NCBI RefSeq assembly: GCF_018398875.1
Contig: NZ_JAGWDK010000002.1
Coordinates: forward strand, 310,001-374,000
Length of the DNA: 64,000 bases
Direction of reading: 5' to 3'
DNA from: Bradyrhizobium sp. sGM-13
GTDB lineage: Bacteria; Pseudomonadota; Alphaproteobacteria; Rhizobiales; Xanthobacteraceae
In this document: positions 1 through 64,000 of the stretch, piece by piece
Layout of the letters: every line of letters starts with the position of its first letter
Numbering within the stretch: position 1 is the first letter of the stretch
Notes under the pieces: generated by a model
The model's database searches: none
Seen by the model: the letters and a program-made list of their open reading frames with translations, nothing else
What the model was told of the DNA's origin: nothing
Made by a program: the position numbers and the translations under genes

Positions 1-585
1 CACGATGGCACTGATCGAATGCTCGGCTTCCGTCCATGGCACATGGTGCAGCAGCCACGAGCCGGGCGGCTCCGTCGCAAAATCCGCCGCAGCCGCTTCG
101 GGCACGGCGTCGAGATCGATCAGCCTGTCCTCGATGGCGAATGGCACGCCGTCGGCGCTGTGACGGCATGCAATCGCGATCACCTTTCCGGTTTTGCCTG
201 CGCCTAGGCGGGCGCGGTCGGTGGCGTTTGCAGTGCGCCGCGAGCACTGGATCAACTCGTAGCCGTAACTGCGGCCGAGCGCGTTTATCTCCGCGCGGAT
301 ATCGGCGATCTTGAGCACCGCCGACAGAAATGTGGGACGCCGGACAAAGCTGCCGGCCTTGCGCCGCCGCTCGATGAGATCGGCTTGCGCAAGTTCCGAC
401 AGCGCCTTGCTCACTGTCATGCGCGAGCAGCCATAGCGCAACATCAGCTCGTGCTCGAACGGGATGCGGTGACCGGGCGGCCATTCTCCGGTGAGGATGC
501 GGCGCTCGATGTCGATCCGGATCCGCTTGTACAGCGTCGGCTTGTCGGCCGATTGGAGTTTGCCGCGATCAGTGGCGAGGCTCAT
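1..585 (-). CDS. hutC: Histidine utilisation repressor HutC (GntR family), 3' end outside the window
   Basis: The visible 195 residues begin MSLATDRGKLQSADK and continue with a GntR winged helix (roughly residues 18-85, containing GEWPPGHRIPFEHEL and GCSRMTVSKALSEL). They then enter a UTRA ligand-binding domain. HutC represses hut genes and is released by urocanate; that is family knowledge. The ATG overlaps the hutF stop as ATGA, so hutF and hutC are translationally coupled and lie divergently from hutIHU. The gene is truncated only by the window edge. Identification is strong because of both the domain order and the hut neighbourhood. Confidence 0.93.
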   Translation of the reverse strand, partial: MSLATDRGKLQSADKPTLYKRIRIDIERRILTGEWPPGHRIPFEHELMLRYGCSRMTVSKALSELAQADLIERRRKAGSFVRRPTFLSAVLKIADIRAEINALGRSYGYELIQCSRRTANATDRARLGAGKTGKVIAIACRHSADGVPFAIEDRLIDLDAVPEAAAADFATEPPGSWLLHHVPWTEAEHSISAIV

Positions 586-1940
586 GCCACGAGCCTCCGC
601 ACCGCTGCGTTGAACGTCTCACGCGCGCTCTTGCGGAGCCGGTGACATCCATGCGCGACGACTTTGGCGCCGCCAGCCCAGACCGTGTCGACGGCACCTG
701 CGCCCGCTGCAAAAATCCAGCCGTCGAGGACGGCATCCCCCCGACGCCCGGCGAGCGAGGGATGGGTGGTGTCGAGAGACACGATGTCGGCGCGTGCACC
801 GGCCTGGAGGCCGGGAGCTGGCTGTGCGAGCGCCCGGGCGCCGCCGGTGAGTGCAGCGTCGAACAGTGCACGGCCGGTCGACAGGCCGGGACCGCCGGAC
901 AGCACATTGCGCTCATGGTGTTTCAAGCGCTGGCCATATTCGAGCTGACGCAGTTCGTCGGTGACGCCCACCAGCACGTTGGAGTCCGTCCCGATGCCGA
1001 ACCGCCCGCCGGCATCGAGGAATTCTCGGGCCGGAAGAATGCCGTCGCCAAGACTGGCTTCCGTAATCGGGCAGAGTCCGGCGACCGCGCCGCTTCTTGC
1101 CAGTGCGGTGGTTTCCGCTTCGGTCATATGGGTCGCATGGACCAGGCACCAGCGCTGATCGACGGGCGCATGTTCGAGCAGCCACTCAACCGGCCGCCGG
1201 CCCGACCAGGCGATGCATTCCTCGACTTCCCTGGCCTGTTCGGCGGCATGGATATGCATCGGCCCGGCTTCGGCCAATGGCGCGATGGCCGCTAATTCGT
1301 CAGGCGTCACGGCGCGCAGGCTGTGCGGGGCGATGCCGATATTGGCTCCGGGCAGCGTGCGGACGGCTGTCCGTGTGGCGTCAGTTAGTTTAGCAAACTG
1401 ATCGACCGAGCAGATGAACCGGCGCTGGCTGGCATGTGGTGCCGCTCCGCCGAACGAGCCGTGTGCATAGAAACTCGGCAGCAGCGTCAGCCCGATGCCG
1501 GAGATTTCGGCGGCCCGCGCAATTCGCGTCGCCATCTCCGCGGGGTTGGCGTAGGGCGCGCCGTCGTGGTCGTGATGGAGATAGTGGAATTCGCCGACGC
1601 GCGTATAGCCTTGCTCGAGCATCTCGACATAGAGCAGCGTGGCGACGGCTTCGGTGTCTTCCGGCGTCATTTCGAGCGCGAAGCGATACATCGTCTCGCG
1701 CCATGTCCAGAACGTATCCGCGGAATTGCCGCGCGTTTCGGCGAGCCCCGCCATGCCACGCTGGAACGCATGGCTATGCAGGCTCGCTATGCCCGGAATC
1801 GCCAGCTTGTAGCGTTCGTCCTGCGGTCCCGGCGCCACGCCGGCCGTAACCTTGGTGATGGTCTGATCTCTCACCACCACCTGCACGTCATCAGCCCACC
1901 CCGAGGGGAGCAGCGCTGATGCGAAATGCAGTGTCGACAT
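582..1940 (-). CDS. hutF: Formimidoylglutamate deiminase HutF
   Basis: This 452-residue amidohydrolase deiminates N-formimino-L-glutamate to N-formyl-L-glutamate and ammonia, the longer branch of histidine breakdown. The metal ligands are visible: HSH at residues 55-57, a downstream HIHAAEQ motif, HATHM, and GTDSN near residue 320. Length and the TRVGEFHYLHHD segment fit HutF rather than guanine deaminase or other relatives. It is the first gene of a leftward hutF-hutC unit and shares an 85-base spacer with hutI. The partner deformylase HutG is not in this window. Confidence 0.95.
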   Translation of the reverse strand: MSTLHFASALLPSGWADDVQVVVRDQTITKVTAGVAPGPQDERYKLAIPGIASLHSHAFQRGMAGLAETRGNSADTFWTWRETMYRFALEMTPEDTEAVATLLYVEMLEQGYTRVGEFHYLHHDHDGAPYANPAEMATRIARAAEISGIGLTLLPSFYAHGSFGGAAPHASQRRFICSVDQFAKLTDATRTAVRTLPGANIGIAPHSLRAVTPDELAAIAPLAEAGPMHIHAAEQAREVEECIAWSGRRPVEWLLEHAPVDQRWCLVHATHMTEAETTALARSGAVAGLCPITEASLGDGILPAREFLDAGGRFGIGTDSNVLVGVTDELRQLEYGQRLKHHERNVLSGGPGLSTGRALFDAALTGGARALAQPAPGLQAGARADIVSLDTTHPSLAGRRGDAVLDGWIFAAGAGAVDTVWAGGAKVVAHGCHRLRKSARETFNAAVRRLVA

Positions 1941-1954
1941 GTTTCGAAACCGGC

Positions 1955-1988
1955 TGGACAGAACACCAACATTTTATGTATAGACATA
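1955..1988. promoter_or_regulatory. Divergent hut promoter with putative HutC operator
   Basis: The hutF-hutI spacer contains the imperfect dyad TATGTATAGACATA (1975-1988). It closely resembles the TGTATATACA-type sites described for HutC. It overlaps a plausible hutI -10 (TATAGA, 1979-1984) placed 18 bases after a TGGACA -35 (1955-1960), so repressor binding would block the promoter. The assignment is by eye. Confidence 0.6.
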
Positions 1989-2025
1989 TAGATACGTCAA
2001 GCTCCTGCCGCTGAAGGAGAGCTGC

Positions 2026-3240
2026 ATGGCCGAGCGCTTCGATCGAATCTGGCTCAACGCCCGGCTCGCCACGGTCCGGGAGGATCTGCCCGGGCTCGGT
2101 GTGATCGAGGACGGCCTGATCGCCGCGCGCGACGGACGCATCGCGTTCGCCGGCTGCCGTTCCGACTTTCCATTTGATGCCGATGCGGTAGAGCGGATCG
2201 ATTGCGCGGGGCGCTGGATCACGCCGGGACTGGTGGATTGTCATACCCATCTAGTCTTTGGCGGAAACCGCGCGCATGAGTTCGAGCTGCGGCTGCAGGG
2301 AGCGAGCTACGAAGAGATCGCGCGCGCCGGCGGCGGCATTGTCTCCACGGTCGCGGCGACGCGGGCGTCCAGCGAGGCCGAGCTTGTTGCCGGCGCCCTC
2401 CCAAGGCTCGATGCCCTGATCGGCGAGGGCGTGACGACGCTCGAGATCAAGTCCGGCTACGGGCTCGATACCGAAACGGAGATGCGTCAGCTATCGGCGG
2501 CGCGTGCGCTGGGTGATAAGCGGCCGGTCGCCATCAAGACGTCATTTCTCGGCGCGCATGCGACGCCCCCGGAAGCTGACGGTGACAAGGATCGGTACAT
2601 CGACCTTGTCTGCCGCGAGATGCTGCCGGCGGTGGCGAAGGCCGGATTGGCCGACGCCGTCGATGCCTTCATGGAAGGCATCGCGTTTTCGGGAGAGCAA
2701 ACGGCGCGGGTATTTCGCGCGGCAAAGGGGCTTGGATTGCCGGTCAAGCTGCATGCGGATCAACTGTCGAACCTCGGCGGCGCCGCGCTTGCCGCGGAAT
2801 TTTCGGCGTTGTCGGCCGATCATCTGGAACACACAGATGATGCCGGCGCCGCGGCAATGGCGCGAGCAGGGACGGTGGCCGTGCTGCTGCCGGGCGCGTT
2901 CTATTTTATTCGCGAGACGACGAAGCCGCCGGTCGAACTATTCCGCGCCCACGGCGTCAACATGGCACTTGCGACCGACTGCAATCCCGGCAGTTCGCCG
3001 CTGACGTCGCTGTTGCTTGTCATGAACATGGGCGCAACGCTGTTCCGGATAACCGTTGCCGAATGCCTCGCTGGCGTAACGCGGGAAGGCGCGCGCGCGC
3101 TCGGAATTCTCGGCGAGACCGGTACGCTCCAGGCGGGCAAATGGTGTGATCTTGCGATCTGGGAGATCGAGTGGCCGGCCGAGCTCGTTTACCGGATCGG
3201 CTTTAATCCGTTGCATAGCCGGGTGTGGAGGGGACAGTGA
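2026..3240 (+). CDS. hutI: Imidazolonepropionase HutI
   Basis: This 404-residue amidohydrolase opens the ring of 4-imidazolone-5-propanoate to give N-formimino-L-glutamate, the substrate of HutF. Metal ligands HTH lie at residues 73-75 in [31 protein letters not shown] (about residue 246) and [10 protein letters not shown] (about residue 318) are typical HutI motifs. The ATG at 2026 follows an AAGGAGA ribosome-binding site. The TGA stop overlaps the proposed GTG of hutH, making hutIHU one coupled operon in pathway-linked order. Confidence 0.96.
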
Positions 3241-4814
3241 GCCGCCCCGACGCCCCCATTGTGGTTTCGCCTGGAAGGGTCAGCCTCGACGATCTGGCGC
3301 AAGTCCTTGCCGGCGCTCCGGTCGTGCTCGATCCATCGTTCTGGCCGCGCGTTGAAGCAGCATCTTCGATTGTTGCGGCGGCCGCGCGCGCGGAAGCCCC
3401 AGCGTACGGCATCAATACCGGATTCGGAAAACTTGCGTCGAAACGGATTGCTGCCGACCAGACGGCGCTGCTGCAGCACAATCTCATTGTGTCGCATTGC
3501 TGCGGGGTGGGGCCGCCGACGCCGGAGCCGATCGTTCGCCTGATGATGGCGCTGAAGATCGTCTCGCTCGGGCGAGGCGCATCGGGCGTGCGCCGCGAAA
3601 TCATCGAGCAGCTCCAGGCCATGCTGGCGAAGGGCATTTGTCCGCTGGTGCCGCAGCAGGGGTCGGTCGGAGCCTCCGGCGATCTGGCGCCGCTCGCGCA
3701 TATGACGGCGGTCATGATCGGCGAGGGGCAGGCGCTGGTCGGCGGAAGCGTTGTGCCGGCCCGCGATGCACTGGCCGCCGCCGGTCTTGCGCCGGTGGCA
3801 CTCGGTCCGAAGGAAGGCCTCGCGCTGATCAACGGAACGCAGTTTTCGACGGCCTACGCCATTTCCGGATTGCTGCGCGCCCATGGCCTGGCCCGTGCGG
3901 CGCTAGTGACGGGCGCGTTGTCGGTCGACGCCGCGATGGCTTCGACGGCGCCGTTTCGTCCCGAAATCCAACAACTGCGCGGGCATGCCGGGCAAATCGC
4001 CGCCGGCGCGGCACTCACGGCGTTGCTTGAGGGTAGCGATATCCGCATGTCGCATTTGGAGGGCGACGAGCGCGTGCAGGATCCCTATTGCCTGCGCTGT
4101 CAGCCGCAGGTGGCCGGCGCCGCGCTCGATTTGCTGAGGCAAGCCGCCCGCACGCTGACGATCGAAGCCAACGCCGTCACCGATAACCCGCTGGTGCTGG
4201 TCGAGACCGAAGAGATCGTCTCGGGCGGCAATTTTCACGCGGAGCCGGTCGCTTTTGCCGCCGACCAGATTGCGCTGGCACTCTCCGAGATCGGGGCGAT
4301 CAGCGAACGACGCATCGCTACTCTAGTCGATCCCGCGCTCAATTTCGGTCTGCCGCCGTTCCTGACTCCCGATCCCGGCCTCAACTCCGGATTCATGATC
4401 GCCGAAGTGACGGCAGCCGCGCTCTATGCGGAGAATAAACAGCGCGCCACGGCCTGCTCGATCGACTCCACGCCGACCAGCGCCAACCAGGAAGATCACG
4501 TGTCGATGGCCGCACACGCGGCGCGGCGGTTGTCTGACATGGCGGACAATCTCGCCACCATCCTCGGCATCGAGCTATTGGTTGCGGCACAAGGCATTGG
4601 GCTGCGCGCACCGCATTCGACCAGTCCCGCACTGGCTGCCGTGATTGCTGTATTGCGCGAGCAGGTGCCGGCGCTCGGCGGCGATCGCTACATGGCCGAT
4701 GACCTCGCGACGGCAACGGCGCTGGTTGAAACCGGCGCGTTGCCGACGGCCGCTATGTCGGTGCTTGAGAGTAACCCGTTTCCAATCCTTGCCGAGAGAG
4801 GCTCTTTGTCATGA
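3237..4814 (+). CDS. hutH: Histidine ammonia-lyase HutH
   Basis: This enzyme deaminates L-histidine to trans-urocanate. The MIO prosthetic group forms from the Ala-Ser-Gly triad, seen at residues 146-148 in [23 protein letters not shown] and [16 protein letters not shown] are further family motifs. I chose the GTG at 3237: it overlaps the hutI stop (GTGA) and sits five bases after GGAGG, whereas the in-frame GTG at 3225 lacks a ribosome-binding site. The 525-residue length is slightly above the usual ~510. The stop overlaps the hutU ATG. Confidence 0.95.
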
Positions 4815-6481
4815 ACCGCCGACTGGACAACGACCGCATCATCCGGGCGCCCCACGGGCCCGAGATCAGCGCCAAGAGCTGGCTGACGGAAGCGCCGCTT
4901 CGAATGCTGATGAACAATCTCGATCCCGACGTTGCCGAACGGCCGAGCGAACTCGTCGTCTATGGCGGAATCGGCCGTGCCGCCCGCGACTGGGACAGTT
5001 TTGACCGGATCGTCGCCTCGCTGCGCAAGCTCGAAGGCGACCAGACGCTGGTGGTGCAGTCGGGCAAGCCGGTCGGAATTTTCCGCACCCATGCCGATGC
5101 ACCGCGCGTGCTGATCGCGAACTCGAATCTGGTGCCTCACTGGGCGACGCTCGATCACTTCAATGAGCTCGACAAGGCCGGGCTGATGATGTTCGGCCAG
5201 ATGACGGCCGGATCGTGGATCTACATCGGCAGCCAGGGCATCGTGCAGGGGACGTACGAAACGTTTGTCGAGGTCGGGCGGCGTCACTACGGCGGCAACC
5301 TCGCGGGCAAGTGGATCTTGACGGCGGGTCTCGGCGGCATGGGCGGCGCGCAGCCGCTCGCCGCGACCATGGCCGGGGCGTCGATGCTCGCGATCGAATG
5401 CCAGCCGAGCCGCATCGAGATGCGGTTGCGCACGGGTTACCTCGATCGACAGGCAAGCTCGCTTGACGAGGCGCTCGCGATCATGACGGAGGCGACGCAG
5501 AACAAGAAGCCAGTTTCAGTCGGCCTGCTCGGCAATGCCGCCGAACTCTTTCCCGAGCTGGTGCGCCGCGGCGTCAGGCCGGACATCGTTACCGACCAGA
5601 CCAGCGCGCACGATCCGATCAACGGCTATTTGCCGAAGGGATGGACGCTTGCCGAGTGGGAGTCGAAACGCGAGGCCGACCCGAAAGCAGTTGAAGTTGC
5701 GGCCAAGACCTCCATGGTCGGCCATGTCCAGGCCATGCTGGATTTCCACGCGCAAGGCATTCCCACGCTCGACTATGGCAACAACATCCGCCAGATGGCG
5801 AAGGACATGGGATTGAAGAACGCGTTCGATTTCCCTGGCTTCGTACCGGCCTACATCCGTCCGCTGTTTTGCCGCGGCGTCGGCCCGTTCCGGTGGGCGG
5901 CGCTCTCGGGCGATCCCGAAGACATTTTCCGGACCGACGCCAAGGTCAAGGAGCTGATGCCTGATGACAAGCATCTGCGCAACTGGCTCGACATGGCGAA
6001 AGCACGGATCAAGTTCCAGGGCCTGCCGGCACGAATCTGCTGGGTCGGCCTTGGCGATCGCCACCGGCTCGGCATGGCGTTCAATGACATGGTGGCGCGC
6101 GGCGAACTGAAGGCGCCGATCGTCATCGGCCGCGATCATCTCGACAGCGGCTCGGTTGCGAGCCCAAACCGCGAAACCGAAGCGATGCGCGACGGCTCGG
6201 ATGCAGTGTCGGACTGGCCGCTGCTCAATGCGCTGCTCAATTGTGCCAGCGGGGCCACCTGGGTCTCGATACATCATGGCGGCGGCGTCGGGATCGGCTA
6301 TTCGCAACACGCCGGCATGGTCATTGTCGCCGACGGAACGCCGGAGGCGGCGCGTCGACTTGAACGCGTGTTGTGGAATGATCCGGCATCGGGAGTCATG
6401 CGTCATGCCGACGCCGGCTACGAAAGCGCGATTGCATGTGCCCGCGCCAACGGGCTCGATCTGCCCGGTCTGACGTTGTAG
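4811..6481 (+). CDS. hutU: Urocanate hydratase HutU
   Basis: This 556-residue cytosolic enzyme uses tightly bound NAD+ to hydrate urocanate to 4-imidazolone-5-propanoate. The Gly-rich NAD-binding stretch [21 protein letters not shown] is near residues 171-191. [24 protein letters not shown] and the C-terminal [15 protein letters not shown] are hallmark segments. Length equals the usual family size. It is the last gene of hutIHU, its ATG overlapping the hutH stop. Confidence 0.97.
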
Positions 6482-6536
6482 CGCTCCGGACTTTCCTGCG
6501 CGGGTATTCCCAGAGGGGAGGATTTCCTTCCTTGTT

Positions 6537-6632
6537 GTAAATACACAGAGTTTACCTATATAGTACCGCAGGGGTCGCTGACCCGCATAATTCATTTGGT
6601 TCTCCGGTCAGGCCCGTCATTCAGGCGGGCCG
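6537..6632 (+). promoter_or_regulatory. Structured leader upstream of the uracil catabolism operon
   Basis: The 175-base spacer after hutU holds three inverted repeats. They are GTAAA-N9-TTTAC (6537-6555), a compact hairpin GGGTC-GCT-GACCC (about 6572-6584), and GGCCCG-N9-CGGGCC (about 6612-6632) just before the first URC gene. The first could be a regulator site and the other two RNA stems. No known riboswitch consensus was recognised. Coordinates of the last stem may be off by one base. Confidence 0.35.
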
Positions 6633-6656
6633 TTGCCGTTTTGGGACTACCGAACG

Positions 6657-7907
6657 ATGAGCAATTCCAATCGTATCGACCATATTCGGCTGACATCGCA
6701 TCCGGTGCCTGGTGCGACGCATGAATTCCCGATCCTGTGGGGAGCGCCGACCGCGCGTGAACGTGGTCCGATCATCGGGACGGTATCGCGTCCGCAGGAT
6801 CGCAACGTGATTGGCAGTCACGGGGGCTCCTATGCGGTCTACCGCGCACTTGCCGTTTCTTCGGGTGCGCTGGATCCGATCCGTCGGCCCGACCTGACCA
6901 ACACACACCCGGCCGCGACCATTGGGCCGTTCTCGCAATGGATGAATCCGGAACGCATTGTTGCGCTCGATCCGTGGGGACATCTCGTCGCGGAGAACTT
7001 TCGCGCCGAAATCACGGAAGGCATCGATATCCGGCCGAGCATCGCGATCACGCGCGCCCGTCTCGATCTGCCGGAAATTCAGGCGGCTCTGGCCGCCAAG
7101 CGGTTGGTAGCTGATGGCCAATTCGTTCACGCCAGCGGCTCCGTCTCCGTCGTCAAGATCGCGATCGATCCGGTCTGGCACCTGCCCGGGATCGCGCAAC
7201 GCTTCGGCACGAGCGTGACTAGTCTGCGGCGCGCGCTGTTCGAACAGACCGCGGGCATGTTTCCCGAGCTTGTCACGCGTCCGGATCTGAAAGTCTTTCT
7301 TCCGCCGATTGGCGGCACGACCGTCTATCTGTTCGGCGATGTCACGAAGCTTCCGGACCATCGGACCAAAATCACCTGTCGCGTTCATGACGAGTGCAAC
7401 GGTTCGGATGTTTTCGGCTCGGACATTTGCACCTGCCGTCCATATCTCATTCAGGGCATCGAGGAATGCGCGCGCGCCGGACAATCCGGTGGTCTGGGCG
7501 TTATCGTCTACAACCGCAAGGAAGGCCGGGCGCTCGGCGAGGTCACGAAATTTCTGGTCTACAATGCGCGCAAGCGTCAGGAAGATGGCGACGATGCATC
7601 CGCATATTTCGAACGAACGGAATGCGTTGCCGGAGTGCAGGATGCGCGTTTCCAGCAACTGATGCCGGATGTCATTCACTGGCTGGGATTGAAGCGCATC
7701 GATCGCTTCATCTCGATGAGCGACATGAAGTATGATGCGCTGACGGGGCAGGGTATCGACATTGTCGAGCGCGTCGCCATTCCCGATTACATGATTCCCG
7801 CCGACGCCCATGTGGAAATGGCCGCGAAGAAAGCCGCGGGATATTTTTCACCTGACACGAAGCCTGAGGACCTGATCGCCTCCGGTCGACCGCTCGAAAA
7901 ATACTAG
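6657..7907 (+). CDS. URC1-type GTP cyclohydrolase II-like protein of uracil catabolism
   Basis: This 416-residue protein has a RibA-like (GTP cyclohydrolase II) fold after a long N-terminal extension. The three zinc-ligand cysteines are conserved at about residues 247, 258 and 260 in HDECNGSDVFGSDICTC. The segment after them (RPYL) differs from the RCDCG of riboflavin enzymes. YNRKEGRALG matches the downstream RibA motif. The URC1 subfamily was defined genetically in the yeast Lachancea kluyveri as essential for using uracil as nitrogen source. The following DUF1688 and UPRT genes match URC4 and URC6, so uracil degradation rather than riboflavin synthesis is inferred. Confidence 0.85.
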   Translation: MSNSNRIDHIRLTSHPVPGATHEFPILWGAPTARERGPIIGTVSRPQDRNVIGSHGGSYAVYRALAVSSGALDPIRRPDLTNTHPAATIGPFSQWMNPERIVALDPWGHLVAENFRAEITEGIDIRPSIAITRARLDLPEIQAALAAKRLVADGQFVHASGSVSVVKIAIDPVWHLPGIAQRFGTSVTSLRRALFEQTAGMFPELVTRPDLKVFLPPIGGTTVYLFGDVTKLPDHRTKITCRVHDECNGSDVFGSDICTCRPYLIQGIEECARAGQSGGLGVIVYNRKEGRALGEVTKFLVYNARKRQEDGDDASAYFERTECVAGVQDARFQQLMPDVIHWLGLKRIDRFISMSDMKYDALTGQGIDIVERVAIPDYMIPADAHVEMAAKKAAGYFSPDTKPEDLIASGRPLEKY

Positions 7908-7928
7908 GGCGGATCAGGGCCATTGATC

Positions 7929-9167
7929 GTGACAGCAGACGCAACGGCAGACGGCCTATCTCTTTTAAGTGCGGAAGCGGTGCGCAGTCGCGCGCACCGG
8001 ATGCTGGAAATCGGCTTGAACGACCAGCTTCAGCATTTCCAAGTCGATCTTGGCCGGCTCGACGAAGCGGTTGATCTCGTGCTTGCAGTAACGCGCAAGG
8101 CCTATCCGACATTCGATGTTCCCTTTCATTCGCGCTGGCGCCATTTTGTCGTCGGCGGCATCGATCGCTGGGCAGCACTTGCCGACGCCAGGAACTGGCG
8201 CGACAGGAAAGAGCGCGCCCGCGCCGAGTTTGACCTTGCCATGATCAGCGTGCTGCTTGACGCCGGAGCAGGTCCGTCGTGGCGCTATCGCGATCTCTTG
8301 ACGGGCGCAAGTATCGGCCGTTCGGAGGGGCTGGCGCTTGCCAGTCTGGACATGTTTGCGCGCGGCGTCTTTTCAGCGAAAGTTGACGAACCGTTGCGAG
8401 CGGATGCCGCTGTGCTTCAGCGGCTGACAGTTGCCGATCTGCAGACTGGCTTTCAGGTTGCGGACGATAATCCGCTGGTTGGCCTCGAGGGCCGCATCAG
8501 CCTTCTTCGCCGGCTCGGCGAAGTAGCATCGGCGTCGCCGCAGATATTCGCCCGCGGCGACACGGCTCGGCCCGGCGGGTTGTTCGATCACCTCACAGGG
8601 ACGGCCGACGCGGGGGTGATCGCGGCCTCGACGATTTTGTCGGAGCTTTTGCGCCAACTAGGGCCGATCTGGCCGTCGCGCATAACGCTCGGCGGAATTC
8701 CGTTAGGGGATTGCTGGCATCATCCGGCGCTCAAGACCGAGGATGCGACCAGTGGACTGGTGCCGCTGCACAAGCTCTCGCAGTGGCTGTCGTATTCGCT
8801 GATCGAGCCGATACAGCGGGCGGGGCTGCAAGTGACGGATATCGACGATCTGACGGGCCTCGCGGAATACCGCAACGGCGGATTGTTCGTCGACGCCGGG
8901 GTACTGGTGCTGCGCGACTCCACGGACGCGCAACGCGAACATGATGTCGCCTCTACGCTCGTGGTCGAGTGGAGGGCGCTGACCGTCGCGCTGCTGGACC
9001 GGCTGGCCGATCTGCTGCGGCAACGCATTGGTGTTGACGCGGTCTCGCTTCCACTGGCGAAGATTCTGGAAGGCGGCACCTGGGCGGCGGGCAGGGCGCT
9101 GGCGTTCGCGCGCCGGCCCGACGGTTCGCCGCCCCTCAAGGTCAATAGCGACGGTACGGTTTTCTAG
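7929..9167 (+). CDS. DUF1688 family protein (URC4-type, uracil catabolism)
   Basis: This 412-residue protein matches the DUF1688 family, with segments such as [33 protein letters not shown] and [18 protein letters not shown]4, the yeast member, is required for the URC route; its reaction is not firmly assigned. I prefer the GTG at 7929, nine bases after AGGG, over the TTG at 7923. The gene lies 21 bases after the RibA-like gene and 32 before upp, so the three probably form one transcript. No other domain was recognised. Confidence 0.85.
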
Positions 9168-9199
9168 GGCTGGTTTTGGCGATTTCTGGGAGCAAGAGC

Positions 9200-9829
9200 A
9201 TGGAAGGCGTTACGATTGTGGATCACCCGCTGGTCCAGCACAAGCTTACGCTGATCCGCGACAAGACGATTTCGACCAAGTCTTTTCGCGAGCTCCTCAA
9301 GGAGATCGGCATGCTGCTTTGTTACGAGGTGACTCGCGACCTGCCGTTAACCGATGTGGAGGTCGAGACGCCGCTTGCACGAATGCACTCGGCCAAGATC
9401 GCGGGTAAGAAACTGGTTTTCGTGCCGGTGTTGCGGGCAGGGGTGACCTTTGTCGACGGAATGCTGGACCTCGTTCCGACCGCCCGCGTCGCGCATATCG
9501 GGCTCTACCGCGAACCGCATTCGTTCGTGGCGGTCGAATATTTCTTCAAATCGCCGTCCGATCTTCACGAGCGACTGGCAATCGTGGTGTCACCGGTACT
9601 TGCGACGGCGAACACGGCTGTGGCGGCGGTGGACCGGCTGAAGGAGCGCGGCGCGAAGGATATTCGGCTGGTATGCCTGCTCGCCGCGCCGGAAGGTGTA
9701 GAGCGCTTCCGAGGCCTGCATCCCGATGTGCGATTGTGGACGGCCGGTATCGACGAGGGGCTCGATGCAAACGCCTTTATCCTGCCAGGTCTCGGTGATG
9801 CAGGCGACCGCGCCTACGGGACGCGATAA
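9200..9829 (+). CDS. upp: Uracil phosphoribosyltransferase (URC6-type)
   Basis: This UPRT would convert uracil and PRPP to UMP. In the URC route the yeast homologue URC6 is part of uracil breakdown. The C-terminal uracil-binding motif [10 protein letters not shown] is intact, as is the central [13 protein letters not shown] segment. The PRPP loop reads [10 protein letters not shown] where classical enzymes have VDPMLATGGS, so the usual aspartate is replaced by serine. The ATG at 9200 (209 residues, the usual UPRT size) follows GGGAG by seven bases; a TTG at 9176 would add eight residues. It is the third gene of the URC operon and converges on amn. Confidence 0.9.
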
Positions 9830-9852
9830 GGCCCCGACAGGTCTCGGCACGC

Positions 9853-11355
9853 CTACTGGAACGCCGTTTCCGAGAAGTTTCTGAGCTTACGCGAGTGCAG
9901 CCTTTCCAATGGCATGTCCGCCAACTTCTCCATCGTGCGGATGCCGATGGTCAGATGCTGAGCGACCTGCCGCTTGTAGAATTCGGTGGCCATGCCGGGC
10001 AGCTTCAGTTCTCCATGCAACGGCTTGTCGGACACGCACAGCAAGGTGCCGTAGGGTACGCGGAAGCGGAATCCGTTGGCGGCGATGGTCGCCGATTCCA
10101 TGTCGAGCGCAATGGCGCGCGACTGCGAGAGCCGCTGGATCGGACCACGCCGGTCGCGCAATTCCCAATTGCGATTGTCGATCGAAGCAACGGTGCCGGT
10201 GCGCATGACGCGCTTTAAGTCATATCCCGATAGCCCGGTCACTTCCGCCACGGCCTCCTCGAGCGCGACCTGGATTTCGGCCAGCGCGGGAAGGGGCACC
10301 CATAGCGGGAGATCGTCGTCGAGGACATGGTCCTCCCGCATGTAAGCATGCGCCAGCACGTAGTCGCCCAGCGCCTGGGTGTCGCGCAATCCGGCACAGT
10401 GCCCGAGCATAAGCCACGCGTGTGATCTGAGCACGGCAATATGGTCGGTAATCGTCTTGGCGTTCGCGGGCCCGACACCGATATTGACCATGGTGATGCC
10501 TGCGTAGTCCGGCCTCTTCAGATGATATGCCGGCATCTGCGGCAGACGCGCCGTTGTGACGCCGGCGGCCGGTCGCTGTTCCCCGCGCCTGATGATGACG
10601 TTGCCGGGCTCGACGAATTCGGCATAACCGGTATCGCCGTTCGCCATCAGGTCCCTGGCGCGAGCACAGAACTCGTCGACGTAGAATTGGTAGTTGGTGA
10701 ACAGCACGAAGTTCTGAAAGTGATTTGGGCTGGTGGCCGTGTAGTGCTGCAGGCGATGCAGTGAATAGTCGACGCGCTGCGCGGTGAATTGCGCCAGCGG
10801 CCTCGGCCGGCCGACCGGTGCTTCGTATGTGCCATTGGCGATCTGATCGTCGGTTCCATCAAGATCTGGAACGTCGAACAGGTCTCGGATCGGTCGCTTG
10901 ATGTTCCTGGCGGCGCCGCCGTCAACGTAGGTGCCTTCCCGAAAAGCAAAATGCAGCGGGATGGGGGTTTCCGATTCCGATACGACGACCGGAACGCCAT
11001 GGTTGCGCATGATCAAATCGAGCTGCTCGATGAGATAGGTTTCGAACAGGTCGGGCTGGGTAATCGTGGTCGAGTAGTGTCCGGGCGTCGGCATGTGGCC
11101 ATAGGACTGACGAGAATCGACCTGGGTGTATGAACTCGTAGTGACGCTGATTTCCGGGTAGAACGCCCGGTATCGCCGGTTACTGTCGCTGCCAGCCGCG
11201 AGCGCGGCGAAGGAATCGCGCAGGAACTGGGTGTTTCGGGCATAAAGTGATCGCAAAGCCGCGACCGCCTTGCGCGCGTCGTCGAAGCTTTGCCGCACGA
11301 AGGGCTCTGGTGTGGCTATTGGCCCGATGGCTTGGGGACGGCCGTGATTCTTCAT
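9853..11355 (-). CDS. amn: AMP nucleosidase
   Basis: This enzyme hydrolyses AMP to adenine and ribose 5-phosphate. The protein has the N-terminal Amn-specific domain (ARNTQFLRD through RRYRAFYPEISV) and a C-terminal nucleoside-phosphorylase-like domain (NIGVGPANAKTITDH, LMLGHCAGLR, ALDMESATIAANG, LLCVSDKPLHGE). I favour the ATG at 11355 (500 residues, AGGG upstream), close to the E. coli protein. The longest frame starts at 11457, overlaps the tenA start codon and adds an atypical N-terminus. It ends 23 bases from upp on the opposite strand. Confidence 0.93.
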   Translation of the reverse strand: MKNHGRPQAIGPIATPEPFVRQSFDDARKAVAALRSLYARNTQFLRDSFAALAAGSDSNRRYRAFYPEISVTTSSYTQVDSRQSYGHMPTPGHYSTTITQPDLFETYLIEQLDLIMRNHGVPVVVSESETPIPLHFAFREGTYVDGGAARNIKRPIRDLFDVPDLDGTDDQIANGTYEAPVGRPRPLAQFTAQRVDYSLHRLQHYTATSPNHFQNFVLFTNYQFYVDEFCARARDLMANGDTGYAEFVEPGNVIIRRGEQRPAAGVTTARLPQMPAYHLKRPDYAGITMVNIGVGPANAKTITDHIAVLRSHAWLMLGHCAGLRDTQALGDYVLAHAYMREDHVLDDDLPLWVPLPALAEIQVALEEAVAEVTGLSGYDLKRVMRTGTVASIDNRNWELRDRRGPIQRLSQSRAIALDMESATIAANGFRFRVPYGTLLCVSDKPLHGELKLPGMATEFYKRQVAQHLTIGIRTMEKLADMPLERLHSRKLRNFSETAFQ

Positions 11356-11455
11356 GACCCTAACGTAGTATCTTGGACCCGCCTTGGGGAGGCTTGGTAA
11401 GGGAACCTTCCCGACCCACGGCGCGTCAGCAGTAGCGACAACCCGGTAGGAGATC

Positions 11456-12127
11456 ATGAGTTTCTTCGAGCGCCTAAAGACAGCAGCATCCGCCGAGTGG
11501 CGGGCCTACACCGAACATCCCTTCACGAACGGGTTAGCGGACGGTTCGCTCGCCGAGGCGGCGTTTCGTCACTACCTCGTCCAGGACTACCTTTTCCTGA
11601 TCGAGTTTGCCCGGGCCTACGCGCTCGCCGTCTACAAGTCACCCAAGCTTGCCGACATGCGTGAAGCGGCCGCCGGCCTCTCAGCCATCCTCGACGTCGA
11701 GATGAACCTGCATGTGAAGCTCTGCGCCGGCTGGGGCCTGTCGCCCACCGATCTCGAACAAGCCCCGCCTGCCGTCGAGATGCTGGCCTATACACGCTAC
11801 GTACTTGACGCTGGCATGCGCGGCGATCTGTTGGCACTCAAGGTAGCGCTTGCGCCTTGCGTGATTGGCTACGCGGAGATTGCGACGCGGCTTGCGTCGC
11901 GACCCGATGCGCTCGCTGCAACGAACCCATATCGCGTTTGGATCGCCGAGTATGCCGGCGCGCCATATCAGGAGGTCGCGGCGAAAGCGCGGGCTCATTT
12001 GGAGAATCTCGCCGATCTCTACGCCACGCCGGCCCGCGAGGCCGAGCTGATCGCGATCTTCAAGGAAGCTACCCGACTCGAGGCGGACTTCTGGGAAATG
12101 GGTTGGCGCGCAGGCCAGCGTGCATAA
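11456..12127 (+). CDS. tenA: TenA family thiaminase II / aminopyrimidine aminohydrolase-like protein
   Basis: This 223-residue all-helical protein belongs to the TenA family. The active-site cysteine is visible in LAPCVIGYAEI (about residue 137) and the C-terminal glutamate region in RLEADFWEMGW. Classical TenA releases HMP from thiamin degradation products. No TPP riboswitch or thi gene is visible nearby. Its position beside the URC operon and amn suggests a nucleobase- or pyrimidine-related role, but that is inference. It is divergent from amn, with a 100-base spacer if amn starts at 11355. Confidence 0.85.
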   Translation: MSFFERLKTAASAEWRAYTEHPFTNGLADGSLAEAAFRHYLVQDYLFLIEFARAYALAVYKSPKLADMREAAAGLSAILDVEMNLHVKLCAGWGLSPTDLEQAPPAVEMLAYTRYVLDAGMRGDLLALKVALAPCVIGYAEIATRLASRPDALAATNPYRVWIAEYAGAPYQEVAAKARAHLENLADLYATPAREAELIAIFKEATRLEADFWEMGWRAGQRA

Positions 12128-12244
12128 TAGTCCGTGACGCGTACTGCTGTTTGGCTGCCAAATTGAGCGAGTACGACGATCGTCGAAAGCGGGCTGCCCT
12201 CCCGATCCTGCGCTCCACTTGCCGGGAGCTGCAGCGTTCTGAGG

Positions 12245-13258
12245 CTATTTCAGCCACCCTTTGACCCGGGCGCAGAGCGCTTCCGTCGATATGCCGTAGC
12301 GGTCGTGCAGCGTTGGCAGCGCGCCCGCCGCCAGGAATTCGTCCGGCAGACCGATCATGCGAAAGGCCGGATGCACGCCCTCGCGCATCAGCAGGCCGGC
12401 GACGGCCTCGCCCAGGCCGCCATTGACCGTGTGGTTCTCGGCAACCACGACGAGTCGGCCGGGCTTTGCGCAGCAGGCGAGGATCGTCGCGGCATCGAGC
12501 GGCTTGATTGTCGGCACGTGCAGGACACCGGCGTCGATCCGGTCGCTCACCAGCGCCTTCGCGGCTTCCAGCGCACGCATTGTCATGATGCCCGAGGAGA
12601 TGAAGAGGACCTCGTACCCGTCCCGCAGCAGCTTGGCCTTGCCGAGCTCGAAGCTGTAACCGTATTCGTCGAGCACGAGCGGAACCTGCCCACGCAGCAG
12701 GCGCATGTAGACCGGGCCCCTGTGGCGCACCATTGCCGGCACGACCTGCTCGATCTCGTGTGCATCGCAAGGATCGATCACCACCATGTTCGGCATGGCG
12801 CGGAACAGGGCGAGGTCTTCGGTCGCCTGATGGGAGGGACCGTAGCCTGAGGTGAGTCCCGGCAGTGCGCAGGCGATCTTCACATTGCGGTCTTCCTCCG
12901 CGATCGTCTGGTGGATGAAGTCGTAGGCGCGGCGCGAGGCGAACACCGCATAGGTCGTCGCGACGGGCGTGAAGCCTTCCGCGGCCAGTCCGGAGGCGGC
13001 ACCGAACAGCAACTGCTCTGCCATCCCCATCTGGTAGTAGCGATCGGGAAAGGCCTGCGCGAAGATGTGCAAGTCGGTGTACTTGCCGAGATCCGCGGTC
13101 ATGCCGACGATCGAGCCGTCCTCTTTCGCCAACTCGACGAGCGCGTGGCCGAATGGAGCTGGCTTCGTTCGCTGCCCTTCGCTTGCGATCGAGGCGATCA
13201 TCGCGGAGGTGGTGAGGCGCGGCTTGCCGGTGTCGGTCTTCGGAGCTGCGGGCTTCAT
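12245..13258 (-). CDS. Transketolase-like protein, C-terminal (pyrimidine-binding and C) half
   Basis: This 337-residue protein corresponds to the second half of a transketolase: TADLGKYTDLHIFAQ, YYQMGMAEQLLFGAASGLA (conserved Glu), GLTSGYGPSHQATEDLALFR, and a C-terminal VVVAENHTVNGGLGEAVA segment. It would pair with the next gene upstream to form a TPP-dependent two-subunit enzyme. The ATG at 13258 overlaps the stop of the N-terminal subunit gene. The ketol donor and acceptor cannot be read from sequence. Similar split enzymes occur in specialised sugar catabolism such as the apiose pathway. Confidence 0.85.
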   Translation of the reverse strand: MKPAAPKTDTGKPRLTTSAMIASIASEGQRTKPAPFGHALVELAKEDGSIVGMTADLGKYTDLHIFAQAFPDRYYQMGMAEQLLFGAASGLAAEGFTPVATTYAVFASRRAYDFIHQTIAEEDRNVKIACALPGLTSGYGPSHQATEDLALFRAMPNMVVIDPCDAHEIEQVVPAMVRHRGPVYMRLLRGQVPLVLDEYGYSFELGKAKLLRDGYEVLFISSGIMTMRALEAAKALVSDRIDAGVLHVPTIKPLDAATILACCAKPGRLVVVAENHTVNGGLGEAVAGLLMREGVHPAFRMIGLPDEFLAAGALPTLHDRYGISTEALCARVKGWLK

Positions 13259-14103
13259 GAAGGCTTCCTCTCGTCGAGTGCATCGAGCGCAAGCCGCCAT
13301 TCATGTGCTTCCACGCGGATGAAATGGTTCTTCTCGCGCGCCTCCAGGAAGGGCACGCCCTTGCCCATCAGCGTGTCGGCGATGATCATGCTGGGCTTGC
13401 CTTGGCCGTGCTGCGCCTTGGCCGCATCGAAGGCTGTGCGCACCGCCGCGAGATCGTTGCCGTCGATGCGCTGGACGAACCAGCCGAAAGCATCGAGCTT
13501 CTCCTTCAGCGGCTCGAAGCCCATGACCGTGGTCGAGGGACCGTCGGCCTGCTGGTTATTGACGTCGACGATGGCGATAAGGTTGTCGAGCTTGTAATGG
13601 GCGGCGGACATGATCGCCTCCCAGACCGAGCCCTCGTCCAGCTCACCATCCGAGAACAGCGTATAGACGCGGCTGTCGGAACCCTTCCGCTTCAGGCCGA
13701 GGCACTTGCCGACGGCGATCGACAGGCCGAGTCCGAGCGAGCCGCCCGACATCTCCATGCCGGGCGTGTAGCTCGCCATGCCGGACATCGGCAGGCGGCT
13801 TTCGTCCGAGCCGTAAGTCTCCAGCTCTTCCTCCGGAATGATCCCGGCCTCGATCAGCGCCGCGTAGAGCGCGATCGCATAGTGGCCGTTCGACAGCAGG
13901 AAGCGGTCGCGTCCTTCCCAGGCGGGATCGTCGGGCCGGTAGCGCATGGCGTGGAAGTAGGCGGTGGCCAGGATGTCGGCGACATCCAGCGCCTGCGCGA
14001 TGTATCCTTGCCCTTGGACCTCGCCCATCAGGATGGCATGGCGCCGGATATTCCAGGCACGGCGTTCAAGCGAAACGTTGTGGCCGAGTGGAGCGGTTCT
14101 CAT
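13255..14103 (-). CDS. Transketolase-like protein, N-terminal (TPP-binding) half
   Basis: This 282-residue protein contains the thiamin diphosphate/Mg2+ motif FSDGELDEGSVWEAIMSAAH followed by DNLIAIVDVNN. It also has DRFLLSNGHYAIALYAAL, the usual SKGHA-like segment (here SNGHY), and GGSLGLGLSIAVG. It starts with ATG at 14103, 47 bases after the short-chain dehydrogenase frame, and ends overlapping the C-terminal subunit gene. The three leftward genes look like one operon. Confidence 0.87.
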   Translation of the reverse strand: MRTAPLGHNVSLERRAWNIRRHAILMGEVQGQGYIAQALDVADILATAYFHAMRYRPDDPAWEGRDRFLLSNGHYAIALYAALIEAGIIPEEELETYGSDESRLPMSGMASYTPGMEMSGGSLGLGLSIAVGKCLGLKRKGSDSRVYTLFSDGELDEGSVWEAIMSAAHYKLDNLIAIVDVNNQQADGPSTTVMGFEPLKEKLDAFGWFVQRIDGNDLAAVRTAFDAAKAQHGQGKPSMIIADTLMGKGVPFLEAREKNHFIRVEAHEWRLALDALDERKPS

Positions 14104-14150
14104 GACTACGAGCCTTCTTAAGCACTAGCAACAGTGACGAGGATTGGCGC

Positions 14151-14902
14151 TCAGCCGTGGATCAGCATGCCGCCATTGACGTCGATCACGGCGCCCGTGA
14201 CGTAGGCCGAGAGGTCGGAGGCGAGAAACAGGTAGATGCCCGCCACATCGTTCGCGTCGCCGAGCCGGTTGAGCGGGATCCCCTTGATAATCTCCCTGCG
14301 CATCTCGTCGGTTAGTTTGCCGCCGGTGATGTCGGTCTGGATCAGGCCCGGCGTCACGCAGTTCACGCGGATGCCGTCCGGCCCGAATTCGCGCGCCATC
14401 GCCTTGGCGAGTCCGAGCACGCCCGCCTTCGCCGAGGAATAGTGCGGTCCGCCGAAGATGCCGCCGCCGCGTTGCGCTGAAATGGAGGACATGCAGGCGA
14501 TCGAACCCTGCTTGCGCGCCTGCATATGCGGGATGAAGACCTGGCTCAGGAACAGAACACCCTTGCAGTTGATGTCCTGGATCCAATCCCAACTTGCCTC
14601 GTCGATCTCCAGTGTCTTCACCGGCTGGGTGACGCCCGCATTGTTGATCAGGACATCGAGCTGACCGAAGGCCTTGATGACCTTGTCCGCGGCGGCCTGA
14701 CAGGACGCCTTGTTCGCGACGTCGCAGCCAGGGCCGATATGCTGCGGGCCGAGCTCGGCGGCGGTCTTTGCGCGGCCGCCTCGTCGATATCGAGAATGGC
14801 GATGCGCGCGCCATGGCTCGCGAAAAGCTTCGCCGTGGCCAAGCCGATGCCGCGAGCGCTCGCGGCGCCGGAAATCGCGGCGGTCTTGTTTTGAAGCAGC
14901 AT
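14151..14902 (-). pseudogene. Short-chain dehydrogenase/reductase interrupted by a frameshift
   Basis: Two adjacent frames together encode a complete ~250-residue SDR. The first frame starts with ATG at 14902 and carries the nucleotide-binding motif SGAASARGIG. After DIDEAAAQ (around 14775) the reading must shift by one base to continue as KTAAELGPQHIGPG and then LINNAGVTQPVKTLE. The catalytic region SSISAQ...YSSAKAG is intact in the second frame, as is the C-terminal VTGAVIDVNGGM. One missing base in a GC-rich run would explain it. It may be a sequencing error or a recent mutation; all other motifs are preserved. Confidence 0.8.
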
Positions 14903-14950
14903 CTCATCCCTCGAACTGGTGTGATTTTTATTGCATGATACTGACTCGCC

Positions 14951-15003
14951 TTTTCCCATGGGAAAAACGCAAAAATTGCGCTATTTGATGAATTAGATTC
15001 ATC
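14951..15003. promoter_or_regulatory. Dyad-rich divergent promoter region between the SDR and LysR genes
   Basis: The 176-base spacer holds a perfect 16-base palindrome TTTTCCCATGGGAAAA (14951-14966), the near-palindrome CGCAAAAATTGCG (about 14968-14980), and GATGAAT-TAG-ATTCATC (14988-15003, seven-base arms). Such dyads next to a divergent LysR gene are likely regulator sites. LysR proteins typically bind their own divergent promoter. Confidence 0.45.
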
Positions 15004-15078
15004 CTGCCGGCCTCCTCCGATGGTTGGCCGGCATCCCGCAATCATCGAACGTTGGGGAATCGAGTTCCTGAGGAAGAC

Positions 15079-15966
15079 ATGAGACGCTTGCCGCTTTCCG
15101 CGCTCCAGGCCTTCGAGGCCGCAGCCCGGACGGGTTCCTTTCGGGCAGCCGGCGAGGAGCTCGGCATTTCGCCGAGCGCGGTCAGCCACGCGGTCCGCAA
15201 GCTCGAAAGTCTGATGGGTGCGGTGCTGTTCGACAGGCAGAGCCGTGCCGTCCATCTCAACACGGCAGGTGAAGCGCTGATGCGCCACGTCGCGTCTGGC
15301 TTCGACGAGATGCGGCAAGGCATCGAGACCGTCGGCTCGCGCTCCGGCAACCTGCTGCGGCTGCATTGCGCGCCCTCCATGGCCGCGCAATGGCTCATGC
15401 CGCGCCTGCGAGATCTCTTGGCCAAGCAACCCTGGCTCGAGGTGCGGCTTGCGGCCGGGGTCGACTATCCGCGGTTTGAGCACGACGAGTTCGACGCCGA
15501 CATCTGCTACGGGCCACCGCGGCAGGAGGGATTGATCGTCATCCCGCTCGGCGAGGAGACCGTCACCCCGCTCTGCGCGCCGGATCTCGCCGCGCAGATC
15601 ACCTCAGCGAAGGATCTCCTCGACGCGAAGCTCATCGAAAGCGACAACAAGCGCGTGCGGTGGAATAGCTGGTTCGATGCGAACGAGATCGCTCCTCCGG
15701 CTCCCCGTGGCTCGCGCTTCGACCGGTCCTTCATGGCCATCGCCGCAGCCGTCGACGGGCTCGGCGTCGCCCTGGAATCGACACGGCTGGCCGAACGCGA
15801 GATTGCGGCCGGCCAGCTCGTCGCTCCGCTCGCTGGGCGGGCGAAGGACGTGGGCTATGTCGGGCACTACCTCGTCTTTCCACGTGTGGCCAAGGCTCGC
15901 CGAGCGGTCCGGATGTTCACGCACTGGCTGACGCAGGAGTTGAGCCTGCCTCCGCCAAAGATCTGA
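15079..15966 (+). CDS. LysR family transcriptional regulator (GcvA-like)
   Basis: The N-terminal winged helix (residues 1-60) reads RRLPLSALQAFEAAARTGSF and then LGISPSAVSHAVRKLE, as in the GcvA subgroup. A periplasmic-binding-like effector domain follows and ends with a GVALESTRLAEREIAAGQLV segment. The ATG at 15079 follows GAGGAA and is preferred over an in-frame ATG at 15052. It is divergent from the SDR-transketolase operon and 36 bases upstream of the DRL-like gene, so it could control both; the effector is unknown. Confidence 0.9.
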   Translation: MRRLPLSALQAFEAAARTGSFRAAGEELGISPSAVSHAVRKLESLMGAVLFDRQSRAVHLNTAGEALMRHVASGFDEMRQGIETVGSRSGNLLRLHCAPSMAAQWLMPRLRDLLAKQPWLEVRLAAGVDYPRFEHDEFDADICYGPPRQEGLIVIPLGEETVTPLCAPDLAAQITSAKDLLDAKLIESDNKRVRWNSWFDANEIAPPAPRGSRFDRSFMAIAAAVDGLGVALESTRLAEREIAAGQLVAPLAGRAKDVGYVGHYLVFPRVAKARRAVRMFTHWLTQELSLPPPKI

Positions 15967-16002
15967 AACAAGGCAGCGCCACTTAATGACTGGAGAGACA
16001 TC

Positions 16003-17364
16003 GTGAGCCTCTACGCAAAACTCCTCGAACGCGAAGCAGAGCGACGCCCGATCAAGGTCGGGTTGATCGGTGCAGGAAAGTTCGGCGCGATGTACCTTCA
16101 TCAGGTTCTGCGTACGCCCGGTGTGCATCTCGTCGGCATCGCCGATCTATCGCCATCTCGTGCGACCGAGAACCTGAAGCGCGTCGGATGGACCGAGGAG
16201 CGGTATGGCGCAGTCTCTCTTGATGATGCCCTTGAGAATGGCACGACCTTCCTGACCGACAACTGGGAAGCGCTTGTCGAATACCACGGCATTGACGTGA
16301 TTGCCGAATGCACTGGTAATCCGGTGGCTGCCGTCGAACACTGTCTAGCGGCATTTTCGGCCGGCAAGCCGATCATCAACGTAACGGTCGAAGCTGATGC
16401 GTTCTGCGGACCGATCCTGGCGCACAAAGCCAGGCAGGCAGGTGTGATTTACAGCCTTGCCTATGGCGATCAACCGGCTTTGGCCTGTGATCTCGTTGAC
16501 TGGGCGAGGGCATGCGGCTTCCCAGTGGTCGCGGCTGGTCGTGGTCACAAATGGCTGCCGCAATATCGGGAATCGACGCCTGAAACGGTGTGGGACCACT
16601 GGGGGCTAACCACCGAGCAAGCTGCACGCGGTGGCATGAACCCGAAGATGTTCAACGCTTTCCTTGACGGATCGAAGCCGGCGATCGAATCCGCTGCGAT
16701 AGCGAACGCGACCGGCCTGGAGGCGCCCTCGCAGGGGCTTACCTTCCCTCCGGGATCAGTGGACGACATTCCTACGCTGATGCGCCCTCGCTCCGAAGGA
16801 GGAGTCTTGGAGGCCAAGGGTCAAGTCGAGGTCGTGTCCTGCCTCACGGCCGACGGCGTTCAGATCCCCAACGATATTCGAAAGGGCGTCTGGGTTTGCT
16901 TCGAAGGCGATAGCGAGTACATCCGCAATTGTTTCGAGGAGTACAAGGTTGTCACGGATCCGACTGGCCGTTACATGAGCTCCTATAAAAAATGGCACCT
17001 GATCGGTCTGGAACTCGGAATATCGGTGGCAGCCATCGCAATTCGCGGCGAACCGACAGGTGTAGCAACGAGCTTCAATGCCGATGTTGCCGCTACCGCA
17101 AAGAAGGATTTGCGTGCGGGGGATGTACTCGACGGGGAAGGAGGTTACACCGTCTTCGGAAAGTTGACGCCCGCCAGCACGTCGCTGGCGAAGGGATATC
17201 TGCCGCTAGGTCTTGCGCACAATGTGCGAATGATCCGGCCAGTGGCCAAAGACTCCTGCATCACCTGGGCCGATGTAGCGATCGACGAGACGCTGCCCGC
17301 AGTGCGTATCCGACGGGAGCAGGAGGCGCTCTATACTCCGGCTGCTACACGAAAACGCGCCTAG
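16003..17364 (+). CDS. NAD(P)-dependent oxidoreductase, DXR-like (DRL) family with C-terminal SAF domain
   Basis: This 453-residue protein has a Rossmann fold at the N-terminus (KVGLIGAGKFGAMYLHQ, residues 18-34) of homoserine-dehydrogenase type. A central catalytic domain follows, and a C-terminal SAF-like segment (KKDLRAGDVLDGEGGYTVFGKL). I place it in the family of Brucella DRL, described as an alternative DXP reductoisomerase, but from memory of family features rather than a search. The GTG start follows GGAGAGA. It may act with the split transketolase and SDR on a sugar phosphate. Confidence 0.7.
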   Translation: MSLYAKLLEREAERRPIKVGLIGAGKFGAMYLHQVLRTPGVHLVGIADLSPSRATENLKRVGWTEERYGAVSLDDALENGTTFLTDNWEALVEYHGIDVIAECTGNPVAAVEHCLAAFSAGKPIINVTVEADAFCGPILAHKARQAGVIYSLAYGDQPALACDLVDWARACGFPVVAAGRGHKWLPQYRESTPETVWDHWGLTTEQAARGGMNPKMFNAFLDGSKPAIESAAIANATGLEAPSQGLTFPPGSVDDIPTLMRPRSEGGVLEAKGQVEVVSCLTADGVQIPNDIRKGVWVCFEGDSEYIRNCFEEYKVVTDPTGRYMSSYKKWHLIGLELGISVAAIAIRGEPTGVATSFNADVAATAKKDLRAGDVLDGEGGYTVFGKLTPASTSLAKGYLPLGLAHNVRMIRPVAKDSCITWADVAIDETLPAVRIRREQEALYTPAATRKRA

Positions 17365-17427
17365 CTTGTCGCCCATCACCAGGCGGCAAAGCCGTATCTA
17401 TGTCGCCCAAAGTTCGATATCGTTGCC

Positions 17428-17904
17428 CTATTCCGCGTCGGTTGCCTTCAGAAGCTGCGCGACTTCCATTACTTTTCGACGTAGGCGCTCATCAGCAATG
17501 CCGAAGTAGAGCTCGAGGAGCTGACGCGACTCTCGCTTCGTAACCAATTCACTCCAATCCTGTGCTTCGGAGGTTTGCTTCGATTCGACAGACGGTCGTT
17601 TCTTGCCTTCCAACTCGTCGAAGAACCATGTGATCGGGACGGCGAGTTGCACAGCAATGCCGTAGAGTCTTGACGCGCTGATCCGGGTTTCGCCTGCCTC
17701 ATATTTTTGGATGAGCTGAGATGTCAGGCCAAGACGCCTTGCCAGTTCGTCCTGACTCAGGCCGAGGAGGTTGCGCCTGAGACGCAGCCGCTTCCCCACG
17801 TGCTCGTCGACAGGAGTCGGCTTCTTCGACGACACCCTCATTTTGCCGCCCCGCCTGGTCGGCGTGCGGGATTTCGATTTCTTCTCGGAAGGCTCAGAAG
17901 GCAT
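17428..17904 (-). CDS. XRE family transcriptional regulator
   Basis: This 158-residue protein has a basic Ser/Thr/Lys-rich leader of about 30 residues. A Cro/C1-type HTH follows (KRLRLRRNLLGLSQDELARRLGLTSQLIQKYEAGETRISASRLYGIA), and then a region reading VPITWFFDELEG, common in rhizobial XRE regulators. The C-terminus (ELYFGIADERLRRKVMEVAQLL) may mediate dimerisation. ATG at 17904 is preferred over a TTG one codon earlier. It is divergent from the gene at 18070, and their spacer carries a motif repeated before pepM, making it the leading candidate regulator of the phosphonate genes. Confidence 0.88.
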   Translation of the reverse strand: MPSEPSEKKSKSRTPTRRGGKMRVSSKKPTPVDEHVGKRLRLRRNLLGLSQDELARRLGLTSQLIQKYEAGETRISASRLYGIAVQLAVPITWFFDELEGKKRPSVESKQTSEAQDWSELVTKRESRQLLELYFGIADERLRRKVMEVAQLLKATDAE

Positions 17905-17965
17905 CAAGCACCGCCGGTTGAATTCTTGCTCGGCACAATCAATTGGAATGGTGGAAATGGCATAT

Positions 17966-18000
17966 CAACTCCTGGGCGGTACTATCAACTAGAATTATGT
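17966..18000. promoter_or_regulatory. CAACTAGAATTA motif in the XRE/18070 divergent promoter
   Basis: The spacer contains CAACTAGAATTATGT (17986-18000), preceded 20 bases upstream by a half match CAACTCCTGG (17966). The first 12 bases recur identically twice before pepM. The core CTAGAATTAG found at the pepM copies is an imperfect dyad (CTA-N4-TAG). A shared regulator, possibly the adjacent XRE protein, is inferred. Confidence 0.5.
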
Positions 18001-18069
18001 CACGCGGGTTACAAATGCACGGATTATTAGGCTCAACCACACGATGTGAGAACGATGGGATATTAATCC

Positions 18070-18852
18070 ATGCACGAGCCTCTTCCGATATCGGGCCGGC
18101 TACCTGCTCATCTCAAGATCAAATACGGCCCCGTGGACCTGCTCGGGCGGTTCTTCCTCTGGGCCGACACCGCTGCAAGGGATCGCGGCGTAACACTGTC
18201 CTTTGCCAGCCTGCAGGATCTCGTCGAAGCCAATAAGGCCAACTCCGATAGCTGGCGCCCGCTTGTTCCGGTTTTTGACGAGGCTCTGGGCGGCGTTACG
18301 CCGGAGACAGCGTTTGTTCTGATCGGGCGGAACACGCATGGAGAGGTCGTCGCAACACAAGCGGCGCGCATCTATGATTGGCCGGAAACGTCTCTGAAGG
18401 ACGAAGCCACGTCGCTGCGAATGTTCTATGCCGATTCCGCTGCCGCTTTCGCGCGCGGAGATCGCTGCGAGATCACCGCGCCGATTGCCAAGAAAATCAC
18501 CGGGCGCGTCGTCTTTTCCGGTGGCATCTGGTATCGACGTGATTTCAGAGGAAAGGACCTTGGAACTATTCTGCCGCGCATTTCGCGGGCATACGCCTTC
18601 ACACGCTGGAATAGCGATTTCACGATCGGCATGCTGGGCGATGGCGTCATCGCCGGCGGCCTGGCAGAGCGCGCCGGATATACGAAGGTCGAGCTCGGCT
18701 GCATCAAACTTGTGGCGTCGCCGCTTGGCGACATGCGTTGCGGGTTAGCCTGGATGCAGCGTGACGAACTCCTCGCCGATCTCGCAGCAATCATGGATCG
18801 GGCGAGTGTCCCTGTCATTGGGCCCCGCGTTGCCGAGGACGCAAATCACTGA
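18070..18852 (+). CDS. Unknown protein with GNAT-like acetyl-CoA loop
   Basis: I do not recognise a named family for this 260-residue protein. The segment WYRRDFRGKDLGTILPRISRAYAF (about residues 156-180) resembles GNAT motif A, with the R-x-x-G-x-x-G pyrophosphate loop and following helix. An N-acyltransferase is therefore possible. It has no signal peptide or membrane segment. It is transcribed divergently from the XRE regulator with the shared motif about 70 bases upstream, which ties it to the phosphonate operon by inferred co-regulation. Modification of a phosphonate amine is a speculative role. Confidence 0.6.
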   Translation: MHEPLPISGRLPAHLKIKYGPVDLLGRFFLWADTAARDRGVTLSFASLQDLVEANKANSDSWRPLVPVFDEALGGVTPETAFVLIGRNTHGEVVATQAARIYDWPETSLKDEATSLRMFYADSAAAFARGDRCEITAPIAKKITGRVVFSGGIWYRRDFRGKDLGTILPRISRAYAFTRWNSDFTIGMLGDGVIAGGLAERAGYTKVELGCIKLVASPLGDMRCGLAWMQRDELLADLAAIMDRASVPVIGPRVAEDANH

Positions 18853-18871
18853 TGTCGCAAGGCGAAGCGGT

Positions 18872-19246
18872 ATGATTATCCAAACCTTTCGTCCAGAGGA
18901 TTCAGAAGGACTTGTCAAGGGGATGTTCGGTTGCATCGACGGCCGGGACTGGGCAGGGCTTTCCGATTTTCTCCACGATGAGGCGATCTACGAACGACCG
19001 GGTTATGAGCCGTTCGTCGGAAAGCCGGCCATCCTGGACTTCTACCTGACAAAACGGATCATTTCGCTCGGCCAGCACTGCGTCGAGAGGGTGCTGAGCG
19101 ACGGCGCAAACATTGCGTGCTGGGGCAGCTTTTCCGGCGTTGCCAAGAATGGGCGCAATCTCAGCATGCGTTTTGCAGATGTCTACCGCATCAGGGAAGG
19201 GCGGATTGATCTACGCCGGACATTCTTCGACAGCCCGGCGATCTAG
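18872..19246 (+). CDS. SnoaL-like / nuclear transport factor 2-like small protein
   Basis: This 124-residue protein has the usual SnoaL-like pattern. An N-terminal helix (GLVKGMFGCIDGRDWAGLSDFLHDEAIYERPG) is followed by GKPAILDFY and beta strands ending RFADVYRIREGRIDLRRTFFD. Members include small hydrolases, cyclases and non-catalytic proteins, so no reaction is assigned. It lies 19 bases after the 18070 gene on the same strand and is probably co-transcribed. The start at 18872 avoids overlap with the upstream gene; an earlier in-frame start is possible. Confidence 0.65.
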   Translation: MIIQTFRPEDSEGLVKGMFGCIDGRDWAGLSDFLHDEAIYERPGYEPFVGKPAILDFYLTKRIISLGQHCVERVLSDGANIACWGSFSGVAKNGRNLSMRFADVYRIREGRIDLRRTFFDSPAI

Positions 19247-20091
19247 GGTGGATTGTTGCTCCCTGAAGTCAAAGACCGATGCGCCGAGAAGGCATGTTCC
19301 CCCGTTTCCCTTGCAGGTGAACGGCAAGATGAGACGCCGATAATGGCAGCGAATGCTATCGTTCATGTCTGGCCGTCTGATCGTGGCGTCCACCTCGTCC
19401 AGGCGCGGTAGTCGCGTCTCCTGGACGCGGCGGTAAATGCCTTCCACCCATCGGCCGTAATTGTAATCCGGTTGTTCTTCCATCGGCAGACCCCGCGAAT
19501 TCTTCCGCCAGGTCTCGCCGTAAATTTCAAAGCCAGATCCGACATCGGTAATGGTCAGCCGGCCATCCACAGGCTCGACAAGCATGAAGCGCGGACGAAG
19601 CGATCAGGCAATACGTCGGCCAGCGTCGCAGAATCGTAAACCTGCTTCGAATCAATCCATTGCGCGAAAAGGGTTGATAGTGCTTCGTCCGTGTTCGCAA
19701 GTATTTCGAGCGGGAGCTCTCTGCTCGTGAACGCGCAAGAAGGTTGCTGATGGCTCGCAGCAATCCGCTCGGCAATGTAGGCGATCGTCTGCGCGAGGCT
19801 CGGGACCAGTTTCTCGACGAACTGGTCCGGATGGGAAATGACGGTGCGCTCGATCCCCATATCGGCGAGGCAGTATAGAGCTGCGGCGATGCTCGTCTGG
19901 GACACCGTTTCGGGCCGAAATCGGATGCGCGCCGCATTGGGAGCGATTTTCGTGACAGCCACAAATCCCAGATTTTCGATGAGGTAGGTCAGAAAATCGA
20001 AGTCGGGAAGTGAGCAGTGCAGGAAGCTTCTTAAGGCCGGGGATCGAGCATCCCATGCGCGACCGCGGTCATCCAGAACGATAGTTTGCAT
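19211..20091 (-). pseudogene. PAS-like domain protein split by a frameshift
   Basis: Two overlapping frames look like one protein. The first, from ATG at 20091 (after GAGGGTCGC), encodes about 178 residues ending VLPDRFVRASCLSS. Near 19585 a one-base shift continues as MLVEPVDGRLTITDVGSGFEIYGETW and a C-terminal part with RRLILPF, which resembles the PAS-type domain of many short rhizobial proteins. The first half has no recognised domain. Its 3' end overlaps the end of the SnoaL-like gene by about 36 bases on the opposite strand. A sequencing error cannot be excluded. Confidence 0.6.
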
Positions 20092-20109
20092 GCGACCCTC
20101 ACCCGTCAA

Positions 20110-20464
20110 CCCGGAGCAAAGTCGTCCATCCAGCGCTCATTGTTTGGCGAAGTTGCGCCATCTTAGCCACACTCGCTGGGCTAGACATCAAAATTCGATG
20201 GATAATTGGCATCACGCTTTAGTGACGCCGTTCTTCGGCGCCGCTCTGCCGTCCCAAATCTGGACGCGCGAAGTCAGAAGCTGAATCGCTTAATGGTTGC
20301 GATGAATGAAGTGGCGCGGGCAACCGGCTGCGTCACTCCGACATGTGGTCTCTCTCAAACAACTAGAATTAGATTTTCTTGCTGGCAACTAGAATTAGAT
20401 ATTGACGCCCAGCATAAATAGGTGACAACTATTGGTTGGTCAGGGAACGCTCAAGGAGTTCGGC
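20110..20464. promoter_or_regulatory. Regulatory region of the phosphonate operon with two perfect CAACTAGAATTAGAT repeats
   Basis: This 355-base non-coding stretch precedes pepM. It holds CAACTAGAATTAGAT at 20360-20374 and again at 20386-20400, 26 bases apart, identical over 15 bases. A partial CAACTATT follows at 20426. A TTGACG hexamer (20402-20407) directly after the second copy could be a -35. A small hairpin CGCCG-TTCTT-CGGCG lies at 20226-20240. No ORF was credible here. Confidence 0.6.
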
Positions 20465-21415
20465 ATGCAACCGCAAAAACAGTCCATCGTTGCGAACAGT
20501 CATCATCACCACGCCACAACGGGAGCGGCGGACAAGCTTCGCAACCAGATCTGCTGCAATCACGAGCTCTCGTTCCTGATGGAAGCCCACGACGCTCTGT
20601 CGGGCGCCATCGCCGAGCGCGCAGGCTTTAAGGGGCTCTGGGCGTCCGGCCTGTCAATTTCGTGCTCGCTGGGCTACCGCGACGCCAACGAAGCCTCCTG
20701 GACCCAGCTCGTCGATGTCGTCGAGCGCATCGTGGACTCGACTGACCTTCCGGTGCTTGTCGACGGCGATAGCGGCTTCGGCAATTTCAACAATGCACGC
20801 CTTCTGGCACGCAAGCTGCAGCAACGTGGCGCTGCCGGCGTCGCGCTGGAGGACAAGGGCTTTCCCAAGATGAATTCGTTCGTCGGCGATCGGCATCCGC
20901 TTGCCGATACCGGCGAATTCTCGGGCCGGCTGCGCGCGGTGAGGGACACGGTAGGCGACGATCTGGTCCTCGTCGCACGGATCGAGGCGCTGATCGCCGG
21001 CCACGGAATGGACGAGGCTCTCATGCGCGCCCATGCCTATGCCGAGGCCGGGGCAGACGCCATCCTCATTCATTCGCGCAAGAGCGCGGCGGACGAGATC
21101 CTCGCTTTTGCCGGCGCCTGGCAGAATCGGCTTCCCGTTGTGATCGTCCCCACCAAGTACTATCGAACGCCCGTCTCCGCCTATCGCGAAGCCGGCATCT
21201 CGACAGTGATCTGGGCCAACCACTCGATGCGGGCGGCAATCGCCGGGATGAGAGACATTTGCGGCCGCATTATCGCCGAGGAGAGCATCGCCGGCATCGA
21301 AGGCGAAGTCGCCACGCTCGACGAGGTCTTTGGTCTAATGCGCTACGGTGAACTCGCTGCCGCCGAGGAGCGATACTTGCCGACGTACGGCGGAAACGGT
21401 CACGCGAAAGCGTGA
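20465..21415 (+). CDS. pepM: Phosphoenolpyruvate mutase (phosphonate biosynthesis entry enzyme)
   Basis: This enzyme rearranges PEP to phosphonopyruvate, forming the C-P bond. It is an isocitrate-lyase-superfamily barrel of 316 residues. The Mg2+ site DGDSGFG is at residues 100-106, and the diagnostic PepM motif EDKGFPKMNS at 129-138 separates mutases from lyases and hydrolases of this fold. ATG at 20465 lies six bases after AAGGAG; the longer TTG start at 20432 lacks this. It heads an operon with methyltransferase, decarboxylase, exporter and aldehyde dehydrogenase. Its N-terminus holds a run of four histidines of unknown relevance. Confidence 0.93.
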   Translation: MQPQKQSIVANSHHHHATTGAADKLRNQICCNHELSFLMEAHDALSGAIAERAGFKGLWASGLSISCSLGYRDANEASWTQLVDVVERIVDSTDLPVLVDGDSGFGNFNNARLLARKLQQRGAAGVALEDKGFPKMNSFVGDRHPLADTGEFSGRLRAVRDTVGDDLVLVARIEALIAGHGMDEALMRAHAYAEAGADAILIHSRKSAADEILAFAGAWQNRLPVVIVPTKYYRTPVSAYREAGISTVIWANHSMRAAIAGMRDICGRIIAEESIAGIEGEVATLDEVFGLMRYGELAAAEERYLPTYGGNGHAKA

Positions 21416-21469
21416 TTCTCCGGCCTCCATCCCACAGCATAGAAACCTTCCTAACGCGGAGATTGTGCC

Positions 21470-22543
21470 ATGCTTCATTCAACACTAGCGACGCCACTGT
21501 CAATCCAGATGCCTGAACCGGATATCGCGCAGGTGATCCGATGGCGCGATAGTTCCTATGCGGCTGACCTCTATATTGCGGCGGTCTCGTGGCTAGATCT
21601 CTTTACCTATCTCGACCAAAGCCCCGCGACTGAAGCAGAACTGCGCAGGCATTTTCAGCTCAAGGAGCGGCCGACGCGAACGATGATCAGGCTCTTTGAG
21701 TCCTGGGGGCTCCTCGTCAACATCGATGGCAAACTTCTCGTGACGGCATCTGCGCGGCGGTACCTGAGCCGCGGCTCAAACGAGAACATTTCCTCCTACA
21801 TTGCCACCATGAAGTACAAATCGTCTGTCCGGGAGATCTACGACGTGTTGCGCCAGGGTGCACCTGACACCTGGCATGTTGAGCGTGGCGACACGACCAA
21901 CTGGGACGCGCTGATGCAAACGGACGATTTCGCCGATCTGAATACGCGCGGAATGGAGGAGCGTGGGCGGATTTTTGCTCCCGATCTCGCGCGCCTGCTC
22001 GATTGTACACAGGACACGGCCGTTCTGGATGTGGGAGGTGGATCCGGGGTCTACTCGGCGCACCTGCTCAACCGCTATCCCAATCTGTCGGCGACGATAT
22101 TTGAGCGTCCCCCAGTCGATCAACTCGCCACGCGATGTCTTGCCGAGCGTAAGCTGACGGCACCAAGAGCGCGTGTGATCGCCGGAGATATGTTTGTCGA
22201 TCCATTTCCGGAAACCGCTTCTCTCCATCTCTATTCGCATGTCCTGCACAATTGGGGGCCGGAGAAGGTGCGGCTGTTGCTGGAAAAATCGTACCAGAGC
22301 TTGCTGCCTGGCGGTCGGGTGGCGGTTTACAGTTGCCACCCGGACGATCGAGGCGGGCCTGCGCCGGTCGCGGAGGCAGAATATTCAGTCCTGCTGACCA
22401 CCGGCTATGAGGGCTGCTGCTACAGTTTCGAGGACATGCGTTCCCTCATGGAAGGCGTCGGCTTTCAGCACGTCGACTATCGCAAGTCGATTTGCAACCG
22501 AAGTCTCATCACGGCGCGAAAGCTCGCCAACAGGTCTGCGTGA
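21470..22543 (+). CDS. SAM-dependent O-methyltransferase with winged-helix dimerisation domain
   Basis: This 357-residue protein has an N-terminal winged-helix dimerisation domain (DLFTYLDQSPATEAELRRHF, residues ~43-62). A class I methyltransferase domain follows, with the SAM motif VLDVGGGSGVYSAHLL at about residues 185-200 and DPFPETASLHLYSHVLHNW downstream. This arrangement is typical of natural-product and plant-type O-methyltransferases. It lies between pepM and the decarboxylase gene, 54 bases after pepM. A phosphonate pathway intermediate or conjugate is the likely substrate, but which atom is methylated cannot be told. Confidence 0.85.
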   Translation: MLHSTLATPLSIQMPEPDIAQVIRWRDSSYAADLYIAAVSWLDLFTYLDQSPATEAELRRHFQLKERPTRTMIRLFESWGLLVNIDGKLLVTASARRYLSRGSNENISSYIATMKYKSSVREIYDVLRQGAPDTWHVERGDTTNWDALMQTDDFADLNTRGMEERGRIFAPDLARLLDCTQDTAVLDVGGGSGVYSAHLLNRYPNLSATIFERPPVDQLATRCLAERKLTAPRARVIAGDMFVDPFPETASLHLYSHVLHNWGPEKVRLLLEKSYQSLLPGGRVAVYSCHPDDRGGPAPVAEAEYSVLLTTGYEGCCYSFEDMRSLMEGVGFQHVDYRKSICNRSLITARKLANRSA

Positions 22544-22675
22544 ACAAGAACTCTGTCTAAACATAATCGCTGTCTGAGCGTTTTGCTCGACCCCTGGTGT
22601 CGTCGATGCTGACGGCACCAAACGCTGCGCCGTGTCCGGCGCGGGAGAAAAATGCCGCCTGTCGGGAGGAAACTA

Positions 22676-23842
22676 ATGACTTTGTCGACAACGACACTCT
22701 TGGCTCTTCTGAAGCAGCAGAGGTATCAGTTTTTTTCCGGAGTACCTTGCTCGAATTTCGCTGATCTGTTCCAGCAGGTATCCTTGGACAAGGATATTAG
22801 GTCAGTCCCGGCAGCGAGCGAAGGCAGCGCGTTGTCATTTGCCGTCGGCGCGGCTCTGGCGGGGCGACGAAGCGTCGTTGCCCTCCAGAATTCCGGACTG
22901 GGAAACATCATCAATCCGCTGACATCGCTAGTCCAGGTTAACTGCATTCCGACACTGCTTCTGATCGCCGTGCGGGGACATACCGACGAACCCAAGGACG
23001 AGCCGCAGCATCGCATCATGGGTGCCAATACCCACGCATTGCTCGATCAACTGGCAATTCCATGGGGCGAGTTCGACGGGACGCCACAGGGGTTCACGGC
23101 GTGCCTCCTGAAGGCCGAAGAGGCGTTCCAGCGATCAGTCTCGTTTGCGATTCTTGTCCGGAAAGGTCAGCTCTCGGCGGGCCTCGGCGTCGTTGTCAAA
23201 TGCGAGCAACCAATGAGCAATTATCCACTCAGCGTCGGATGCGCTTTGGAAATCGTCAGCGAAGCCCTGCGACCCACCGATCTCGTTGTCTCAACAACCG
23301 GGTTCATTTCCCGGGAGTTATTTCGCTCGAGCGACCGGCCGGGGAATTTCTACATGCAGGGATCGTTGGGCCATTGCAGCGCGGTGGCTGCGGGGGTCGC
23401 GCTCGCGCATCCATCGCGTCGCGTGATCGCGCTGGATGGCGATGGCGCTGTGCTGATGCATATGGGGGTCTTGTCCACGATCGGGTACGCATCCCCCCGA
23501 AATTTCCTGCACATCGTACTCGATAACGAAGGCTACGTCTCAACCGGGGGGCAGGAATCCACTTCGGCGACTTCCTCGCTGGAAGCGGTTGCCAAGGCCT
23601 GTGGGTACGGTGCGGTCAGCCGATGCGTAACCAGTGCCGAATTGGGCGAAGCGGTTGCACGGAGCTTGTCGACCGACGGGCCGCACTTCCTGCTCTGCAA
23701 GGTCAATCAATTACATGCGCGCTCGCTACCCCGGGTGACGTCCCGTCACACCCCGGAGGAGAACAAAGAAGCGTTCCAGATCGCGTTGAACCAGCCGCGC
23801 GCCTTCCATCTGCAAGCCGTGCCGGAAGCAGTAGCTCGGTGA
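22676..23842 (+). CDS. ppd: Phosphonopyruvate decarboxylase
   Basis: This TPP-dependent enzyme decarboxylates phosphonopyruvate to phosphonoacetaldehyde, pulling the unfavourable PepM reaction forward. The N-terminal pyrimidine domain has FFSGVPCSNFADLF and PAASEGSALSFAVGAALAG. The C-terminal domain has GSLGHCSAVAAGVALA and the TPP/Mg2+ motif ALDGDGAVLMHMGVL...LDNEGYVSTGG. ATG at 22676 follows GGGAGGAAACTA and gives 388 residues, the usual size. It sits 132 bases after the methyltransferase and 18 bases before the exporter. Confidence 0.92.
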   Translation: MTLSTTTLLALLKQQRYQFFSGVPCSNFADLFQQVSLDKDIRSVPAASEGSALSFAVGAALAGRRSVVALQNSGLGNIINPLTSLVQVNCIPTLLLIAVRGHTDEPKDEPQHRIMGANTHALLDQLAIPWGEFDGTPQGFTACLLKAEEAFQRSVSFAILVRKGQLSAGLGVVVKCEQPMSNYPLSVGCALEIVSEALRPTDLVVSTTGFISRELFRSSDRPGNFYMQGSLGHCSAVAAGVALAHPSRRVIALDGDGAVLMHMGVLSTIGYASPRNFLHIVLDNEGYVSTGGQESTSATSSLEAVAKACGYGAVSRCVTSAELGEAVARSLSTDGPHFLLCKVNQLHARSLPRVTSRHTPEENKEAFQIALNQPRAFHLQAVPEAVAR

Positions 23843-23860
23843 AAACATCAGGCGGTTAAT

Positions 23861-24814
23861 ATGCTGATCGGGTTCCTTTGCCTCTCGTTCGTCGTCGTCA
23901 TTTGGGGCACAAACTGGCTTGTGATCAAGGATGCCTTGCAGTCTTCGCCGCCCCTGCTCTTTACCGGCATCCGTTTGCTCGGCGGGGCAATCGCGATCGG
24001 AGCCGCCCGGCTGTGCCTTGGATACCCACTCGAGCTTGGTTGTGGTGGGAAGGGCAGGCTTGTCGCGGTGGGTCTCCTTCAAATGGCTGGAGGCCTTGGG
24101 CTGAGCCTGGTCGGCTTGCAGTATCTCGATGTCGGCACCAGCGCTTTGATTTTCTATACGATGCCCTTGTGGCTCATCGCGATCGAATGGACGATCGATC
24201 GCCAAAAGCAATCGCTCCTCGATGTCATCGCACTGACCTGTGGAATGCTTGGTCTCGGCCTACTGGCGTTGGGCGCGAATCCGGTTGCGACACCTCATGG
24301 CATCCTGGGCATCGCGCTGCTCTCGATGGCGGCTTTCAGTTGGGCGCTGGGAACATGGATCCACAAACGTACCCCCGGCGACATCGACGTATGGAGCCGT
24401 ACCATCTTTCAATTGGCGACTTCAGGCGTAGTTGTCATCGTTGCGTCGCTCCTGCTGGAGCGTCGGATTGACTGGACACAATTGCCGATTCTTGCCTGGC
24501 CTATCGCATTCAACTGCATCGTGGCGACAGGGTTGGCGTTCGTCGCCTGGTACCGCGCGCTCAGCACTATTTCCACGCAGATCGCATCCCAGAGTCTCGT
24601 GCTGATCCCTGTCGTCGCGCTGGTAGCGGCTGCCGTCCTGCAACAGGAGACTCCCACGACACGCGTCGTCGTCGCCTGTGTCTTCATCATCGTCGGTGTC
24701 TCCATCGCGATCTGGCATGCTGGTGGCCAAGGGAGCCGAGCCGGTGAGTGCGAGCCCGCGCGGTCGGAAGCCTACGATCGGCACGGAACGCCACACGGAG
24801 CCGAGCGATGTTAG
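23861..24814 (+). CDS. DMT superfamily (EamA) transporter, candidate phosphonate exporter
   Basis: This 317-residue inner-membrane protein has about ten hydrophobic segments in two EamA repeats. The first opens with VVVIWGTNWLVIKDAL and the second begins near GILGIALLSMAAFSWALGTW. A short hydrophilic tail follows. EamA carriers often export metabolites. Placement inside the phosphonate operon, with its stop overlapping the start of the aldehyde dehydrogenase gene, suggests export of the product or an intermediate. The substrate is inferred only from context. Confidence 0.85.
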   Translation: MLIGFLCLSFVVVIWGTNWLVIKDALQSSPPLLFTGIRLLGGAIAIGAARLCLGYPLELGCGGKGRLVAVGLLQMAGGLGLSLVGLQYLDVGTSALIFYTMPLWLIAIEWTIDRQKQSLLDVIALTCGMLGLGLLALGANPVATPHGILGIALLSMAAFSWALGTWIHKRTPGDIDVWSRTIFQLATSGVVVIVASLLLERRIDWTQLPILAWPIAFNCIVATGLAFVAWYRALSTISTQIASQSLVLIPVVALVAAAVLQQETPTTRVVVACVFIIVGVSIAIWHAGGQGSRAGECEPARSEAYDRHGTPHGAERC

Positions 24815-26244
24815 ATTCGACGCGGCTCTATCATCCAATGAAGATCGCAGGAGAGGATGTTCATACGGACGCATCCATCGATGTGCGGAACCCGTTTACC
24901 GGTCAGATAATAGCTGTAGTGCCGCAGGCGCGTCCCGAACATGCGCGCCGCGCCTTCGCGATTGCGCGGGCATTCCGTCCCAGGCTCACGCGGCGTGAGC
25001 GGGCGCGGATCCTCCTGGCGACGGCGGATGCGATCGAAGCAAACCGAGACAGGCTTGCGCGCCTGATTACATCGGAAAGCGGCCTATGCTTGAAAGACTC
25101 GCTACATGAAACCGCGCGGGCCAAGGATGTCTGGTCATTCGCCGCGCATGCAGTGCTCCAGGACGATGGAGCGATTTACGCGGGCGATATCGGAGGGAAT
25201 GCGCAAAGCAGACGCATATTTGCGACCAGGACGCCGCTCCTTGGTGTCATCTCAGCGATTACTCCCTTCAACCATCCGCTGAATCTCGTGAGCCATAAGC
25301 TCGCTCCGGCGATCGCGACCAACAATAGGGTCGTGCTCAAACCGGCAGAGGCGACTCCTTTGACCGCGCTTGCTCTTGCCGAGCTGCTTTATGAGGCGGG
25401 ACTGCCGCCGGAAATGTTGTCGGTAGTCACCGGCGATCCGCGTTCGCTGGGAGATGAGATGATCAATGACCCGGATATCGACCTGGTGACATTTACCGGA
25501 TCGGTGAGCGCCGGAAAGAAAATTGCCGAACGGGTGGGATATAGAAGGCTGGTGCTCGAGCTCGGCGGGAACGATCCTCTGATCGTAATGGGTGACGCTG
25601 ATCTCGACCGCGCAGCCCGATTGGCGGTGCAGGGTGCGACCAAGAATTCCGGGCAACGCTGTACCGCCGTCAAGCGGGCCTTGGTCGTCGAGGGCATAGC
25701 CGATCGCTTTGCCGAAGCGACCCTCTCTCTGATGAGGCGCCTCACGGCAGGAGATCCCATGGATCCCAACACGGATGTGGGCACGGTCATCAATGCGAAG
25801 GCGGCGTCGACAATTGCCCGACGCGTCGAAGCCGCAATTCAGGGCGGCGCCCGCCTGCTGCTCGGCAATACTCCGAAGGGCGCGCTTTACCCGCCGACAC
25901 TATTGGACCATGTCGCGTACGATTGCGAGTTGGTGCGCGAAGAGACCTTTGGTCCCGTCCTGCCGATCATTCGCTGCCCGGATGACGTCGAGCACATCAT
26001 CGCCATCGCAAATTCAACGGCCTTCGGTCTTTCGGCGGGGTTGTGCACAAACAGGCTCGACTACATCACCCGCTTTGTCGATGGTCTCGACGTCGGCTGC
26101 GTCAACGTGTGGGAAGTTCCAGGATACCGGACGGAGCTGACGCCATTCGGCGGCATCAAGGATTCCGGCCTCGGCCATAAGGAGGGCGTGCTGGAGGCCA
26201 TGAAGAGCTTCACGAACATAAAAACCTACTCGCTGCCGTGGTGA
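24808..26244 (+). CDS. phnY: Phosphonoacetaldehyde dehydrogenase
   Basis: This 478-residue aldehyde dehydrogenase would oxidise phosphonoacetaldehyde to phosphonoacetate with NAD(P)+. The fold motifs FTGSVSAGKKIAERVG and ELGGND (Glu251) and the catalytic Cys285 in NSGQRCTAVKR are clear. The sequence around the cysteine is like that of PhnY-type enzymes. ATG at 24808 overlaps the exporter stop and follows GGAG. With PepM and Ppd it completes a PEP-to-phosphonoacetate route. No phosphonoacetaldehyde hydrolase (PhnX) or PhnW transaminase is present, so the aldehyde is presumably supplied by Ppd. Confidence 0.85.
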   Translation: MLDSTRLYHPMKIAGEDVHTDASIDVRNPFTGQIIAVVPQARPEHARRAFAIARAFRPRLTRRERARILLATADAIEANRDRLARLITSESGLCLKDSLHETARAKDVWSFAAHAVLQDDGAIYAGDIGGNAQSRRIFATRTPLLGVISAITPFNHPLNLVSHKLAPAIATNNRVVLKPAEATPLTALALAELLYEAGLPPEMLSVVTGDPRSLGDEMINDPDIDLVTFTGSVSAGKKIAERVGYRRLVLELGGNDPLIVMGDADLDRAARLAVQGATKNSGQRCTAVKRALVVEGIADRFAEATLSLMRRLTAGDPMDPNTDVGTVINAKAASTIARRVEAAIQGGARLLLGNTPKGALYPPTLLDHVAYDCELVREETFGPVLPIIRCPDDVEHIIAIANSTAFGLSAGLCTNRLDYITRFVDGLDVGCVNVWEVPGYRTELTPFGGIKDSGLGHKEGVLEAMKSFTNIKTYSLPW

Positions 26245-26252
26245 GGCAAACT

Positions 26253-27230
26253 TCAATCCAGGAGTTTGGACCCGGCCGCTTCATCGGTGACCAGGACCTG
26301 GCAGAAGCCAGCCAGCAGGCCGGCGCGAATGATGGGGACCTTGTGCTCGCCTCCGGCGGCGAGAATCCGATGTCTGATTTGGAGCACATGGTCGATCGGC
26401 GGATGGATCGTTCGTTGCACCAGGGGGTGGTGAAGCGGCTTACCGGCTGAGTCGAGGTAGTGACCGCAAATGTCCCCGACCGCACCGGCTTCAAGCAACG
26501 AAGCCCAGGTTTCGCGAGAAATGACCTCGTACTCGAGCGCCTTTGATTGCTCGGAGAGGTCGATCGCACTCAACAGGGCCACGTCGAGGGAGGGCACCAT
26601 GGCGAGCACTGAACGAACAGGCTCACTCGCGACGAGGATGTCCCTCAGCTCCGCCGTCTCGGCGAACATCGGCGCGGTCAGATAATAGCATCGCGCGCCA
26701 AGCGCCCGGGCTATCATGGTTGCATTGTCATACGGATTGATCGGCGCGCTTTCGGCCAACCCGCCCGACATCAGCACCACGCGGGTGCCGTCTCCAGATC
26801 GCTGCGGCAGGCTTTGAGCTGCGGCATTGATGGTGCCTCCCCAGGTGATTCCTAGCGAACCCGACGGCGGGAGGCACTCGGCGACGTATCGCGCGGCGGC
26901 GGCTCCGATGAACGAACGCACGTCGGTGCCGCCCAGGGGGACCGGGACCACGATCGCGTGACGCAGGTCAAATTTGCGGATGAGTTCTTCTTCAATCTCG
27001 GTGCGGTGGCCAGCCGGATCGGCGATCGTGATTTGAACGAAGCCGCTTTCCCGTGCCTCACCGAGGATCCGGTTGACGCGCTTGCGCGTCATCTTCAGCC
27101 GCTGCGCGATCGCGTCCTGGGTTTGGCCTTCCCTGAAATAGTACCAGCAGATTTTGGCCACCAACGCGGCGTCGGCTCGACCATCGCCGGCTTCGCCTTC
27201 GCTTGGTGCCGCTTGCGGGCCTCGAATCAA
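26253..27230 (-). CDS. SorC/DeoR-type sugar-binding transcriptional regulator
   Basis: This 325-residue protein has an N-terminal HTH (WYYFREGQTQDAIAQRLKMTRKRVNRILGEARESGFVQI) and a C-terminal SorC effector domain (ITWGGTINAAAQSLP, RVVLMSGGLAES, GDICGHYLDSAG). This domain senses phosphorylated sugars in studied members. The only sensible start is TTG at 27230, six bases after GGAG. It is divergent from the importer-PhnA operon and ends eight bases from phnY on the other strand. A phosphonate or phospho-compound as effector is a reasonable guess. Confidence 0.88.
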   Translation of the reverse strand: MIRGPQAAPSEGEAGDGRADAALVAKICWYYFREGQTQDAIAQRLKMTRKRVNRILGEARESGFVQITIADPAGHRTEIEEELIRKFDLRHAIVVPVPLGGTDVRSFIGAAAARYVAECLPPSGSLGITWGGTINAAAQSLPQRSGDGTRVVLMSGGLAESAPINPYDNATMIARALGARCYYLTAPMFAETAELRDILVASEPVRSVLAMVPSLDVALLSAIDLSEQSKALEYEVISRETWASLLEAGAVGDICGHYLDSAGKPLHHPLVQRTIHPPIDHVLQIRHRILAAGGEHKVPIIRAGLLAGFCQVLVTDEAAGSKLLD

Positions 27231-27320
27231 CGCGCACTCCGATCAGCTTCAGGAACCGCTGTTTGCCTCCTTCGGGGGTGGATGGCAACCCCATCATATT
27301 TCTCCACAATTCATCGTTAT

Positions 27321-27351
27321 GCACAAATGTGCCTGCATCGTCACAAATGTG
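27321..27351. promoter_or_regulatory. Paired CACAAATGTG operators upstream of the importer-PhnA operon
   Basis: The spacer between the SorC-type regulator and the operon contains GCACAAATGTGC (27321-27332) and CACAAATGTG (27342-27351). Both are CACA-N2-TGTG dyads with starts 20 bases apart, about two helical turns, matching cooperative binding. They lie 50-80 bases before the first gene. The SorC-type regulator is the natural candidate. Confidence 0.6.
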
Positions 27352-27401
27352 TAATGGGCTCTCTCTATCAGTTCGCCGAGCTTGGAAACAGGAGAGAATC
27401 C

Positions 27402-28604
27402 ATGCGTCGGCTGGTCATCGTGTCATCACTGCTGTGCGGCTGGGCAACGTCCGCCCTCGCGCAATTTTCCGACAACAAGATCGTCATCGGTGTGATGGGT
27501 GATCAAAGCGGAGTCGTCGCTGATGTCGGCGGACCCGGATCGATCCTGGCGGCCCGTATGGCGGTTGAGGATTCGGGCGGGACTGCTGGCAGTGTCCCCA
27601 TCGAGATCATTACTGCCGACCATCAGAATAAGCCCGACGTCGCGTCTGCGATTGCCCGCGAATGGTTCGACCGGCGCGGCGTCGACGTCGTCGTCGACCT
27701 GCCGCATTCCGGTGTGGTCTTCGGGTTGATGGCGATTGCCACCGAAAAAAAGCGCTCCCTGATGATATCCGGCGCCGCCAGCGTGGAGATAACCGGAGGG
27801 CGCTGCTCCCCCTTTGCCACGCACTGGACTGATGACACTTACTCGCTCGCGCGCGGGACCGCCGCGGCCCTGATGCAGCAGGACCTGAAGTCCTGGTATT
27901 TTCTCACCGCGGATTACGCATTCGGCCACGATCTCGAAAAGGACGCTTCGCGCGTCGTCGAGGAACGTGGAGGTAAGGTGGTTGGAAGCGCTCGCCACCC
28001 CCTGAGCACGGCCGATTTCTCCGCGCTTCTGCTCCGTGCGAAATCCTCGCAAGCGCAGGTAGTAGCGCTGGCCAGCGCCGGCGCTGACACCGTCAACGCC
28101 ATCAAGCAGGCTGGTCAGTTCGGTATCATGCGCGGTGGCCAGCGTGTCGCGGCTCTCCACGCATTCGTCACCGACATCAACAGTGTCGGTCTCGAAGCGG
28201 CTCAGGGCCTGATCATCACCAGCGGCTTTTACTGGAATGACACCGATGGGACTCGCGCCTTTTCTGAGCGCTTTTTCAAAGCTCATGGACGCATGCCGAC
28301 CCGTGAACAAGCCGGCGTCTATACGAGTGTGCTGCACTATCTCAAGGCCGCCAGCAAAGCGAAGACTGACGATGCCGCGGTCGTGAATACGGAAATGCGA
28401 AAGCTGCCCGTCGATAAATTCGGCCGGCAAGTCCACATTCAGGAAAACGGTCGCGTCGTCTACGATCTCGGTGTTTATCGTGTGAAGACCGCGGCCGAGA
28501 GCAAAGCTCCCTGGGACTACTATGAGCGCATCGCCACGGTTTCGGCCGACACCGCCTTTCGCTCGATCGATACCGCGGGCTGCGCCGCTCCGAGCGTTCG
28601 ATGA
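27402..28604 (+). CDS. ABC transporter substrate-binding protein, branched-chain amino acid type
   Basis: The ATG at 27402 follows AGGAGAG and opens with a signal peptide (MRRLVIVSSLLCGWATSALA, cleavage after ALA). The mature part matches type I periplasmic binding proteins of the LivJ family: KIVIGVMGDQSGVVADVGGPG, VDVVVDLPHSGVV, WYFLTADYAFGHDLEKDA. Length is 400 residues. Family members bind amino acids, amides, urea, aromatic acids and others, so the substrate is open. The operon context points to a phosphonoacetate conjugate or related compound. The stop overlaps the next gene's ATG. Confidence 0.88.
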   Translation: MRRLVIVSSLLCGWATSALAQFSDNKIVIGVMGDQSGVVADVGGPGSILAARMAVEDSGGTAGSVPIEIITADHQNKPDVASAIAREWFDRRGVDVVVDLPHSGVVFGLMAIATEKKRSLMISGAASVEITGGRCSPFATHWTDDTYSLARGTAAALMQQDLKSWYFLTADYAFGHDLEKDASRVVEERGGKVVGSARHPLSTADFSALLLRAKSSQAQVVALASAGADTVNAIKQAGQFGIMRGGQRVAALHAFVTDINSVGLEAAQGLIITSGFYWNDTDGTRAFSERFFKAHGRMPTREQAGVYTSVLHYLKAASKAKTDDAAVVNTEMRKLPVDKFGRQVHIQENGRVVYDLGVYRVKTAAESKAPWDYYERIATVSADTAFRSIDTAGCAAPSVR

Positions 28605-29422
28605 CGACCCTCATTCTTGATCGTCCGCAGCGGGCAGCCGCGCCAATTGCCTCGGCTGTCCGAAAGCGTGCTGCAACTTCGCTGCTGAGCGCCCGCGACC
28701 TGACTGTTCGTTTCGGCGATTTCGAAGCGCTTCGCGGCGTCTCGATCGATCTCGACGCAAGGTCGATCCATGCGGTGATCGGGCCCAATGGGGCAGGCAA
28801 GACGACGTTATTCAACGTGATCAGCGGCTTTATGAAGCCGACCGCCGGCCACGTTCATCTCAACGATGTGGATGTGACTGCGGTCTCGCCGAACCGTCTT
28901 GCGCGGCTCGGGCTGGCCCGATCGTTTCAGATATGCTCGATTTTTCCAAATCTCTCCGTCGCCGATAATGTCCGCACGGCACTGGCGCTGAACGTGCGGG
29001 GTCTGCAGCTCCTGCGCGGCCGTTCGAGACGGAACGAAAATGAAGCAACGGTCCGGCATCTTCTCGATCAAGGCGGGTTGACAGACGAAAGCGAACGCCG
29101 CGCCGCGGATCTACCCTATGGTCGCCGGCGACTGCTTGAAATCGTCACGACGATCGCCATTGCGCCGAAATTTCTGCTGCTCGACGAGCCCACTGCGGGT
29201 CTCGCCCGGGAAGACATCGCGCCTGTCGCGGCCCTGATCAAGACGGTCGCCGCCACCTGCGGCGTCCTTTTGGTCGAACACAATCTGCAGGTCGTGAAAA
29301 GTCTGGCAGCGAAGGTCACGGTGCTCGCGGAAGGCTCGGTCCTCTGCGAGGGCAGCTACGACGAGGTCGCGCGCGACCCTCGCGTGATCAGCGCCTACAT
29401 CGGGGCCGAGTGTCGTGCCTGA
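28601..29422 (+). CDS. ABC transporter ATPase (LivG type)
   Basis: This 273-residue protein has Walker A GPNGAGKTT (residues ~63-71), a Q-loop region (FQICSIFPNLSVADN) and Walker B FLLLDEPTAG. It ends with DPRVISAYIGAE, typical of LivG. The C-loop in front of Walker B reads DLPYGRRRLLEI, an LSYG-like variant. An N-terminal extension of about 28 residues precedes the ABC domain. It overlaps the substrate-binding protein gene by four bases and the LivF-type frame follows at once. Confidence 0.92.
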   Translation: MTTLILDRPQRAAAPIASAVRKRAATSLLSARDLTVRFGDFEALRGVSIDLDARSIHAVIGPNGAGKTTLFNVISGFMKPTAGHVHLNDVDVTAVSPNRLARLGLARSFQICSIFPNLSVADNVRTALALNVRGLQLLRGRSRRNENEATVRHLLDQGGLTDESERRAADLPYGRRRLLEIVTTIAIAPKFLLLDEPTAGLAREDIAPVAALIKTVAATCGVLLVEHNLQVVKSLAAKVTVLAEGSVLCEGSYDEVARDPRVISAYIGAECRA

Positions 29423-29432
29423 GGCGGTTTCG

Positions 29433-30122
29433 ATGCGCCTATCGAACGTGCAAGCGTGGTACGGCGATTCTCAGGCGCTGTTCGGCGTCGGGTTCGCGGT
29501 TCGGCCAGGCGAGGTGACCTGTCTAGTTGGCCGCAATGGCGCGGGTAAGACAACCATCCTTCGCGCCATCATGGGTTTACTGCCGCGACAAACCGGCAGC
29601 ATTATCTTGTCGGGGCGCGAAGCAAGCGGAATGCGCCCATATGAGCGTACTCGGTTCGGCATCGGCTATTGCCCCGAGGAGCGGGCGATCTTCTCCAGCC
29701 TTACCGTCGAGGAGAATCTTGCCCTTCCTCCGGCGGTTCGCGCCGCGGGCATGGCCAAGGCCGATATCTTCGCGCTGTTCCCGAATCTTCGCACGAGGGG
29801 ACGCCACTATGGCGACCAGCTCAGCGGCGGCGAGCAGCAAATGCTCGCCATCGCGAGGATTTTGCGCACAGGCGCGCAGACGCTTCTTTTGGACGAACCC
29901 ACGGAGGGACTGGCGCCGGTCATCGTGAAACAGATCGAGCATGTGCTGATCGAACTCAAGCGACGCGACTACACGATCCTGCTTGTGGAACAGAACCTCG
30001 ACTTCGTCCTGCATCTGGCCGATCGGGTGGTGGCGATCGAAAACGGTTCGGTTGTGGACGACCTCGAAACCCGAGGTGGCGAGTACGTCAGGGCTCGGCT
30101 CCTCGAACGTCTAGCGCTGTGA
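29433..30122 (+). CDS. ABC transporter ATPase (LivF type)
   Basis: This 229-residue protein has Walker A GRNGAGKTT, signature LSGGEQQMLAIARIL and Walker B LLLDEPTEGLAP. The sequence starting MRLSNVQAWYGDSQALFGV is typical of LivF. I chose ATG at 29433, eight bases after GAGG; a GTG at 29415 overlapping the previous gene would add six residues. It probably dimerises with the LivG-type subunit to power the fused permease encoded seven bases downstream. Confidence 0.9.
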   Translation: MRLSNVQAWYGDSQALFGVGFAVRPGEVTCLVGRNGAGKTTILRAIMGLLPRQTGSIILSGREASGMRPYERTRFGIGYCPEERAIFSSLTVEENLALPPAVRAAGMAKADIFALFPNLRTRGRHYGDQLSGGEQQMLAIARILRTGAQTLLLDEPTEGLAPVIVKQIEHVLIELKRRDYTILLVEQNLDFVLHLADRVVAIENGSVVDDLETRGGEYVRARLLERLAL

Positions 30123-30129
30123 TTCCTGC

Positions 30130-32046
30130 ATGACAGATCTCATCCTCGGCTACCTTACGATCGGCCTCGTCAACGGCTCGTTCTATGCGCTGCTTAGTCT
30201 CGGGCTAGCGCTTATCTTCGGCCTTCTCAACATTCTCAACATGACGCATGGCGTGCTCTACATGATGGGCGCTTTTGCCGCATGGGCCGGCTCTCGTTAT
30301 CTCGGATTGGGGTATTTCGGGGGGCTGATTTTCGCACCGGTCTGCGTAGCTGCTTTCGGCATCATCCTCGAACGTTCGTTGCTGCGTCGAACCTATGGCC
30401 TCGACCCGCTCTACGGATTCATGCTGACGTTCGGCGCGGCGATGGTCGTTCAGGGTGGCTTCCAGGCCTATTTCGGTTCGACCGGACTTCCCTACGCCGC
30501 GCCGGATTGGCTATCCGGCGGGCTGGATCTCGGTTTTCTGTATTTCCCTGCATACCGACTTTGGGTCGTCGCCGTGGCGCTTGTCATATGTGTGAGCGTC
30601 TGGATCGCAATTGCGCGCACGCGTCTTGGCTCGGTTCTGCGCGCGTCGTCCGAAAATGCAGCTACTGCCGAAGCGCTCGGCGTCGGCGTGCCTCATGTTT
30701 TCGCCGCCACTTTCGCCCTGGGCGCCGCCCTGGCGGGACTGGCAGGCGCGCTGGCCGCGCCGATCTACCAGGTCAGCCCTCTGATGGGCTCGGACATCCT
30801 GCTTATCGTATTTGCAATCATCGTCATCGGCGGCATGGGCTCGATCGGAGGAACCATCGTCTCGAGCTATGCCCTCGCGCTGATCGAGAGCCTTACACAG
30901 GCGCTGGTCCCGCAGGCGGCAAGCTTCATCGTCTTCGCCTTCATGTGCGTTGTGCTTCTGCTTCGGCCGCAAGGGCTGTTCGGCATTTCGGTGGTCCGAT
31001 CCCACGAATTCCTGGCGGCCCGGCTTCCGTGGATTGAGCCTGCGGATAAGGAAACCGCCGCCGAACGCTTGACCGGCATGGTGCCGGTACTCGCCGCCGT
31101 TGCCGCGCTTTTGGCACTGCCGATGCTGCTCTATCCCGTCTACCTGATGAAGATCTTCTGTTTCACGATCTTCGCCGCCTCATTCAATTTCCTGCTGGGA
31201 TTTGCCGGCATCATGTCCTTTGGCCAGGCGGCCTTGTTCGGTACTGCGGCCTATCTCACAGCGCATGCGGCGAGAGAGTGGGCGCTGTCACCGGAAGCCG
31301 CGATCGGCGTCGGGATAGCGGCGGCGCTCGTTCTCGGTTTCGTCATGGGCGTCTTTGCGATCAGACGCCGGGGCATCTATCAGGCCATGATCACGCTGGC
31401 GATCGCGCAGATGGTCTATTTTGTCTATGTGCAGGCCAGCTTTACACATGGCGAGGATGGCATCCAGTCAGTCCCCCGCGGGATGTTGCTGGGGCTGATC
31501 GATCTTCGCAACGACACCAATGTTTACTGGCTCTGCGCTGCCGCCATGCTCGGTGTGCTCTTCGGTCTGCGCCGTCTGATCAACTCCCCGTTCGGGATGA
31601 TGTTGATCGCCATTCGCGACAATGAACGCCGGGCTCTGTCGCTGGGGCACAATGTTGACGCATACAAACTCGCTGCATTCGGCATCGCCGCTTTCTGCGC
31701 CGGCATTGCCGGCTCGATGAGCGCCATCGTCTTTCAGTTGGCCACATTGTCCGGCGTGCATTGGCATCTCTCGGGCGAAGCCGTGCTGATGGCGTTGATC
31801 GGCGGTATCGGAACATTCGGCGGACCTCTCGTCGGCGCCGCCGTGTTGGTGACGATGCAGCATTTCCTATCGTCGTTCGGCGCCTGGATCGTGGCAATCC
31901 AGGGAGCCGTCTTTGTTCTGTGCGTCCTGCTGTTTCGCGACGGGTTATTGCCCCATGCCCTTGCACTCGCCGCAAATCTTCGCCGGCAGGACGCAACGTC
32001 GAAAACGAGCGGGACGCCGCAAGCTGTGGAGGCTGTCGGCCAATGA
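30130..32046 (+). CDS. ABC transporter permease, LivH-LivM fusion
   Basis: This 638-residue membrane protein joins two permeases. Residues 1-~295 match LivH (LVNGSFYALLSLGLALIFGLLNILNMTHG, GIILERSLLRRTYG, GGMGSIGGTIVSSYALALIE). Residues ~315-620 match LivM (NFLLGFAGIMSFGQAALFGTAAYLTA, IRRRGIYQAMITLAIAQMVYFVY, AIRDNERRALSLGHNV). A cytoplasmic linker (PWIEPADKETAAERL) separates them. Single-chain fusions of this pair occur in some proteobacteria. It replaces two subunits of a five-component importer; its stop overlaps the amidase ATG. Confidence 0.92.
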   Translation: MTDLILGYLTIGLVNGSFYALLSLGLALIFGLLNILNMTHGVLYMMGAFAAWAGSRYLGLGYFGGLIFAPVCVAAFGIILERSLLRRTYGLDPLYGFMLTFGAAMVVQGGFQAYFGSTGLPYAAPDWLSGGLDLGFLYFPAYRLWVVAVALVICVSVWIAIARTRLGSVLRASSENAATAEALGVGVPHVFAATFALGAALAGLAGALAAPIYQVSPLMGSDILLIVFAIIVIGGMGSIGGTIVSSYALALIESLTQALVPQAASFIVFAFMCVVLLLRPQGLFGISVVRSHEFLAARLPWIEPADKETAAERLTGMVPVLAAVAALLALPMLLYPVYLMKIFCFTIFAASFNFLLGFAGIMSFGQAALFGTAAYLTAHAAREWALSPEAAIGVGIAAALVLGFVMGVFAIRRRGIYQAMITLAIAQMVYFVYVQASFTHGEDGIQSVPRGMLLGLIDLRNDTNVYWLCAAAMLGVLFGLRRLINSPFGMMLIAIRDNERRALSLGHNVDAYKLAAFGIAAFCAGIAGSMSAIVFQLATLSGVHWHLSGEAVLMALIGGIGTFGGPLVGAAVLVTMQHFLSSFGAWIVAIQGAVFVLCVLLFRDGLLPHALALAANLRRQDATSKTSGTPQAVEAVGQ

Positions 32047-33392
32047 ATGACGTATCAGGCACCCAGAGGCTGGCGCTCGTTTCGAATAGCAAGCGATTGA
32101 ATGAATTGTCGGCTTGCACGATCGTCAGTGCGATCCGCGATCGCCTGATAACGGCGACATCCGTGATGGAAGCCTGCCTGGAGCGGATTGCCGTTCGCGA
32201 ACCGCAGGTGAAGGCCTGGAGCTTCCTGGATGTCGATCTGGCGCGGGAACGCGCGCGGCTGGCGGATGAATGGCAGGCCGCGCGATTCCCGCTCGGCCCG
32301 TTGCATGGTCTGCCGGTAGGCGTGAAGGATGTGTTCGATACCAGCGACATGCCGTCCGAATATGGCAGCGGAAGCTTGCGTGGGCGTCGGCCGACCGAAA
32401 ACGCGGATGCCGTCACCGTGTTGCACCGGGCCGGAGCCCTCATCGTTGGCAAGACCAGCACGTCCGAATTCGGAATGTATCATCCCGGTCCGACGCATAA
32501 TCCCCTGGATCTGTCGCGCTCACCGGGCGTGTCGTCGGCAGGGTCCGCGGCGGCCGTTGTCGATCACATGGTTCCGCTGGCGCTCGGCACCCAACACACG
32601 GCATCCACGACACTACCAGCTTCGTTTTGCGGCGCGTTCGCTTTTAAGCCGTCGCTGAATTTCACGAGCATGCGGGCATCGAACGTGCTGGTCCCCCGCA
32701 TGGCGCATGTAGGTCTGATGGCGCGCTCGGTCGACGACCTCGCGCTGTTTGCCGGAGCATTCGATCGTCGGCTCGCGGAGGTCGAAGCGCTGCGACATCC
32801 GCCCAGGCTAGGTTTGGTCCGCGGGCCGGGCTGGCACATGGTAAGTCCGGACGCGCGTCAAGCTCTCGATCGTTTGGTCGCCGGACTGCCTGCAGCGGTG
32901 GTCGCGGTCGATCTTCCGGGCGAATTCGATACGGCGCTTGAGGTTGTGCTTGGCCTTCTCAATGCTCACCTGGCATACCGTTTCGGTGCCCTGCCGGAGG
33001 AAACGTTCCGCAGCTTCTGTCCTCCGCTGCAGGAGGGCATCGTTGCCGGGCGTGCGTTGAGCGCCGCGCGCTATCTCGAACTCGAGGCCATGGCCGACCG
33101 GCTCACCGCTCTGGCCGCGGCATTATTTCGTGATCATGACGCCTTGATCACGCTATCCGCGCCGGGAGAGGCCACGCGCCTTGAGGAGGGGCCGGGCTCC
33201 GGCGTCATGTCCATGCCCTGGAGCCTGTGCGGATTACCGACTGTGTCCTTACCGCTGCTGCGCGGCATGAATGGCATGCCGATCGGCGTTCAGCTCGTTG
33301 GTTGCCAGGGGAGCGATCGCAATCTTTTGCGCGTGGCGGCATGGCTCACGGATGCTGTACTGAACGACGGGTCTTCTCATGAACAAGTCTAA
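32043..33392 (+). CDS. Amidase signature family hydrolase
   Basis: This 449-residue enzyme has the amidase-signature catalytic triad at Lys95 (GLPVGVKDVFDT), Ser164 (SPGVSSAGSAAA) and Ser188. Spacing between them is 69 and 24 residues, as in well-studied members such as malonamidase. The nucleophile loop reads GTQHTASTTLPASF instead of the usual GTDTGGSIRIPA, so the substrate pocket is altered. Placement between an importer and phosphonoacetate hydrolase suggests it cleaves an amide-linked phosphonoacetate or imported amide before PhnA acts. That link is inference. ATG at 32043 overlaps the permease stop. Confidence 0.85.
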   Translation: MNDVSGTQRLALVSNSKRLNELSACTIVSAIRDRLITATSVMEACLERIAVREPQVKAWSFLDVDLARERARLADEWQAARFPLGPLHGLPVGVKDVFDTSDMPSEYGSGSLRGRRPTENADAVTVLHRAGALIVGKTSTSEFGMYHPGPTHNPLDLSRSPGVSSAGSAAAVVDHMVPLALGTQHTASTTLPASFCGAFAFKPSLNFTSMRASNVLVPRMAHVGLMARSVDDLALFAGAFDRRLAEVEALRHPPRLGLVRGPGWHMVSPDARQALDRLVAGLPAAVVAVDLPGEFDTALEVVLGLLNAHLAYRFGALPEETFRSFCPPLQEGIVAGRALSAARYLELEAMADRLTALAAALFRDHDALITLSAPGEATRLEEGPGSGVMSMPWSLCGLPTVSLPLLRGMNGMPIGVQLVGCQGSDRNLLRVAAWLTDAVLNDGSSHEQV

Positions 33393-34671
33393 TCTGGCCC
33401 TGACCGATGCCGCGTCCTATCTCGCTGAGAGACCTCTGGTGACAGTGAACGGGCGCGCCTATGCGTGGCCGAAACGTCCCGCTGTGGTCATCTGTTTCGA
33501 CGGCTGCGATCCGACCTATATCGAGTCTGCCAGCGCCGCCGGGGCCATCCCTGCCATCGACCGGATGCGGCGCGAAGGCTTCTCAGCCTCCGCGCTCGCG
33601 GCAATGCCCACATTCACCAATCCCAACAACGTGTCCATCGTCTGCGGCGTGCCGCCCGCCGTTCACGGCGTCTCCGGCAATTTCTATCTCGACCGCGATA
33701 CCGGCGCAGAAATCATGATGGTGGACGCGACTCCGGTGCGCGCGCCGACTATTCTGGCAGCGTTCTCGCAAGCGGGAGCCAAGATTGCCGCCGTTACTGC
33801 CAAGGACAAGCTGCGCAGGGCACTCGGTCATGGGCTCGACGGCATCGCTTTCTCTGCCGAGAAGGCCGATGAGGCGACCGATGCGGAGAACGGCATCTCC
33901 GCAATCGGCGCGCTGGTGGGGCGTGGAGCGCCAGGCCAGTATTCCGCCGATCTTTCCTTGTTCGTGCTCGACGCCGGAATTCGCCTGCTTGAAATCCGCC
34001 GGCCAGACCTGATTTATCTGTCGCTTTCCGATTATGTGCAGCACAAGCATGCGCCGGATGCACCCGAAGCGATTGCCTTTATGCGTGCGGTGGACCAGCG
34101 GCTCGCAAGGTTGCTCGGGCTCGGCGCCTGCCTCGGGATTGTCGCCGACCATGGCATGAATGACATGGCCCACCCGGGCGGCGAGCCAAACGTCGTCTAT
34201 CTCGGCGACCTGCTGGATGCCGCCTTCGGTGAGGGCACAACCCGCGTCATCTGTCCGATAACAGATCCCTTCGTGCGTCACCACGGCGCCCTGGGCGGCT
34301 TTGTCCGTGTCCATCTGCAACGGACGGAGCCTTCCAGCGCCACGGTGTTGAATTTCATTCGGCAGATTCCCGGCGTCTGTATGGCCATGCCGCGTGAGGA
34401 AGCGTGCCTGCGCTTCGAGCTGCCGGAAGATCGCGAAGGCGACATCGCCGTGGTGGCCAGGTCGGGCGTCGCCCTTGGCGCCCATGCCCGCGACCACGAC
34501 ATTTCGCAGCTCTCGGGCGAGCGGCTGCGTTCTCATGGCGGGCTCGCCGAGCAGGTGGTGCCGTTCATCCTCTCTCATCCGCTCAAGGCCGGACTGGTCG
34601 AGGGCAGCGCAGGGAAACCGCTCCGCAACTACGATGTTTTCTCAGTCCTGCTCAACGACGTGGAAGTCTGA
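33379..34671 (+). CDS. phnA: Phosphonoacetate hydrolase PhnA
   Basis: This enzyme cleaves the C-P bond of phosphonoacetate to acetate and phosphate. It is a two-zinc member of the alkaline phosphatase superfamily. The 430-residue sequence has the N-terminal metal motif VVICFDGCDP (Asp41) and nucleophile Thr80 in PTFTNPNNVSIVCGVPPAVHG. Further metal ligands are in LSDYVQHKH and VADHGMND and a C-terminal His in HGGLAEQVVPF. The VNGRAYAWP N-terminus and TFTNPNN motif resemble the characterised Pseudomonas enzyme as I remember it. The start overlaps the amidase gene by 14 bases. Confidence 0.9.
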   Translation: MNKSNLALTDAASYLAERPLVTVNGRAYAWPKRPAVVICFDGCDPTYIESASAAGAIPAIDRMRREGFSASALAAMPTFTNPNNVSIVCGVPPAVHGVSGNFYLDRDTGAEIMMVDATPVRAPTILAAFSQAGAKIAAVTAKDKLRRALGHGLDGIAFSAEKADEATDAENGISAIGALVGRGAPGQYSADLSLFVLDAGIRLLEIRRPDLIYLSLSDYVQHKHAPDAPEAIAFMRAVDQRLARLLGLGACLGIVADHGMNDMAHPGGEPNVVYLGDLLDAAFGEGTTRVICPITDPFVRHHGALGGFVRVHLQRTEPSSATVLNFIRQIPGVCMAMPREEACLRFELPEDREGDIAVVARSGVALGAHARDHDISQLSGERLRSHGGLAEQVVPFILSHPLKAGLVEGSAGKPLRNYDVFSVLLNDVEV

Positions 34672-34673
34672 CT

Positions 34674-35960
34674 ATGCGTCGCGCCGTCCTCGTCATCCTC
34701 GATGGCCTGCGCCGCGATCTCGTGACGCGGCAGACCACACCTCGTCTTGCCGCCTTCGCCGAGCGCGCTGAGCAGTTCTCTGCTCATCGCACGGTGTTTC
34801 CGTCCTGCACGCGGGTGGTCTCGGCGAGCCTGGCGACCGGTTGCCATCCGGCCCGCCACGGCTTGCAGGGCAACACCATGGCGCTCATGGAAGACGGGCG
34901 CCTCGTTCGGCACGACGCGGGTCGCCCCGACTTCCTCCAGCACAAGCGGCGCGTCACCGGCCGCGCGCTGGCCGTGCCAACTTTGGCCGAGCGCTTAACG
35001 GACAGCGGCGGCGCCATCATCTTTAGCAACGTTTCACCAGGAGCAGCCTATGCGCACGATCCGGATGGATTTGGGCGGGTCTATCATCGCGCCGGATCGT
35101 TCGGCCGCGGCCGGGTCCCGCTACCGCAGGATGAGCAACTTCGCGTCACACTGGACGTAGAGGGCGACCGGGCAATGACCGAGCGCTTCATCCGCGAAGC
35201 GGTGTTGCCTCCGTCCGATCCTCCTGCGCTTGCGGTGCTGTGGCTCGGCGAGCCGGATGCCACGCAGCACGCCTTGCCCATGGGATCGCCCGGTCATCTT
35301 GCGGTGTTGCAAGAGGCAGATCGCAATGCCGATCGCGTCATGGACGCGGTGGCCACGCTCGCCGACAGGGACGATATTCTTCTGCTGATTGGATCAGATC
35401 ACGGCCATCAGACCGTCTCCGGCGTCATCGACATCGACGAAGAACTGGTTACAGCCGGATTGAAGGAGAGCCTTGAATCAACCGACGTGGTCGTCGCCTC
35501 GAACGGTACCTCCGCGTTGCTTTACGTCCATCCCGATTTCGTCGCGCGCGCGCCGTTGGTCGGCGATTTCCTCGCCAATCAGGAATGGGCGGAAACGGTT
35601 CTCGATGGCGCCGCATTGGCGTCGGTGGGGCAGGGCCGGGACCACGGCCTCGCATTTGCGGTCTCAATGCGCGCGAGCGAGGAGCCCAATACCTACGGCG
35701 TGGCTGGCATCAGCCTCGTCGCGGAGCGCGCCGGTGGCAAGGCAGATATCCTCGGCAGCGGCCAGCACGGTGGCCTCGGCGCAGGCGAGCAAGCGCCCTT
35801 TCTCATGATCGACGGCGCGGGCTTCAGCCCTGGCGCCGCGAGGCAGCAGCCTTCCTGCATCATCGACATCGCGCCAACCATTCTTACGCATCTCGGGCTT
35901 CCCGCCTCCGGAATGGACGGGCGTCCGCTCCAGGCAGTGCGGGGAGGCCACGATGGCTGA
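34674..35960 (+). CDS. Alkaline phosphatase superfamily phosphodiesterase/pyrophosphatase-like protein
   Basis: This 428-residue protein is a nucleotide-pyrophosphatase/phosphodiesterase-type member of the same superfamily as PhnA. It shows Asp10 in VILDGLRRD, a nucleophile candidate Thr46 in FPSCTRVVSASLATGCHPARHGLQGN, LGEPDATQHA, and GSDHGHQT. The C-terminal DIAPTILTHLGLP...DGRPL is typical of the group. It starts two bases after phnA and overlaps the ABC ATPase gene. A phosphonate monoester or a phosphodiester from the CUT1 importer is a plausible substrate. A signal peptide is absent, so it acts in the cytoplasm. Confidence 0.82.
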   Translation: MRRAVLVILDGLRRDLVTRQTTPRLAAFAERAEQFSAHRTVFPSCTRVVSASLATGCHPARHGLQGNTMALMEDGRLVRHDAGRPDFLQHKRRVTGRALAVPTLAERLTDSGGAIIFSNVSPGAAYAHDPDGFGRVYHRAGSFGRGRVPLPQDEQLRVTLDVEGDRAMTERFIREAVLPPSDPPALAVLWLGEPDATQHALPMGSPGHLAVLQEADRNADRVMDAVATLADRDDILLLIGSDHGHQTVSGVIDIDEELVTAGLKESLESTDVVVASNGTSALLYVHPDFVARAPLVGDFLANQEWAETVLDGAALASVGQGRDHGLAFAVSMRASEEPNTYGVAGISLVAERAGGKADILGSGQHGGLGAGEQAPFLMIDGAGFSPGAARQQPSCIIDIAPTILTHLGLPASGMDGRPLQAVRGGHDG

Positions 35961-37074
35961 GATCGAGCTGCGCCGCATCGAGAAGAGCTATGGCGAAGCT
36001 GCTGTTGTAAAAGGAGTGTCGCTAAGCATTCGTGATGGGGAGTTTCTTACCCTGGTGGGCCCCTCCGGATGTGGGAAATCAACCTTGCTGCGGATCATCG
36101 CCGGGCTGGAGGCGCAGAATAGCGGTGAGGTCGTGGTGGGTGGCCGCTGCGTGGACGACATGCGCCCCAAGGAGCGCGATGTCGCCATGGTATTCCAATC
36201 TTACGCGCTCTATCCTCATCTTAGCGTGTTCGACAACCTCGCCTTGCCGCTGCGGACTCGGCGGCTGAGCTTCGCACAGCGGCTTCCATTTTTAGGCCGT
36301 GCGTTTCCAAGACGCGGCGGCATTGAAAAGACAATTCGGGCCGATGTCGAGCAGGCGGCTTGTCTGCTCGATATCGCCCATCTGCTGCACCGCAAGCCGG
36401 GCCAGCTTTCCGGCGGTCAGCGCCAGCGCGTCGCGCTGGGCCGCGCGATGGTGCGGCATCCCGCGGTGTTTCTGATGGACGAGCCGCTGTCCAACCTCGA
36501 CGCCAAATTGCGGGTGCAGATGCGTGCGGAAATCATCGCGCTACATCGCCGTCTCGGCGTCACTTTCGTGTACGTCACCCACGATCAGGCAGAAGCGATG
36601 ACCATGTCCGACCGCGTCGCCGTGATGATGGGCGGCGAACTGCTTCAGGTCGACCGACCGGAGCGGCTCTATCGCGACCCAGAGGACCTGCGGGTCGCCG
36701 AGATGATCGGCAGCCCGAAAATCAACGTGGTTTCTCGCGCGCATTGGACATCTTTGGGTGCATCGCTCCCTGCAGGTGTTCATCGCAACTCGATGTACCT
36801 CGCGTTTCGTCCAGAGGCCGTCGGAATAGTCGCGTCCGGGGATGGAAGACTCAACGGCGTCATCGCCAGCGTCGAGAATCTCGGCTCTGATATTTTCTTG
36901 AACGTTACGCTGGCAGACGGGCACGGCACCGTCGTCGTGCGTACGCATCCCGACGCATCGCGTTCCGAAGTGGTCCGTTCGGTGGGCCTTCAGATCGACC
37001 CGGCCAACTTGCTGCAGTTTGATAGCGCGGGCATGCGCCAGCGCCAGGCTGAGCAGGTAGAGGCCGCAGCATGA
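35953..37074 (+). CDS. ABC transporter ATPase (CUT1/UgpC-MalK type)
   Basis: This 373-residue protein has Walker A GPSGCGKST (residues ~37-45), signature LSGGQRQRVALGRAMVRHP, Walker B FLMDEPLSNLDAKLR and the switch histidine in VTHDQAEAMTMSD. A C-terminal TOBE/OB regulatory region follows, as in UgpC and MalK. A 30-residue insertion (RRLSFAQRLPFLGRAFPRRGGIEKTI) sits between the Q-loop and the signature. It overlaps its neighbours on both sides and probably energises the two permeases downstream. Confidence 0.93.
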   Translation: MAEIELRRIEKSYGEAAVVKGVSLSIRDGEFLTLVGPSGCGKSTLLRIIAGLEAQNSGEVVVGGRCVDDMRPKERDVAMVFQSYALYPHLSVFDNLALPLRTRRLSFAQRLPFLGRAFPRRGGIEKTIRADVEQAACLLDIAHLLHRKPGQLSGGQRQRVALGRAMVRHPAVFLMDEPLSNLDAKLRVQMRAEIIALHRRLGVTFVYVTHDQAEAMTMSDRVAVMMGGELLQVDRPERLYRDPEDLRVAEMIGSPKINVVSRAHWTSLGASLPAGVHRNSMYLAFRPEAVGIVASGDGRLNGVIASVENLGSDIFLNVTLADGHGTVVVRTHPDASRSEVVRSVGLQIDPANLLQFDSAGMRQRQAEQVEAAA

Positions 37075-38003
37075 CGGCGCTTGACCAGAATCGCGCGCGC
37101 AGGGCCGACGCGAAAGCAAGCTTCGCAACGAGATCGAGAGAGCAGGGGCTTGCCTGGCTTGCCGTATCGCCGGCATTGCTGCTGTTGATCGGACTTCTGT
37201 TCGGCCCGGTCGCGGCGGTGGTGCTTTTCTCGCTGACAGACTGGCAGCTTGGATCATTTAATTTTCATTTCATCGGGATTGCGAATTTCAAGACGCTGTT
37301 CACGGACCCGACCTTCTGGAAGGCCCTGAGCAATACGCTGATTTATGCGGCCATCGTCGTGCCGGGCACGGTGCTGCTCGGACTCGTCGTCGCTCTGCTC
37401 ATCGAAGCCAGTCCCAACCTGCGTGGTTTCTACAGGGCCGCCCATTTCCTTCCCGTGATGTCCACTATGTCGGCCATGGCGATCGTCTGGGGCACCATGC
37501 TGCATCCCACGATCGGCCTCGTGAACCGCGCCCTGGGCGCGGTGGGTATTTCCGGGGTGAATTGGCTCAGGGACGAGCGTACGGCGCTACTCGCTTTGGC
37601 CGTGATCGGCATATGGCAAGGCTTTGGTTTTGCCATGGTGCTGTTCATATCCGGCCTGAAGGCCGTTCCGCAGCAGCTATACGACGCAGCCGCCGTTGAC
37701 GGCGCCGACGGCGTTCTGGACCGGCTGCGTTTCGTGACGTTGCCCATGCTGGGACCGGTCACCATGTTCGTCGTCATCCTGACGGCGACACGGGCTTTCG
37801 AGGTCTTCGACAGCGTTCGCGTCCTGACCCAGGGCGGGCCGAACTATGCATCCGAGGTGCTGCTACACCGGTTCTACACCGAGAGCTTCGATTTCCTGCG
37901 CATGGGATATGGCGCAGCTCTCACCGTTGTCTATCTCGCGATCGTTGTGCTGCTTACGCTGACACAGGCGCGGCTTCTCGAAGGGCGGGTCCATTATTCA
38001 TGA
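37071..38003 (+). CDS. ABC transporter permease (CUT1, UgpA/MalF type)
   Basis: This 310-residue inner-membrane protein has six predicted segments. The first is LAWLAVSPALLLLIGLLFGPVAAVVLFSLTDW. The EAA-type coupling motif is near residues 202-216 (LYDAAAVDGADGVLDRLRFVTLPML). Such permeases import sugars or glycerol-phosphate-like solutes. Its start overlaps the ATPase stop and its stop overlaps the partner permease. Substrate is inferred from neighbouring phosphonate enzymes. Confidence 0.92.
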   Translation: MTALDQNRARRADAKASFATRSREQGLAWLAVSPALLLLIGLLFGPVAAVVLFSLTDWQLGSFNFHFIGIANFKTLFTDPTFWKALSNTLIYAAIVVPGTVLLGLVVALLIEASPNLRGFYRAAHFLPVMSTMSAMAIVWGTMLHPTIGLVNRALGAVGISGVNWLRDERTALLALAVIGIWQGFGFAMVLFISGLKAVPQQLYDAAAVDGADGVLDRLRFVTLPMLGPVTMFVVILTATRAFEVFDSVRVLTQGGPNYASEVLLHRFYTESFDFLRMGYGAALTVVYLAIVVLLTLTQARLLEGRVHYS

Positions 38004-38842
38004 TCGCCGGCTTTCCAGGTCGGAGGTTTGCTGGCCGGGTCGCTCGGCATGCGATTCTGATTCTCACGGTCGCTTTTGCGCTACTGCCATTCCTCTGGAT
38101 GGTGAGCCTGTCGCTCAAACCGCCGGAAGAGATCTTCCAGGTCGATTTCCGCCTTTGGCCGACGGCCTTTCATGGGGTCGAGAACTATCACGTCGCGCTA
38201 ACTGCGGCACCGATGTTCCGCTTCCTGTTGAACGGATTGCTGGTATGCGCAGCGATCTTTGCGCTGCAGCTTCTTGTCTGCATTCCCTGTGCCTATGCAC
38301 TTGCGAAGCTGCGCTTTCGCGGCAGGGACACCTTGTTCTCCGCCGTGCTGGTCGGCCTGCTGCTGCCGCCTCAAGCGCTCGCCATTCCACATTTCCTCAT
38401 GTTGAACGTGTTTGGGCTCCTGGACACCTATGCCGCGCTGATCCTGCCGTGGGCGATCTCCACTTTCGGCATTTTCCTGCTGCGGCAGTTCTTTCGATCC
38501 ATACCCGACGAGATCATTCACGCCGCCCGCCTCGATGGACTCGGCGAATTCGAGATCATCTGGCGCATCATGATCCCCATGACCGCCCCGGCGCTGACCG
38601 CGTTTGGCATCTTCTCGATCGTGGCCCATTGGAATGACTTGTTCTGGCCGCTCATCGCGGTGCGCCGCGAGGAAATTTCCACGCCTGCGCTCGGCATCCT
38701 GCTCTTTCGTGACGACGAAGCCGGGCAATTCTTCGGTCCGCTGATGGCCGGCGCCGTGATCATCGTAGCCCCGCTCCTCGTTGCATTCCTGATCGCGCAG
38801 CGCCGGCTTATCGACGGCCTCGCTGTAACGACCATGAGGTAA
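38000..38842 (+). CDS. ABC transporter permease (CUT1, UgpE/MalG type)
   Basis: This 280-residue membrane protein has the MalG-type features. LPFLWMVSLSLKPPEEIF follows the first membrane segment, and the coupling motif IPDEIIHAARLDGLGEFEIIWRIMIPMTAPAL is near residues 168-200. It pairs with the preceding permease, overlapping it by four bases. Both transmembrane subunits are full length, so the importer appears intact. Confidence 0.92.
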   Translation: MIAGFPGRRFAGRVARHAILILTVAFALLPFLWMVSLSLKPPEEIFQVDFRLWPTAFHGVENYHVALTAAPMFRFLLNGLLVCAAIFALQLLVCIPCAYALAKLRFRGRDTLFSAVLVGLLLPPQALAIPHFLMLNVFGLLDTYAALILPWAISTFGIFLLRQFFRSIPDEIIHAARLDGLGEFEIIWRIMIPMTAPALTAFGIFSIVAHWNDLFWPLIAVRREEISTPALGILLFRDDEAGQFFGPLMAGAVIIVAPLLVAFLIAQRRLIDGLAVTTMR

Positions 38843-38861
38843 TCCAAAATGGAGACCGTCC

Positions 38862-40151
38862 GTGATTGATCGAATCGTAACCAGACTTTGTCCAATGCTG
38901 GCCGGCGCCGCTGCCCTCGTGGCAGTCGGTGCGACTTCTACGCGGGCCGAGGTCACGCTCGACGTGCTCTACACCACACCCGGTACCTTCAATGCGCTTC
39001 ATCAGGAATTGGCCAGGCGGTTCACCGAGGCGCACCCCGACATCAAGGTGAAGTTCCGCAATCCCGCAGCGGGCTACGAGGAGGCCGCGCAACAGATCCT
39101 GCGTGACCAGATCACCGGTCGCCTGCCGGATGTGGCCTTCAACGGGATCAACCAAATTGGCCTGTTCGTGGATCGAGGATTAGGCGCGCCGCTGGACGGA
39201 TTCGCGGCGGCAGACGGTGGGCTTGCCGAACTTGGCTATTACCCGACGCTTGCGGAACTCGGAAGATACAAGGGCAAGCTCTACGGACTGCCGTTCGCTA
39301 TCTCGACGCCGGTGCTCTATGTGAATGCTGATCTGCTCGCAAAGTCTGGCACCGATGTGTCAGCGCTGCCAAAAACCTGGCCGGAGCTTCTGGCTCTGGG
39401 CAAGAACATTGAGGCGAAAGCGGGTACTGCGGCTACCGGCTTCTATTATCAGTGGGAGCAAACCGGCAACTGGTTATTCCAGTCGCTGGTGACGAGCAAA
39501 GGCGGCCGTATTCTCAAGGCCGATGGGTGCGGTATCGCCTTCGACGACGCAAACGGGATGTGGGCGCTGAAGACGCTCGAAGCTTTCGGCAGATCGGGCA
39601 TGCCAAACCTTGGGCTCGGTCAGGCCCGGCAATCATTCATCGCCGGCAATATCGCGATACTCGCGGATTCCACATCCTATGTGGCCGCGGCCGAACGGCA
39701 GATCGGCGGTCGGTTCCAGTTCAAAACCGTCGTCTTCCCGCTCGCCGTCACAGGCGGGCGCCTTCCCGCAGGCGGAAACGTCGCTATGGTTTTCGCAAAG
39801 GACGCCGAACGCCAGAAGGCCGCCTGGAAATATGTGAAGTTCGTCACCGGGCCGGTCGGCCAGACCGCGATGGTCAATTCCACCGGCTATATGCCCGGCA
39901 ACGAGATCGCCGTGAAGACGCCGGACCTGCTCGGCGCTTTCTATAGAAAGAGTCCCAATCACCTGACCAGTATCCAGCAACTACCGTTGCTGACGGAATG
40001 GGCGTCTTTTCCAGGTGACAATTCGCTGAAAATTATCGAGGTGATCAAGCACCATATAGAGGGCCTAGTGACGGGCAAGCGTACGGCGGAGCAGGTCATG
40101 CCGGCGCTGGTTGGAGATGTGTCCAATCTTCTGCCAAAGTGCGGCGGCTAG
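38862..40151 (+). CDS. ABC transporter substrate-binding protein (CUT1, UgpB-like)
   Basis: GTG at 38862, eight bases after GGAG, starts a 429-residue protein with a signal peptide (LAGAAALVAVGATSTRA, cleavage before EVTLDVLYTT). The mature region is an extracellular solute-binding protein of family 1: GTFNALHQELARRFTEAHPDIKVKF, GRYKGKLYGLPFAISTPVLYVNADLL, KYVKFVTGPVGQTAM. UgpB-like proteins bind glycerol-phosphate compounds and some family members bind phosphonates. It ends the long importer-PhnA operon. Confidence 0.9.
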   Translation: MIDRIVTRLCPMLAGAAALVAVGATSTRAEVTLDVLYTTPGTFNALHQELARRFTEAHPDIKVKFRNPAAGYEEAAQQILRDQITGRLPDVAFNGINQIGLFVDRGLGAPLDGFAAADGGLAELGYYPTLAELGRYKGKLYGLPFAISTPVLYVNADLLAKSGTDVSALPKTWPELLALGKNIEAKAGTAATGFYYQWEQTGNWLFQSLVTSKGGRILKADGCGIAFDDANGMWALKTLEAFGRSGMPNLGLGQARQSFIAGNIAILADSTSYVAAAERQIGGRFQFKTVVFPLAVTGGRLPAGGNVAMVFAKDAERQKAAWKYVKFVTGPVGQTAMVNSTGYMPGNEIAVKTPDLLGAFYRKSPNHLTSIQQLPLLTEWASFPGDNSLKIIEVIKHHIEGLVTGKRTAEQVMPALVGDVSNLLPKCGG

Positions 40152-40184
40152 CCAGCGATCGAACGAACGGGGCGGGACTCAATC

Positions 40185-40200
40185 GGGCACGCTTGCGCCC
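40185..40200. terminator. Possible bidirectional terminator hairpin
   Basis: GGGCACGCTTGCGCCC can fold into a short GC-rich stem between the converging importer operon and ackA. No uridine run follows on either strand, so intrinsic termination is uncertain. Confidence 0.25.
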
Positions 40201-40289
40201 TTGGTCACCTCGCTTGGCGGAAGCGTAGAGTGGATTGCCGAACCGCAAGGATCATAAGGTCGAGCCGCCTCAGCCCTGCATCTTGGTCA

Positions 40290-41471
40290 TTACGCTCCGG
40301 CTACCAGCGTAGAGCAGTGTCGAGCGATCACAATCTCCTCGTCGGCTGGGATAATGCGGATGTCAATTCGGCTATTTTTGGAGCTGATCCGGGTCCTGGA
40401 AAGCTCATTGGCTTTACCGTCGAGTTCGACACCCAGCCATCGCAGCCGGACACAGACGGCTGCCCGAACCGCACTGGCGTGTTCACCGATTCCGCCAGTG
40501 AATACCAGACAATCCATCCCACCGAGACTGTTGGCCATCGTCGATATTTGCCGGGCGATACTGAATGCGAAGAGATCGAGCGCCTCCGCGGCGCGGCAAT
40601 CGGTGCTGGCAAGCAGTGTGCGAACGTCGTGGGAGATGCCGGACACTCCAAGGAGGCCGGATTCCCGATAAAGGAGACGTTCTATGTCGGCAGCAGACAT
40701 CTGCATCGCCTGCTGCAAATACAGCAACACGCCGGGATCGATCGCCCCGCAACGCGTCCCCATGACAACGCCATCCAGGGCAGTCAGGCCCATCGTGGTA
40801 TCGACGCTCCGTCCGTTCTGCATCGCGCAAAGGCTCGCGCCGTTACCAAGATGCGCGACGACTGTGCGGGCTGCAGCGAGGGAGGGCGAGAGACCGGCTA
40901 GTCGGCTCGCTACATATTCATAGGATAGTCCATGGAAGCCATAGCGCCGAATACCGATCTCCTCCAAACTTCGGGGAAGGGCGAAGCGGCTGACCGGTGG
41001 CTTGAGACCGTGATGGAAGGCGGTGTCAAAGCACGCGATCTGCGGCAGGTTAGGCCGCAACGAACTGATCTTGCGTATCGGGGTCAGGCACCGGGGCTGA
41101 TGTAGCGGCGCGAGCGGCGTTAGTCCGTCTAACGCCTCAATGACTTCCAGGGATACCCGGACGGGATACGTGAAATGGCTGCCGCCATGGACGATGCGGT
41201 GTCCGATGGCAATGAGCGCCTTTCCTTGGCCTTCTACCCAGTCGAGAACATAGCCAAATAATCCACCATCGGCCGCTTCCGACTGAGTGCAGTGTATTTC
41301 GAGCACGACGTGCCCGCCGGCATCCTTCACGACGCATCGCGGTTCATCTTGATCTTCGTCGAGCAGACCCTTGCAAAACAATCGCGGATCGCCCCGGTCG
41401 TAGGTTTCGAACAGCGCAAACTTGATGCTGGAGGAGCCTGCATTGAAGACGAGAATGGTATCGGACATCAT
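40290..41471 (-). CDS. ackA: Acetate kinase
   Basis: This enzyme interconverts acetyl phosphate and acetate with ADP/ATP. The sequence shows the ASKHA motifs: LVFNAGSSSIKFALFE at the N-terminus, GHRIVHGG, the catalytic region CFDTAFHH, VAHLGNGASLCAM, MGTRCGAIDPG and LVFTGGIGEHA near the C-terminus. ATG at 41471 gives 393 residues, the usual size; the frame extends further upstream without a ribosome site. It follows the phosphoketolase gene by 34 bases on the same strand and forms an xfp-ackA operon. Confidence 0.96.
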   Translation of the reverse strand: MMSDTILVFNAGSSSIKFALFETYDRGDPRLFCKGLLDEDQDEPRCVVKDAGGHVVLEIHCTQSEAADGGLFGYVLDWVEGQGKALIAIGHRIVHGGSHFTYPVRVSLEVIEALDGLTPLAPLHQPRCLTPIRKISSLRPNLPQIACFDTAFHHGLKPPVSRFALPRSLEEIGIRRYGFHGLSYEYVASRLAGLSPSLAAARTVVAHLGNGASLCAMQNGRSVDTTMGLTALDGVVMGTRCGAIDPGVLLYLQQAMQMSAADIERLLYRESGLLGVSGISHDVRTLLASTDCRAAEALDLFAFSIARQISTMANSLGGMDCLVFTGGIGEHASAVRAAVCVRLRWLGVELDGKANELSRTRISSKNSRIDIRIIPADEEIVIARHCSTLVAGA

Positions 41472-41505
41472 CGGCGCCCTCGGAGTTGAGCAGACGCTTT
41501 CGTGG

Positions 41506-43911
41506 TCAGTCGCCGGCTTCGGCGGCAGTCTTGTAGGGCCAGCTCCACTGCTGGATCTCAGGCATGTCCTCACCATGCTCGCGGACGTAGTGCGTGTGCT
41601 CGATCAGCTTGTTGCGAAATTGCTGACGTATATGTGCGGCCATCATGCTCAGCCCCGGCACACGATCGATCACATTGATGGCGAGATGGAAGCGGTCCAG
41701 GCGATTGAGTACGGCCATATCGAATGGCGTGGTCGTTGTGCCTTCCTCCTCGAAACCGTGAACGTGCATGTGATCGTGATTTGACCGCTTATAGGTCAGT
41801 CGATGGATCAGATAGGGATAGCCATGGTATGCGAAGATCACGGGCCTATCGCGGGTAAATATGACGTCATATTCCCGATCATCAAGGCCGTGCGGATGCT
41901 GGCTTTTTGGCTGCAGGGTCATCAGGTCGATGACGTTGACAACGCGGATCCTCAGTTCGGGCAGGGCCTTCCGCAACAGATCGACGGCAGCCAACGTCTC
42001 CAGGGTTGGAACGTCGCCTGCGCAGGCCATCACGACGTCGGGTTCGCCTCCCTCGGTCTTGTTGCCCGCCCATGTCCAGATACCGATGCCGGCCGCGCAA
42101 TGTGTAGCAGCTTGCTCGATCGTCAACCATTGCGGTGCCGGCTGCTTGCCAGCAACGATAACGTTGATTCGATCATATGTTCGTAAACAGTGGTCGACCA
42201 CCCATAGAAGCGTGTTTGCATCCGGCGCGAGATAGATCCGGACGATATCCGCCTTTTTGTTTGCGACAAGGTCGACGAAGCCGGGATCTTGATGACTGAA
42301 CCCGTTATGATCCTGCCGCCAGACATGCGAGGTCAGGAGATAATTGAGTGAAGCGATTGGCCGCCGCCACGGCAGCTCACGCGCTACCTTCAGCCATTTG
42401 GCGTGCTGATTGAACATTGAATCCACGATGTGGATGAACGCTTCATAGCAGGAAAACAGGCCGTGCCGGCCGGTCAGCAGATAGCCCTCCAACCAGCCTT
42501 GGCAGAGATGTTCGCTCAAAACTTCCATCACGCGACCATCACGCGCGAGATTGGTGTCGTAAGGCTCGATGCTTTCCATCCAGACGCGATGCGTTACTTC
42601 GAAGACCGCATCGAGGCGGTTCGAAGCGGTTTCGTCAGGTCCCATGATGCGGAAGTTGCGCGCGTCACTGTTTAGCCGAACGACGTCTCTCAAGAACTGG
42701 CCGGCTTGACGCGTTGCTTCCGCGCGTGAACCGCCGGGACACGAAACGTCAACGGCATAGTCGCGGTAATCAGGCAGCTTGAGTTCGCGTCTCAGTAGCC
42801 CGCCACTGGCATGTGGATTGGCACCCATCCGGCGATCGCCGCTCGGCGCGAGCGCCTGCAATTCTGATTGCAGGCGGCCCTCAGCCTCGAAAAGCAGTTC
42901 GGGCTGATAACTGCGCATCCATTGTTCCAGCAGTTCCAGATGCTTCGGGTTACCCCGCGGATTGGCAATCGGTACTTGATGGGCACGCCAGAAGCCCTCG
43001 ACCTTCAGTCCATCGACTTCCTTGGGGCCGGTCCAGCCTTTGGGACTTCGCAGCACGATGACAGGCCATCGCGGGCGCTGATCGGTCGTATGGCCTTCAC
43101 GCGCCGCCCATTGGATGTGCCTGATGCGGTCGAGAGCGGTCTCCAGCGTCTCACTCATCATCCGATGCATTGCAGCCGGTTCATGACCTTCGACGAATAA
43201 CGGCTCGTATCCGTAACCACAGAAGAGGTTCTTCACTTCCTCGTTGGTCATCCGGCCAAGCACAGTTGGATTAGCGATCTTGTAGCCATTTAGATGCAGG
43301 ATCGGAAGCACCGCTCCGTCATGCAGGGGATTCAAGAACGTGTTGGAGTGCCAAGCGGCGGCGAGCGGTCCGGTCTCCGCTTCACCGTCGCCCACAACGC
43401 AAGCCACGATCAGGTCTGGATTGTCCAATGCCGCGCCAAAGGCGTGGACAAGCGCATAGCCGAGTTCGCCGCCTTCGTGGATCGAACCGGGTGTTTCGGG
43501 CGCAGCGTGGCTCGGAATGCCACCCGGAAAAGAGAACTGTCGGAACAGCTTTGCTATCCCTTCTGCGTCGCGGGTGATGTCGGGATAGATCTCGCTGTAG
43601 CTGCCTTCCAGATAGGTGTTTGCAACCATGCCAGGCCCGCCATGCCCCGGACCGCAAACGTAGATCACATTGAGATCGTGAGCGCGAATCAAGCGATTGA
43701 GATGGATATAAATGAAGTTCAGCCCGGGCGTTGTTCCCCAATGGCCGAGCAATCGCGGCTTGATGTGCTTGGCTTGAAGCGGCTCGCGAAGAAGGGGGTT
43801 ATCCAGCAGGTAGATTTGTCCGACCGAAAGATAGTTCGCCGCCTGCCAGTATCGGTCGATAAGGTCCAGTTCTCGGCTCGTCAGCGAAAGCTCGGGTGAC
43901 GTTTCTCGCAT
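41506..43911 (-). CDS. xfp: Xylulose-5-phosphate/fructose-6-phosphate phosphoketolase
   Basis: This TPP enzyme splits xylulose 5-phosphate or fructose 6-phosphate with phosphate into acetyl phosphate and an aldose phosphate. The 801-residue protein has the family signatures [44 protein letters not shown] and [19 protein letters not shown] (TPP motif). It also has the C-terminal QEW-like [34 protein letters not shown] segment. ATG at 43911 follows GGGAG; a TTG at 43932 is also in frame. With AckA it turns sugar phosphates into acetate and ATP. Confidence 0.96.
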
Positions 43912-44420
43912 GCCAAACTCCCGCGGCAACAAGAAGCTCAGATAGTGGATGCATGTACGCTAAGTTGTCTATCCCGCCCCGTGACAACAATGTTGCGCGG
44001 GAATAGTTGCAAGACGCCAAGGCGAATAGCCAACCCGCGACGTACATGCGCCGCGTCAACGCCCGATGGTTATTGCGGTCCGATGTGATGAGGGTCGCTC
44101 CTTGGGCCGCCGCTGTAATGATGGCTGCCGCGGGACCATGCTTTGCCGGTAATCGTGTCGGTATCTTTCTTTCCCATATGATGGGGCACCACCGCCTTGG
44201 CGCCGCCATTGTAATGGTGGCCAACTGGGAAAGATCGAATCAGGCCTGGAAACACTGAACGTTCCAGGATCGATCGAAGTAACGATCTATCTCATCCGAT
44301 GAAGAAGCGTCGCATTGTGGACGGCAAGGTCGACCAGGACTCACTGAACGGAAGCCCGTGACTTAGACGGAGATGATCAGTGACGAGCAAAACCGGAACT
44401 TAGCCTCGCGGAGCGAGTCA
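43912..44420. other. Intergenic stretch between xfp and the DHFR-like gene
   Basis: Apart from the small His-rich frame at 44070-44255 on the minus strand, this ~500-base spacer shows no convincing gene. The 5' sides of xfp (minus) and the DHFR-like gene (plus) face each other here, so both promoters must lie within it. Confidence 0.5.
44070..44255 (-). CDS. Small His-rich protein with an internal duplicated motif
   Basis: A 61-residue frame starting at GTG 44255 contains two copies of HHYxGG-x(4-5)-PHHxG, at residues 13-28 (HHYNGGAKAVVPHHMG) and 46-60 (HHYSGGPRSDPHHIG). They are separated by KKDTDTITGKAWSRGS. The copies differ at synonymous positions (CAC CAT versus CAT CAT, CCC CAT CAT versus CCT CAT CAC), which argues that the frame is translated. 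I do not recognise a family. Clustered histidines suggest metal binding. The start is weak, and the N-terminus may lie elsewhere. Confidence 0.4.
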   Translation of the reverse strand: MFPGLIRSFPVGHHYNGGAKAVVPHHMGKKDTDTITGKAWSRGSHHYSGGPRSDPHHIGPQ

Positions 44421-45134
44421 ATGAAACCGTACGTAATTTGCCTGATGGCCGCGAGCGTCGATGGTCGGACGCTGCCAAGCCGCTGGCGCCCGAAGGGAGC
44501 GGGCGGGGACGTGTTCGAGCGGGTGCATGATGAACTCGCCGGTGATGCCTGGCTCATCGGCCGCGTGACAGGGCAGGAATTCGCCAAAGGCAAGCCGTAC
44601 CCCGCTGCGACGAAGGAGACCTTTCCACGAAAGCCCTGGTTCGCAGGGCGCGATGCCAAAACGTATGGGGTCGTGCTCGATGCCCATGGCAAGATCGCCT
44701 GGGGCCGTGCTGACATCGGCGGCGATCCAATCGTGGTCGTCCTCTCGGAAGATATCTCAGAGGCGCACTTGGCGGGCCTGCGCGGCGAAGGCGTGTCCTA
44801 CATCTTCGCCGGCAAATCCCAACTCGACCTTGCTCTCACGCTGGATATTCTCAATCGCGAACTCGGCGTGAAGCGCCTGCTGCTCGAGGGTGGAGGCGGC
44901 ACAAATGGCGCCTTTCTGCGAGCCGGATTGGTTGACGAACTCAATCTGATCCTGCGCACTGCGGTGGATGGCGCGAAAGGTGCGCCAAGCGTGTTCGATT
45001 CCACCGAGGCCGAGTGCGATCAACGCGCTCCCGTCACCGCCATGACACTGGAGAGCAACCAAGTCCTAGAAGGTGGTGTAGTACTGTTGAGGTACCGGAT
45101 TGAGAACGCTCCATCCCCCGCGACCGACCAATAA
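44421..45134 (+). CDS. RibD C-terminal / dihydrofolate reductase-like NADPH-dependent reductase
   Basis: This 237-residue protein has the RibD_C fold: KPYVICLMAASVDGRTLPSRW at the N-terminus, a mid segment AWLIGRVTGQEFA, and LDILNRELGVKRLLLEGGGGTNGAFLRAGLVDELNL, the usual NADPH-binding core. Such free-standing proteins are common in soil bacteria and most are uncharacterised; riboflavin synthesis is not implied because no rib operon is near. ATG at 44421 follows GGAG and is preferred over the longer frame from 44373. Confidence 0.85.
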   Translation: MKPYVICLMAASVDGRTLPSRWRPKGAGGDVFERVHDELAGDAWLIGRVTGQEFAKGKPYPAATKETFPRKPWFAGRDAKTYGVVLDAHGKIAWGRADIGGDPIVVVLSEDISEAHLAGLRGEGVSYIFAGKSQLDLALTLDILNRELGVKRLLLEGGGGTNGAFLRAGLVDELNLILRTAVDGAKGAPSVFDSTEAECDQRAPVTAMTLESNQVLEGGVVLLRYRIENAPSPATDQ

Positions 45135-45445
45135 TCTCCAGCACCGTCCGGCAGCAAAACACACCACGGTCGTAGCGGGCGCCGCCGTTCAACTGGATGC
45201 TCTTCGACTCAGTGGCGGCGCTGCTCGCCTTCGAAGGGGCGGAAAGGCAACGACGGGCACTATTCTGCATGCGCATCCTGATCCTTCATGGCACTCTCTG
45301 CCCCAGACCGCACAAGGATTGCCGTGATCTTCGAGGGAGATGACCACTTGTATGCCTCCTCTGCGGAGCGGTTTTCGAGTTTTGGTAAGATGTCGAGCTC
45401 AGCGGGCACGCGCTACTGGAGCATCCAGGGAAGAAGGAGCACTTC
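45135..45445. other. Intergenic region without recognised gene
   Basis: This 311-base stretch separates the RibD-like reductase from the sugar isomerase gene. No frame in it resembles a known protein. It presumably carries the isomerase promoter; the AGGAG ribosome site lies just before 45446. Confidence 0.5.
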
Positions 45446-46501
45446 ATGAAGATGATCAAGGGACCAGGGATATTCCTCGCTCAGTTCACCGCCGACGCCG
45501 CGCCGTTCAACTCCCTTGACGCGATCTGCGAATGGGCCGCCTCGCTTGGCTACGAGGGAATTCAGATCCCGAGCTGGGATGGGCGGCTCTTCGACCTCGG
45601 CAAGGCCTCGGAGTCCCAGGACTATGCCGATGAGGTGAAGGGGATTGCAGCCGGTCACGGGCTTTCCATCACCGAACTCTCGACCCATCTCCAGGGGCAG
45701 CTCGTCGCGGTTCATCCGGCCTATGACGCGGTATTCGACGGCTTCGCCGTGCCGGAGGTGCGGGACAATCCGAAGGCGCGCACCGAGTGGGCCGTCGACC
45801 AGGTCAAGCGCGCGATCCGCGCCTCACGGCGCCTCGGGCTTACGGCGCAGGCGACCTTCTCCGGCGCATTGGCCTGGCCCTATGTCTATCCCTGGCCGCA
45901 GCGTCCGGCAGGCCTCGTCGAGGCCGCCTTCGACGAGCTCGCCAGGCGCTGGCAGCCGATCCTTGATTATGCGGAGGAGCACGGCATTGATCTCGCTTAT
46001 GAGATCCATCCAGGCGAGGACCTGCACGACGGTGTCTCCTATGAGATGTTTCTCGAGCGAGTGAATGGCCACACGCGCGCGAACCTGCTCTACGACCCGT
46101 CGCACTTCGTGCTGCAGCAGCTCGACTATCTCGACTACATCGATATCTATCACCAACGCATCAAAGCCTTCCACGTCAAGGATGCGGAGTTCAACCCGAC
46201 GGGCCGCCAGGGAGTCTACGGCGGGTTCCAGAATTGGGTCGATCGTGCCGGCCGATTCCGCTCACTGGGCGATGGTCAAGTCGATTTCGGCGCGATCTTC
46301 TCCAAGCTCACGCAGTACGATTACGGCAGTTGGGCGGTGATGGAATGGGAATGCGCGCTGAAGCATCCTGAGCAAGGCGCGCGCGAGGGCGCCGAATTTA
46401 TCAAAAGAAATATCATTCGAGTGACGGAGAAGGCCTTCGACGATTTCGCAGGTTCCAGCACCGACGACCAGATGAACCGCAAGATGCTTGGCATCTCCTG
46501 A
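45446..46501 (+). CDS. Sugar phosphate isomerase/epimerase family (xylose isomerase-like TIM barrel)
   Basis: This 351-residue protein matches the AP endonuclease 2/xylose isomerase-like superfamily. It begins GIFLAQFTADAAPFNSLDAICEWAASLGYEGIQIP and has metal-ligand candidates in DLAYEIHPGEDLHDG (Glu, His), LLYDPSHF (Asp, His), IKAFHVKDAEF (His) and VMEWECAL (Glu). It lies 13 bases before an Idh-type dehydrogenase, the common pairing in oxidative catabolism of glycosides and inositols, where 3-keto sugars are isomerised or cleaved. The precise substrate is unknown. Confidence 0.87.
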   Translation: MKMIKGPGIFLAQFTADAAPFNSLDAICEWAASLGYEGIQIPSWDGRLFDLGKASESQDYADEVKGIAAGHGLSITELSTHLQGQLVAVHPAYDAVFDGFAVPEVRDNPKARTEWAVDQVKRAIRASRRLGLTAQATFSGALAWPYVYPWPQRPAGLVEAAFDELARRWQPILDYAEEHGIDLAYEIHPGEDLHDGVSYEMFLERVNGHTRANLLYDPSHFVLQQLDYLDYIDIYHQRIKAFHVKDAEFNPTGRQGVYGGFQNWVDRAGRFRSLGDGQVDFGAIFSKLTQYDYGSWAVMEWECALKHPEQGAREGAEFIKRNIIRVTEKAFDDFAGSSTDDQMNRKMLGIS

Positions 46502-46514
46502 GCGAGGAAGAAGA

Positions 46515-47690
46515 ATGGCTATTGAGGCAAGCAGCGAGGCTAGCGGTCATGGTCGTATCCGGTTAGGCATGGTTGGCGGCGGCCAGGCATCTTTCATTGG
46601 TGCCGTCCACCGCATTGCCGCGCGTATCGACGACCAGTTCGAGTTGACAGCCGGCGCGTTGGCGTCGGATCCGGCCCGAGCCAAGGCCTCGGCGAAGGAG
46701 CTTGGTATCGCCAACGACCGCGCCTATAGCTCCTTCGAAGAGATGGCGAAGGCGGAGGCCGCGCGCCCCGACGGGATCGACGTGGTTTCGATCGTGACCC
46801 CCAACCACCTGCACGGCCCGGTCGCCAAGGCCTTCCTTGAAGCCGGCATCCACGTCATCTGCGACAAACCGCTGGCGACGACCGTCGCCGAGGCAGAGGA
46901 ATTGGTGGAACTGGTCAGGAAGACGGGCAGGGTTTTCGTCGTGACCCACAACTACACGGGCTATCCCATGGTCCGACAGGCCCGCGTCATGGTCGCGAAC
47001 GGCGATCTCGGCGAGATCCGGCTGGTGCAGGCCGAATACCTGCAGGATTGGTTGACGGAGCGAATAGAGGCAAGCGGCCATAAGCAGGCCGCGTGGCGCA
47101 CGGACCCGACCCGATCCGGCCCTGGCGGATGCATCGGCGACATCGGCACCCACGCCTACAATCTCGCCTGCTTCGTCACCGGACTTGAGCTTGACGAACT
47201 TCTCGCCCAACTCTCGACCTTTGTTGGCGGCCGGCGTCTCGATGACGACGTTCAGATCCTCCTCAAGTGGAAGGGAGGTGCCAGAGGTATGCTCTGGGCG
47301 AGTCAGGTCGCGGTCGGCAATGAGAACGGCCTGACGCTGCGCGTCTATGGGACCAAGGGCGGCCTCGAATGGGTACAGGAAAATCCGAACCATCTGTGGT
47401 TCACCCGCTATGGGCAGCCCAAGCAACTCCTCACCCGCGGCGGTGCCGGCGCCTTGGTCGGGGCGGGCCGTCTCACCCGCGTGCCAGCGGGGCATCCCGA
47501 GGGTTACCTTGAGGGGTTCGCAACAATCTATACTGACGCAGCGCGCGCGATCCGCGCAGCACAGACCGGCAAACCGCCCGATCCGGCGGTGATTTTCCCA
47601 ACGGTCGAGGATGGCCTCGCCGGCGTGAAGTTCATCGAAGCTGCGGTGAACTCATCCGCGAGCAATGGCGCCTGGGTTCGGATCACGTAA
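46515..47690 (+). CDS. Gfo/Idh/MocA family oxidoreductase
   Basis: This 391-residue protein has an N-terminal NAD(P) Rossmann fold (IRLGMVGGGQASFIGAVHRIAAR) and the substrate-binding motif ICDKPLATTVAEAEEL with the conserved Lys. The catalytic GGCIGDIGTHAYNLACFV (Asp/His) lies near residues 215-232. The C-terminal domain is of the GFO_IDH_MocA type. Following GAGGAAGAAG, ATG 46515 is a clear start. Coupling with the isomerase gene suggests a sugar oxidation pathway. Confidence 0.92.
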   Translation: MAIEASSEASGHGRIRLGMVGGGQASFIGAVHRIAARIDDQFELTAGALASDPARAKASAKELGIANDRAYSSFEEMAKAEAARPDGIDVVSIVTPNHLHGPVAKAFLEAGIHVICDKPLATTVAEAEELVELVRKTGRVFVVTHNYTGYPMVRQARVMVANGDLGEIRLVQAEYLQDWLTERIEASGHKQAAWRTDPTRSGPGGCIGDIGTHAYNLACFVTGLELDELLAQLSTFVGGRRLDDDVQILLKWKGGARGMLWASQVAVGNENGLTLRVYGTKGGLEWVQENPNHLWFTRYGQPKQLLTRGGAGALVGAGRLTRVPAGHPEGYLEGFATIYTDAARAIRAAQTGKPPDPAVIFPTVEDGLAGVKFIEAAVNSSASNGAWVRIT

Positions 47691-47922
47691 ATGGCGAGGC
47701 GCCTGTCGGGCTGATTTTTCACGCCAGCCTAAGAGTTTCGGCGACTTCCTACACTTGATAGTGCGGGAGACGTGAAGCACTCGCCCGCAGCATGGCGACG
47801 CGCAATGAGCCGTTGGGAATGACGCGCAGCAAGCGGTTAAGGCCGCGAGGATGCCGAGGTCGGACGATCGGGCCGTCCCAAGCGCAGGTCGGTCGCTGGT
47901 GACCAATCCGGCTCAGGCTTGG

Positions 47923-49185
47923 TCATCGCCAACGTCGAAAGATGACGCTGGCGTTGACGCCCCCGAAGCCGAATCCATTCGAAATCGCATGCTCCATAGA
48001 TATGCGCCTGGTCTCGCGGCCCACGAGGTCGACGCCATCAGCGGCCGGGTCGCCATTTTCGAGATTAAGAGTGGGCGGCGCGACCTGGTCGCGTAACGCG
48101 AGGATCGTGAAGATCGCTTCCGCTCCCCCGGCGGCGCCGAGCAGATGACCGGTTGCCGATTTGGTGGCGCTCACGGCAACCTTTCCATCGCGGCCGAATA
48201 CGGTCTTGATCGCTTCCAGTTCAGAAACGTCGCCAACCGGCGTCGAAGTGGAATGGGCGTTGAGATGCTGGATGTCACCGGGCTTAAGGCCGGCCTGCCG
48301 CAAGGCGCCTTCCATGGCGCGGCGCGCGCCGTCGCCGTCCTCGGGCCCTGACGTGATGTGGTAGGCATCAGCGGTCGTGCCATAGCCGGCGATTTCGGCG
48401 ATCGGTGGGGCGCCGCGCCGGAGCGCGTGTTCCAACTCTTCAATGACGAGAATACCGGCGCCTTCGCCCATGACGAAGCCGTCGCGGTCGCGGTCAAAGG
48501 GGCGGGACGCTCGCGCTGGCGTTTCGTTGAAGCCCGTCGAAAGAGCCCGGGCGGCGGCGAAGCCGCCGAGGCTCACGAGATCGATGCAGGCTTCCGAGCC
48601 ACCGCAAATTGCAACATCCGCTTCTTCGGTTCGGATGAGGCGTGCGGCATCGCCGATCGCCTGCACGCTCGCGGCGCAAGCGGTGACCGGCGTACCGATG
48701 GGACCCTTGAAGCCGTAGCGGATGGAGATATGACCGGCCGCGAGATTTGCCAGAAAGGACGGCACGGTGAAGGGCGAGAGGCGCTTAACACCGCGCTGAT
48801 CGGTGGTGCGAACCGCCTCGACGATCGCTGGAAAGCCTCCGATGCCCGATGCGACCACGGTCGCCGTGCGCTCCAGCGAATGTGCGTCGGAAGGCATCCA
48901 TGCCGCTTGCGCTGTGGCCTCAGCCGTGGCGGCCAATGCGAACAGGATGAAGCGATCCATCCTTCGTTGATCTTTGGGGGCAACGATCACATCCGGATCG
49001 AAACCACCGTATGGGTCGTCGGCTTTCGTTGGGACGATTCCGGCAACTCGTGCGGGAAGGGTGGCCGCCCACTCCGGGAGTGCGGCAAGTCCTGAGCGGG
49101 CCGAGAGCAGCCGGGACCATGCCAATTCGCTGCCGCAACCCAGCGGTGATACTAATCCCAATCCAGTAACGACGACGCGACGCAT
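47923..49185 (-). CDS. Beta-ketoacyl-ACP synthase II-like protein
   Basis: This 420-residue thiolase-fold enzyme has the catalytic Cys in TACAASVQAIGD and both histidines in NAHSTSTPVGD and KSATGHLLGAAGG, so it should be active. The start MRRVVVTGLGLVSPLG is typical of FabF. A housekeeping FabF normally sits with fabG/acpP; here it stands between a Gfo/Idh gene and an alpha/beta hydrolase, so a secondary fatty acid or polyketide-like role is likely. ATG at 49185 is preferred over a TTG two codons upstream. Confidence 0.9.
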   Translation of the reverse strand: MRRVVVTGLGLVSPLGCGSELAWSRLLSARSGLAALPEWAATLPARVAGIVPTKADDPYGGFDPDVIVAPKDQRRMDRFILFALAATAEATAQAAWMPSDAHSLERTATVVASGIGGFPAIVEAVRTTDQRGVKRLSPFTVPSFLANLAAGHISIRYGFKGPIGTPVTACAASVQAIGDAARLIRTEEADVAICGGSEACIDLVSLGGFAAARALSTGFNETPARASRPFDRDRDGFVMGEGAGILVIEELEHALRRGAPPIAEIAGYGTTADAYHITSGPEDGDGARRAMEGALRQAGLKPGDIQHLNAHSTSTPVGDVSELEAIKTVFGRDGKVAVSATKSATGHLLGAAGGAEAIFTILALRDQVAPPTLNLENGDPAADGVDLVGRETRRISMEHAISNGFGFGGVNASVIFRRWR

Positions 49186-49368
49186 GATCAATGACTTTCG
49201 AATTCGGCTTGGCTACCGGTTTAAGCCGGCAATCCCATCTGCTTGCGAAGGCTCTTGTCGAACATCCGTTCAGGGACGAAACGACGTTCGCAACACGCTA
49301 TTCCCGCCCAAACATGTATTCGTCGCGCGGATCATTATGCGTAGACTTCCGCCCAGTGATTCAAGCTC

Positions 49369-50265
49369 TCAAGGGCTTGAACGTGATGGCACGCTCTTGT
49401 GTTGATCATTGCGGTCATTCTGTCTCAATATCACGCGAGCCAGCTCCGACGGATTTTCAACAGCCGAGAAGTGGCCGGTATTTTTGAGCGTCACCACCTG
49501 CGAGGCAGGAATCAGCGACCGTGTGCGTTCGCGTTCATTTGGCCGAGACCAATCGCTATCGCCATAAATGAGGGTCACAGGCGCCGAGATTTGCCGATAG
49601 TAATCGCGTGCCTTGCTCCAGGATCGCCAGCCTGCCAGCACTTTGCGTGCGATCCGCTTGTATCCCGGGCGGTGAGCTACTGCATCGAACTCGGCTAGCA
49701 AATCGGTCGGCAGTTTGCGCGGGTCGTGATATCCGCCGCCCATGATCTTGCCGAGGACCATCTTGTTTTCGAGCGATGCATTCATCGCGCCGAGCACCGG
49801 GATCTGCAAACTTCCGATGATAAAATTCGCAAACCAGTTGCCGCGTCGAATGCCGTCCCCGTAGCGGGTCTCGTAGTCGTAGGGGTTGATCGCATAGACC
49901 CGCTTCACCCGCTGCGGAAGCGACGCCGCCACTGTAAGGGCCAATGTCCCGCCGATCGACTCGCCAACAATCGTAACGGCCGACAGGTTTAGCTCCTCGA
50001 TGAAACGAATGACGGTCTGCCTGAAGTAGGGCTCGTCGAAGCTCGCGTCTGGATCTATTGGTGAGTGTCCGTGGCCTGGGAGGTCAATGGCGTACACCGT
50101 GTGCGATCTCGCGAGAAGGGGCGCCAGACTGCGGAAATATTCGAGCTGCGTCCGGATGGTATGTATCAGAAGCAGCGGAGGCCCGCTGCCGATCTTTTGA
50201 AAACGTACGCTTAGCGTATCCGATATCTTGAGCAGACTTGGTTTGACTTCAGTCGCGCTACGCAT
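49369..50265 (-). CDS. Alpha/beta hydrolase
   Basis: This 298-residue protein has the nucleophile elbow GESIGG (Ser ~109), the oxyanion region LLLIHTIRTQ, AIDLPGHGHSP, the acid in YGDSDWSRPNERE and the His in LKNTGHFSAVENP. Substrate is unknown. It lies 33 bases after the TetR-type gene on the same strand, and thus divergent from the RND efflux genes, so it may share TetR control. Confidence 0.87.
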   Translation of the reverse strand: MRSATEVKPSLLKISDTLSVRFQKIGSGPPLLLIHTIRTQLEYFRSLAPLLARSHTVYAIDLPGHGHSPIDPDASFDEPYFRQTVIRFIEELNLSAVTIVGESIGGTLALTVAASLPQRVKRVYAINPYDYETRYGDGIRRGNWFANFIIGSLQIPVLGAMNASLENKMVLGKIMGGGYHDPRKLPTDLLAEFDAVAHRPGYKRIARKVLAGWRSWSKARDYYRQISAPVTLIYGDSDWSRPNERERTRSLIPASQVVTLKNTGHFSAVENPSELARVILRQNDRNDQHKSVPSRSSP

Positions 50266-50298
50266 TCGATCTCTCTCTGCTTTGAAGGCGACGATCTT

Positions 50299-50877
50299 TC
50301 AAGCGGCAGCGGTTTCGCGAACCTGTTCGACCGCCGCGTTCAGAAGAGCCTGAGCCAGATCGGGGTCGTTGACGACGCGCGATAGCGTCACCGCACCGAC
50401 CATCGTCGAGAGAATGGCCATGGCCTTGCCACTGGACGCCTCGCCGTCGGTCTCCGCAATGAAGCGGCCGAGGACTTCGAGATGCGCCTTGATTCCCGCT
50501 TCGAATGCCGCTTTCACGTCGGACCCCTGTCTAGCGGCATCTGAGCCGAGCGCCACGATCGGGCAGCCGTCCATTTTTTCTTCGCGATGGTCGGCACTGA
50601 GGTAGAACGCGATCACCGCGCCAAGCGGATCATCAGGATTCTCCGCGGCCGCGTCCGACCATCGGCGGGAGGCGCTCTCCAATGCCCGCCTGGATGCCTC
50701 TGCCGCCAAATCCTCTTTTGACGCGAACTGCTTGTAAAAGCCGCCTTGGGTTAGCCCGGCACCCTTCATCAGATCCTTAAGGCCGATGCCGTCAAAGCCG
50801 CGCTCCCTGAAGAGGCGACTCGCCACATTGATCACGGTCTGGCGGTTCTCCGCGGCTTGAATGCGACTCACCCGCAT
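50299..50877 (-). CDS. TetR family transcriptional regulator of the RND efflux system
   Basis: This 192-residue protein has an N-terminal TetR HTH (VINVASRLFRERGFDGIGLKDLMKGAGLTQGGFYKQFASKEDL) and a C-terminal ligand-binding region of the TetR_C type (MDGCPIVALGSDAARQGSDVKAAFEAGI). The ATG at 50877 follows GGAGG by six bases. Divergent orientation to the adaptor gene, with dyads in between, indicates autoregulation and control of the pump. Confidence 0.92.
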   Translation of the reverse strand: MRVSRIQAAENRQTVINVASRLFRERGFDGIGLKDLMKGAGLTQGGFYKQFASKEDLAAEASRRALESASRRWSDAAAENPDDPLGAVIAFYLSADHREEKMDGCPIVALGSDAARQGSDVKAAFEAGIKAHLEVLGRFIAETDGEASSGKAMAILSTMVGAVTLSRVVNDPDLAQALLNAAVEQVRETAAA

Positions 50878-50905
50878 CTTGGACCTCCATTTGGATTTCG
50901 GTCGA

Positions 50906-51074
50906 ACTCTATATCTTAGATAGAGTGCGGACGCAATCTATCAAGTGGCACGGCTGAATCTCGCGTTTCCTGGGTCGAAAAGAGCGGTTTTTCTGAAGAT
51001 CACATTCCCGTCAGTGTTCCAATTTAGATTGCGCTCGAAATCTAACTGCATTATAGAGTTCGAACGAAATCTAA
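50906..51074. promoter_or_regulatory. TetR-type operators in the tetR/RND divergent promoter
   Basis: Two dyads are visible. The first is ACTCTAT-N7-ATAGAGT at 50906-50926, near the TetR start. The second is TTAGATT-N8-AATCTAA at 51024-51045, nearer the adaptor gene. A third half-site AATCTAA is at 51068-51074. Both dyads have seven-base perfect arms, a size that suits TetR dimers. Confidence 0.6.
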
Positions 51075-51091
51075 GTGGCCTGGAGATGGCA

Positions 51092-52201
51092 ATGAGAAAG
51101 AGCAGACTTTTGGTCTTGGCAGGTATCGCGATCGCGGCGTCCGGAGCGGCCGTCTTCGCTACTCTTGCCATTCCCGCCCAAGAAGCTTCCGCGGCTCGTG
51201 ACCCGAGGCAGGAGCCGCCGATGGTCAGCCTGGTGACGGCAGCGCGAGTGAGCGGATCCGAACGCGGCTTCACGGGCATCATCGGGGCGAGGGTGCAGAG
51301 CAACCTCGGGTTTCGCGTCGCCGGCAAGATCGTGGAACGGCTTGTGAACACCGGTCAGCAGGTCAAAGCCGGTCAGCCGCTGATGCGGATCGACGAAACC
51401 GACCTTCGCCTTGCGGTCACCGCGAAGCGCAATGCCGTTGCTGCAGCGCGTGCATCTGTTGTTCAGACCGACGCGGATGAACAGCGATACGCCAAGTTGG
51501 TGAGCAACGGATGGGCTTCCCGACAGCGCTATGAGCAAGCGAAGGCCGCGTTGGATACGGCCGAGGCGCAACTCGCCACCGCCGAAGCGGATGCGCGGGT
51601 CGCCGAGAATGAGGCGACCTACTCGGTCCTGGTGGCGGATGCGGACGGAACGGTGATCGAAACGCTTGGCGAGCCCGGGCAGGTCGTCTCGGCTGGCCAA
51701 ACAGTCGTTCGGATCGCAAAGGCCGGTCCCCGCGAAGCGGTGGTCGCGCTTCCCGAAACAATCCGACCGGCGATCGGGTCGGTGGCCGAGGCCAGCCTGT
51801 ATGGAAACGATGGGCGCCGCTATACGGCACATCTCCGGCAGCTGTCGGATTCCGCCGATGCCCAGACCCGCACCTATGAGGCCCGCTATGTGCTCGACGC
51901 GGAAGCCGCGGCGGCACCGCTTGGAGCGACGGTCACCATTCGCCTTGCAAGCCAGGAGACTCGGCCGGAAGTCCAGGTGCCGCTGGGAGCTGTGCTCGAT
52001 GACGGCCGAACGACCGGCGTTTGGGTCTTCGACAGCGGTACGTCGACCGTACACTTTCGGCCCGTCAAGCTTGCACGTCTGACCAGCGAAACCGCCGTGA
52101 TCTCCGGATTGAGCTCTGATGATCGGGTTGTTTCGCTCGGCGCTCACCTCCTCCAGGAGGGCGCTCGCGTCAGGACTGCGTCTGAAAACAAGGGAAACTA
52201 A
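51092..52201 (+). CDS. RND efflux periplasmic adaptor (membrane fusion protein)
   Basis: This 369-residue protein starts MRKSRLLVLAGIAIAASGAAVFATLA, a signal/anchor sequence. The barrel-sandwich lipoyl halves follow (LGFRVAGKIVERLVNTGQQVKAGQPLMRID and ATYSVLVADADGTVIETLGEPGQVVSAGQTVVRI), separated by a coiled-coil hairpin rich in Ala and Glu (RYEQAKAALDTAEAQLATAEADARVAE). Membrane-proximal beta domains complete it. ATG 51092 is six bases after GGAG. The 3' tail is duplicated 610 bases downstream. Confidence 0.92.
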   Translation: MRKSRLLVLAGIAIAASGAAVFATLAIPAQEASAARDPRQEPPMVSLVTAARVSGSERGFTGIIGARVQSNLGFRVAGKIVERLVNTGQQVKAGQPLMRIDETDLRLAVTAKRNAVAAARASVVQTDADEQRYAKLVSNGWASRQRYEQAKAALDTAEAQLATAEADARVAENEATYSVLVADADGTVIETLGEPGQVVSAGQTVVRIAKAGPREAVVALPETIRPAIGSVAEASLYGNDGRRYTAHLRQLSDSADAQTRTYEARYVLDAEAAAAPLGATVTIRLASQETRPEVQVPLGAVLDDGRTTGVWVFDSGTSTVHFRPVKLARLTSETAVISGLSSDDRVVSLGAHLLQEGARVRTASENKGN

Positions 52202-52850
52202 CGAGCTTCAATCTTTCCGCGATCACCGTCGGAGGACGGCAAATGCTATACAGCTACGTTGTTAAGAAAGAAATCCGAAAGACCTTCGACCACGTCAACA
52301 ACCATCGCTGGGATGACGCGGTAAAAGCGGTCGCGCCGGATGTCCATCACCGCGTTTCCGGCGCCCACGCGCTTGCTGGTGAGCGCCATAACAAAGAAGC
52401 CCTGCGCCGTTGGTTTGAGCGTCTCGGCCGCGTCCAGCCCACTCTCCATATCACGGTCAACAACATCTGGGTGAAAGGCTGGCCGTGGCACACCACCGTG
52501 TTTGCCCAGTGGGACGCCACCGCAACGCTGCTCAACAGCGACGCGTACGTCAACCGTGGTCTCCACGTGTTCACCCTGCGGTGGGGTAGAGTTTATGCAC
52601 TCGAGGAATTTCAAGATTCACAGGAGGCGGCCCGTGGGCTTGCGGCCCAAGCGGCAGCCGGCCTCAAAGAAGCTGTCGCCGAACCAATTGAGAGCTCGCA
52701 GAAGCGCAGTCAGAGATCGCGCGTTTTTTAGGTAAACGCGGTTCACTCGGCGCCCACCTGCTGCAGGACGGCGCGAGCGTCAGGACGAACGTCGAGGAAT
52801 AGGAGTGGCCAAGTGATGAATTTCAATCTTTCCGCGATCGCCGTTCGTGA
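52133..52850. repeat. Duplicated adaptor-pump junction flanking the SnoaL-like gene
   Basis: The 3' end of the adaptor gene (52133-52175) recurs at 52743-52785 with 7 mismatches in about 44 bases; the second copy still reads LGAHLLQDGASVRTNVEE before a stop. The 5' end of the pump gene is likewise echoed: TTCAATCTTTCCGCGATC occurs at 52207-52224 and at 52822-52839. The SnoaL-like gene lies between. The second tail is diverged, which suggests recombination between two related efflux operons rather than a fresh tandem duplication. Confidence 0.75.
52243..52731 (+). CDS. SnoaL-like (NTF2-fold) protein inserted in the efflux operon
   Basis: This 162-residue protein has an NTF2-like fold: an N-terminal helix KEIRKTFDHVNNHRWDDAVKAVAPDVHHRVSG, then HNKEALRRWFERLG, and strands with WHTTVFAQWDATATL and RGLHVFTLRWGRVYALEEFQDSQ. 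Polyketide-cyclase-like relatives exist, but no reaction is assigned. It sits in the adaptor-pump junction between duplicated scars and follows the ribosome-site-like GGAGGACGGCAA. The C-terminal 35 residues are Ala/Ser/Arg-rich. Confidence 0.8.
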   Translation: MLYSYVVKKEIRKTFDHVNNHRWDDAVKAVAPDVHHRVSGAHALAGERHNKEALRRWFERLGRVQPTLHITVNNIWVKGWPWHTTVFAQWDATATLLNSDAYVNRGLHVFTLRWGRVYALEEFQDSQEAARGLAAQAAAGLKEAVAEPIESSQKRSQRSRVF

Positions 52851-55800
52851 ACGGGCCGTCACCTTGTTCTTCATCGTCCTGCTGGCGGCGGCAGGCGCTT
52901 ACGCCTTCGTAATGCTCGGGCGGGCCGAGGACCCCTCCTTCACCATCAAGACCCTGACGGTTACGACGGTATGGCCAGGCGCGACGTCGCGCGAGATGCA
53001 GGACCAGGTCGCCGAACCGTTGGAGAAGCGGCTTCAGGAGCTGACCTGGTACGACCGGGTAGAGACGACCACACGGCCAGGTTATGCCTACATGACGGTT
53101 ACGCTGAAGGACAGCACACCGCCATCTAGCGTGCAGGATGAGTTCTATCAGGCCCGCAAGAAGCTTGGAGATGAAGCGCGCAAGCTGCCCTCTGGTGTGC
53201 TCGGCCCCTTCGTCAACGACGAATATTCGGACGTGAGCTTCGCCCTTTATGCCCTCAAGGCGAAGGGCATGCCGATGCGGGAACTTGCGAGGCAAGCCGA
53301 GACCATTCGCCAGGACCTCCTGCACGTGCCCGGCGTCAAGAAGATCAACATCCTCGGTGAACGCCCCGAACAGATATTCATCGAGTTCTCCTATGCCAAA
53401 CTGGCAACCCTCGGCGTGTCGGCACAGGATATTGTTGCCGCCTTGCAGCGGCAGAACACCGTCACACCGGCAGGCTCGATCGATACCAAGGGGCCGCAGG
53501 TCTTCATCCGGGTCGACGGCGCCTATGACAGCGTCCAGGCGATCGCCGACACGCCGATCGTCGCTGCGGGGCGGACGCTGAAACTCTCCGACATCGCCGA
53601 AGTCCGCCGCGGCTACGAGGACCCTCCCACCTATCTCATACGACACCAGGGTGAGCCCTCCATCATGCTCGCGGCGGTTATGCAAGAGGGCTGGGATGGC
53701 CTCGCGCTCGGCAAGGCGCTGGAGGAGAGGTCCGCAGCTATCGCCCGGACGCTGCCACTCGGGATGACTCTGGCCAAGGTCAGCGACCAGGCCGTCAACA
53801 TCACCTCGGCGGTTGACGAATTCATGATGAAGTTCGCGATGGCGCTCGGCGTGGTGTTGCTGGTGAGCCTTCTCAGCCTCGGCTGGCGCGTCGGCATCGT
53901 CGTGGCGGCTGCCGTGCCTCTGACGCTCGCCGTCGTGTTCCTCATCATGCTGGAAACCGGCCGGTTCTTCGACCGCATCACGCTCGGCGCTCTCATCCTG
54001 GCGCTTGGTCTTCTCGTCGACGACGCCATCATCGCCATCGAGGTAATGGTGGTGAAAATGGAAGAGGGCATGGACCGCATCAAGGCGGCGGCCTACGCGT
54101 GGAGCCACACTGCCGCGCCGATGTTGTCGGGCACGCTCGTGACGGTCGCCGGCTTCCTGCCGGTCGGCTTCGCGCGCTCGACGGCGGGCGAATACGCCGG
54201 CAACATCTTCTGGGTCGTGGGGTTCGCCCTCATCGTCTCCTGGATCGTCGCGGTGATCTTCACGCCCTACCTAGGTGTCAAGATGCTGCCCGCGATCAAG
54301 CCGGTCGAAGGCGGTCACCACGCGATTTACGGCACACCGAACTATCGGCGCCTGCGAAGCCTCATCACCTTCGCCGTGCGCCACAAGTTCGTAACCAGCG
54401 GCATCGTCGCCATCGCCTTCGCGCTTTCCGTCGTCGGCATGGGCGCGGTCAAGCAGCAGTTCTTCCCGACATCCGACCGCCCCGAAGTGCTGGTGGAGGT
54501 TCGTCTGCCGGAAGGCACCAGCATTGGGACGACGACTGCCACAGTCGAGAAGCTCGAACAGTGGCTGAACCACCAGTCGGAGGCCAAGATCGTCACGAGC
54601 TATGTCGGTCAGGGCGCTCCCCGATTCTTCTTCGCGATGGCGCCGGAGCTGCCTGATCCGGCCTTCGCCAAGATCGTCGTGCTTACACCGGACGCGGAGG
54701 CGCGCGAGGCTTTGAAGCACCGGCTCCGACAGGCGGTGTCACAGGGGCTTGCACCTGAGGCCAATGTGCGCGTCACTCAGCTTGTGTTCGGACCGTACAC
54801 GCCGTTCCCGGTCGAGTTTCGGGTCATGGGGCCTGATCCGGCGCAATTGTACGCGATCTCTGAAAAAGCCATCGATATCATGCGTGGCGTTCCCGATGTG
54901 CGGCAAGCGAACCGCGATTGGGGCAATCGCACACCCGTGCTCCGCTTCATCCCGGATCAGGATCGACTGAACCTCATCGGCCTCTCGCCAGCGGAGGTGG
55001 GCCGGCAACTCCAGTTCCTCCTCACTGGCATCCCCGTTACGCAGGTCCGCGAGGACATCCGCAATGTCCCCATCGTGGCACGCAGCGCCGGCGGCGAGCG
55101 GCTGGATCCGGCGCGCCTGGCGGATTTCTCTCTGATGAGCAGGGACGGCCGCCCGATTCCGCTCGACCAGATCGGCCATTCGCAAATCCGTCTGGAAGAG
55201 CCGATCATGAAGCGCCGCGATCGCACACCCGTGGTCACGATTCGGTCTGATATCAATGAGGCAACCCAGCCTCCAGAGGTCTCTAAGGAGATCAAGACGG
55301 CCCTTCAGCCGCTGATCGCATCCCTTCCGGCCGGCTATCGCATCGAATTGGGCGGATCGATCGAGGAGGCAACCAAGGCCAATGACGCGTTGGCGACGGT
55401 CTTTCCCGCCATGATCGCCGCCATGTTGATCGTCATCATGCTGCAGGTGCGATCCTTCTCGACGATGGCCATGGTCATGCTGACAGCACCGCTTGGACTT
55501 GTCGGCGTCGTGCCCGTGTTGCTCGCTTTCAACCAGCCCTTCGGATTCAATGCCATTCTGGGCCTGATAGGACTGGCCGGCATCCTGATGCGCAACACGC
55601 TGATCCTGACCGAACAAATCAAGGAGAACCGTGCTGCCGGCCTTGACGACTATCACGCCGTCATCGAGGCCACGGTGCAACGCACGAGGCCGGTGATCCT
55701 GACCGCACTTGCCGCCGTGCTGGCCTTCATCCCTCTCACGCATTCCGTCTTCTGGGGATCGATGGCCTATACGCTGATCGGCGGCACCGCGGTCGGCACG

Positions 55801-55926
55801 GTGCTGATCCTGCTGTTCCTTCCTGCGCTTTACGCCACGTGGTTTCGGGTCAAGCCGACTGCAGATGAGATCCATGAGGATTCGACGGAGGAATCGGAAT
55901 TGCAAACAGCAATGGCTGCCGAGTAG
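52816..55926 (+). CDS. RND efflux pump inner-membrane transporter (HAE1/AcrB-like)
   Basis: This 1036-residue protein begins NLSAIAVRERAVTLFFIVLLAAAGAYAFVMLGRAEDP, typical of this branch, where residue spacing and length fit AcrB-type pumps. The TM4 proton-relay region GALILALGLLVDDAIIAIEVMVVKMEEG has the paired Asp. Two large periplasmic loops and a C-terminal repeat (GLIGLAGILMRNTLILTEQIKE, RPVILTALAAVLAFIPL) are intact. ATG 52816 or GTG 52813 may be the start, after AGGAG. It works with the adaptor; no outer-membrane channel gene is present in the operon. Confidence 0.95.
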   Translation: MNFNLSAIAVRERAVTLFFIVLLAAAGAYAFVMLGRAEDPSFTIKTLTVTTVWPGATSREMQDQVAEPLEKRLQELTWYDRVETTTRPGYAYMTVTLKDSTPPSSVQDEFYQARKKLGDEARKLPSGVLGPFVNDEYSDVSFALYALKAKGMPMRELARQAETIRQDLLHVPGVKKINILGERPEQIFIEFSYAKLATLGVSAQDIVAALQRQNTVTPAGSIDTKGPQVFIRVDGAYDSVQAIADTPIVAAGRTLKLSDIAEVRRGYEDPPTYLIRHQGEPSIMLAAVMQEGWDGLALGKALEERSAAIARTLPLGMTLAKVSDQAVNITSAVDEFMMKFAMALGVVLLVSLLSLGWRVGIVVAAAVPLTLAVVFLIMLETGRFFDRITLGALILALGLLVDDAIIAIEVMVVKMEEGMDRIKAAAYAWSHTAAPMLSGTLVTVAGFLPVGFARSTAGEYAGNIFWVVGFALIVSWIVAVIFTPYLGVKMLPAIKPVEGGHHAIYGTPNYRRLRSLITFAVRHKFVTSGIVAIAFALSVVGMGAVKQQFFPTSDRPEVLVEVRLPEGTSIGTTTATVEKLEQWLNHQSEAKIVTSYVGQGAPRFFFAMAPELPDPAFAKIVVLTPDAEAREALKHRLRQAVSQGLAPEANVRVTQLVFGPYTPFPVEFRVMGPDPAQLYAISEKAIDIMRGVPDVRQANRDWGNRTPVLRFIPDQDRLNLIGLSPAEVGRQLQFLLTGIPVTQVREDIRNVPIVARSAGGERLDPARLADFSLMSRDGRPIPLDQIGHSQIRLEEPIMKRRDRTPVVTIRSDINEATQPPEVSKEIKTALQPLIASLPAGYRIELGGSIEEATKANDALATVFPAMIAAMLIVIMLQVRSFSTMAMVMLTAPLGLVGVVPVLLAFNQPFGFNAILGLIGLAGILMRNTLILTEQIKENRAAGLDDYHAVIEATVQRTRPVILTALAAVLAFIPLTHSVFWGSMAYTLIGGTAVGTVLILLFLPALYATWFRVKPTADEIHEDSTEESELQTAMAAE

Positions 55927-56202
55927 GGCTCTGTTGGATCCATGAATCGTCCGGTCCGAACGGGATAAGATTCCGACCAGGCGCGTGTGCGGATTTCGCG
56001 TCGGTTACCATAGGACCTTATGGTCGTGCGGCGCGATCATGGAATTCGGACGTTGATTTACCCGAAGTTTCAAACGTCTTCGCGTCGCCCGAAGCGTCGT
56101 TGCAACTGCGATGTTACTTTGCATGGGGTTGTTTTCGATATTTTAGTTGGGTCGGATATGGTCGGGTGCGCGCCCTTGAACGCGAAGCAGGGGATCTATG
56201 GA
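55927..56202. other. Intergenic region without recognised gene
   Basis: Between the pump stop and the decayed permease remnant about 280 bases contain no credible gene or repeat that I could identify. Confidence 0.4.
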
Positions 56203-56590
56203 AGCCCTGCGAAGACGTCCAGCAATGCGATGGAGGAGGACGGCATGATCTGCTTGAGGAACGCGCCGAACCGGTCGGCTTCCGAACTGGGTATGTCCAG
56301 GAAATAGAACGCCGGCGTCCGCCCGGGAGCGAGGCGAGAAATTGGCGGCGCAGATTGCCGTCGATCTGGGTGATGGTGACGAGCACCGCCAGCCCAAGAC
56401 CGAGCCGCAGCACGACCGACGGCGTCAGCGCGCCGGGCCGATGGATGTTGGCGATCGCCAGCCGCAGCATGGTGATGCTGGACCGCGGCAGGCGCCGCGC
56501 CAGCGCCATCAGGCCGGCGGCGACGCCACGCAACAGCGCAACCGAAGCGACGACGAACACGGGTCTTGCCTCGCCGAAGACGCGGTATTC
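56203..56590 (-). pseudogene. Fragment of an FtsX-type ABC transporter permease (YbbP-like)
   Basis: On the minus strand, one frame gives GVAAGLMALARRLPRSSITMLRLAIANIHRPGALTPSVVLRLGLGLAVLVTITQIDGNLRRQFLASLPG. This reads like the conserved middle of large YbbP-type permeases. A frameshift follows, after which another frame continues as FYFLDIPSSEADRFGAFLKQIMPSSSIALLDVFAGLP and then a stop. Neither end has a start or a full-length neighbour, so this is a decayed remnant of a gene normally over 800 codons. Confidence 0.7.
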
Positions 56591-56600
56591 GGACTTCCCT

Positions 56601-59057
56601 TTACTGATGTGGCCGCCGAATCGTGGCGCCGTCCTTTCCTGCGATATAAGCCCCGGGGCCAACGGCCTCCTCGGCGGACAAGTCGATGGACTGCACCCTG
56701 CGGCTTGCAATGATCACGATGGCGCAGATCGCATAAGAGCACACCCCCAGCGCATAGGTCTTGGCGATGCCGAATTGGATCGACAACGCCACTCCCAGCA
56801 CCGACGCCAGCATCGACGTAATTCCGTTGGTGCTCCAGAAGAACGGCAGTAGTTCATGGTGGCGGCGCCACACACCAAGGCCGAGCGGGAACATCATCCC
56901 CATGCAGAATGCAGGAAGAGCCAGCAGCAGCACGGACACCAGAATACGCATGTCGGTTGACAGCGACCGCGCCCAGGTGGTGACCAGCGGCGTCAGCAGC
57001 GCTGCCAGCACGAGCGTGGTGAGCAGGGCGGCAATCCTGAAGAAGGTGACGCGTGATCGGGAGGAGGTATCCGCACCGACCGTGGCGCTGCCAATCCCGC
57101 TAAAGAGAAGAATTGTGAATAGCACGACGCTCAGCCCGTAGACGGGATGTCCGAGAAAGACCATGAGGCGCTGCATCTGCGATATCTCGATCAGCATGAA
57201 GCCCATCCCGATCGCGCTGAAATAGACCACGGGCGGCGCCAGCGTCGCCATTGGCATTCGCCTCGCAAGACGTTGGAAGGGCAGCACGATGTAATATCCG
57301 CAAGCGCAGAGCGCTGCGATGATGAGCAAGCCGGTGATGCCGATCGCTACATTATTGCTCATGATGTCCCAACTTTGCGTGCTCAGGAAATCGCTGAAGC
57401 GGGACGTATAGAAGAAGAACGGATTGTCATCCGTCGAAGCAGCGATGTTTTCCGGAAGCGAATCGAAGAAAGCCTGGTCCGCCTTGTCGGACAGCAAGGT
57501 TGAGGTGACGGCATCGAAGGTGATGTCCGGTCCCAACAATATCTTGAAGCCCTGCGCCTGAAGTCTCTCTCGCGCGCCTTGCCATTCTGCGTCGCTGAAC
57601 GCGTCAGGCCGGGTAATGACCGTCACGATGCCGCCGACGTTGACCGCGACGACGTGATGCCGCAGCTCCCCGGCCGACACTCCTTTGCGCTGCAGCGCGC
57701 TCGCGCCAATCGCGATCAGTCGGTATAATTCGCCACGGTGCTTCTCGGCATCGTACCAGCGTGATACCGACAACAGCCCGCCAGGCTTGAGCGCCCGGTA
57801 AAAATCATCCCACGCCTCCACGGTATAGAGACGATTTTCGGTGAGCGTCAGGCCACCGGCCGCCGTCGCCGCCCAGGTGTCGATGAGTGAAATCTGCACC
57901 AGGTCGTACCGCTCGGGCGAGTGGTTGATGTAGCTTCGCGCCTCGGCATTGACCAAGGATACGCCGGGCTGGCGATAGAGATGGCCGGAGAAATCGGCGA
58001 ATTTTTCGGTGAGCACTTCGAAGATCGCCGGGTTGATCTCAATTGCGCGAATCCGGCTGGCGCCGAAGAGCAGACCGGAAAGGATGTCACGGCCGCCGCC
58101 GACGCCAACGACAGCGACGTCGGCCGCCGGCTGCACGAGGTAGGCTGCATTGATGACATCATCTTTCAGGTAGCCGAGCTTTCCGATGTCGCCGTCATAC
58201 CTGGTGATGACCGTGCCTGCATCGGCATCGATGTCGAGGTAGTGTTGGTCGACCCGGGCATCAGGAGCGCGTACCAGACCCCAGCCAAACGGGACCTTCC
58301 CGGCCAATTCGCGCACCCTTACCCGCGAATAGGTATTCCAGCGTTCGAACAGCGTGCCGGTCTGCTCGGCACCCTTCGCCCAGAACACACCGAGATGGCT
58401 TCGACCGGTCAGGTCAAGGCCGGAGTGCACGGTGGCGGCGACGGCCAGTGTGAGCGCGACAGCCCCGCTCAAACGCACACTGCGGACATCTTCGCTGCGT
58501 CTCGCGACGATCCAGCCAACGCCGGCAGCAAGGGCTCCGATCCATAACGTGGCGCTTACGGGATCAATCACCAGCAGTATGAAGATCACCCCGAGACATC
58601 CAACTGCGGCGCCCAGGAGGTCGGCTGCATAGAGCCACCCGCCGCCAAATGGCAAACGCGTCAGCAACAGCGTGATGCAAATCCCGCCTTCCGTGAACGG
58701 AGCCACAAAGGCGATGATCGCCAGCGCCAGGGCGAGGGGCACATTTTCTGCGGATACAGCGAGCGGCACGCACAGGAAGACGATCATTGCGCCAACGCTG
58801 CTGAGCGCGAACCATGACGCATGGCGGGCGAATTCGATTCCGACCCGATCGGCGGCATAACGGGCGGGTTTGCCGTAGACCTTCATCGCTCCGCGCGTAA
58901 GCCCGAGCATGGCAAGTGAAATGGCAGCAAATGCGAAATGATAATGGAGCATAACGCTGAAGAATCGCGTTATCAGGATCTGGTAGGAAAGCGTCGCGAA
59001 CGCCAGCACAAAGATTGCCAGATAATAGCGACCGTGAATCTTGGATATGGCTTGCAA
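56601..59057 (-). CDS. Membrane-embedded spermidine synthase-like protein
   Basis: This 818-residue protein has an N-terminal membrane region of several helices (YYLAIFVLAFATLSYQILITRFFSVML). A central class I SAM-like domain with VAVVGVGGGRDILSGLLFGASRIRAIEINP (near residue 325) is followed by LVQISLIDTW and GGLLSVSRWYD. A second membrane region forms the C-terminus. This is the layout of polyamine-aminopropyltransferase-like membrane proteins of unknown activity. TTG at 59057 is the start, seven bases after GAGAGGG; the next ATG is about 35 codons later. No polyamine genes are adjacent. Confidence 0.82.
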   Translation of the reverse strand: MQAISKIHGRYYLAIFVLAFATLSYQILITRFFSVMLHYHFAFAAISLAMLGLTRGAMKVYGKPARYAADRVGIEFARHASWFALSSVGAMIVFLCVPLAVSAENVPLALALAIIAFVAPFTEGGICITLLLTRLPFGGGWLYAADLLGAAVGCLGVIFILLVIDPVSATLWIGALAAGVGWIVARRSEDVRSVRLSGAVALTLAVAATVHSGLDLTGRSHLGVFWAKGAEQTGTLFERWNTYSRVRVRELAGKVPFGWGLVRAPDARVDQHYLDIDADAGTVITRYDGDIGKLGYLKDDVINAAYLVQPAADVAVVGVGGGRDILSGLLFGASRIRAIEINPAIFEVLTEKFADFSGHLYRQPGVSLVNAEARSYINHSPERYDLVQISLIDTWAATAAGGLTLTENRLYTVEAWDDFYRALKPGGLLSVSRWYDAEKHRGELYRLIAIGASALQRKGVSAGELRHHVVAVNVGGIVTVITRPDAFSDAEWQGARERLQAQGFKILLGPDITFDAVTSTLLSDKADQAFFDSLPENIAASTDDNPFFFYTSRFSDFLSTQSWDIMSNNVAIGITGLLIIAALCACGYYIVLPFQRLARRMPMATLAPPVVYFSAIGMGFMLIEISQMQRLMVFLGHPVYGLSVVLFTILLFSGIGSATVGADTSSRSRVTFFRIAALLTTLVLAALLTPLVTTWARSLSTDMRILVSVLLLALPAFCMGMMFPLGLGVWRRHHELLPFFWSTNGITSMLASVLGVALSIQFGIAKTYALGVCSYAICAIVIIASRRVQSIDLSAEEAVGPGAYIAGKDGATIRRPHQ

Positions 59058-59149
59058 TGAGCTACCCTCTCAGTGGAGCCCTGATGGGGGCTCTATTGGG
59101 TGCGCTTTGACCAACTCGCGCTGCTTCGCTGCTTAAGTACTTGTAGCGA

Positions 59150-60310
59150 TCAACCAATCCAAATTCTACGAGCAAACAAGGCGGTGTTCATGAACAAGGA
59201 CGCGCCGAAGAGTCCTATCACTCCTGCCAAAAGCCACTTTGCTCGCAATCCTAAATCAGCCAACGTCACAAACAGGGGAAATGAAACGAGATTAAATCGA
59301 CTCATGGAGACGAAGCCTGCTGGCCCACCGCTGAGTGTTAGATATGGCAGAAGCAGGACAGCCATAGCGAACAGTGTCCAGCTTGAGCGCAGTCGAGACC
59401 AGCCCAAAACAATCAGGACAATGAACAATAATGTAAACCAGCTAGCTTGTCCCCAAGGATTCCAGTCATTGAGCATCATTCGCGTGAACGGCTCAAGCTT
59501 TAGTGCTGCAATTAACCTTGTCGCTAGCGTCGTTCCTTGATGGAAAGCCGCCTGCCCATCCACAAAAGCAAACGGAGTTCCGAAAGCGCTCCAGAGGTAG
59601 ATCATGAATAGCCAGATGCCCGACGTCGCAAGAAGGACGCATGGCAGGAGGGCAAGAAGGAACTTCGTCTGACCGCGATTGGCCCACATCTCCCAAAGAA
59701 GGACAGGCAATAGGACGACGCCCGTCGATCGAGTAGAGACTGCCAGGCCTGCAAGCAGTGCTGCCGATAAGTAGTACTTTCGTTTCAAAGCATGAAAAAA
59801 CGAGACGATCAGCAGCAGTGCCAAGGGCTCGGTATACCCGGCCGATAGCAAGACCGAAGCAGGAAAAAAGCTGAGCAGCGCCGTTGTAGCGAGAGCCAGT
59901 TGATCACCAAATTCCTCGCGGACCAGCTTGAAAAGGACGATGATCGCGAGGAATCCCGCGACGTTCGATACCAACAGCAATGCATCCGCAGGCGTGAGAC
60001 CGCTAATCGTCGCCAAGCCCCGTGCGAGCATCGGATACAGCGGGTAAAATACGATGTTCTGTTGAACAGTCAGATCGCCGTTATACTGATAGCCATTTGT
60101 GACGATCTTGAAATACCATTCCGAATCCCATTGCAGCAGTTGGTGGTACCAGATCGGTCCCGCAGACCAGACATCTGGCCCGGAGGGCAAATATTTTTGG
60201 GAGAATACCAGTCCGAGTGCGACCACCACCCGCGAACAAAAGAATATCAGGATGGCCAAACAATAGGGAAGCCAAGAGGGATCTTTCCAAGTGGGATAGC
60301 GCATCTCCAT
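59150..60310 (-). CDS. GT-C glycosyltransferase, PIG-V (mannosyltransferase)-like
   Basis: This 386-residue polytopic membrane protein has about nine hydrophobic segments. Its first loop contains LLQWDSEWYFKIVTNGYQYNG, like the WDS-x-Y motif of PIG-V family enzymes, and VFYPLYPMLARGLA follows. STRSTGVVLLPVLLWE sits in a later loop. Such enzymes use lipid-linked sugars. No linked glycan cluster is visible. It lies 92 bases upstream of the spermidine-synthase-like gene on the same strand. ATG 60310 or 60304. Confidence 0.78.
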   Translation of the reverse strand: MEMRYPTWKDPSWLPYCLAILIFFCSRVVVALGLVFSQKYLPSGPDVWSAGPIWYHQLLQWDSEWYFKIVTNGYQYNGDLTVQQNIVFYPLYPMLARGLATISGLTPADALLLVSNVAGFLAIIVLFKLVREEFGDQLALATTALLSFFPASVLLSAGYTEPLALLLIVSFFHALKRKYYLSAALLAGLAVSTRSTGVVLLPVLLWEMWANRGQTKFLLALLPCVLLATSGIWLFMIYLWSAFGTPFAFVDGQAAFHQGTTLATRLIAALKLEPFTRMMLNDWNPWGQASWFTLLFIVLIVLGWSRLRSSWTLFAMAVLLLPYLTLSGGPAGFVSMSRFNLVSFPLFVTLADLGLRAKWLLAGVIGLFGASLFMNTALFARRIWIG

Positions 60311-60764
60311 TCCATACTGTCGCTCGGTAAGAGCCCAAGATCAATTGCCCCAAGTGTACCGCCTTGACATTTTTGCGGGCATGACGCGGCAGACTAGGTG
60401 CCGACCCAGGTCCGCGCGTCGGCGGGGGCGGACAGCGGCGAAGACGCGCAGCAAGGAACAGGTTCAATCGTCAGGTCGAGCGGAGCGAGGCGCTCTAATT
60501 CATTGCGGCTTCACTTTGAGCGCAAGCAAGGCAATGGCTATTGCAGTGAGGCCGTGGCTAGGTTGCGACGCGCTCGCGCCGGAGCGGCCTCGACAGGCAA
60601 GTCGACGCGCGCGATGAGATAGCTGTCACATAAACGATATAAAGGACGCTGTCGCTTGTACCACTGCCGGCAACGATCTAGGCATGTCGACGAAAAGTCG
60701 CCTTCTATCGATCGGACGGGCCGGACGAGCATTGGTACGGGTATTGGCCGATTAAAGCAGCGCT
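60311..60764. other. Intergenic region without recognised gene
   Basis: This 454-base stretch separates the glycosyltransferase from the STN-domain gene, which diverge from it. It must contain both promoters. I found no ORF with family resemblance, no strong dyad and no tRNA. Confidence 0.45.
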
Positions 60765-61610
60765 ATGCAGACAATTGCATCATATGTCGTCAAGGCAAGA
60801 GAAGCCCGTTCAGTTTCTTGCCCGGGTGATGGTCGCGTCGCAGTGTTTCGACGTCTGGGACGGCGTTTGGCGCGATATGGAAGCGCGATCGGATCGGGCA
60901 ATGATCGGAGAAATCGAAAATTCCTTGTGGTGGCATACGCGGCATTGCTGACGGCTGGCATCTACGCCGCCGAGGCAGAGGATCGCCAGGTCGCCAAAGC
61001 GGGTGAACGGATCGCATTCAGTATCCCGCGCCAACCGCTCGCCGGCGCTTTGCAGGCCTACGGGCAGGCGACCGGCATTCAAGTGCTCTACGAGAGCAAC
61101 TCTGCCGTTGGCCGGACGTCGGGCGCCGTCGAAGGAACGTTCACCGCGGATGCCGCACTCAACCTGCTCCTGGCAGAAACCGATCTGAAGGTTCGCTACA
61201 TCCGTCCCGACGCGATTACACTCGCCCTTCCATCTGCGGAGGGTGTCAGCTATACGCCGCCGGCAATCCCGCTGGGATCGTCAAGCCTGTCCTTGGGAAC
61301 GTTGCGGGTACGCGGGACGAACGACGACGCCGCCGGGCTGCAGGACTTCAGCCAAAGGCTGCAGATGGATATTCAGAACGCCCTTCGAAAAAATCCACGG
61401 ACACGGGACGGCAGCTACCGTGCAGTGCTTGATCTCTGGATCGATTCCGCAAGGACGATCGAGCGAACGGAACTATTTCGGTCGACAGGCGATCGTGACC
61501 GCGACGCGGCGGTTGCAGCGGCGCTGCGCGGGGTGACGGTCAGCCGGGCGACGCCGGCGAACACGCCGCAGCCGGTCCGCGTTGTTATCGTCGTAAGATC
61601 GCTGCAATGA
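60765..61610 (+). CDS. STN-domain protein with TonB C-terminal-like region
   Basis: This 281-residue protein has a long basic N-terminus of about 50 residues before a hydrophobic signal-like segment (FLVVAYAALLTAGIYAAEAE). An STN domain follows (ISIPRQPLAGALQAYGQATGIQVLYES-like, near residues 87-140: FSIPRQPLAGALQAYGQA, GTFTADAALNLLLAETDL). The C-terminal ~90 residues (DIQNALRKNPRTRDGSYRAVLDLWID) resemble a TonB C-terminal domain. STN domains usually form the N-terminal signalling part of TonB-dependent receptors; a separate periplasmic version is unusual. Its stop overlaps the next ATG. Confidence 0.75.
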   Translation: MQTIASYVVKAREARSVSCPGDGRVAVFRRLGRRLARYGSAIGSGNDRRNRKFLVVAYAALLTAGIYAAEAEDRQVAKAGERIAFSIPRQPLAGALQAYGQATGIQVLYESNSAVGRTSGAVEGTFTADAALNLLLAETDLKVRYIRPDAITLALPSAEGVSYTPPAIPLGSSSLSLGTLRVRGTNDDAAGLQDFSQRLQMDIQNALRKNPRTRDGSYRAVLDLWIDSARTIERTELFRSTGDRDRDAAVAAALRGVTVSRATPANTPQPVRVVIVVRSLQ

Positions 61611-62341
61611 ACTTCGACGAGATTCAGAGACGAAATCAGAAGGGCGCGGCATCGTTGCTGCCGAGCACATCGCCGCCCTATGAGGACGAGCCCGGAACGT
61701 GGTCGTCGCGAGAAATCTTGCGGCTTTTCACCGTGCCTGCCTTGGCAACCCTGCTGTTCGTCGGTGGCGTATACTGGATCAGGCTGCAAACGCCGTCAGG
61801 CTCGATGGGCCAGCAGCAGGCCTCCGTCGTGCAGGTTCATCTGCTTCCGCGCCCTGATGCTGCGCCGATCGTCACGGCTTCGACGTCGCATTCGAGCGCA
61901 CAAGACGTCACTGGCCGTACCGACACATCCTCGAAGGAGCCGAGCCCATCGACCTCCGATGAGACGGTTCCTGTTCCGAGAGCTTTTTCGCCTGCAGAGG
62001 CGCCACCATCGAACGTTCTGTCGGCGCCATCGGCGGTAAGCGGGCCCGCAGACAGCGCCGCCGTGAAATTCCAGCAGGCGCTGCTGCGGCATGTCGCGCA
62101 ATATCAGCGTTACCCGGCCGCAGCCAGTGCGCGGCGTCTGCAGGGAAACGTCGATACGCAGTTCTCGATGAGCCGCGAGGGCAAGGTTCTCGGCGTCTGG
62201 GTCAGAACGAGCTCAGGTCAGACCTTGCTCGACAAGGAGGCGATGGAGACGATTCGGCGGGCGCAGCCGTTGCCGCCGATACCTCCCGAATTGCCCGACC
62301 GTCTGAACATTCACGTGCAGCTGGTGTTCGATCCGCCCTGA
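61607..62341 (+). CDS. TonB-like energy transducer
   Basis: This 244-residue protein has a short cytoplasmic N-terminus and one membrane segment (LFTVPALATLLFVGGVYWI, residues ~40-58). A long Pro/Ser/Thr-rich periplasmic linker precedes a TonB C-terminal domain (LLRHVAQYQRYPAAASARRLQGNVDTQFSMSREGKVLGVWVRTSSGQTLLDKEAMETIRRAQPLPPIP), with YP-x-A and GKV motifs. It would couple inner-membrane energy to an outer-membrane receptor. ExbB/ExbD are not in view. It overlaps the STN gene by four bases. Confidence 0.85.
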   Translation: MNFDEIQRRNQKGAASLLPSTSPPYEDEPGTWSSREILRLFTVPALATLLFVGGVYWIRLQTPSGSMGQQQASVVQVHLLPRPDAAPIVTASTSHSSAQDVTGRTDTSSKEPSPSTSDETVPVPRAFSPAEAPPSNVLSAPSAVSGPADSAAVKFQQALLRHVAQYQRYPAAASARRLQGNVDTQFSMSREGKVLGVWVRTSSGQTLLDKEAMETIRRAQPLPPIPPELPDRLNIHVQLVFDPP

Positions 62342-62528
62342 CCAACTCCTGGTAGGGGAGTTGAACAGGTCTGTTGGCGAGATCACCGTTGATTGCGAAC
62401 TGGCGCGCCTGATGCTCTCTCGTAGGTGTTATTCCTCCCGTCATAAATGTGTAGTTCAGCGCCGCTACGACCTGCTGATCGTCGGGGGGCGAGCGGAACG
62501 ATGGTAACGCGTTTGGGGCCTGGGCAAC

Positions 62529-63071
62529 GTGGCTGACAGCAATCGAATTCGGCTGCGCGGACAGTTGGTCGAAAATTACGACGGGCTGATCAGGAAGCTG
62601 ACACGTCGCCTGGGATCGTCGGATTTTGCCCACGACGCCCTGCACGAGACATTCTTGCGGCTGGATCGCGTGACCGACGCGGTGCCGGTTCGCAGCCCGA
62701 CCGACTACATATTCCGCACCGCCATCAATATCGCGAAGGACCGGCAAAAAGCCCAGAACTATCGCGTGAGTTCGTTGGAGATCGATGCGCTATTGGATGT
62801 TTGCGACGACGAACCCGATCCGGCGAGAATAGTCGAGGCGCGATCGGAGATTGAGGCCTTCAAGCGGGCACTGGCCGAATTGCCGCCGCGGCCGCGCGAA
62901 GTGCTCCGCAGCATCTCCATCGAAGGCCAGTCGGCGCGCGAGGTTGCGGCGCGACTCCAGGTGAGTATCCGCACCGTCGAGAGCGATCTGAAGCTGGCCC
63001 TTGGCCATTGCGCCGACAGCCTTGACCACACCTTGCAGCGTCGCCTTGGCGGCCCGCGCCCCCGATCATGA
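62529..63071 (+). CDS. ECF sigma factor, FecI type
   Basis: This 180-residue sigma-70 family protein has region 2 (DGLIRKLTRRLGSSDFAHDALHETFLRLDR, then YIFRTAINIAKD) and region 4 (LAELPPRPREVLRSISIEGQSAREVAARLQVSIRTVESDLKLAL). The order resembles FecI. It starts with GTG at 62529, 187 bases after tonB. The FecR-type gene follows after 423 bases. Together they are expected to respond to a TonB-dependent receptor located beyond the window. Confidence 0.9.
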   Translation: MADSNRIRLRGQLVENYDGLIRKLTRRLGSSDFAHDALHETFLRLDRVTDAVPVRSPTDYIFRTAINIAKDRQKAQNYRVSSLEIDALLDVCDDEPDPARIVEARSEIEAFKRALAELPPRPREVLRSISIEGQSAREVAARLQVSIRTVESDLKLALGHCADSLDHTLQRRLGGPRPRS

Positions 63072-63494
63072 CCGACCGGCGCTGAAACGCCGCGATCGAT
63101 GCACGTCCCGGACGAGCCGGGGCGGCATTGGACAACAAGCGGCGAGTAAATTTGAGTGACGCGTTGTTTCGTTGCGGTTTTTCTTCGGGATAGCCGCTGC
63201 CCAGTCGTCTATCGAGTAGATGCCATGTAACGGCACCGCCGCGGCAAGCTGGATGGGAGGTTCCGAAGGAATGACGCGGGCCGTTGAAGCGAGGTCTGTT
63301 GCCGCCAGCGCAGGGGCGTGGATCGTCGCTTCCTGTTCAGCGAGCGTATCGTGAAGCAACCGATTGTGCGATCGTCGAAGCGCGCATCAAGGTGCTCGAA
63401 ATTGACAGGAATTGGCTATATATCGAGGTCGGACGGCATTGGCCCCATCAATTAAGCACATTGGCTCGCGAGCGCGGCAGATGGACGATAAATC
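63072..63494. other. Spacer between the FecI-type and FecR-type genes
   Basis: The 423-base gap is unusually long for a fecI-fecR pair. A hairpin CGGCG-CTGAAA-CGCCG (63077-63092) lies just after the sigma-factor stop, with no uridine run. No convincing ORF is present; ORFs here lack family resemblance. Confidence 0.45.
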
Positions 63495-64000
63495 GTGACC
63501 GCGGCGAGCGATACATCCGAACGCGACGCGCTTTTGGACGAGGCCCTTGACTGGGTGGTCCGGCTCAAAACGGGTGCGCCGACTAGGGCTGATATCGATG
63601 CGCTGCAGCGCTGGCGCCAGCAAAGTCCCGCCCATGAGGAGGCTTTCAAAAAGGCCGCGCGGCTCTTCCGCCATGCAGGTATCGCAGCGGGCGAACTGGA
63701 CGATCGGCCCGATGCCATAGGCGCGGTGCTGGCCCCGCAACGGCTGCCGTCCAGAATTATTGCCCGCCGCGCCTTTTTGGGCGGCGCGATCGCTGCGGCC
63801 GCCGCGGGCTATGTGGTTGTCCGTCCGCCGCTTGGCCTCTGGCCGTCGCTGCAGGAGCTGTCCGCCGACTATCGTACCGGCAAGGGCGAGCAGCGCAAGA
63901 TCGCGGTCACGCCGGATGTATCGCTGGAGCTGAACACGCAGACCAGCATCGCATTGCGTTCCGCGCCCGACGAAACGCAGATCGAGTTGATTTCCGGCGA
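63495..64000 (+). CDS. FecR-type anti-sigma/sensor protein, truncated by the window
   Basis: From GTG at 63495 the frame is open to the window end (168 residues). The N-terminal DUF4880-like segment (LLDEALDWVVRLKTGAPTRADIDALQRWRQQSPAHEEAFKKAARL) is followed by a membrane segment (RAFLGGAIAAAAAGYVVV) and the start of the FecR domain (YRTGKGEQRKIAVTPDVSLELNTQTSIAL). It spans the inner membrane, senses a receptor, and activates the FecI-type sigma factor. The stop immediately upstream fixes GTG 63495 as the first usable start. Confidence 0.87.
   Translation, partial: MTAASDTSERDALLDEALDWVVRLKTGAPTRADIDALQRWRQQSPAHEEAFKKAARLFRHAGIAAGELDDRPDAIGAVLAPQRLPSRIIARRAFLGGAIAAAAAGYVVVRPPLGLWPSLQELSADYRTGKGEQRKIAVTPDVSLELNTQTSIALRSAPDETQIELISG

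Follow-up and report, generated by a model that had tools for sequence, protein, structure and literature searches.

What does the five-gene phosphonate operon in the window (the whole 64,000-nucleotide stretch of Bradyrhizobium DNA that was analyzed) make, and why does an operon able to destroy phosphonoacetate adjoin it? An earlier note on this DNA had described an operon of PepM, methyltransferase, Ppd, EamA, and PhnY genes. Profile scores and coordinates bear this out for all five, which lie on one strand:

20465..21415, plus strand: pepM, PEP mutase (frame opens at 20432; motif EDKGFPKMNS; TIGR02320 and 1m1b matches)
21470..22543, plus strand: SAM-dependent methyltransferase, PF00891 type (86.3 bits, cut-off 22.3)
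22652..23842, plus strand: ppd, phosphonopyruvate decarboxylase (TIGR03297, 333.7 bits, cut-off 312.5)
23861..24814, plus strand: EamA/DMT transporter, presumed exporter (PF00892, 106.4 bits, cut-off 28.2)
24808..26244, plus strand: phnY, phosphonoacetaldehyde dehydrogenase (start at 24808 or 24838; TIGR03250, 721.1 bits, cut-off 635.65)

Gaps of 54, 108, and 18 bases separate the genes from pepM through eamA, and the eamA–phnY junction is an overlap with the start at 24808 or 23 bases with the start at 24838. Five same-strand genes with such short spacing are far beyond chance, which confirms the operon. PepM scores 331.6 bits against TIGR02320 (curated cut-off 319.55) and 324.6 bits against the solved structure 1m1b, which we take to be the mussel enzyme; its EDKGFPKMNS motif, already noticed in the first reading, has the form EDKxxxxxNS that is presumably diagnostic of PEP mutase. 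The methyltransferase carries an LHNW motif, which we take to resemble that of O-methyltransferases. Ppd, which also has a solved relative, is encoded in the same operon as PepM and provides a second step that draws phosphonopyruvate onward; a PhnY-type dehydrogenase completes the set. At the limit used, PhnY matched a single PDB entry, 4i3t (590 bits), and the Cys of its GQRC motif aligns with that structure and is residue 285, the number originally given, if translation starts at ATG 24808. Because PepM, Ppd, and PhnY exceed curated family cut-offs, the sequence of steps from PEP to phosphonopyruvate, phosphonoacetaldehyde, and phosphonoacetate is well predicted, as the earlier note had it. 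Placement of the PhnY and Ppd homologues outside the phosphonate clades had been set as a test; PepM, Ppd, and PhnY all score inside their families, and for PhnY a tree agrees. PhnY groups there among other PhnY proteins, beside those of Bradyrhizobium PhnA–PhnY loci, and looks to have been recruited from a catabolic PhnY. Profile searches of 20465–26244 matched no ligase or PLP-enzyme family of the kind that might couple phosphonoacetate to serine or another partner.

The pathway had also been called dedicated to phosphonoacetate, with a secreted product, on the grounds that PhnW and PhnX are missing. Their absence holds at the scale of the whole draft genome, where no PhnW (best 98.8 bits versus 400.8) or PhnX exceeded its cut-off. 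This is not an absence of C–P cleavage, which is still possible because PhnA is encoded 7 kb away and the C–P lyase gene PhnJ lies on the same contig. The route to phosphonoacetate thus stands, whereas the claim of dedication omits an adjoining importer–amidase–PhnA–PDE2 operon able to destroy phosphonoacetate. Beyond a SorC-type regulator, that operon, PhnA included, was missing from the first description:

26253..27230, minus strand: SorC/DeoR-type regulator (family match), transcribed toward phnY and away from the import operon
27322..27351, plus strand: candidate operators for SorC, a pair of CACAAATGTG boxes (GTCACAAATGTGT is invariant across 14/14 aligned loci)
27402..28604, plus strand: Liv-type substrate-binding protein (PF13458)
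28601..29422, plus strand: LivG-type ATPase (family match)
29415..30122, plus strand: LivF-type ATPase (family match)
30130..32046, plus strand: LivH–LivM fused permease (family match)
32043..33392, plus strand: amidase-signature hydrolase (PF01425)
33379..34671, plus strand: phnA, phosphonoacetate hydrolase, cleaving C–P to acetate and phosphate (TIGR02335, 3szy)
34674..35960, plus strand: PDE2, a second, phosphodiesterase-like hydrolase of the alkaline phosphatase superfamily (PF01663)
35953..40151, plus strand: Ugp-type ABC importer (ATPase, two permeases, binding protein), overlapping PDE2

The genes from Liv to Ugp overlap or lie 19 or fewer bases apart, and phnA sits in this next operon, about 7 kb from the synthesis operon on the same strand. 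PhnA scores 578.6 bits against TIGR02335 (cut-off 407.55) and aligns with 3szy at 403.9 bits. At the level of sequence, the gene content and the family assignments of PepM, Ppd, PhnY, and PhnA are firm. No amide-forming enzyme was recognized.

The reading that we lean toward, and hold to be somewhat probable, is a two-part phosphonoacetate locus, one part to make and export a compound and the other to import and dismantle it. The pepM–methyltransferase–ppd–eamA–phnY operon would convert PEP to phosphonoacetate through phosphonopyruvate and phosphonoacetaldehyde, the methyltransferase would methylate an intermediate or the product, and EamA would export what results; we infer a methyl product and the direction of transport. 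The second operon, liv–amidase–phnA–PDE2–ugp, probably under SorC control, would import a phosphonoacetyl compound, of which the amidase would free the carboxyl end, PDE2 would hydrolyze an ester at the phosphonate, and PhnA would cut the C–P bond, yielding acetate and phosphate. We likewise infer the sequence in which the hydrolases act, the masking groups, the regulation, and a substrate shared by both halves. The best-fitting product is phosphonoacetate with a mask on one end or on both, and the contents of the breakdown operon hint that it is probably a carboxyl amide or ester combined with a phosphonate ester. Since the two parts have different promoter elements, the compound may be made under one condition and harvested, by the producer or its kin, under another.

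The upstream flank and the pepM promoter contain the following:

17428..17907, minus strand: XRE-type HTH regulator, linked in both sub-lineages
17986..18000, plus strand: element CAACTAGAATTATGT, related to the pepM element, between the HTH gene and the GNAT-like gene
18070..18852, plus strand: conserved protein, "GNAT-like" by reading of its sequence only, with no family match
18872..19246, plus strand: SnoaL-like protein (family match)
19211..20091, minus strand: protein divergent from pepM, in one frame in the 11 relatives examined and in two in the window
20360..20407, plus strand: pepM promoter element CAACTAGAATTAGAT, a direct repeat of period 26

The conserved elements of the pepM and liv promoters differ; the number of CACAAATGTG boxes before liv was equaled in 8 of 100 shuffles. 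A sigma-70 scan of 20100–27500 returned no promoter-like sites, and terminator-like sites were in no excess (8 versus a chance mean of 6.8). Neither the GNAT-like nor the pepM-divergent protein matched Pfam (E 0.001) or NCBIfam (E 0.01); weak Pfam matches of their relatives (E 0.27 and 0.33) we attribute to chance, and their predicted structures are low-confidence models (mean pLDDT 34.1 and 51.3, respectively). Binding of the pepM element by the HTH regulator in the manner of PraR was considered and rejected, the elements here sharing only the CAAC half-site with the SELEX consensus CAAC-N5-GTTG given in PMC5527310; TTGCAA is given for PraR sites in PMC4149787.

Adjacent operons need not share a substrate, and the distribution of the two halves bears on this point. 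Among 265 Bradyrhizobium genomes, the methyltransferase (called at E <= 1e-40) was found in 24, of which 14 have the complete synthesis operon, and PhnA and PDE2 lie downstream of that operon in all 14. Eleven of these loci are close relatives (PhnA 86% identical or more) and may just share a chromosome region by descent. The remaining three are diverged (Ppd 57–58%, PepM 77–79% identity) and carry the HTH/GNAT-like/SnoaL block on the other side, so that the linkage of the halves is kept at only 55–79% protein identity. The Ugp-type importer stands immediately 3′ of PDE2 in 10 of the 14, and the Liv importer is lost in two, of which one (G357) keeps a partial amidase and the other (G427) none. 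Both halves are under purifying selection (omega 0.05–0.29). An order-wide sample of 397 genomes yielded the methyltransferase in four, of which three belong to this genus and the fourth (G604) to another family; a plasmid collection gave no match at E 1e-30.

Nine further genomes, which we call type B, keep the methyltransferase, Ppd, and PhnY with no PepM directly upstream, no EamA, and no PhnA nearby; the breakdown half is therefore not required for synthesis. A stop flagged in several rows had suggested that their methyltransferase is a pseudogene, an idea we dropped: the alignments reach the last residues, and the stop may be the normal stop codon. EDS-type PepM paralogues were also set aside as a supply for the window's operon, which has its own EDK-type PepM. 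As a separate observation, TCAAYTRCYARCGYTRGYARTTGA is a 24-bp palindrome read by eye after the fact. A 14-base pattern, drawn from one row of this palindrome, occurs with three or fewer mismatches in 3/9 type B methyltransferase regions and 10/17 EDS-PepM regions, against 2.0% of plain (not dinucleotide-preserving) shuffles, statistics that are descriptive. At L125, L128 (methyltransferase), and L153, the best match fell in unlike sequence; at L128 an element sits just beyond the stretch tested.

Could the second operon instead protect its owner? A secreted bioactive phosphonate whose leakage back into the cell is destroyed by amidase, PDE2, and PhnA, as self-resistance and not nutrition, is possible though unlikely. 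The presence of PhnA and PDE2 beside every complete synthesis operon is what self-protection would predict, as is the retention of PhnA at the two loci that lost the Liv importer (L116 and L117). Two complete importers, Liv-type and Ugp-type, encoded with the hydrolases nevertheless make little sense for a cell defending itself, and at E <= 1e-60 PhnA is found in only two of the nine type B genomes (G346, three module copies; G493, fragmented), the other seven having none. PhnA–PDE2–amidase cassettes that bring their own importers but adjoin no synthesis genes are also found on plasmids from other bacteria of soil and nodules, which again counts against a protective role. The recurrence of PhnA–PDE2 plus an amidase with other importers (PhnDEC for Rhizobium sp. 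007, a further ABC type for Phyllobacterium zundukense, and a Urt/Liv-like one for Variovorax) favors the two-part reading. Against that reading, the amidases elsewhere are only 30–35% identical, so that the set may recur by convergence, and PDE2 homologues have no PhnA nearby in 8/10 other alphaproteobacterial genomes fetched and 1/5 plasmid records.

We regard it as rather improbable that the two operons are neighbors by history, the second scavenging environmental phosphonoacetyl compounds unrelated to the product of the first. PhnA modules do stand apart from any synthesis operon, on the plasmids and in G346, where one of the three adjoins a phosphonopyruvate hydrolase gene, and the differing promoter elements agree with separate roles. 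Mere history, however, sits poorly with halves that have stayed together in two sub-lineages despite their divergence and the rearrangement of the flanks, and with a PhnY product that is exactly the PhnA substrate. It is also at odds with the distribution of the locus PhnA subtype (67% identity or more): the 16 genomes that have it are all among the 24 methyltransferase carriers, while the methyltransferase occurs in 0/37 genomes with only other PhnA types (P about 4e-20 assuming independent genomes, which they are not).

That the whole locus is catabolic seems very improbable. Ppd, PhnY, and PhnA would carry phosphonopyruvate to acetate and phosphate, and PepM, whose equilibrium favors PEP, would salvage phosphonopyruvate to PEP; the place of PhnY in its tree, next to the PhnA-linked PhnY proteins, is in keeping with this. 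Against it, the operon encodes neither an aminotransferase nor another source of phosphonopyruvate, the genome already has a separate PalA-like/aminotransferase/Ugp-type locus (L146), and a methyltransferase and an EamA transporter ill suit a catabolic route. Least credible is a route through 2-hydroxyethylphosphonate to methylphosphonate, as printed for B. roseus in PMC10708946, which names pepM, ppd, pdh, an O-methyltransferase, and transporters for a strain (G384, L115) with the same array, since PhnY is an aldehyde dehydrogenase above the phosphonoacetaldehyde dehydrogenase cut-off that would oxidize the aldehyde, whereas 2-hydroxyethylphosphonate requires a phosphonoacetaldehyde reductase (named PhpC in PMC9381506) and no alcohol-dehydrogenase family was matched within the operon by profile search.

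A two-part locus predicted to make and dismantle phosphonoacetate resembles several known systems in part. The linked synthesis and uptake or catabolism of one compound by plant-associated bacteria is familiar from rhizopine (mos/moc) and opine systems. The likeness is one of outline, with synthesis and catabolic genes linked at the 14 complete loci and not at the nine type B operons; the chemistry is other, and the locus also occurs in B. roseus, titled free-living in PMC10708946. The synthesis operon of B. roseus S12-14-2 is the same and is already in print there, assigned to 2-hydroxyethylphosphonate and methylphosphonate, whereas phosphonoacetate is predicted here; words that begin with "hydrolase" are absent from the main text of that paper, in which PhnA appears unreported. 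Actinomycete clusters (O-phosphonoacetic acid serine in Streptomyces sp. NRRL F-525; K. fiedleri) likewise employ PepM, Ppd, and a PhnY-like aldehyde dehydrogenase to reach a phosphonoacetate intermediate (PMC12723261). Their Ppd, however, is encoded by two genes, and the cluster section of PMC12723261 names neither PhnA nor an importer, whereas the Bradyrhizobium locus carries genes for EamA and an O-methyltransferase-type enzyme and is linked to a breakdown operon. PhnWAY degradation of 2-aminoethylphosphonate includes the same two steps, catalyzed by PhnY and PhnA, but here no PhnW exceeds its cut-off and the aldehyde comes from Ppd; the locus PhnA falls in a different well-supported clade from the PhnY-adjoining PhnA proteins of L142 and L143, although the PhnA from L137, which likewise has a PhnY close by, is less distant. 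No report of a breakdown half linked to a PepM operon was found in the open-license literature.

Most studies treat phosphonate synthesis and phosphonate breakdown apart, each with its own gene set. At this locus both seem to run by way of phosphonoacetate, in two operons with different promoters whose adjacency has been kept in evolution. If both halves share a compound, it may be a private phosphorus store or signal of soil and nodule bacteria. More speculatively, and we think improbably, masked phosphonoacetate would be a C–P "currency," secreted and opened only by carriers of amidase, PDE2, and PhnA, with phosphate, acetate, and the masking group going to kin; the synthesis-free cassettes on conjugative plasmids of nodule isolates would then be takers. 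Such a currency, if true, would amount to a phosphorus counterpart of rhizopines and opines.

The synthesis operon of Bradyrhizobium sp. sGM-13 (draft genome of 8.3 Mb in 574 contigs, the window lying on contig C2) is followed by a second forward-strand operon, overlooked in the earlier note, with predicted import and breakdown functions.

20465-26244, +, synthesis operon: pepM, methyltransferase, ppd, eamA, and phnY
26253-27230, -, SorC/DeoR-type regulator between the two operons
27402-40151, +, breakdown operon: Liv-type importer (fused permease), amidase-signature hydrolase, PhnA, an alkaline-phosphatase-superfamily hydrolase (PDE2), and Ugp-type importer

All five synthesis genes reported in the earlier note were found on the forward strand, and its assignment of PepM, Ppd, and PhnY to phosphonate enzymes held, each scoring above its curated NCBIfam cut-off. 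The best solved relatives are PEP mutase (1m1b) for PepM, a two-chain phosphonopyruvate decarboxylase (9iz3) for Ppd, and 4i3t, which we take to be S. meliloti PhnY, for PhnY. Flow from PEP to phosphonoacetate through this operon is strongly indicated. The methyltransferase belongs to PF00891, and its top solved relatives, other methyltransferases, are too dissimilar to point to a substrate; methylation and export of a derivative are reasonably likely.

Neighboring genes of the breakdown operon overlap or lie at most 19 bases apart. PhnA exceeds its NCBIfam cut-off (578.6 versus 407.55), and its alignment to 3szy (403.9 bits) covers the AKDKLR stretch, which has a role in substrate binding. 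Its substrate, phosphonoacetate, is the predicted end product of the synthesis operon. As claimed earlier, a profile search of the whole draft genome retrieved no PhnW or PhnX above cut-off, so PhnY and PhnA here do not constitute the 2-AEP degradation route described in PMC9381506. The C-P lyase gene PhnJ lies elsewhere on the same contig. Directly past the breakdown operon are acetate kinase and phosphoketolase genes (40290-43932, -), which may be linked to it, since PhnA yields acetate. Re-import and stepwise unmasking of a compound ahead of C-P cleavage is a plausible role for the breakdown operon.

Among 265 Bradyrhizobium genomes, the methyltransferase (E <= 1e-40) occurs in 24 and PhnA (E <= 1e-60) in 53. 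The methyltransferase region was fetched from each of the other 23 genomes, and the genes of the window were mapped onto it. Fourteen genomes, including that of the window, carry the complete synthesis operon (type A), among them B. valentinum, B. retamae, B. lablabi, B. hereditatis, and strains STM 3843, SRL28, and CSA112; the named loci L030-L035 and L065 are seven of these genomes and are not counted as extra evidence. PhnA and PDE2 lie downstream in 14/14. Twelve of the loci have an intact Liv importer, 12 have a nearly full-length amidase (L116 has part of it and L117 none), and in 10 the Ugp importer immediately follows PDE2. PhnA of L111 and the methyltransferase of L118 are each in two pieces, which may reflect frameshift or assembly error. 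In three diverged type A genomes (PepM 77-79%, PhnA 67%, Ppd 57-58%, and LivG 55-60% identity), the genes for the XRE-type regulator (HTH), the GNAT-like protein, and SnoaL, which flank pepM in the window, lie past PDE2 in inverted order; the operon pairing thus survived rearrangement of its flanks. The window's PhnA subtype (>=67% identity; next 59%) occurs in 16 genomes, all among the 24 with the methyltransferase, which is found at E <= 1e-40 in 0/37 genomes with solely other PhnA types (hypergeometric 4e-20, a descriptive value that counts kin genomes as independent). Eleven synthesis, regulator, and breakdown genes, each compared with five relatives, gave omega values of 0.05-0.29, which are rough in the most diverged comparison (dS >1); constraint on the GNAT-like gene is looser (0.16-0.40). 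In a different family, G604 encodes PepM (EDK), methyltransferase, and Ppd at a contig end.

Nine genomes (type B) carry methyltransferase-Ppd-PhnY with no adjoining PhnA and no EamA match, and PepM was not found in the ~3 kb fetched upstream; G466 is a tenth, decayed example. All ten have PepM homologues elsewhere in the genome (~5 kb downstream in L128). Among the nine, only G346, with three module copies, one adjoining a phosphonopyruvate hydrolase, and G493, from fragments, have any PhnA at E <= 1e-60. The synthesis genes can thus occur without this breakdown set.

Breakdown cassettes also occur without neighboring synthesis genes. In a plasmid collection, PDE2 homologues were retrieved from five records, with PhnA within 10 kb in four.

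Rhizobium sp. 007, nodule isolate, plasmid typed as conjugative: LysR-phnA-PDE2-phnDEC-amidase
Phyllobacterium zundukense, nodule isolate, plasmid typed as conjugative: LysR-phnA-PDE2-ABC-amidase
Variovorax replicon: Urt/Liv-like importer-amidase-phnA-ADH-phnY-ABC-phosphodiesterase-PDE2

These three cassette stretches gave no PepM or methyltransferase match, and the cassette amidases are 30-35% identical to that of the window. Counting against a regular PDE2-PhnA pairing, no PhnA was present in the stretches fetched around 8 of 10 further alphaproteobacterial PDE2 homologues, some of these stretches running out at contig edges. The strongest hint that the natural substrate is masked at both ends comes from amidase and PDE2 recurring alongside PhnA with differing importers.

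In a midpoint-rooted tree omitting G466, PhnY of types A (n=14) and B (n=9) forms a single clade (support 100/100), in which type B and the three diverged members of type A are sister groups. This clade nests in a wider one that also takes in a Hephaestia sequence and the PhnY of PhnA-PhnY loci in Bradyrhizobium (L137, L142, L143), which suggests, under this rooting, recruitment from catabolic PhnY. The module PhnA clade (100/100; type A and three G346 copies) is separate from PhnA adjoining PhnY in L142 and L143; its nearest sister, with weak support, is PhnA of L135-L139, of which that of L137 is also near a PhnY.

Direct repeats resembling CAACTAGAATTAGAT precede pepM in 11/11 close type A genomes (first copy within three mismatches), and CTACCAGAGTTAGTAATTGAT does so in 3/3 diverged ones. 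The interval separating the HTH gene from the GNAT-like gene contains a related element in 8/8 close loci examined and in 3/3 diverged ones. The liv promoter region contains GTCACAAATGTGT, invariant in 14/14 including two loci without Liv genes, and in the window two copies of CACAAATGTG. Because the liv box differs from the pepM element, the two operons would appear to be separately controlled.

The genome encodes further putative phosphonate loci.

L144, contig C43, 9961-10830: EDS/QDS-type PepM homologue
L145, contig C35, 9961-10734: third PepM homologue, interrupted by an internal TAG
L146, contig C56, 8385-17210: phosphonopyruvate-hydrolase-like locus

EDS or QDS replaces the EDK of PEP mutase in 19/19 sequences examined from a further group of Bradyrhizobium PepM homologues (L144, L145, L147, L148, L128, L149-L162; 69-81% identical to the window PepM, main piece only), while EDK is present in 6/6 type A loci inspected (of 14). 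Near the EDS/QDS genes are a nucleotidyltransferase gene (11/19) and a CDP-alcohol phosphotransferase-like gene (4/19). A palindromic element resembling TCAACTACCAACGCTAGCAATTGATC lies ~80-150 bases 5' of most EDS-PepM and type B methyltransferase genes (L120-L130, L144-L162), with matches within 3 of 14 mismatches at 10/17 and 3/9, respectively; being common to both sets, it suggests one phosphonate regulon. The hydrolase-like gene of L146 scores slightly below cut-off (TIGR02321, 367.0 versus 374.4), and the locus is probably for phosphonoalanine breakdown; it also encodes an aminotransferase and a LysR regulator, and its Ugp-type importer shares 40-62% identity with that of the window. A protein 26% identical to the GNAT-like one is encoded next to an EDS-type PepM in G480 (L162 6878), pointing to a possible wider tie between the GNAT-like protein and phosphonate loci. 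Separately, the functionally unassigned gene divergent from pepM (19211-20091, -) has two frames in the window and one in 11/11 relatives examined, either a real split or a draft-assembly error; its first part likewise maps as two pieces in L113.

As the B. roseus synthesis operon is already in print with another product assigned (PMC10708946), novelty may be limited to the linked breakdown half. Gene content, order, families, and conservation are read from the sequence itself. That both operons act on one compound is about an even proposition, and such a compound might, more tentatively, be shared among cells.
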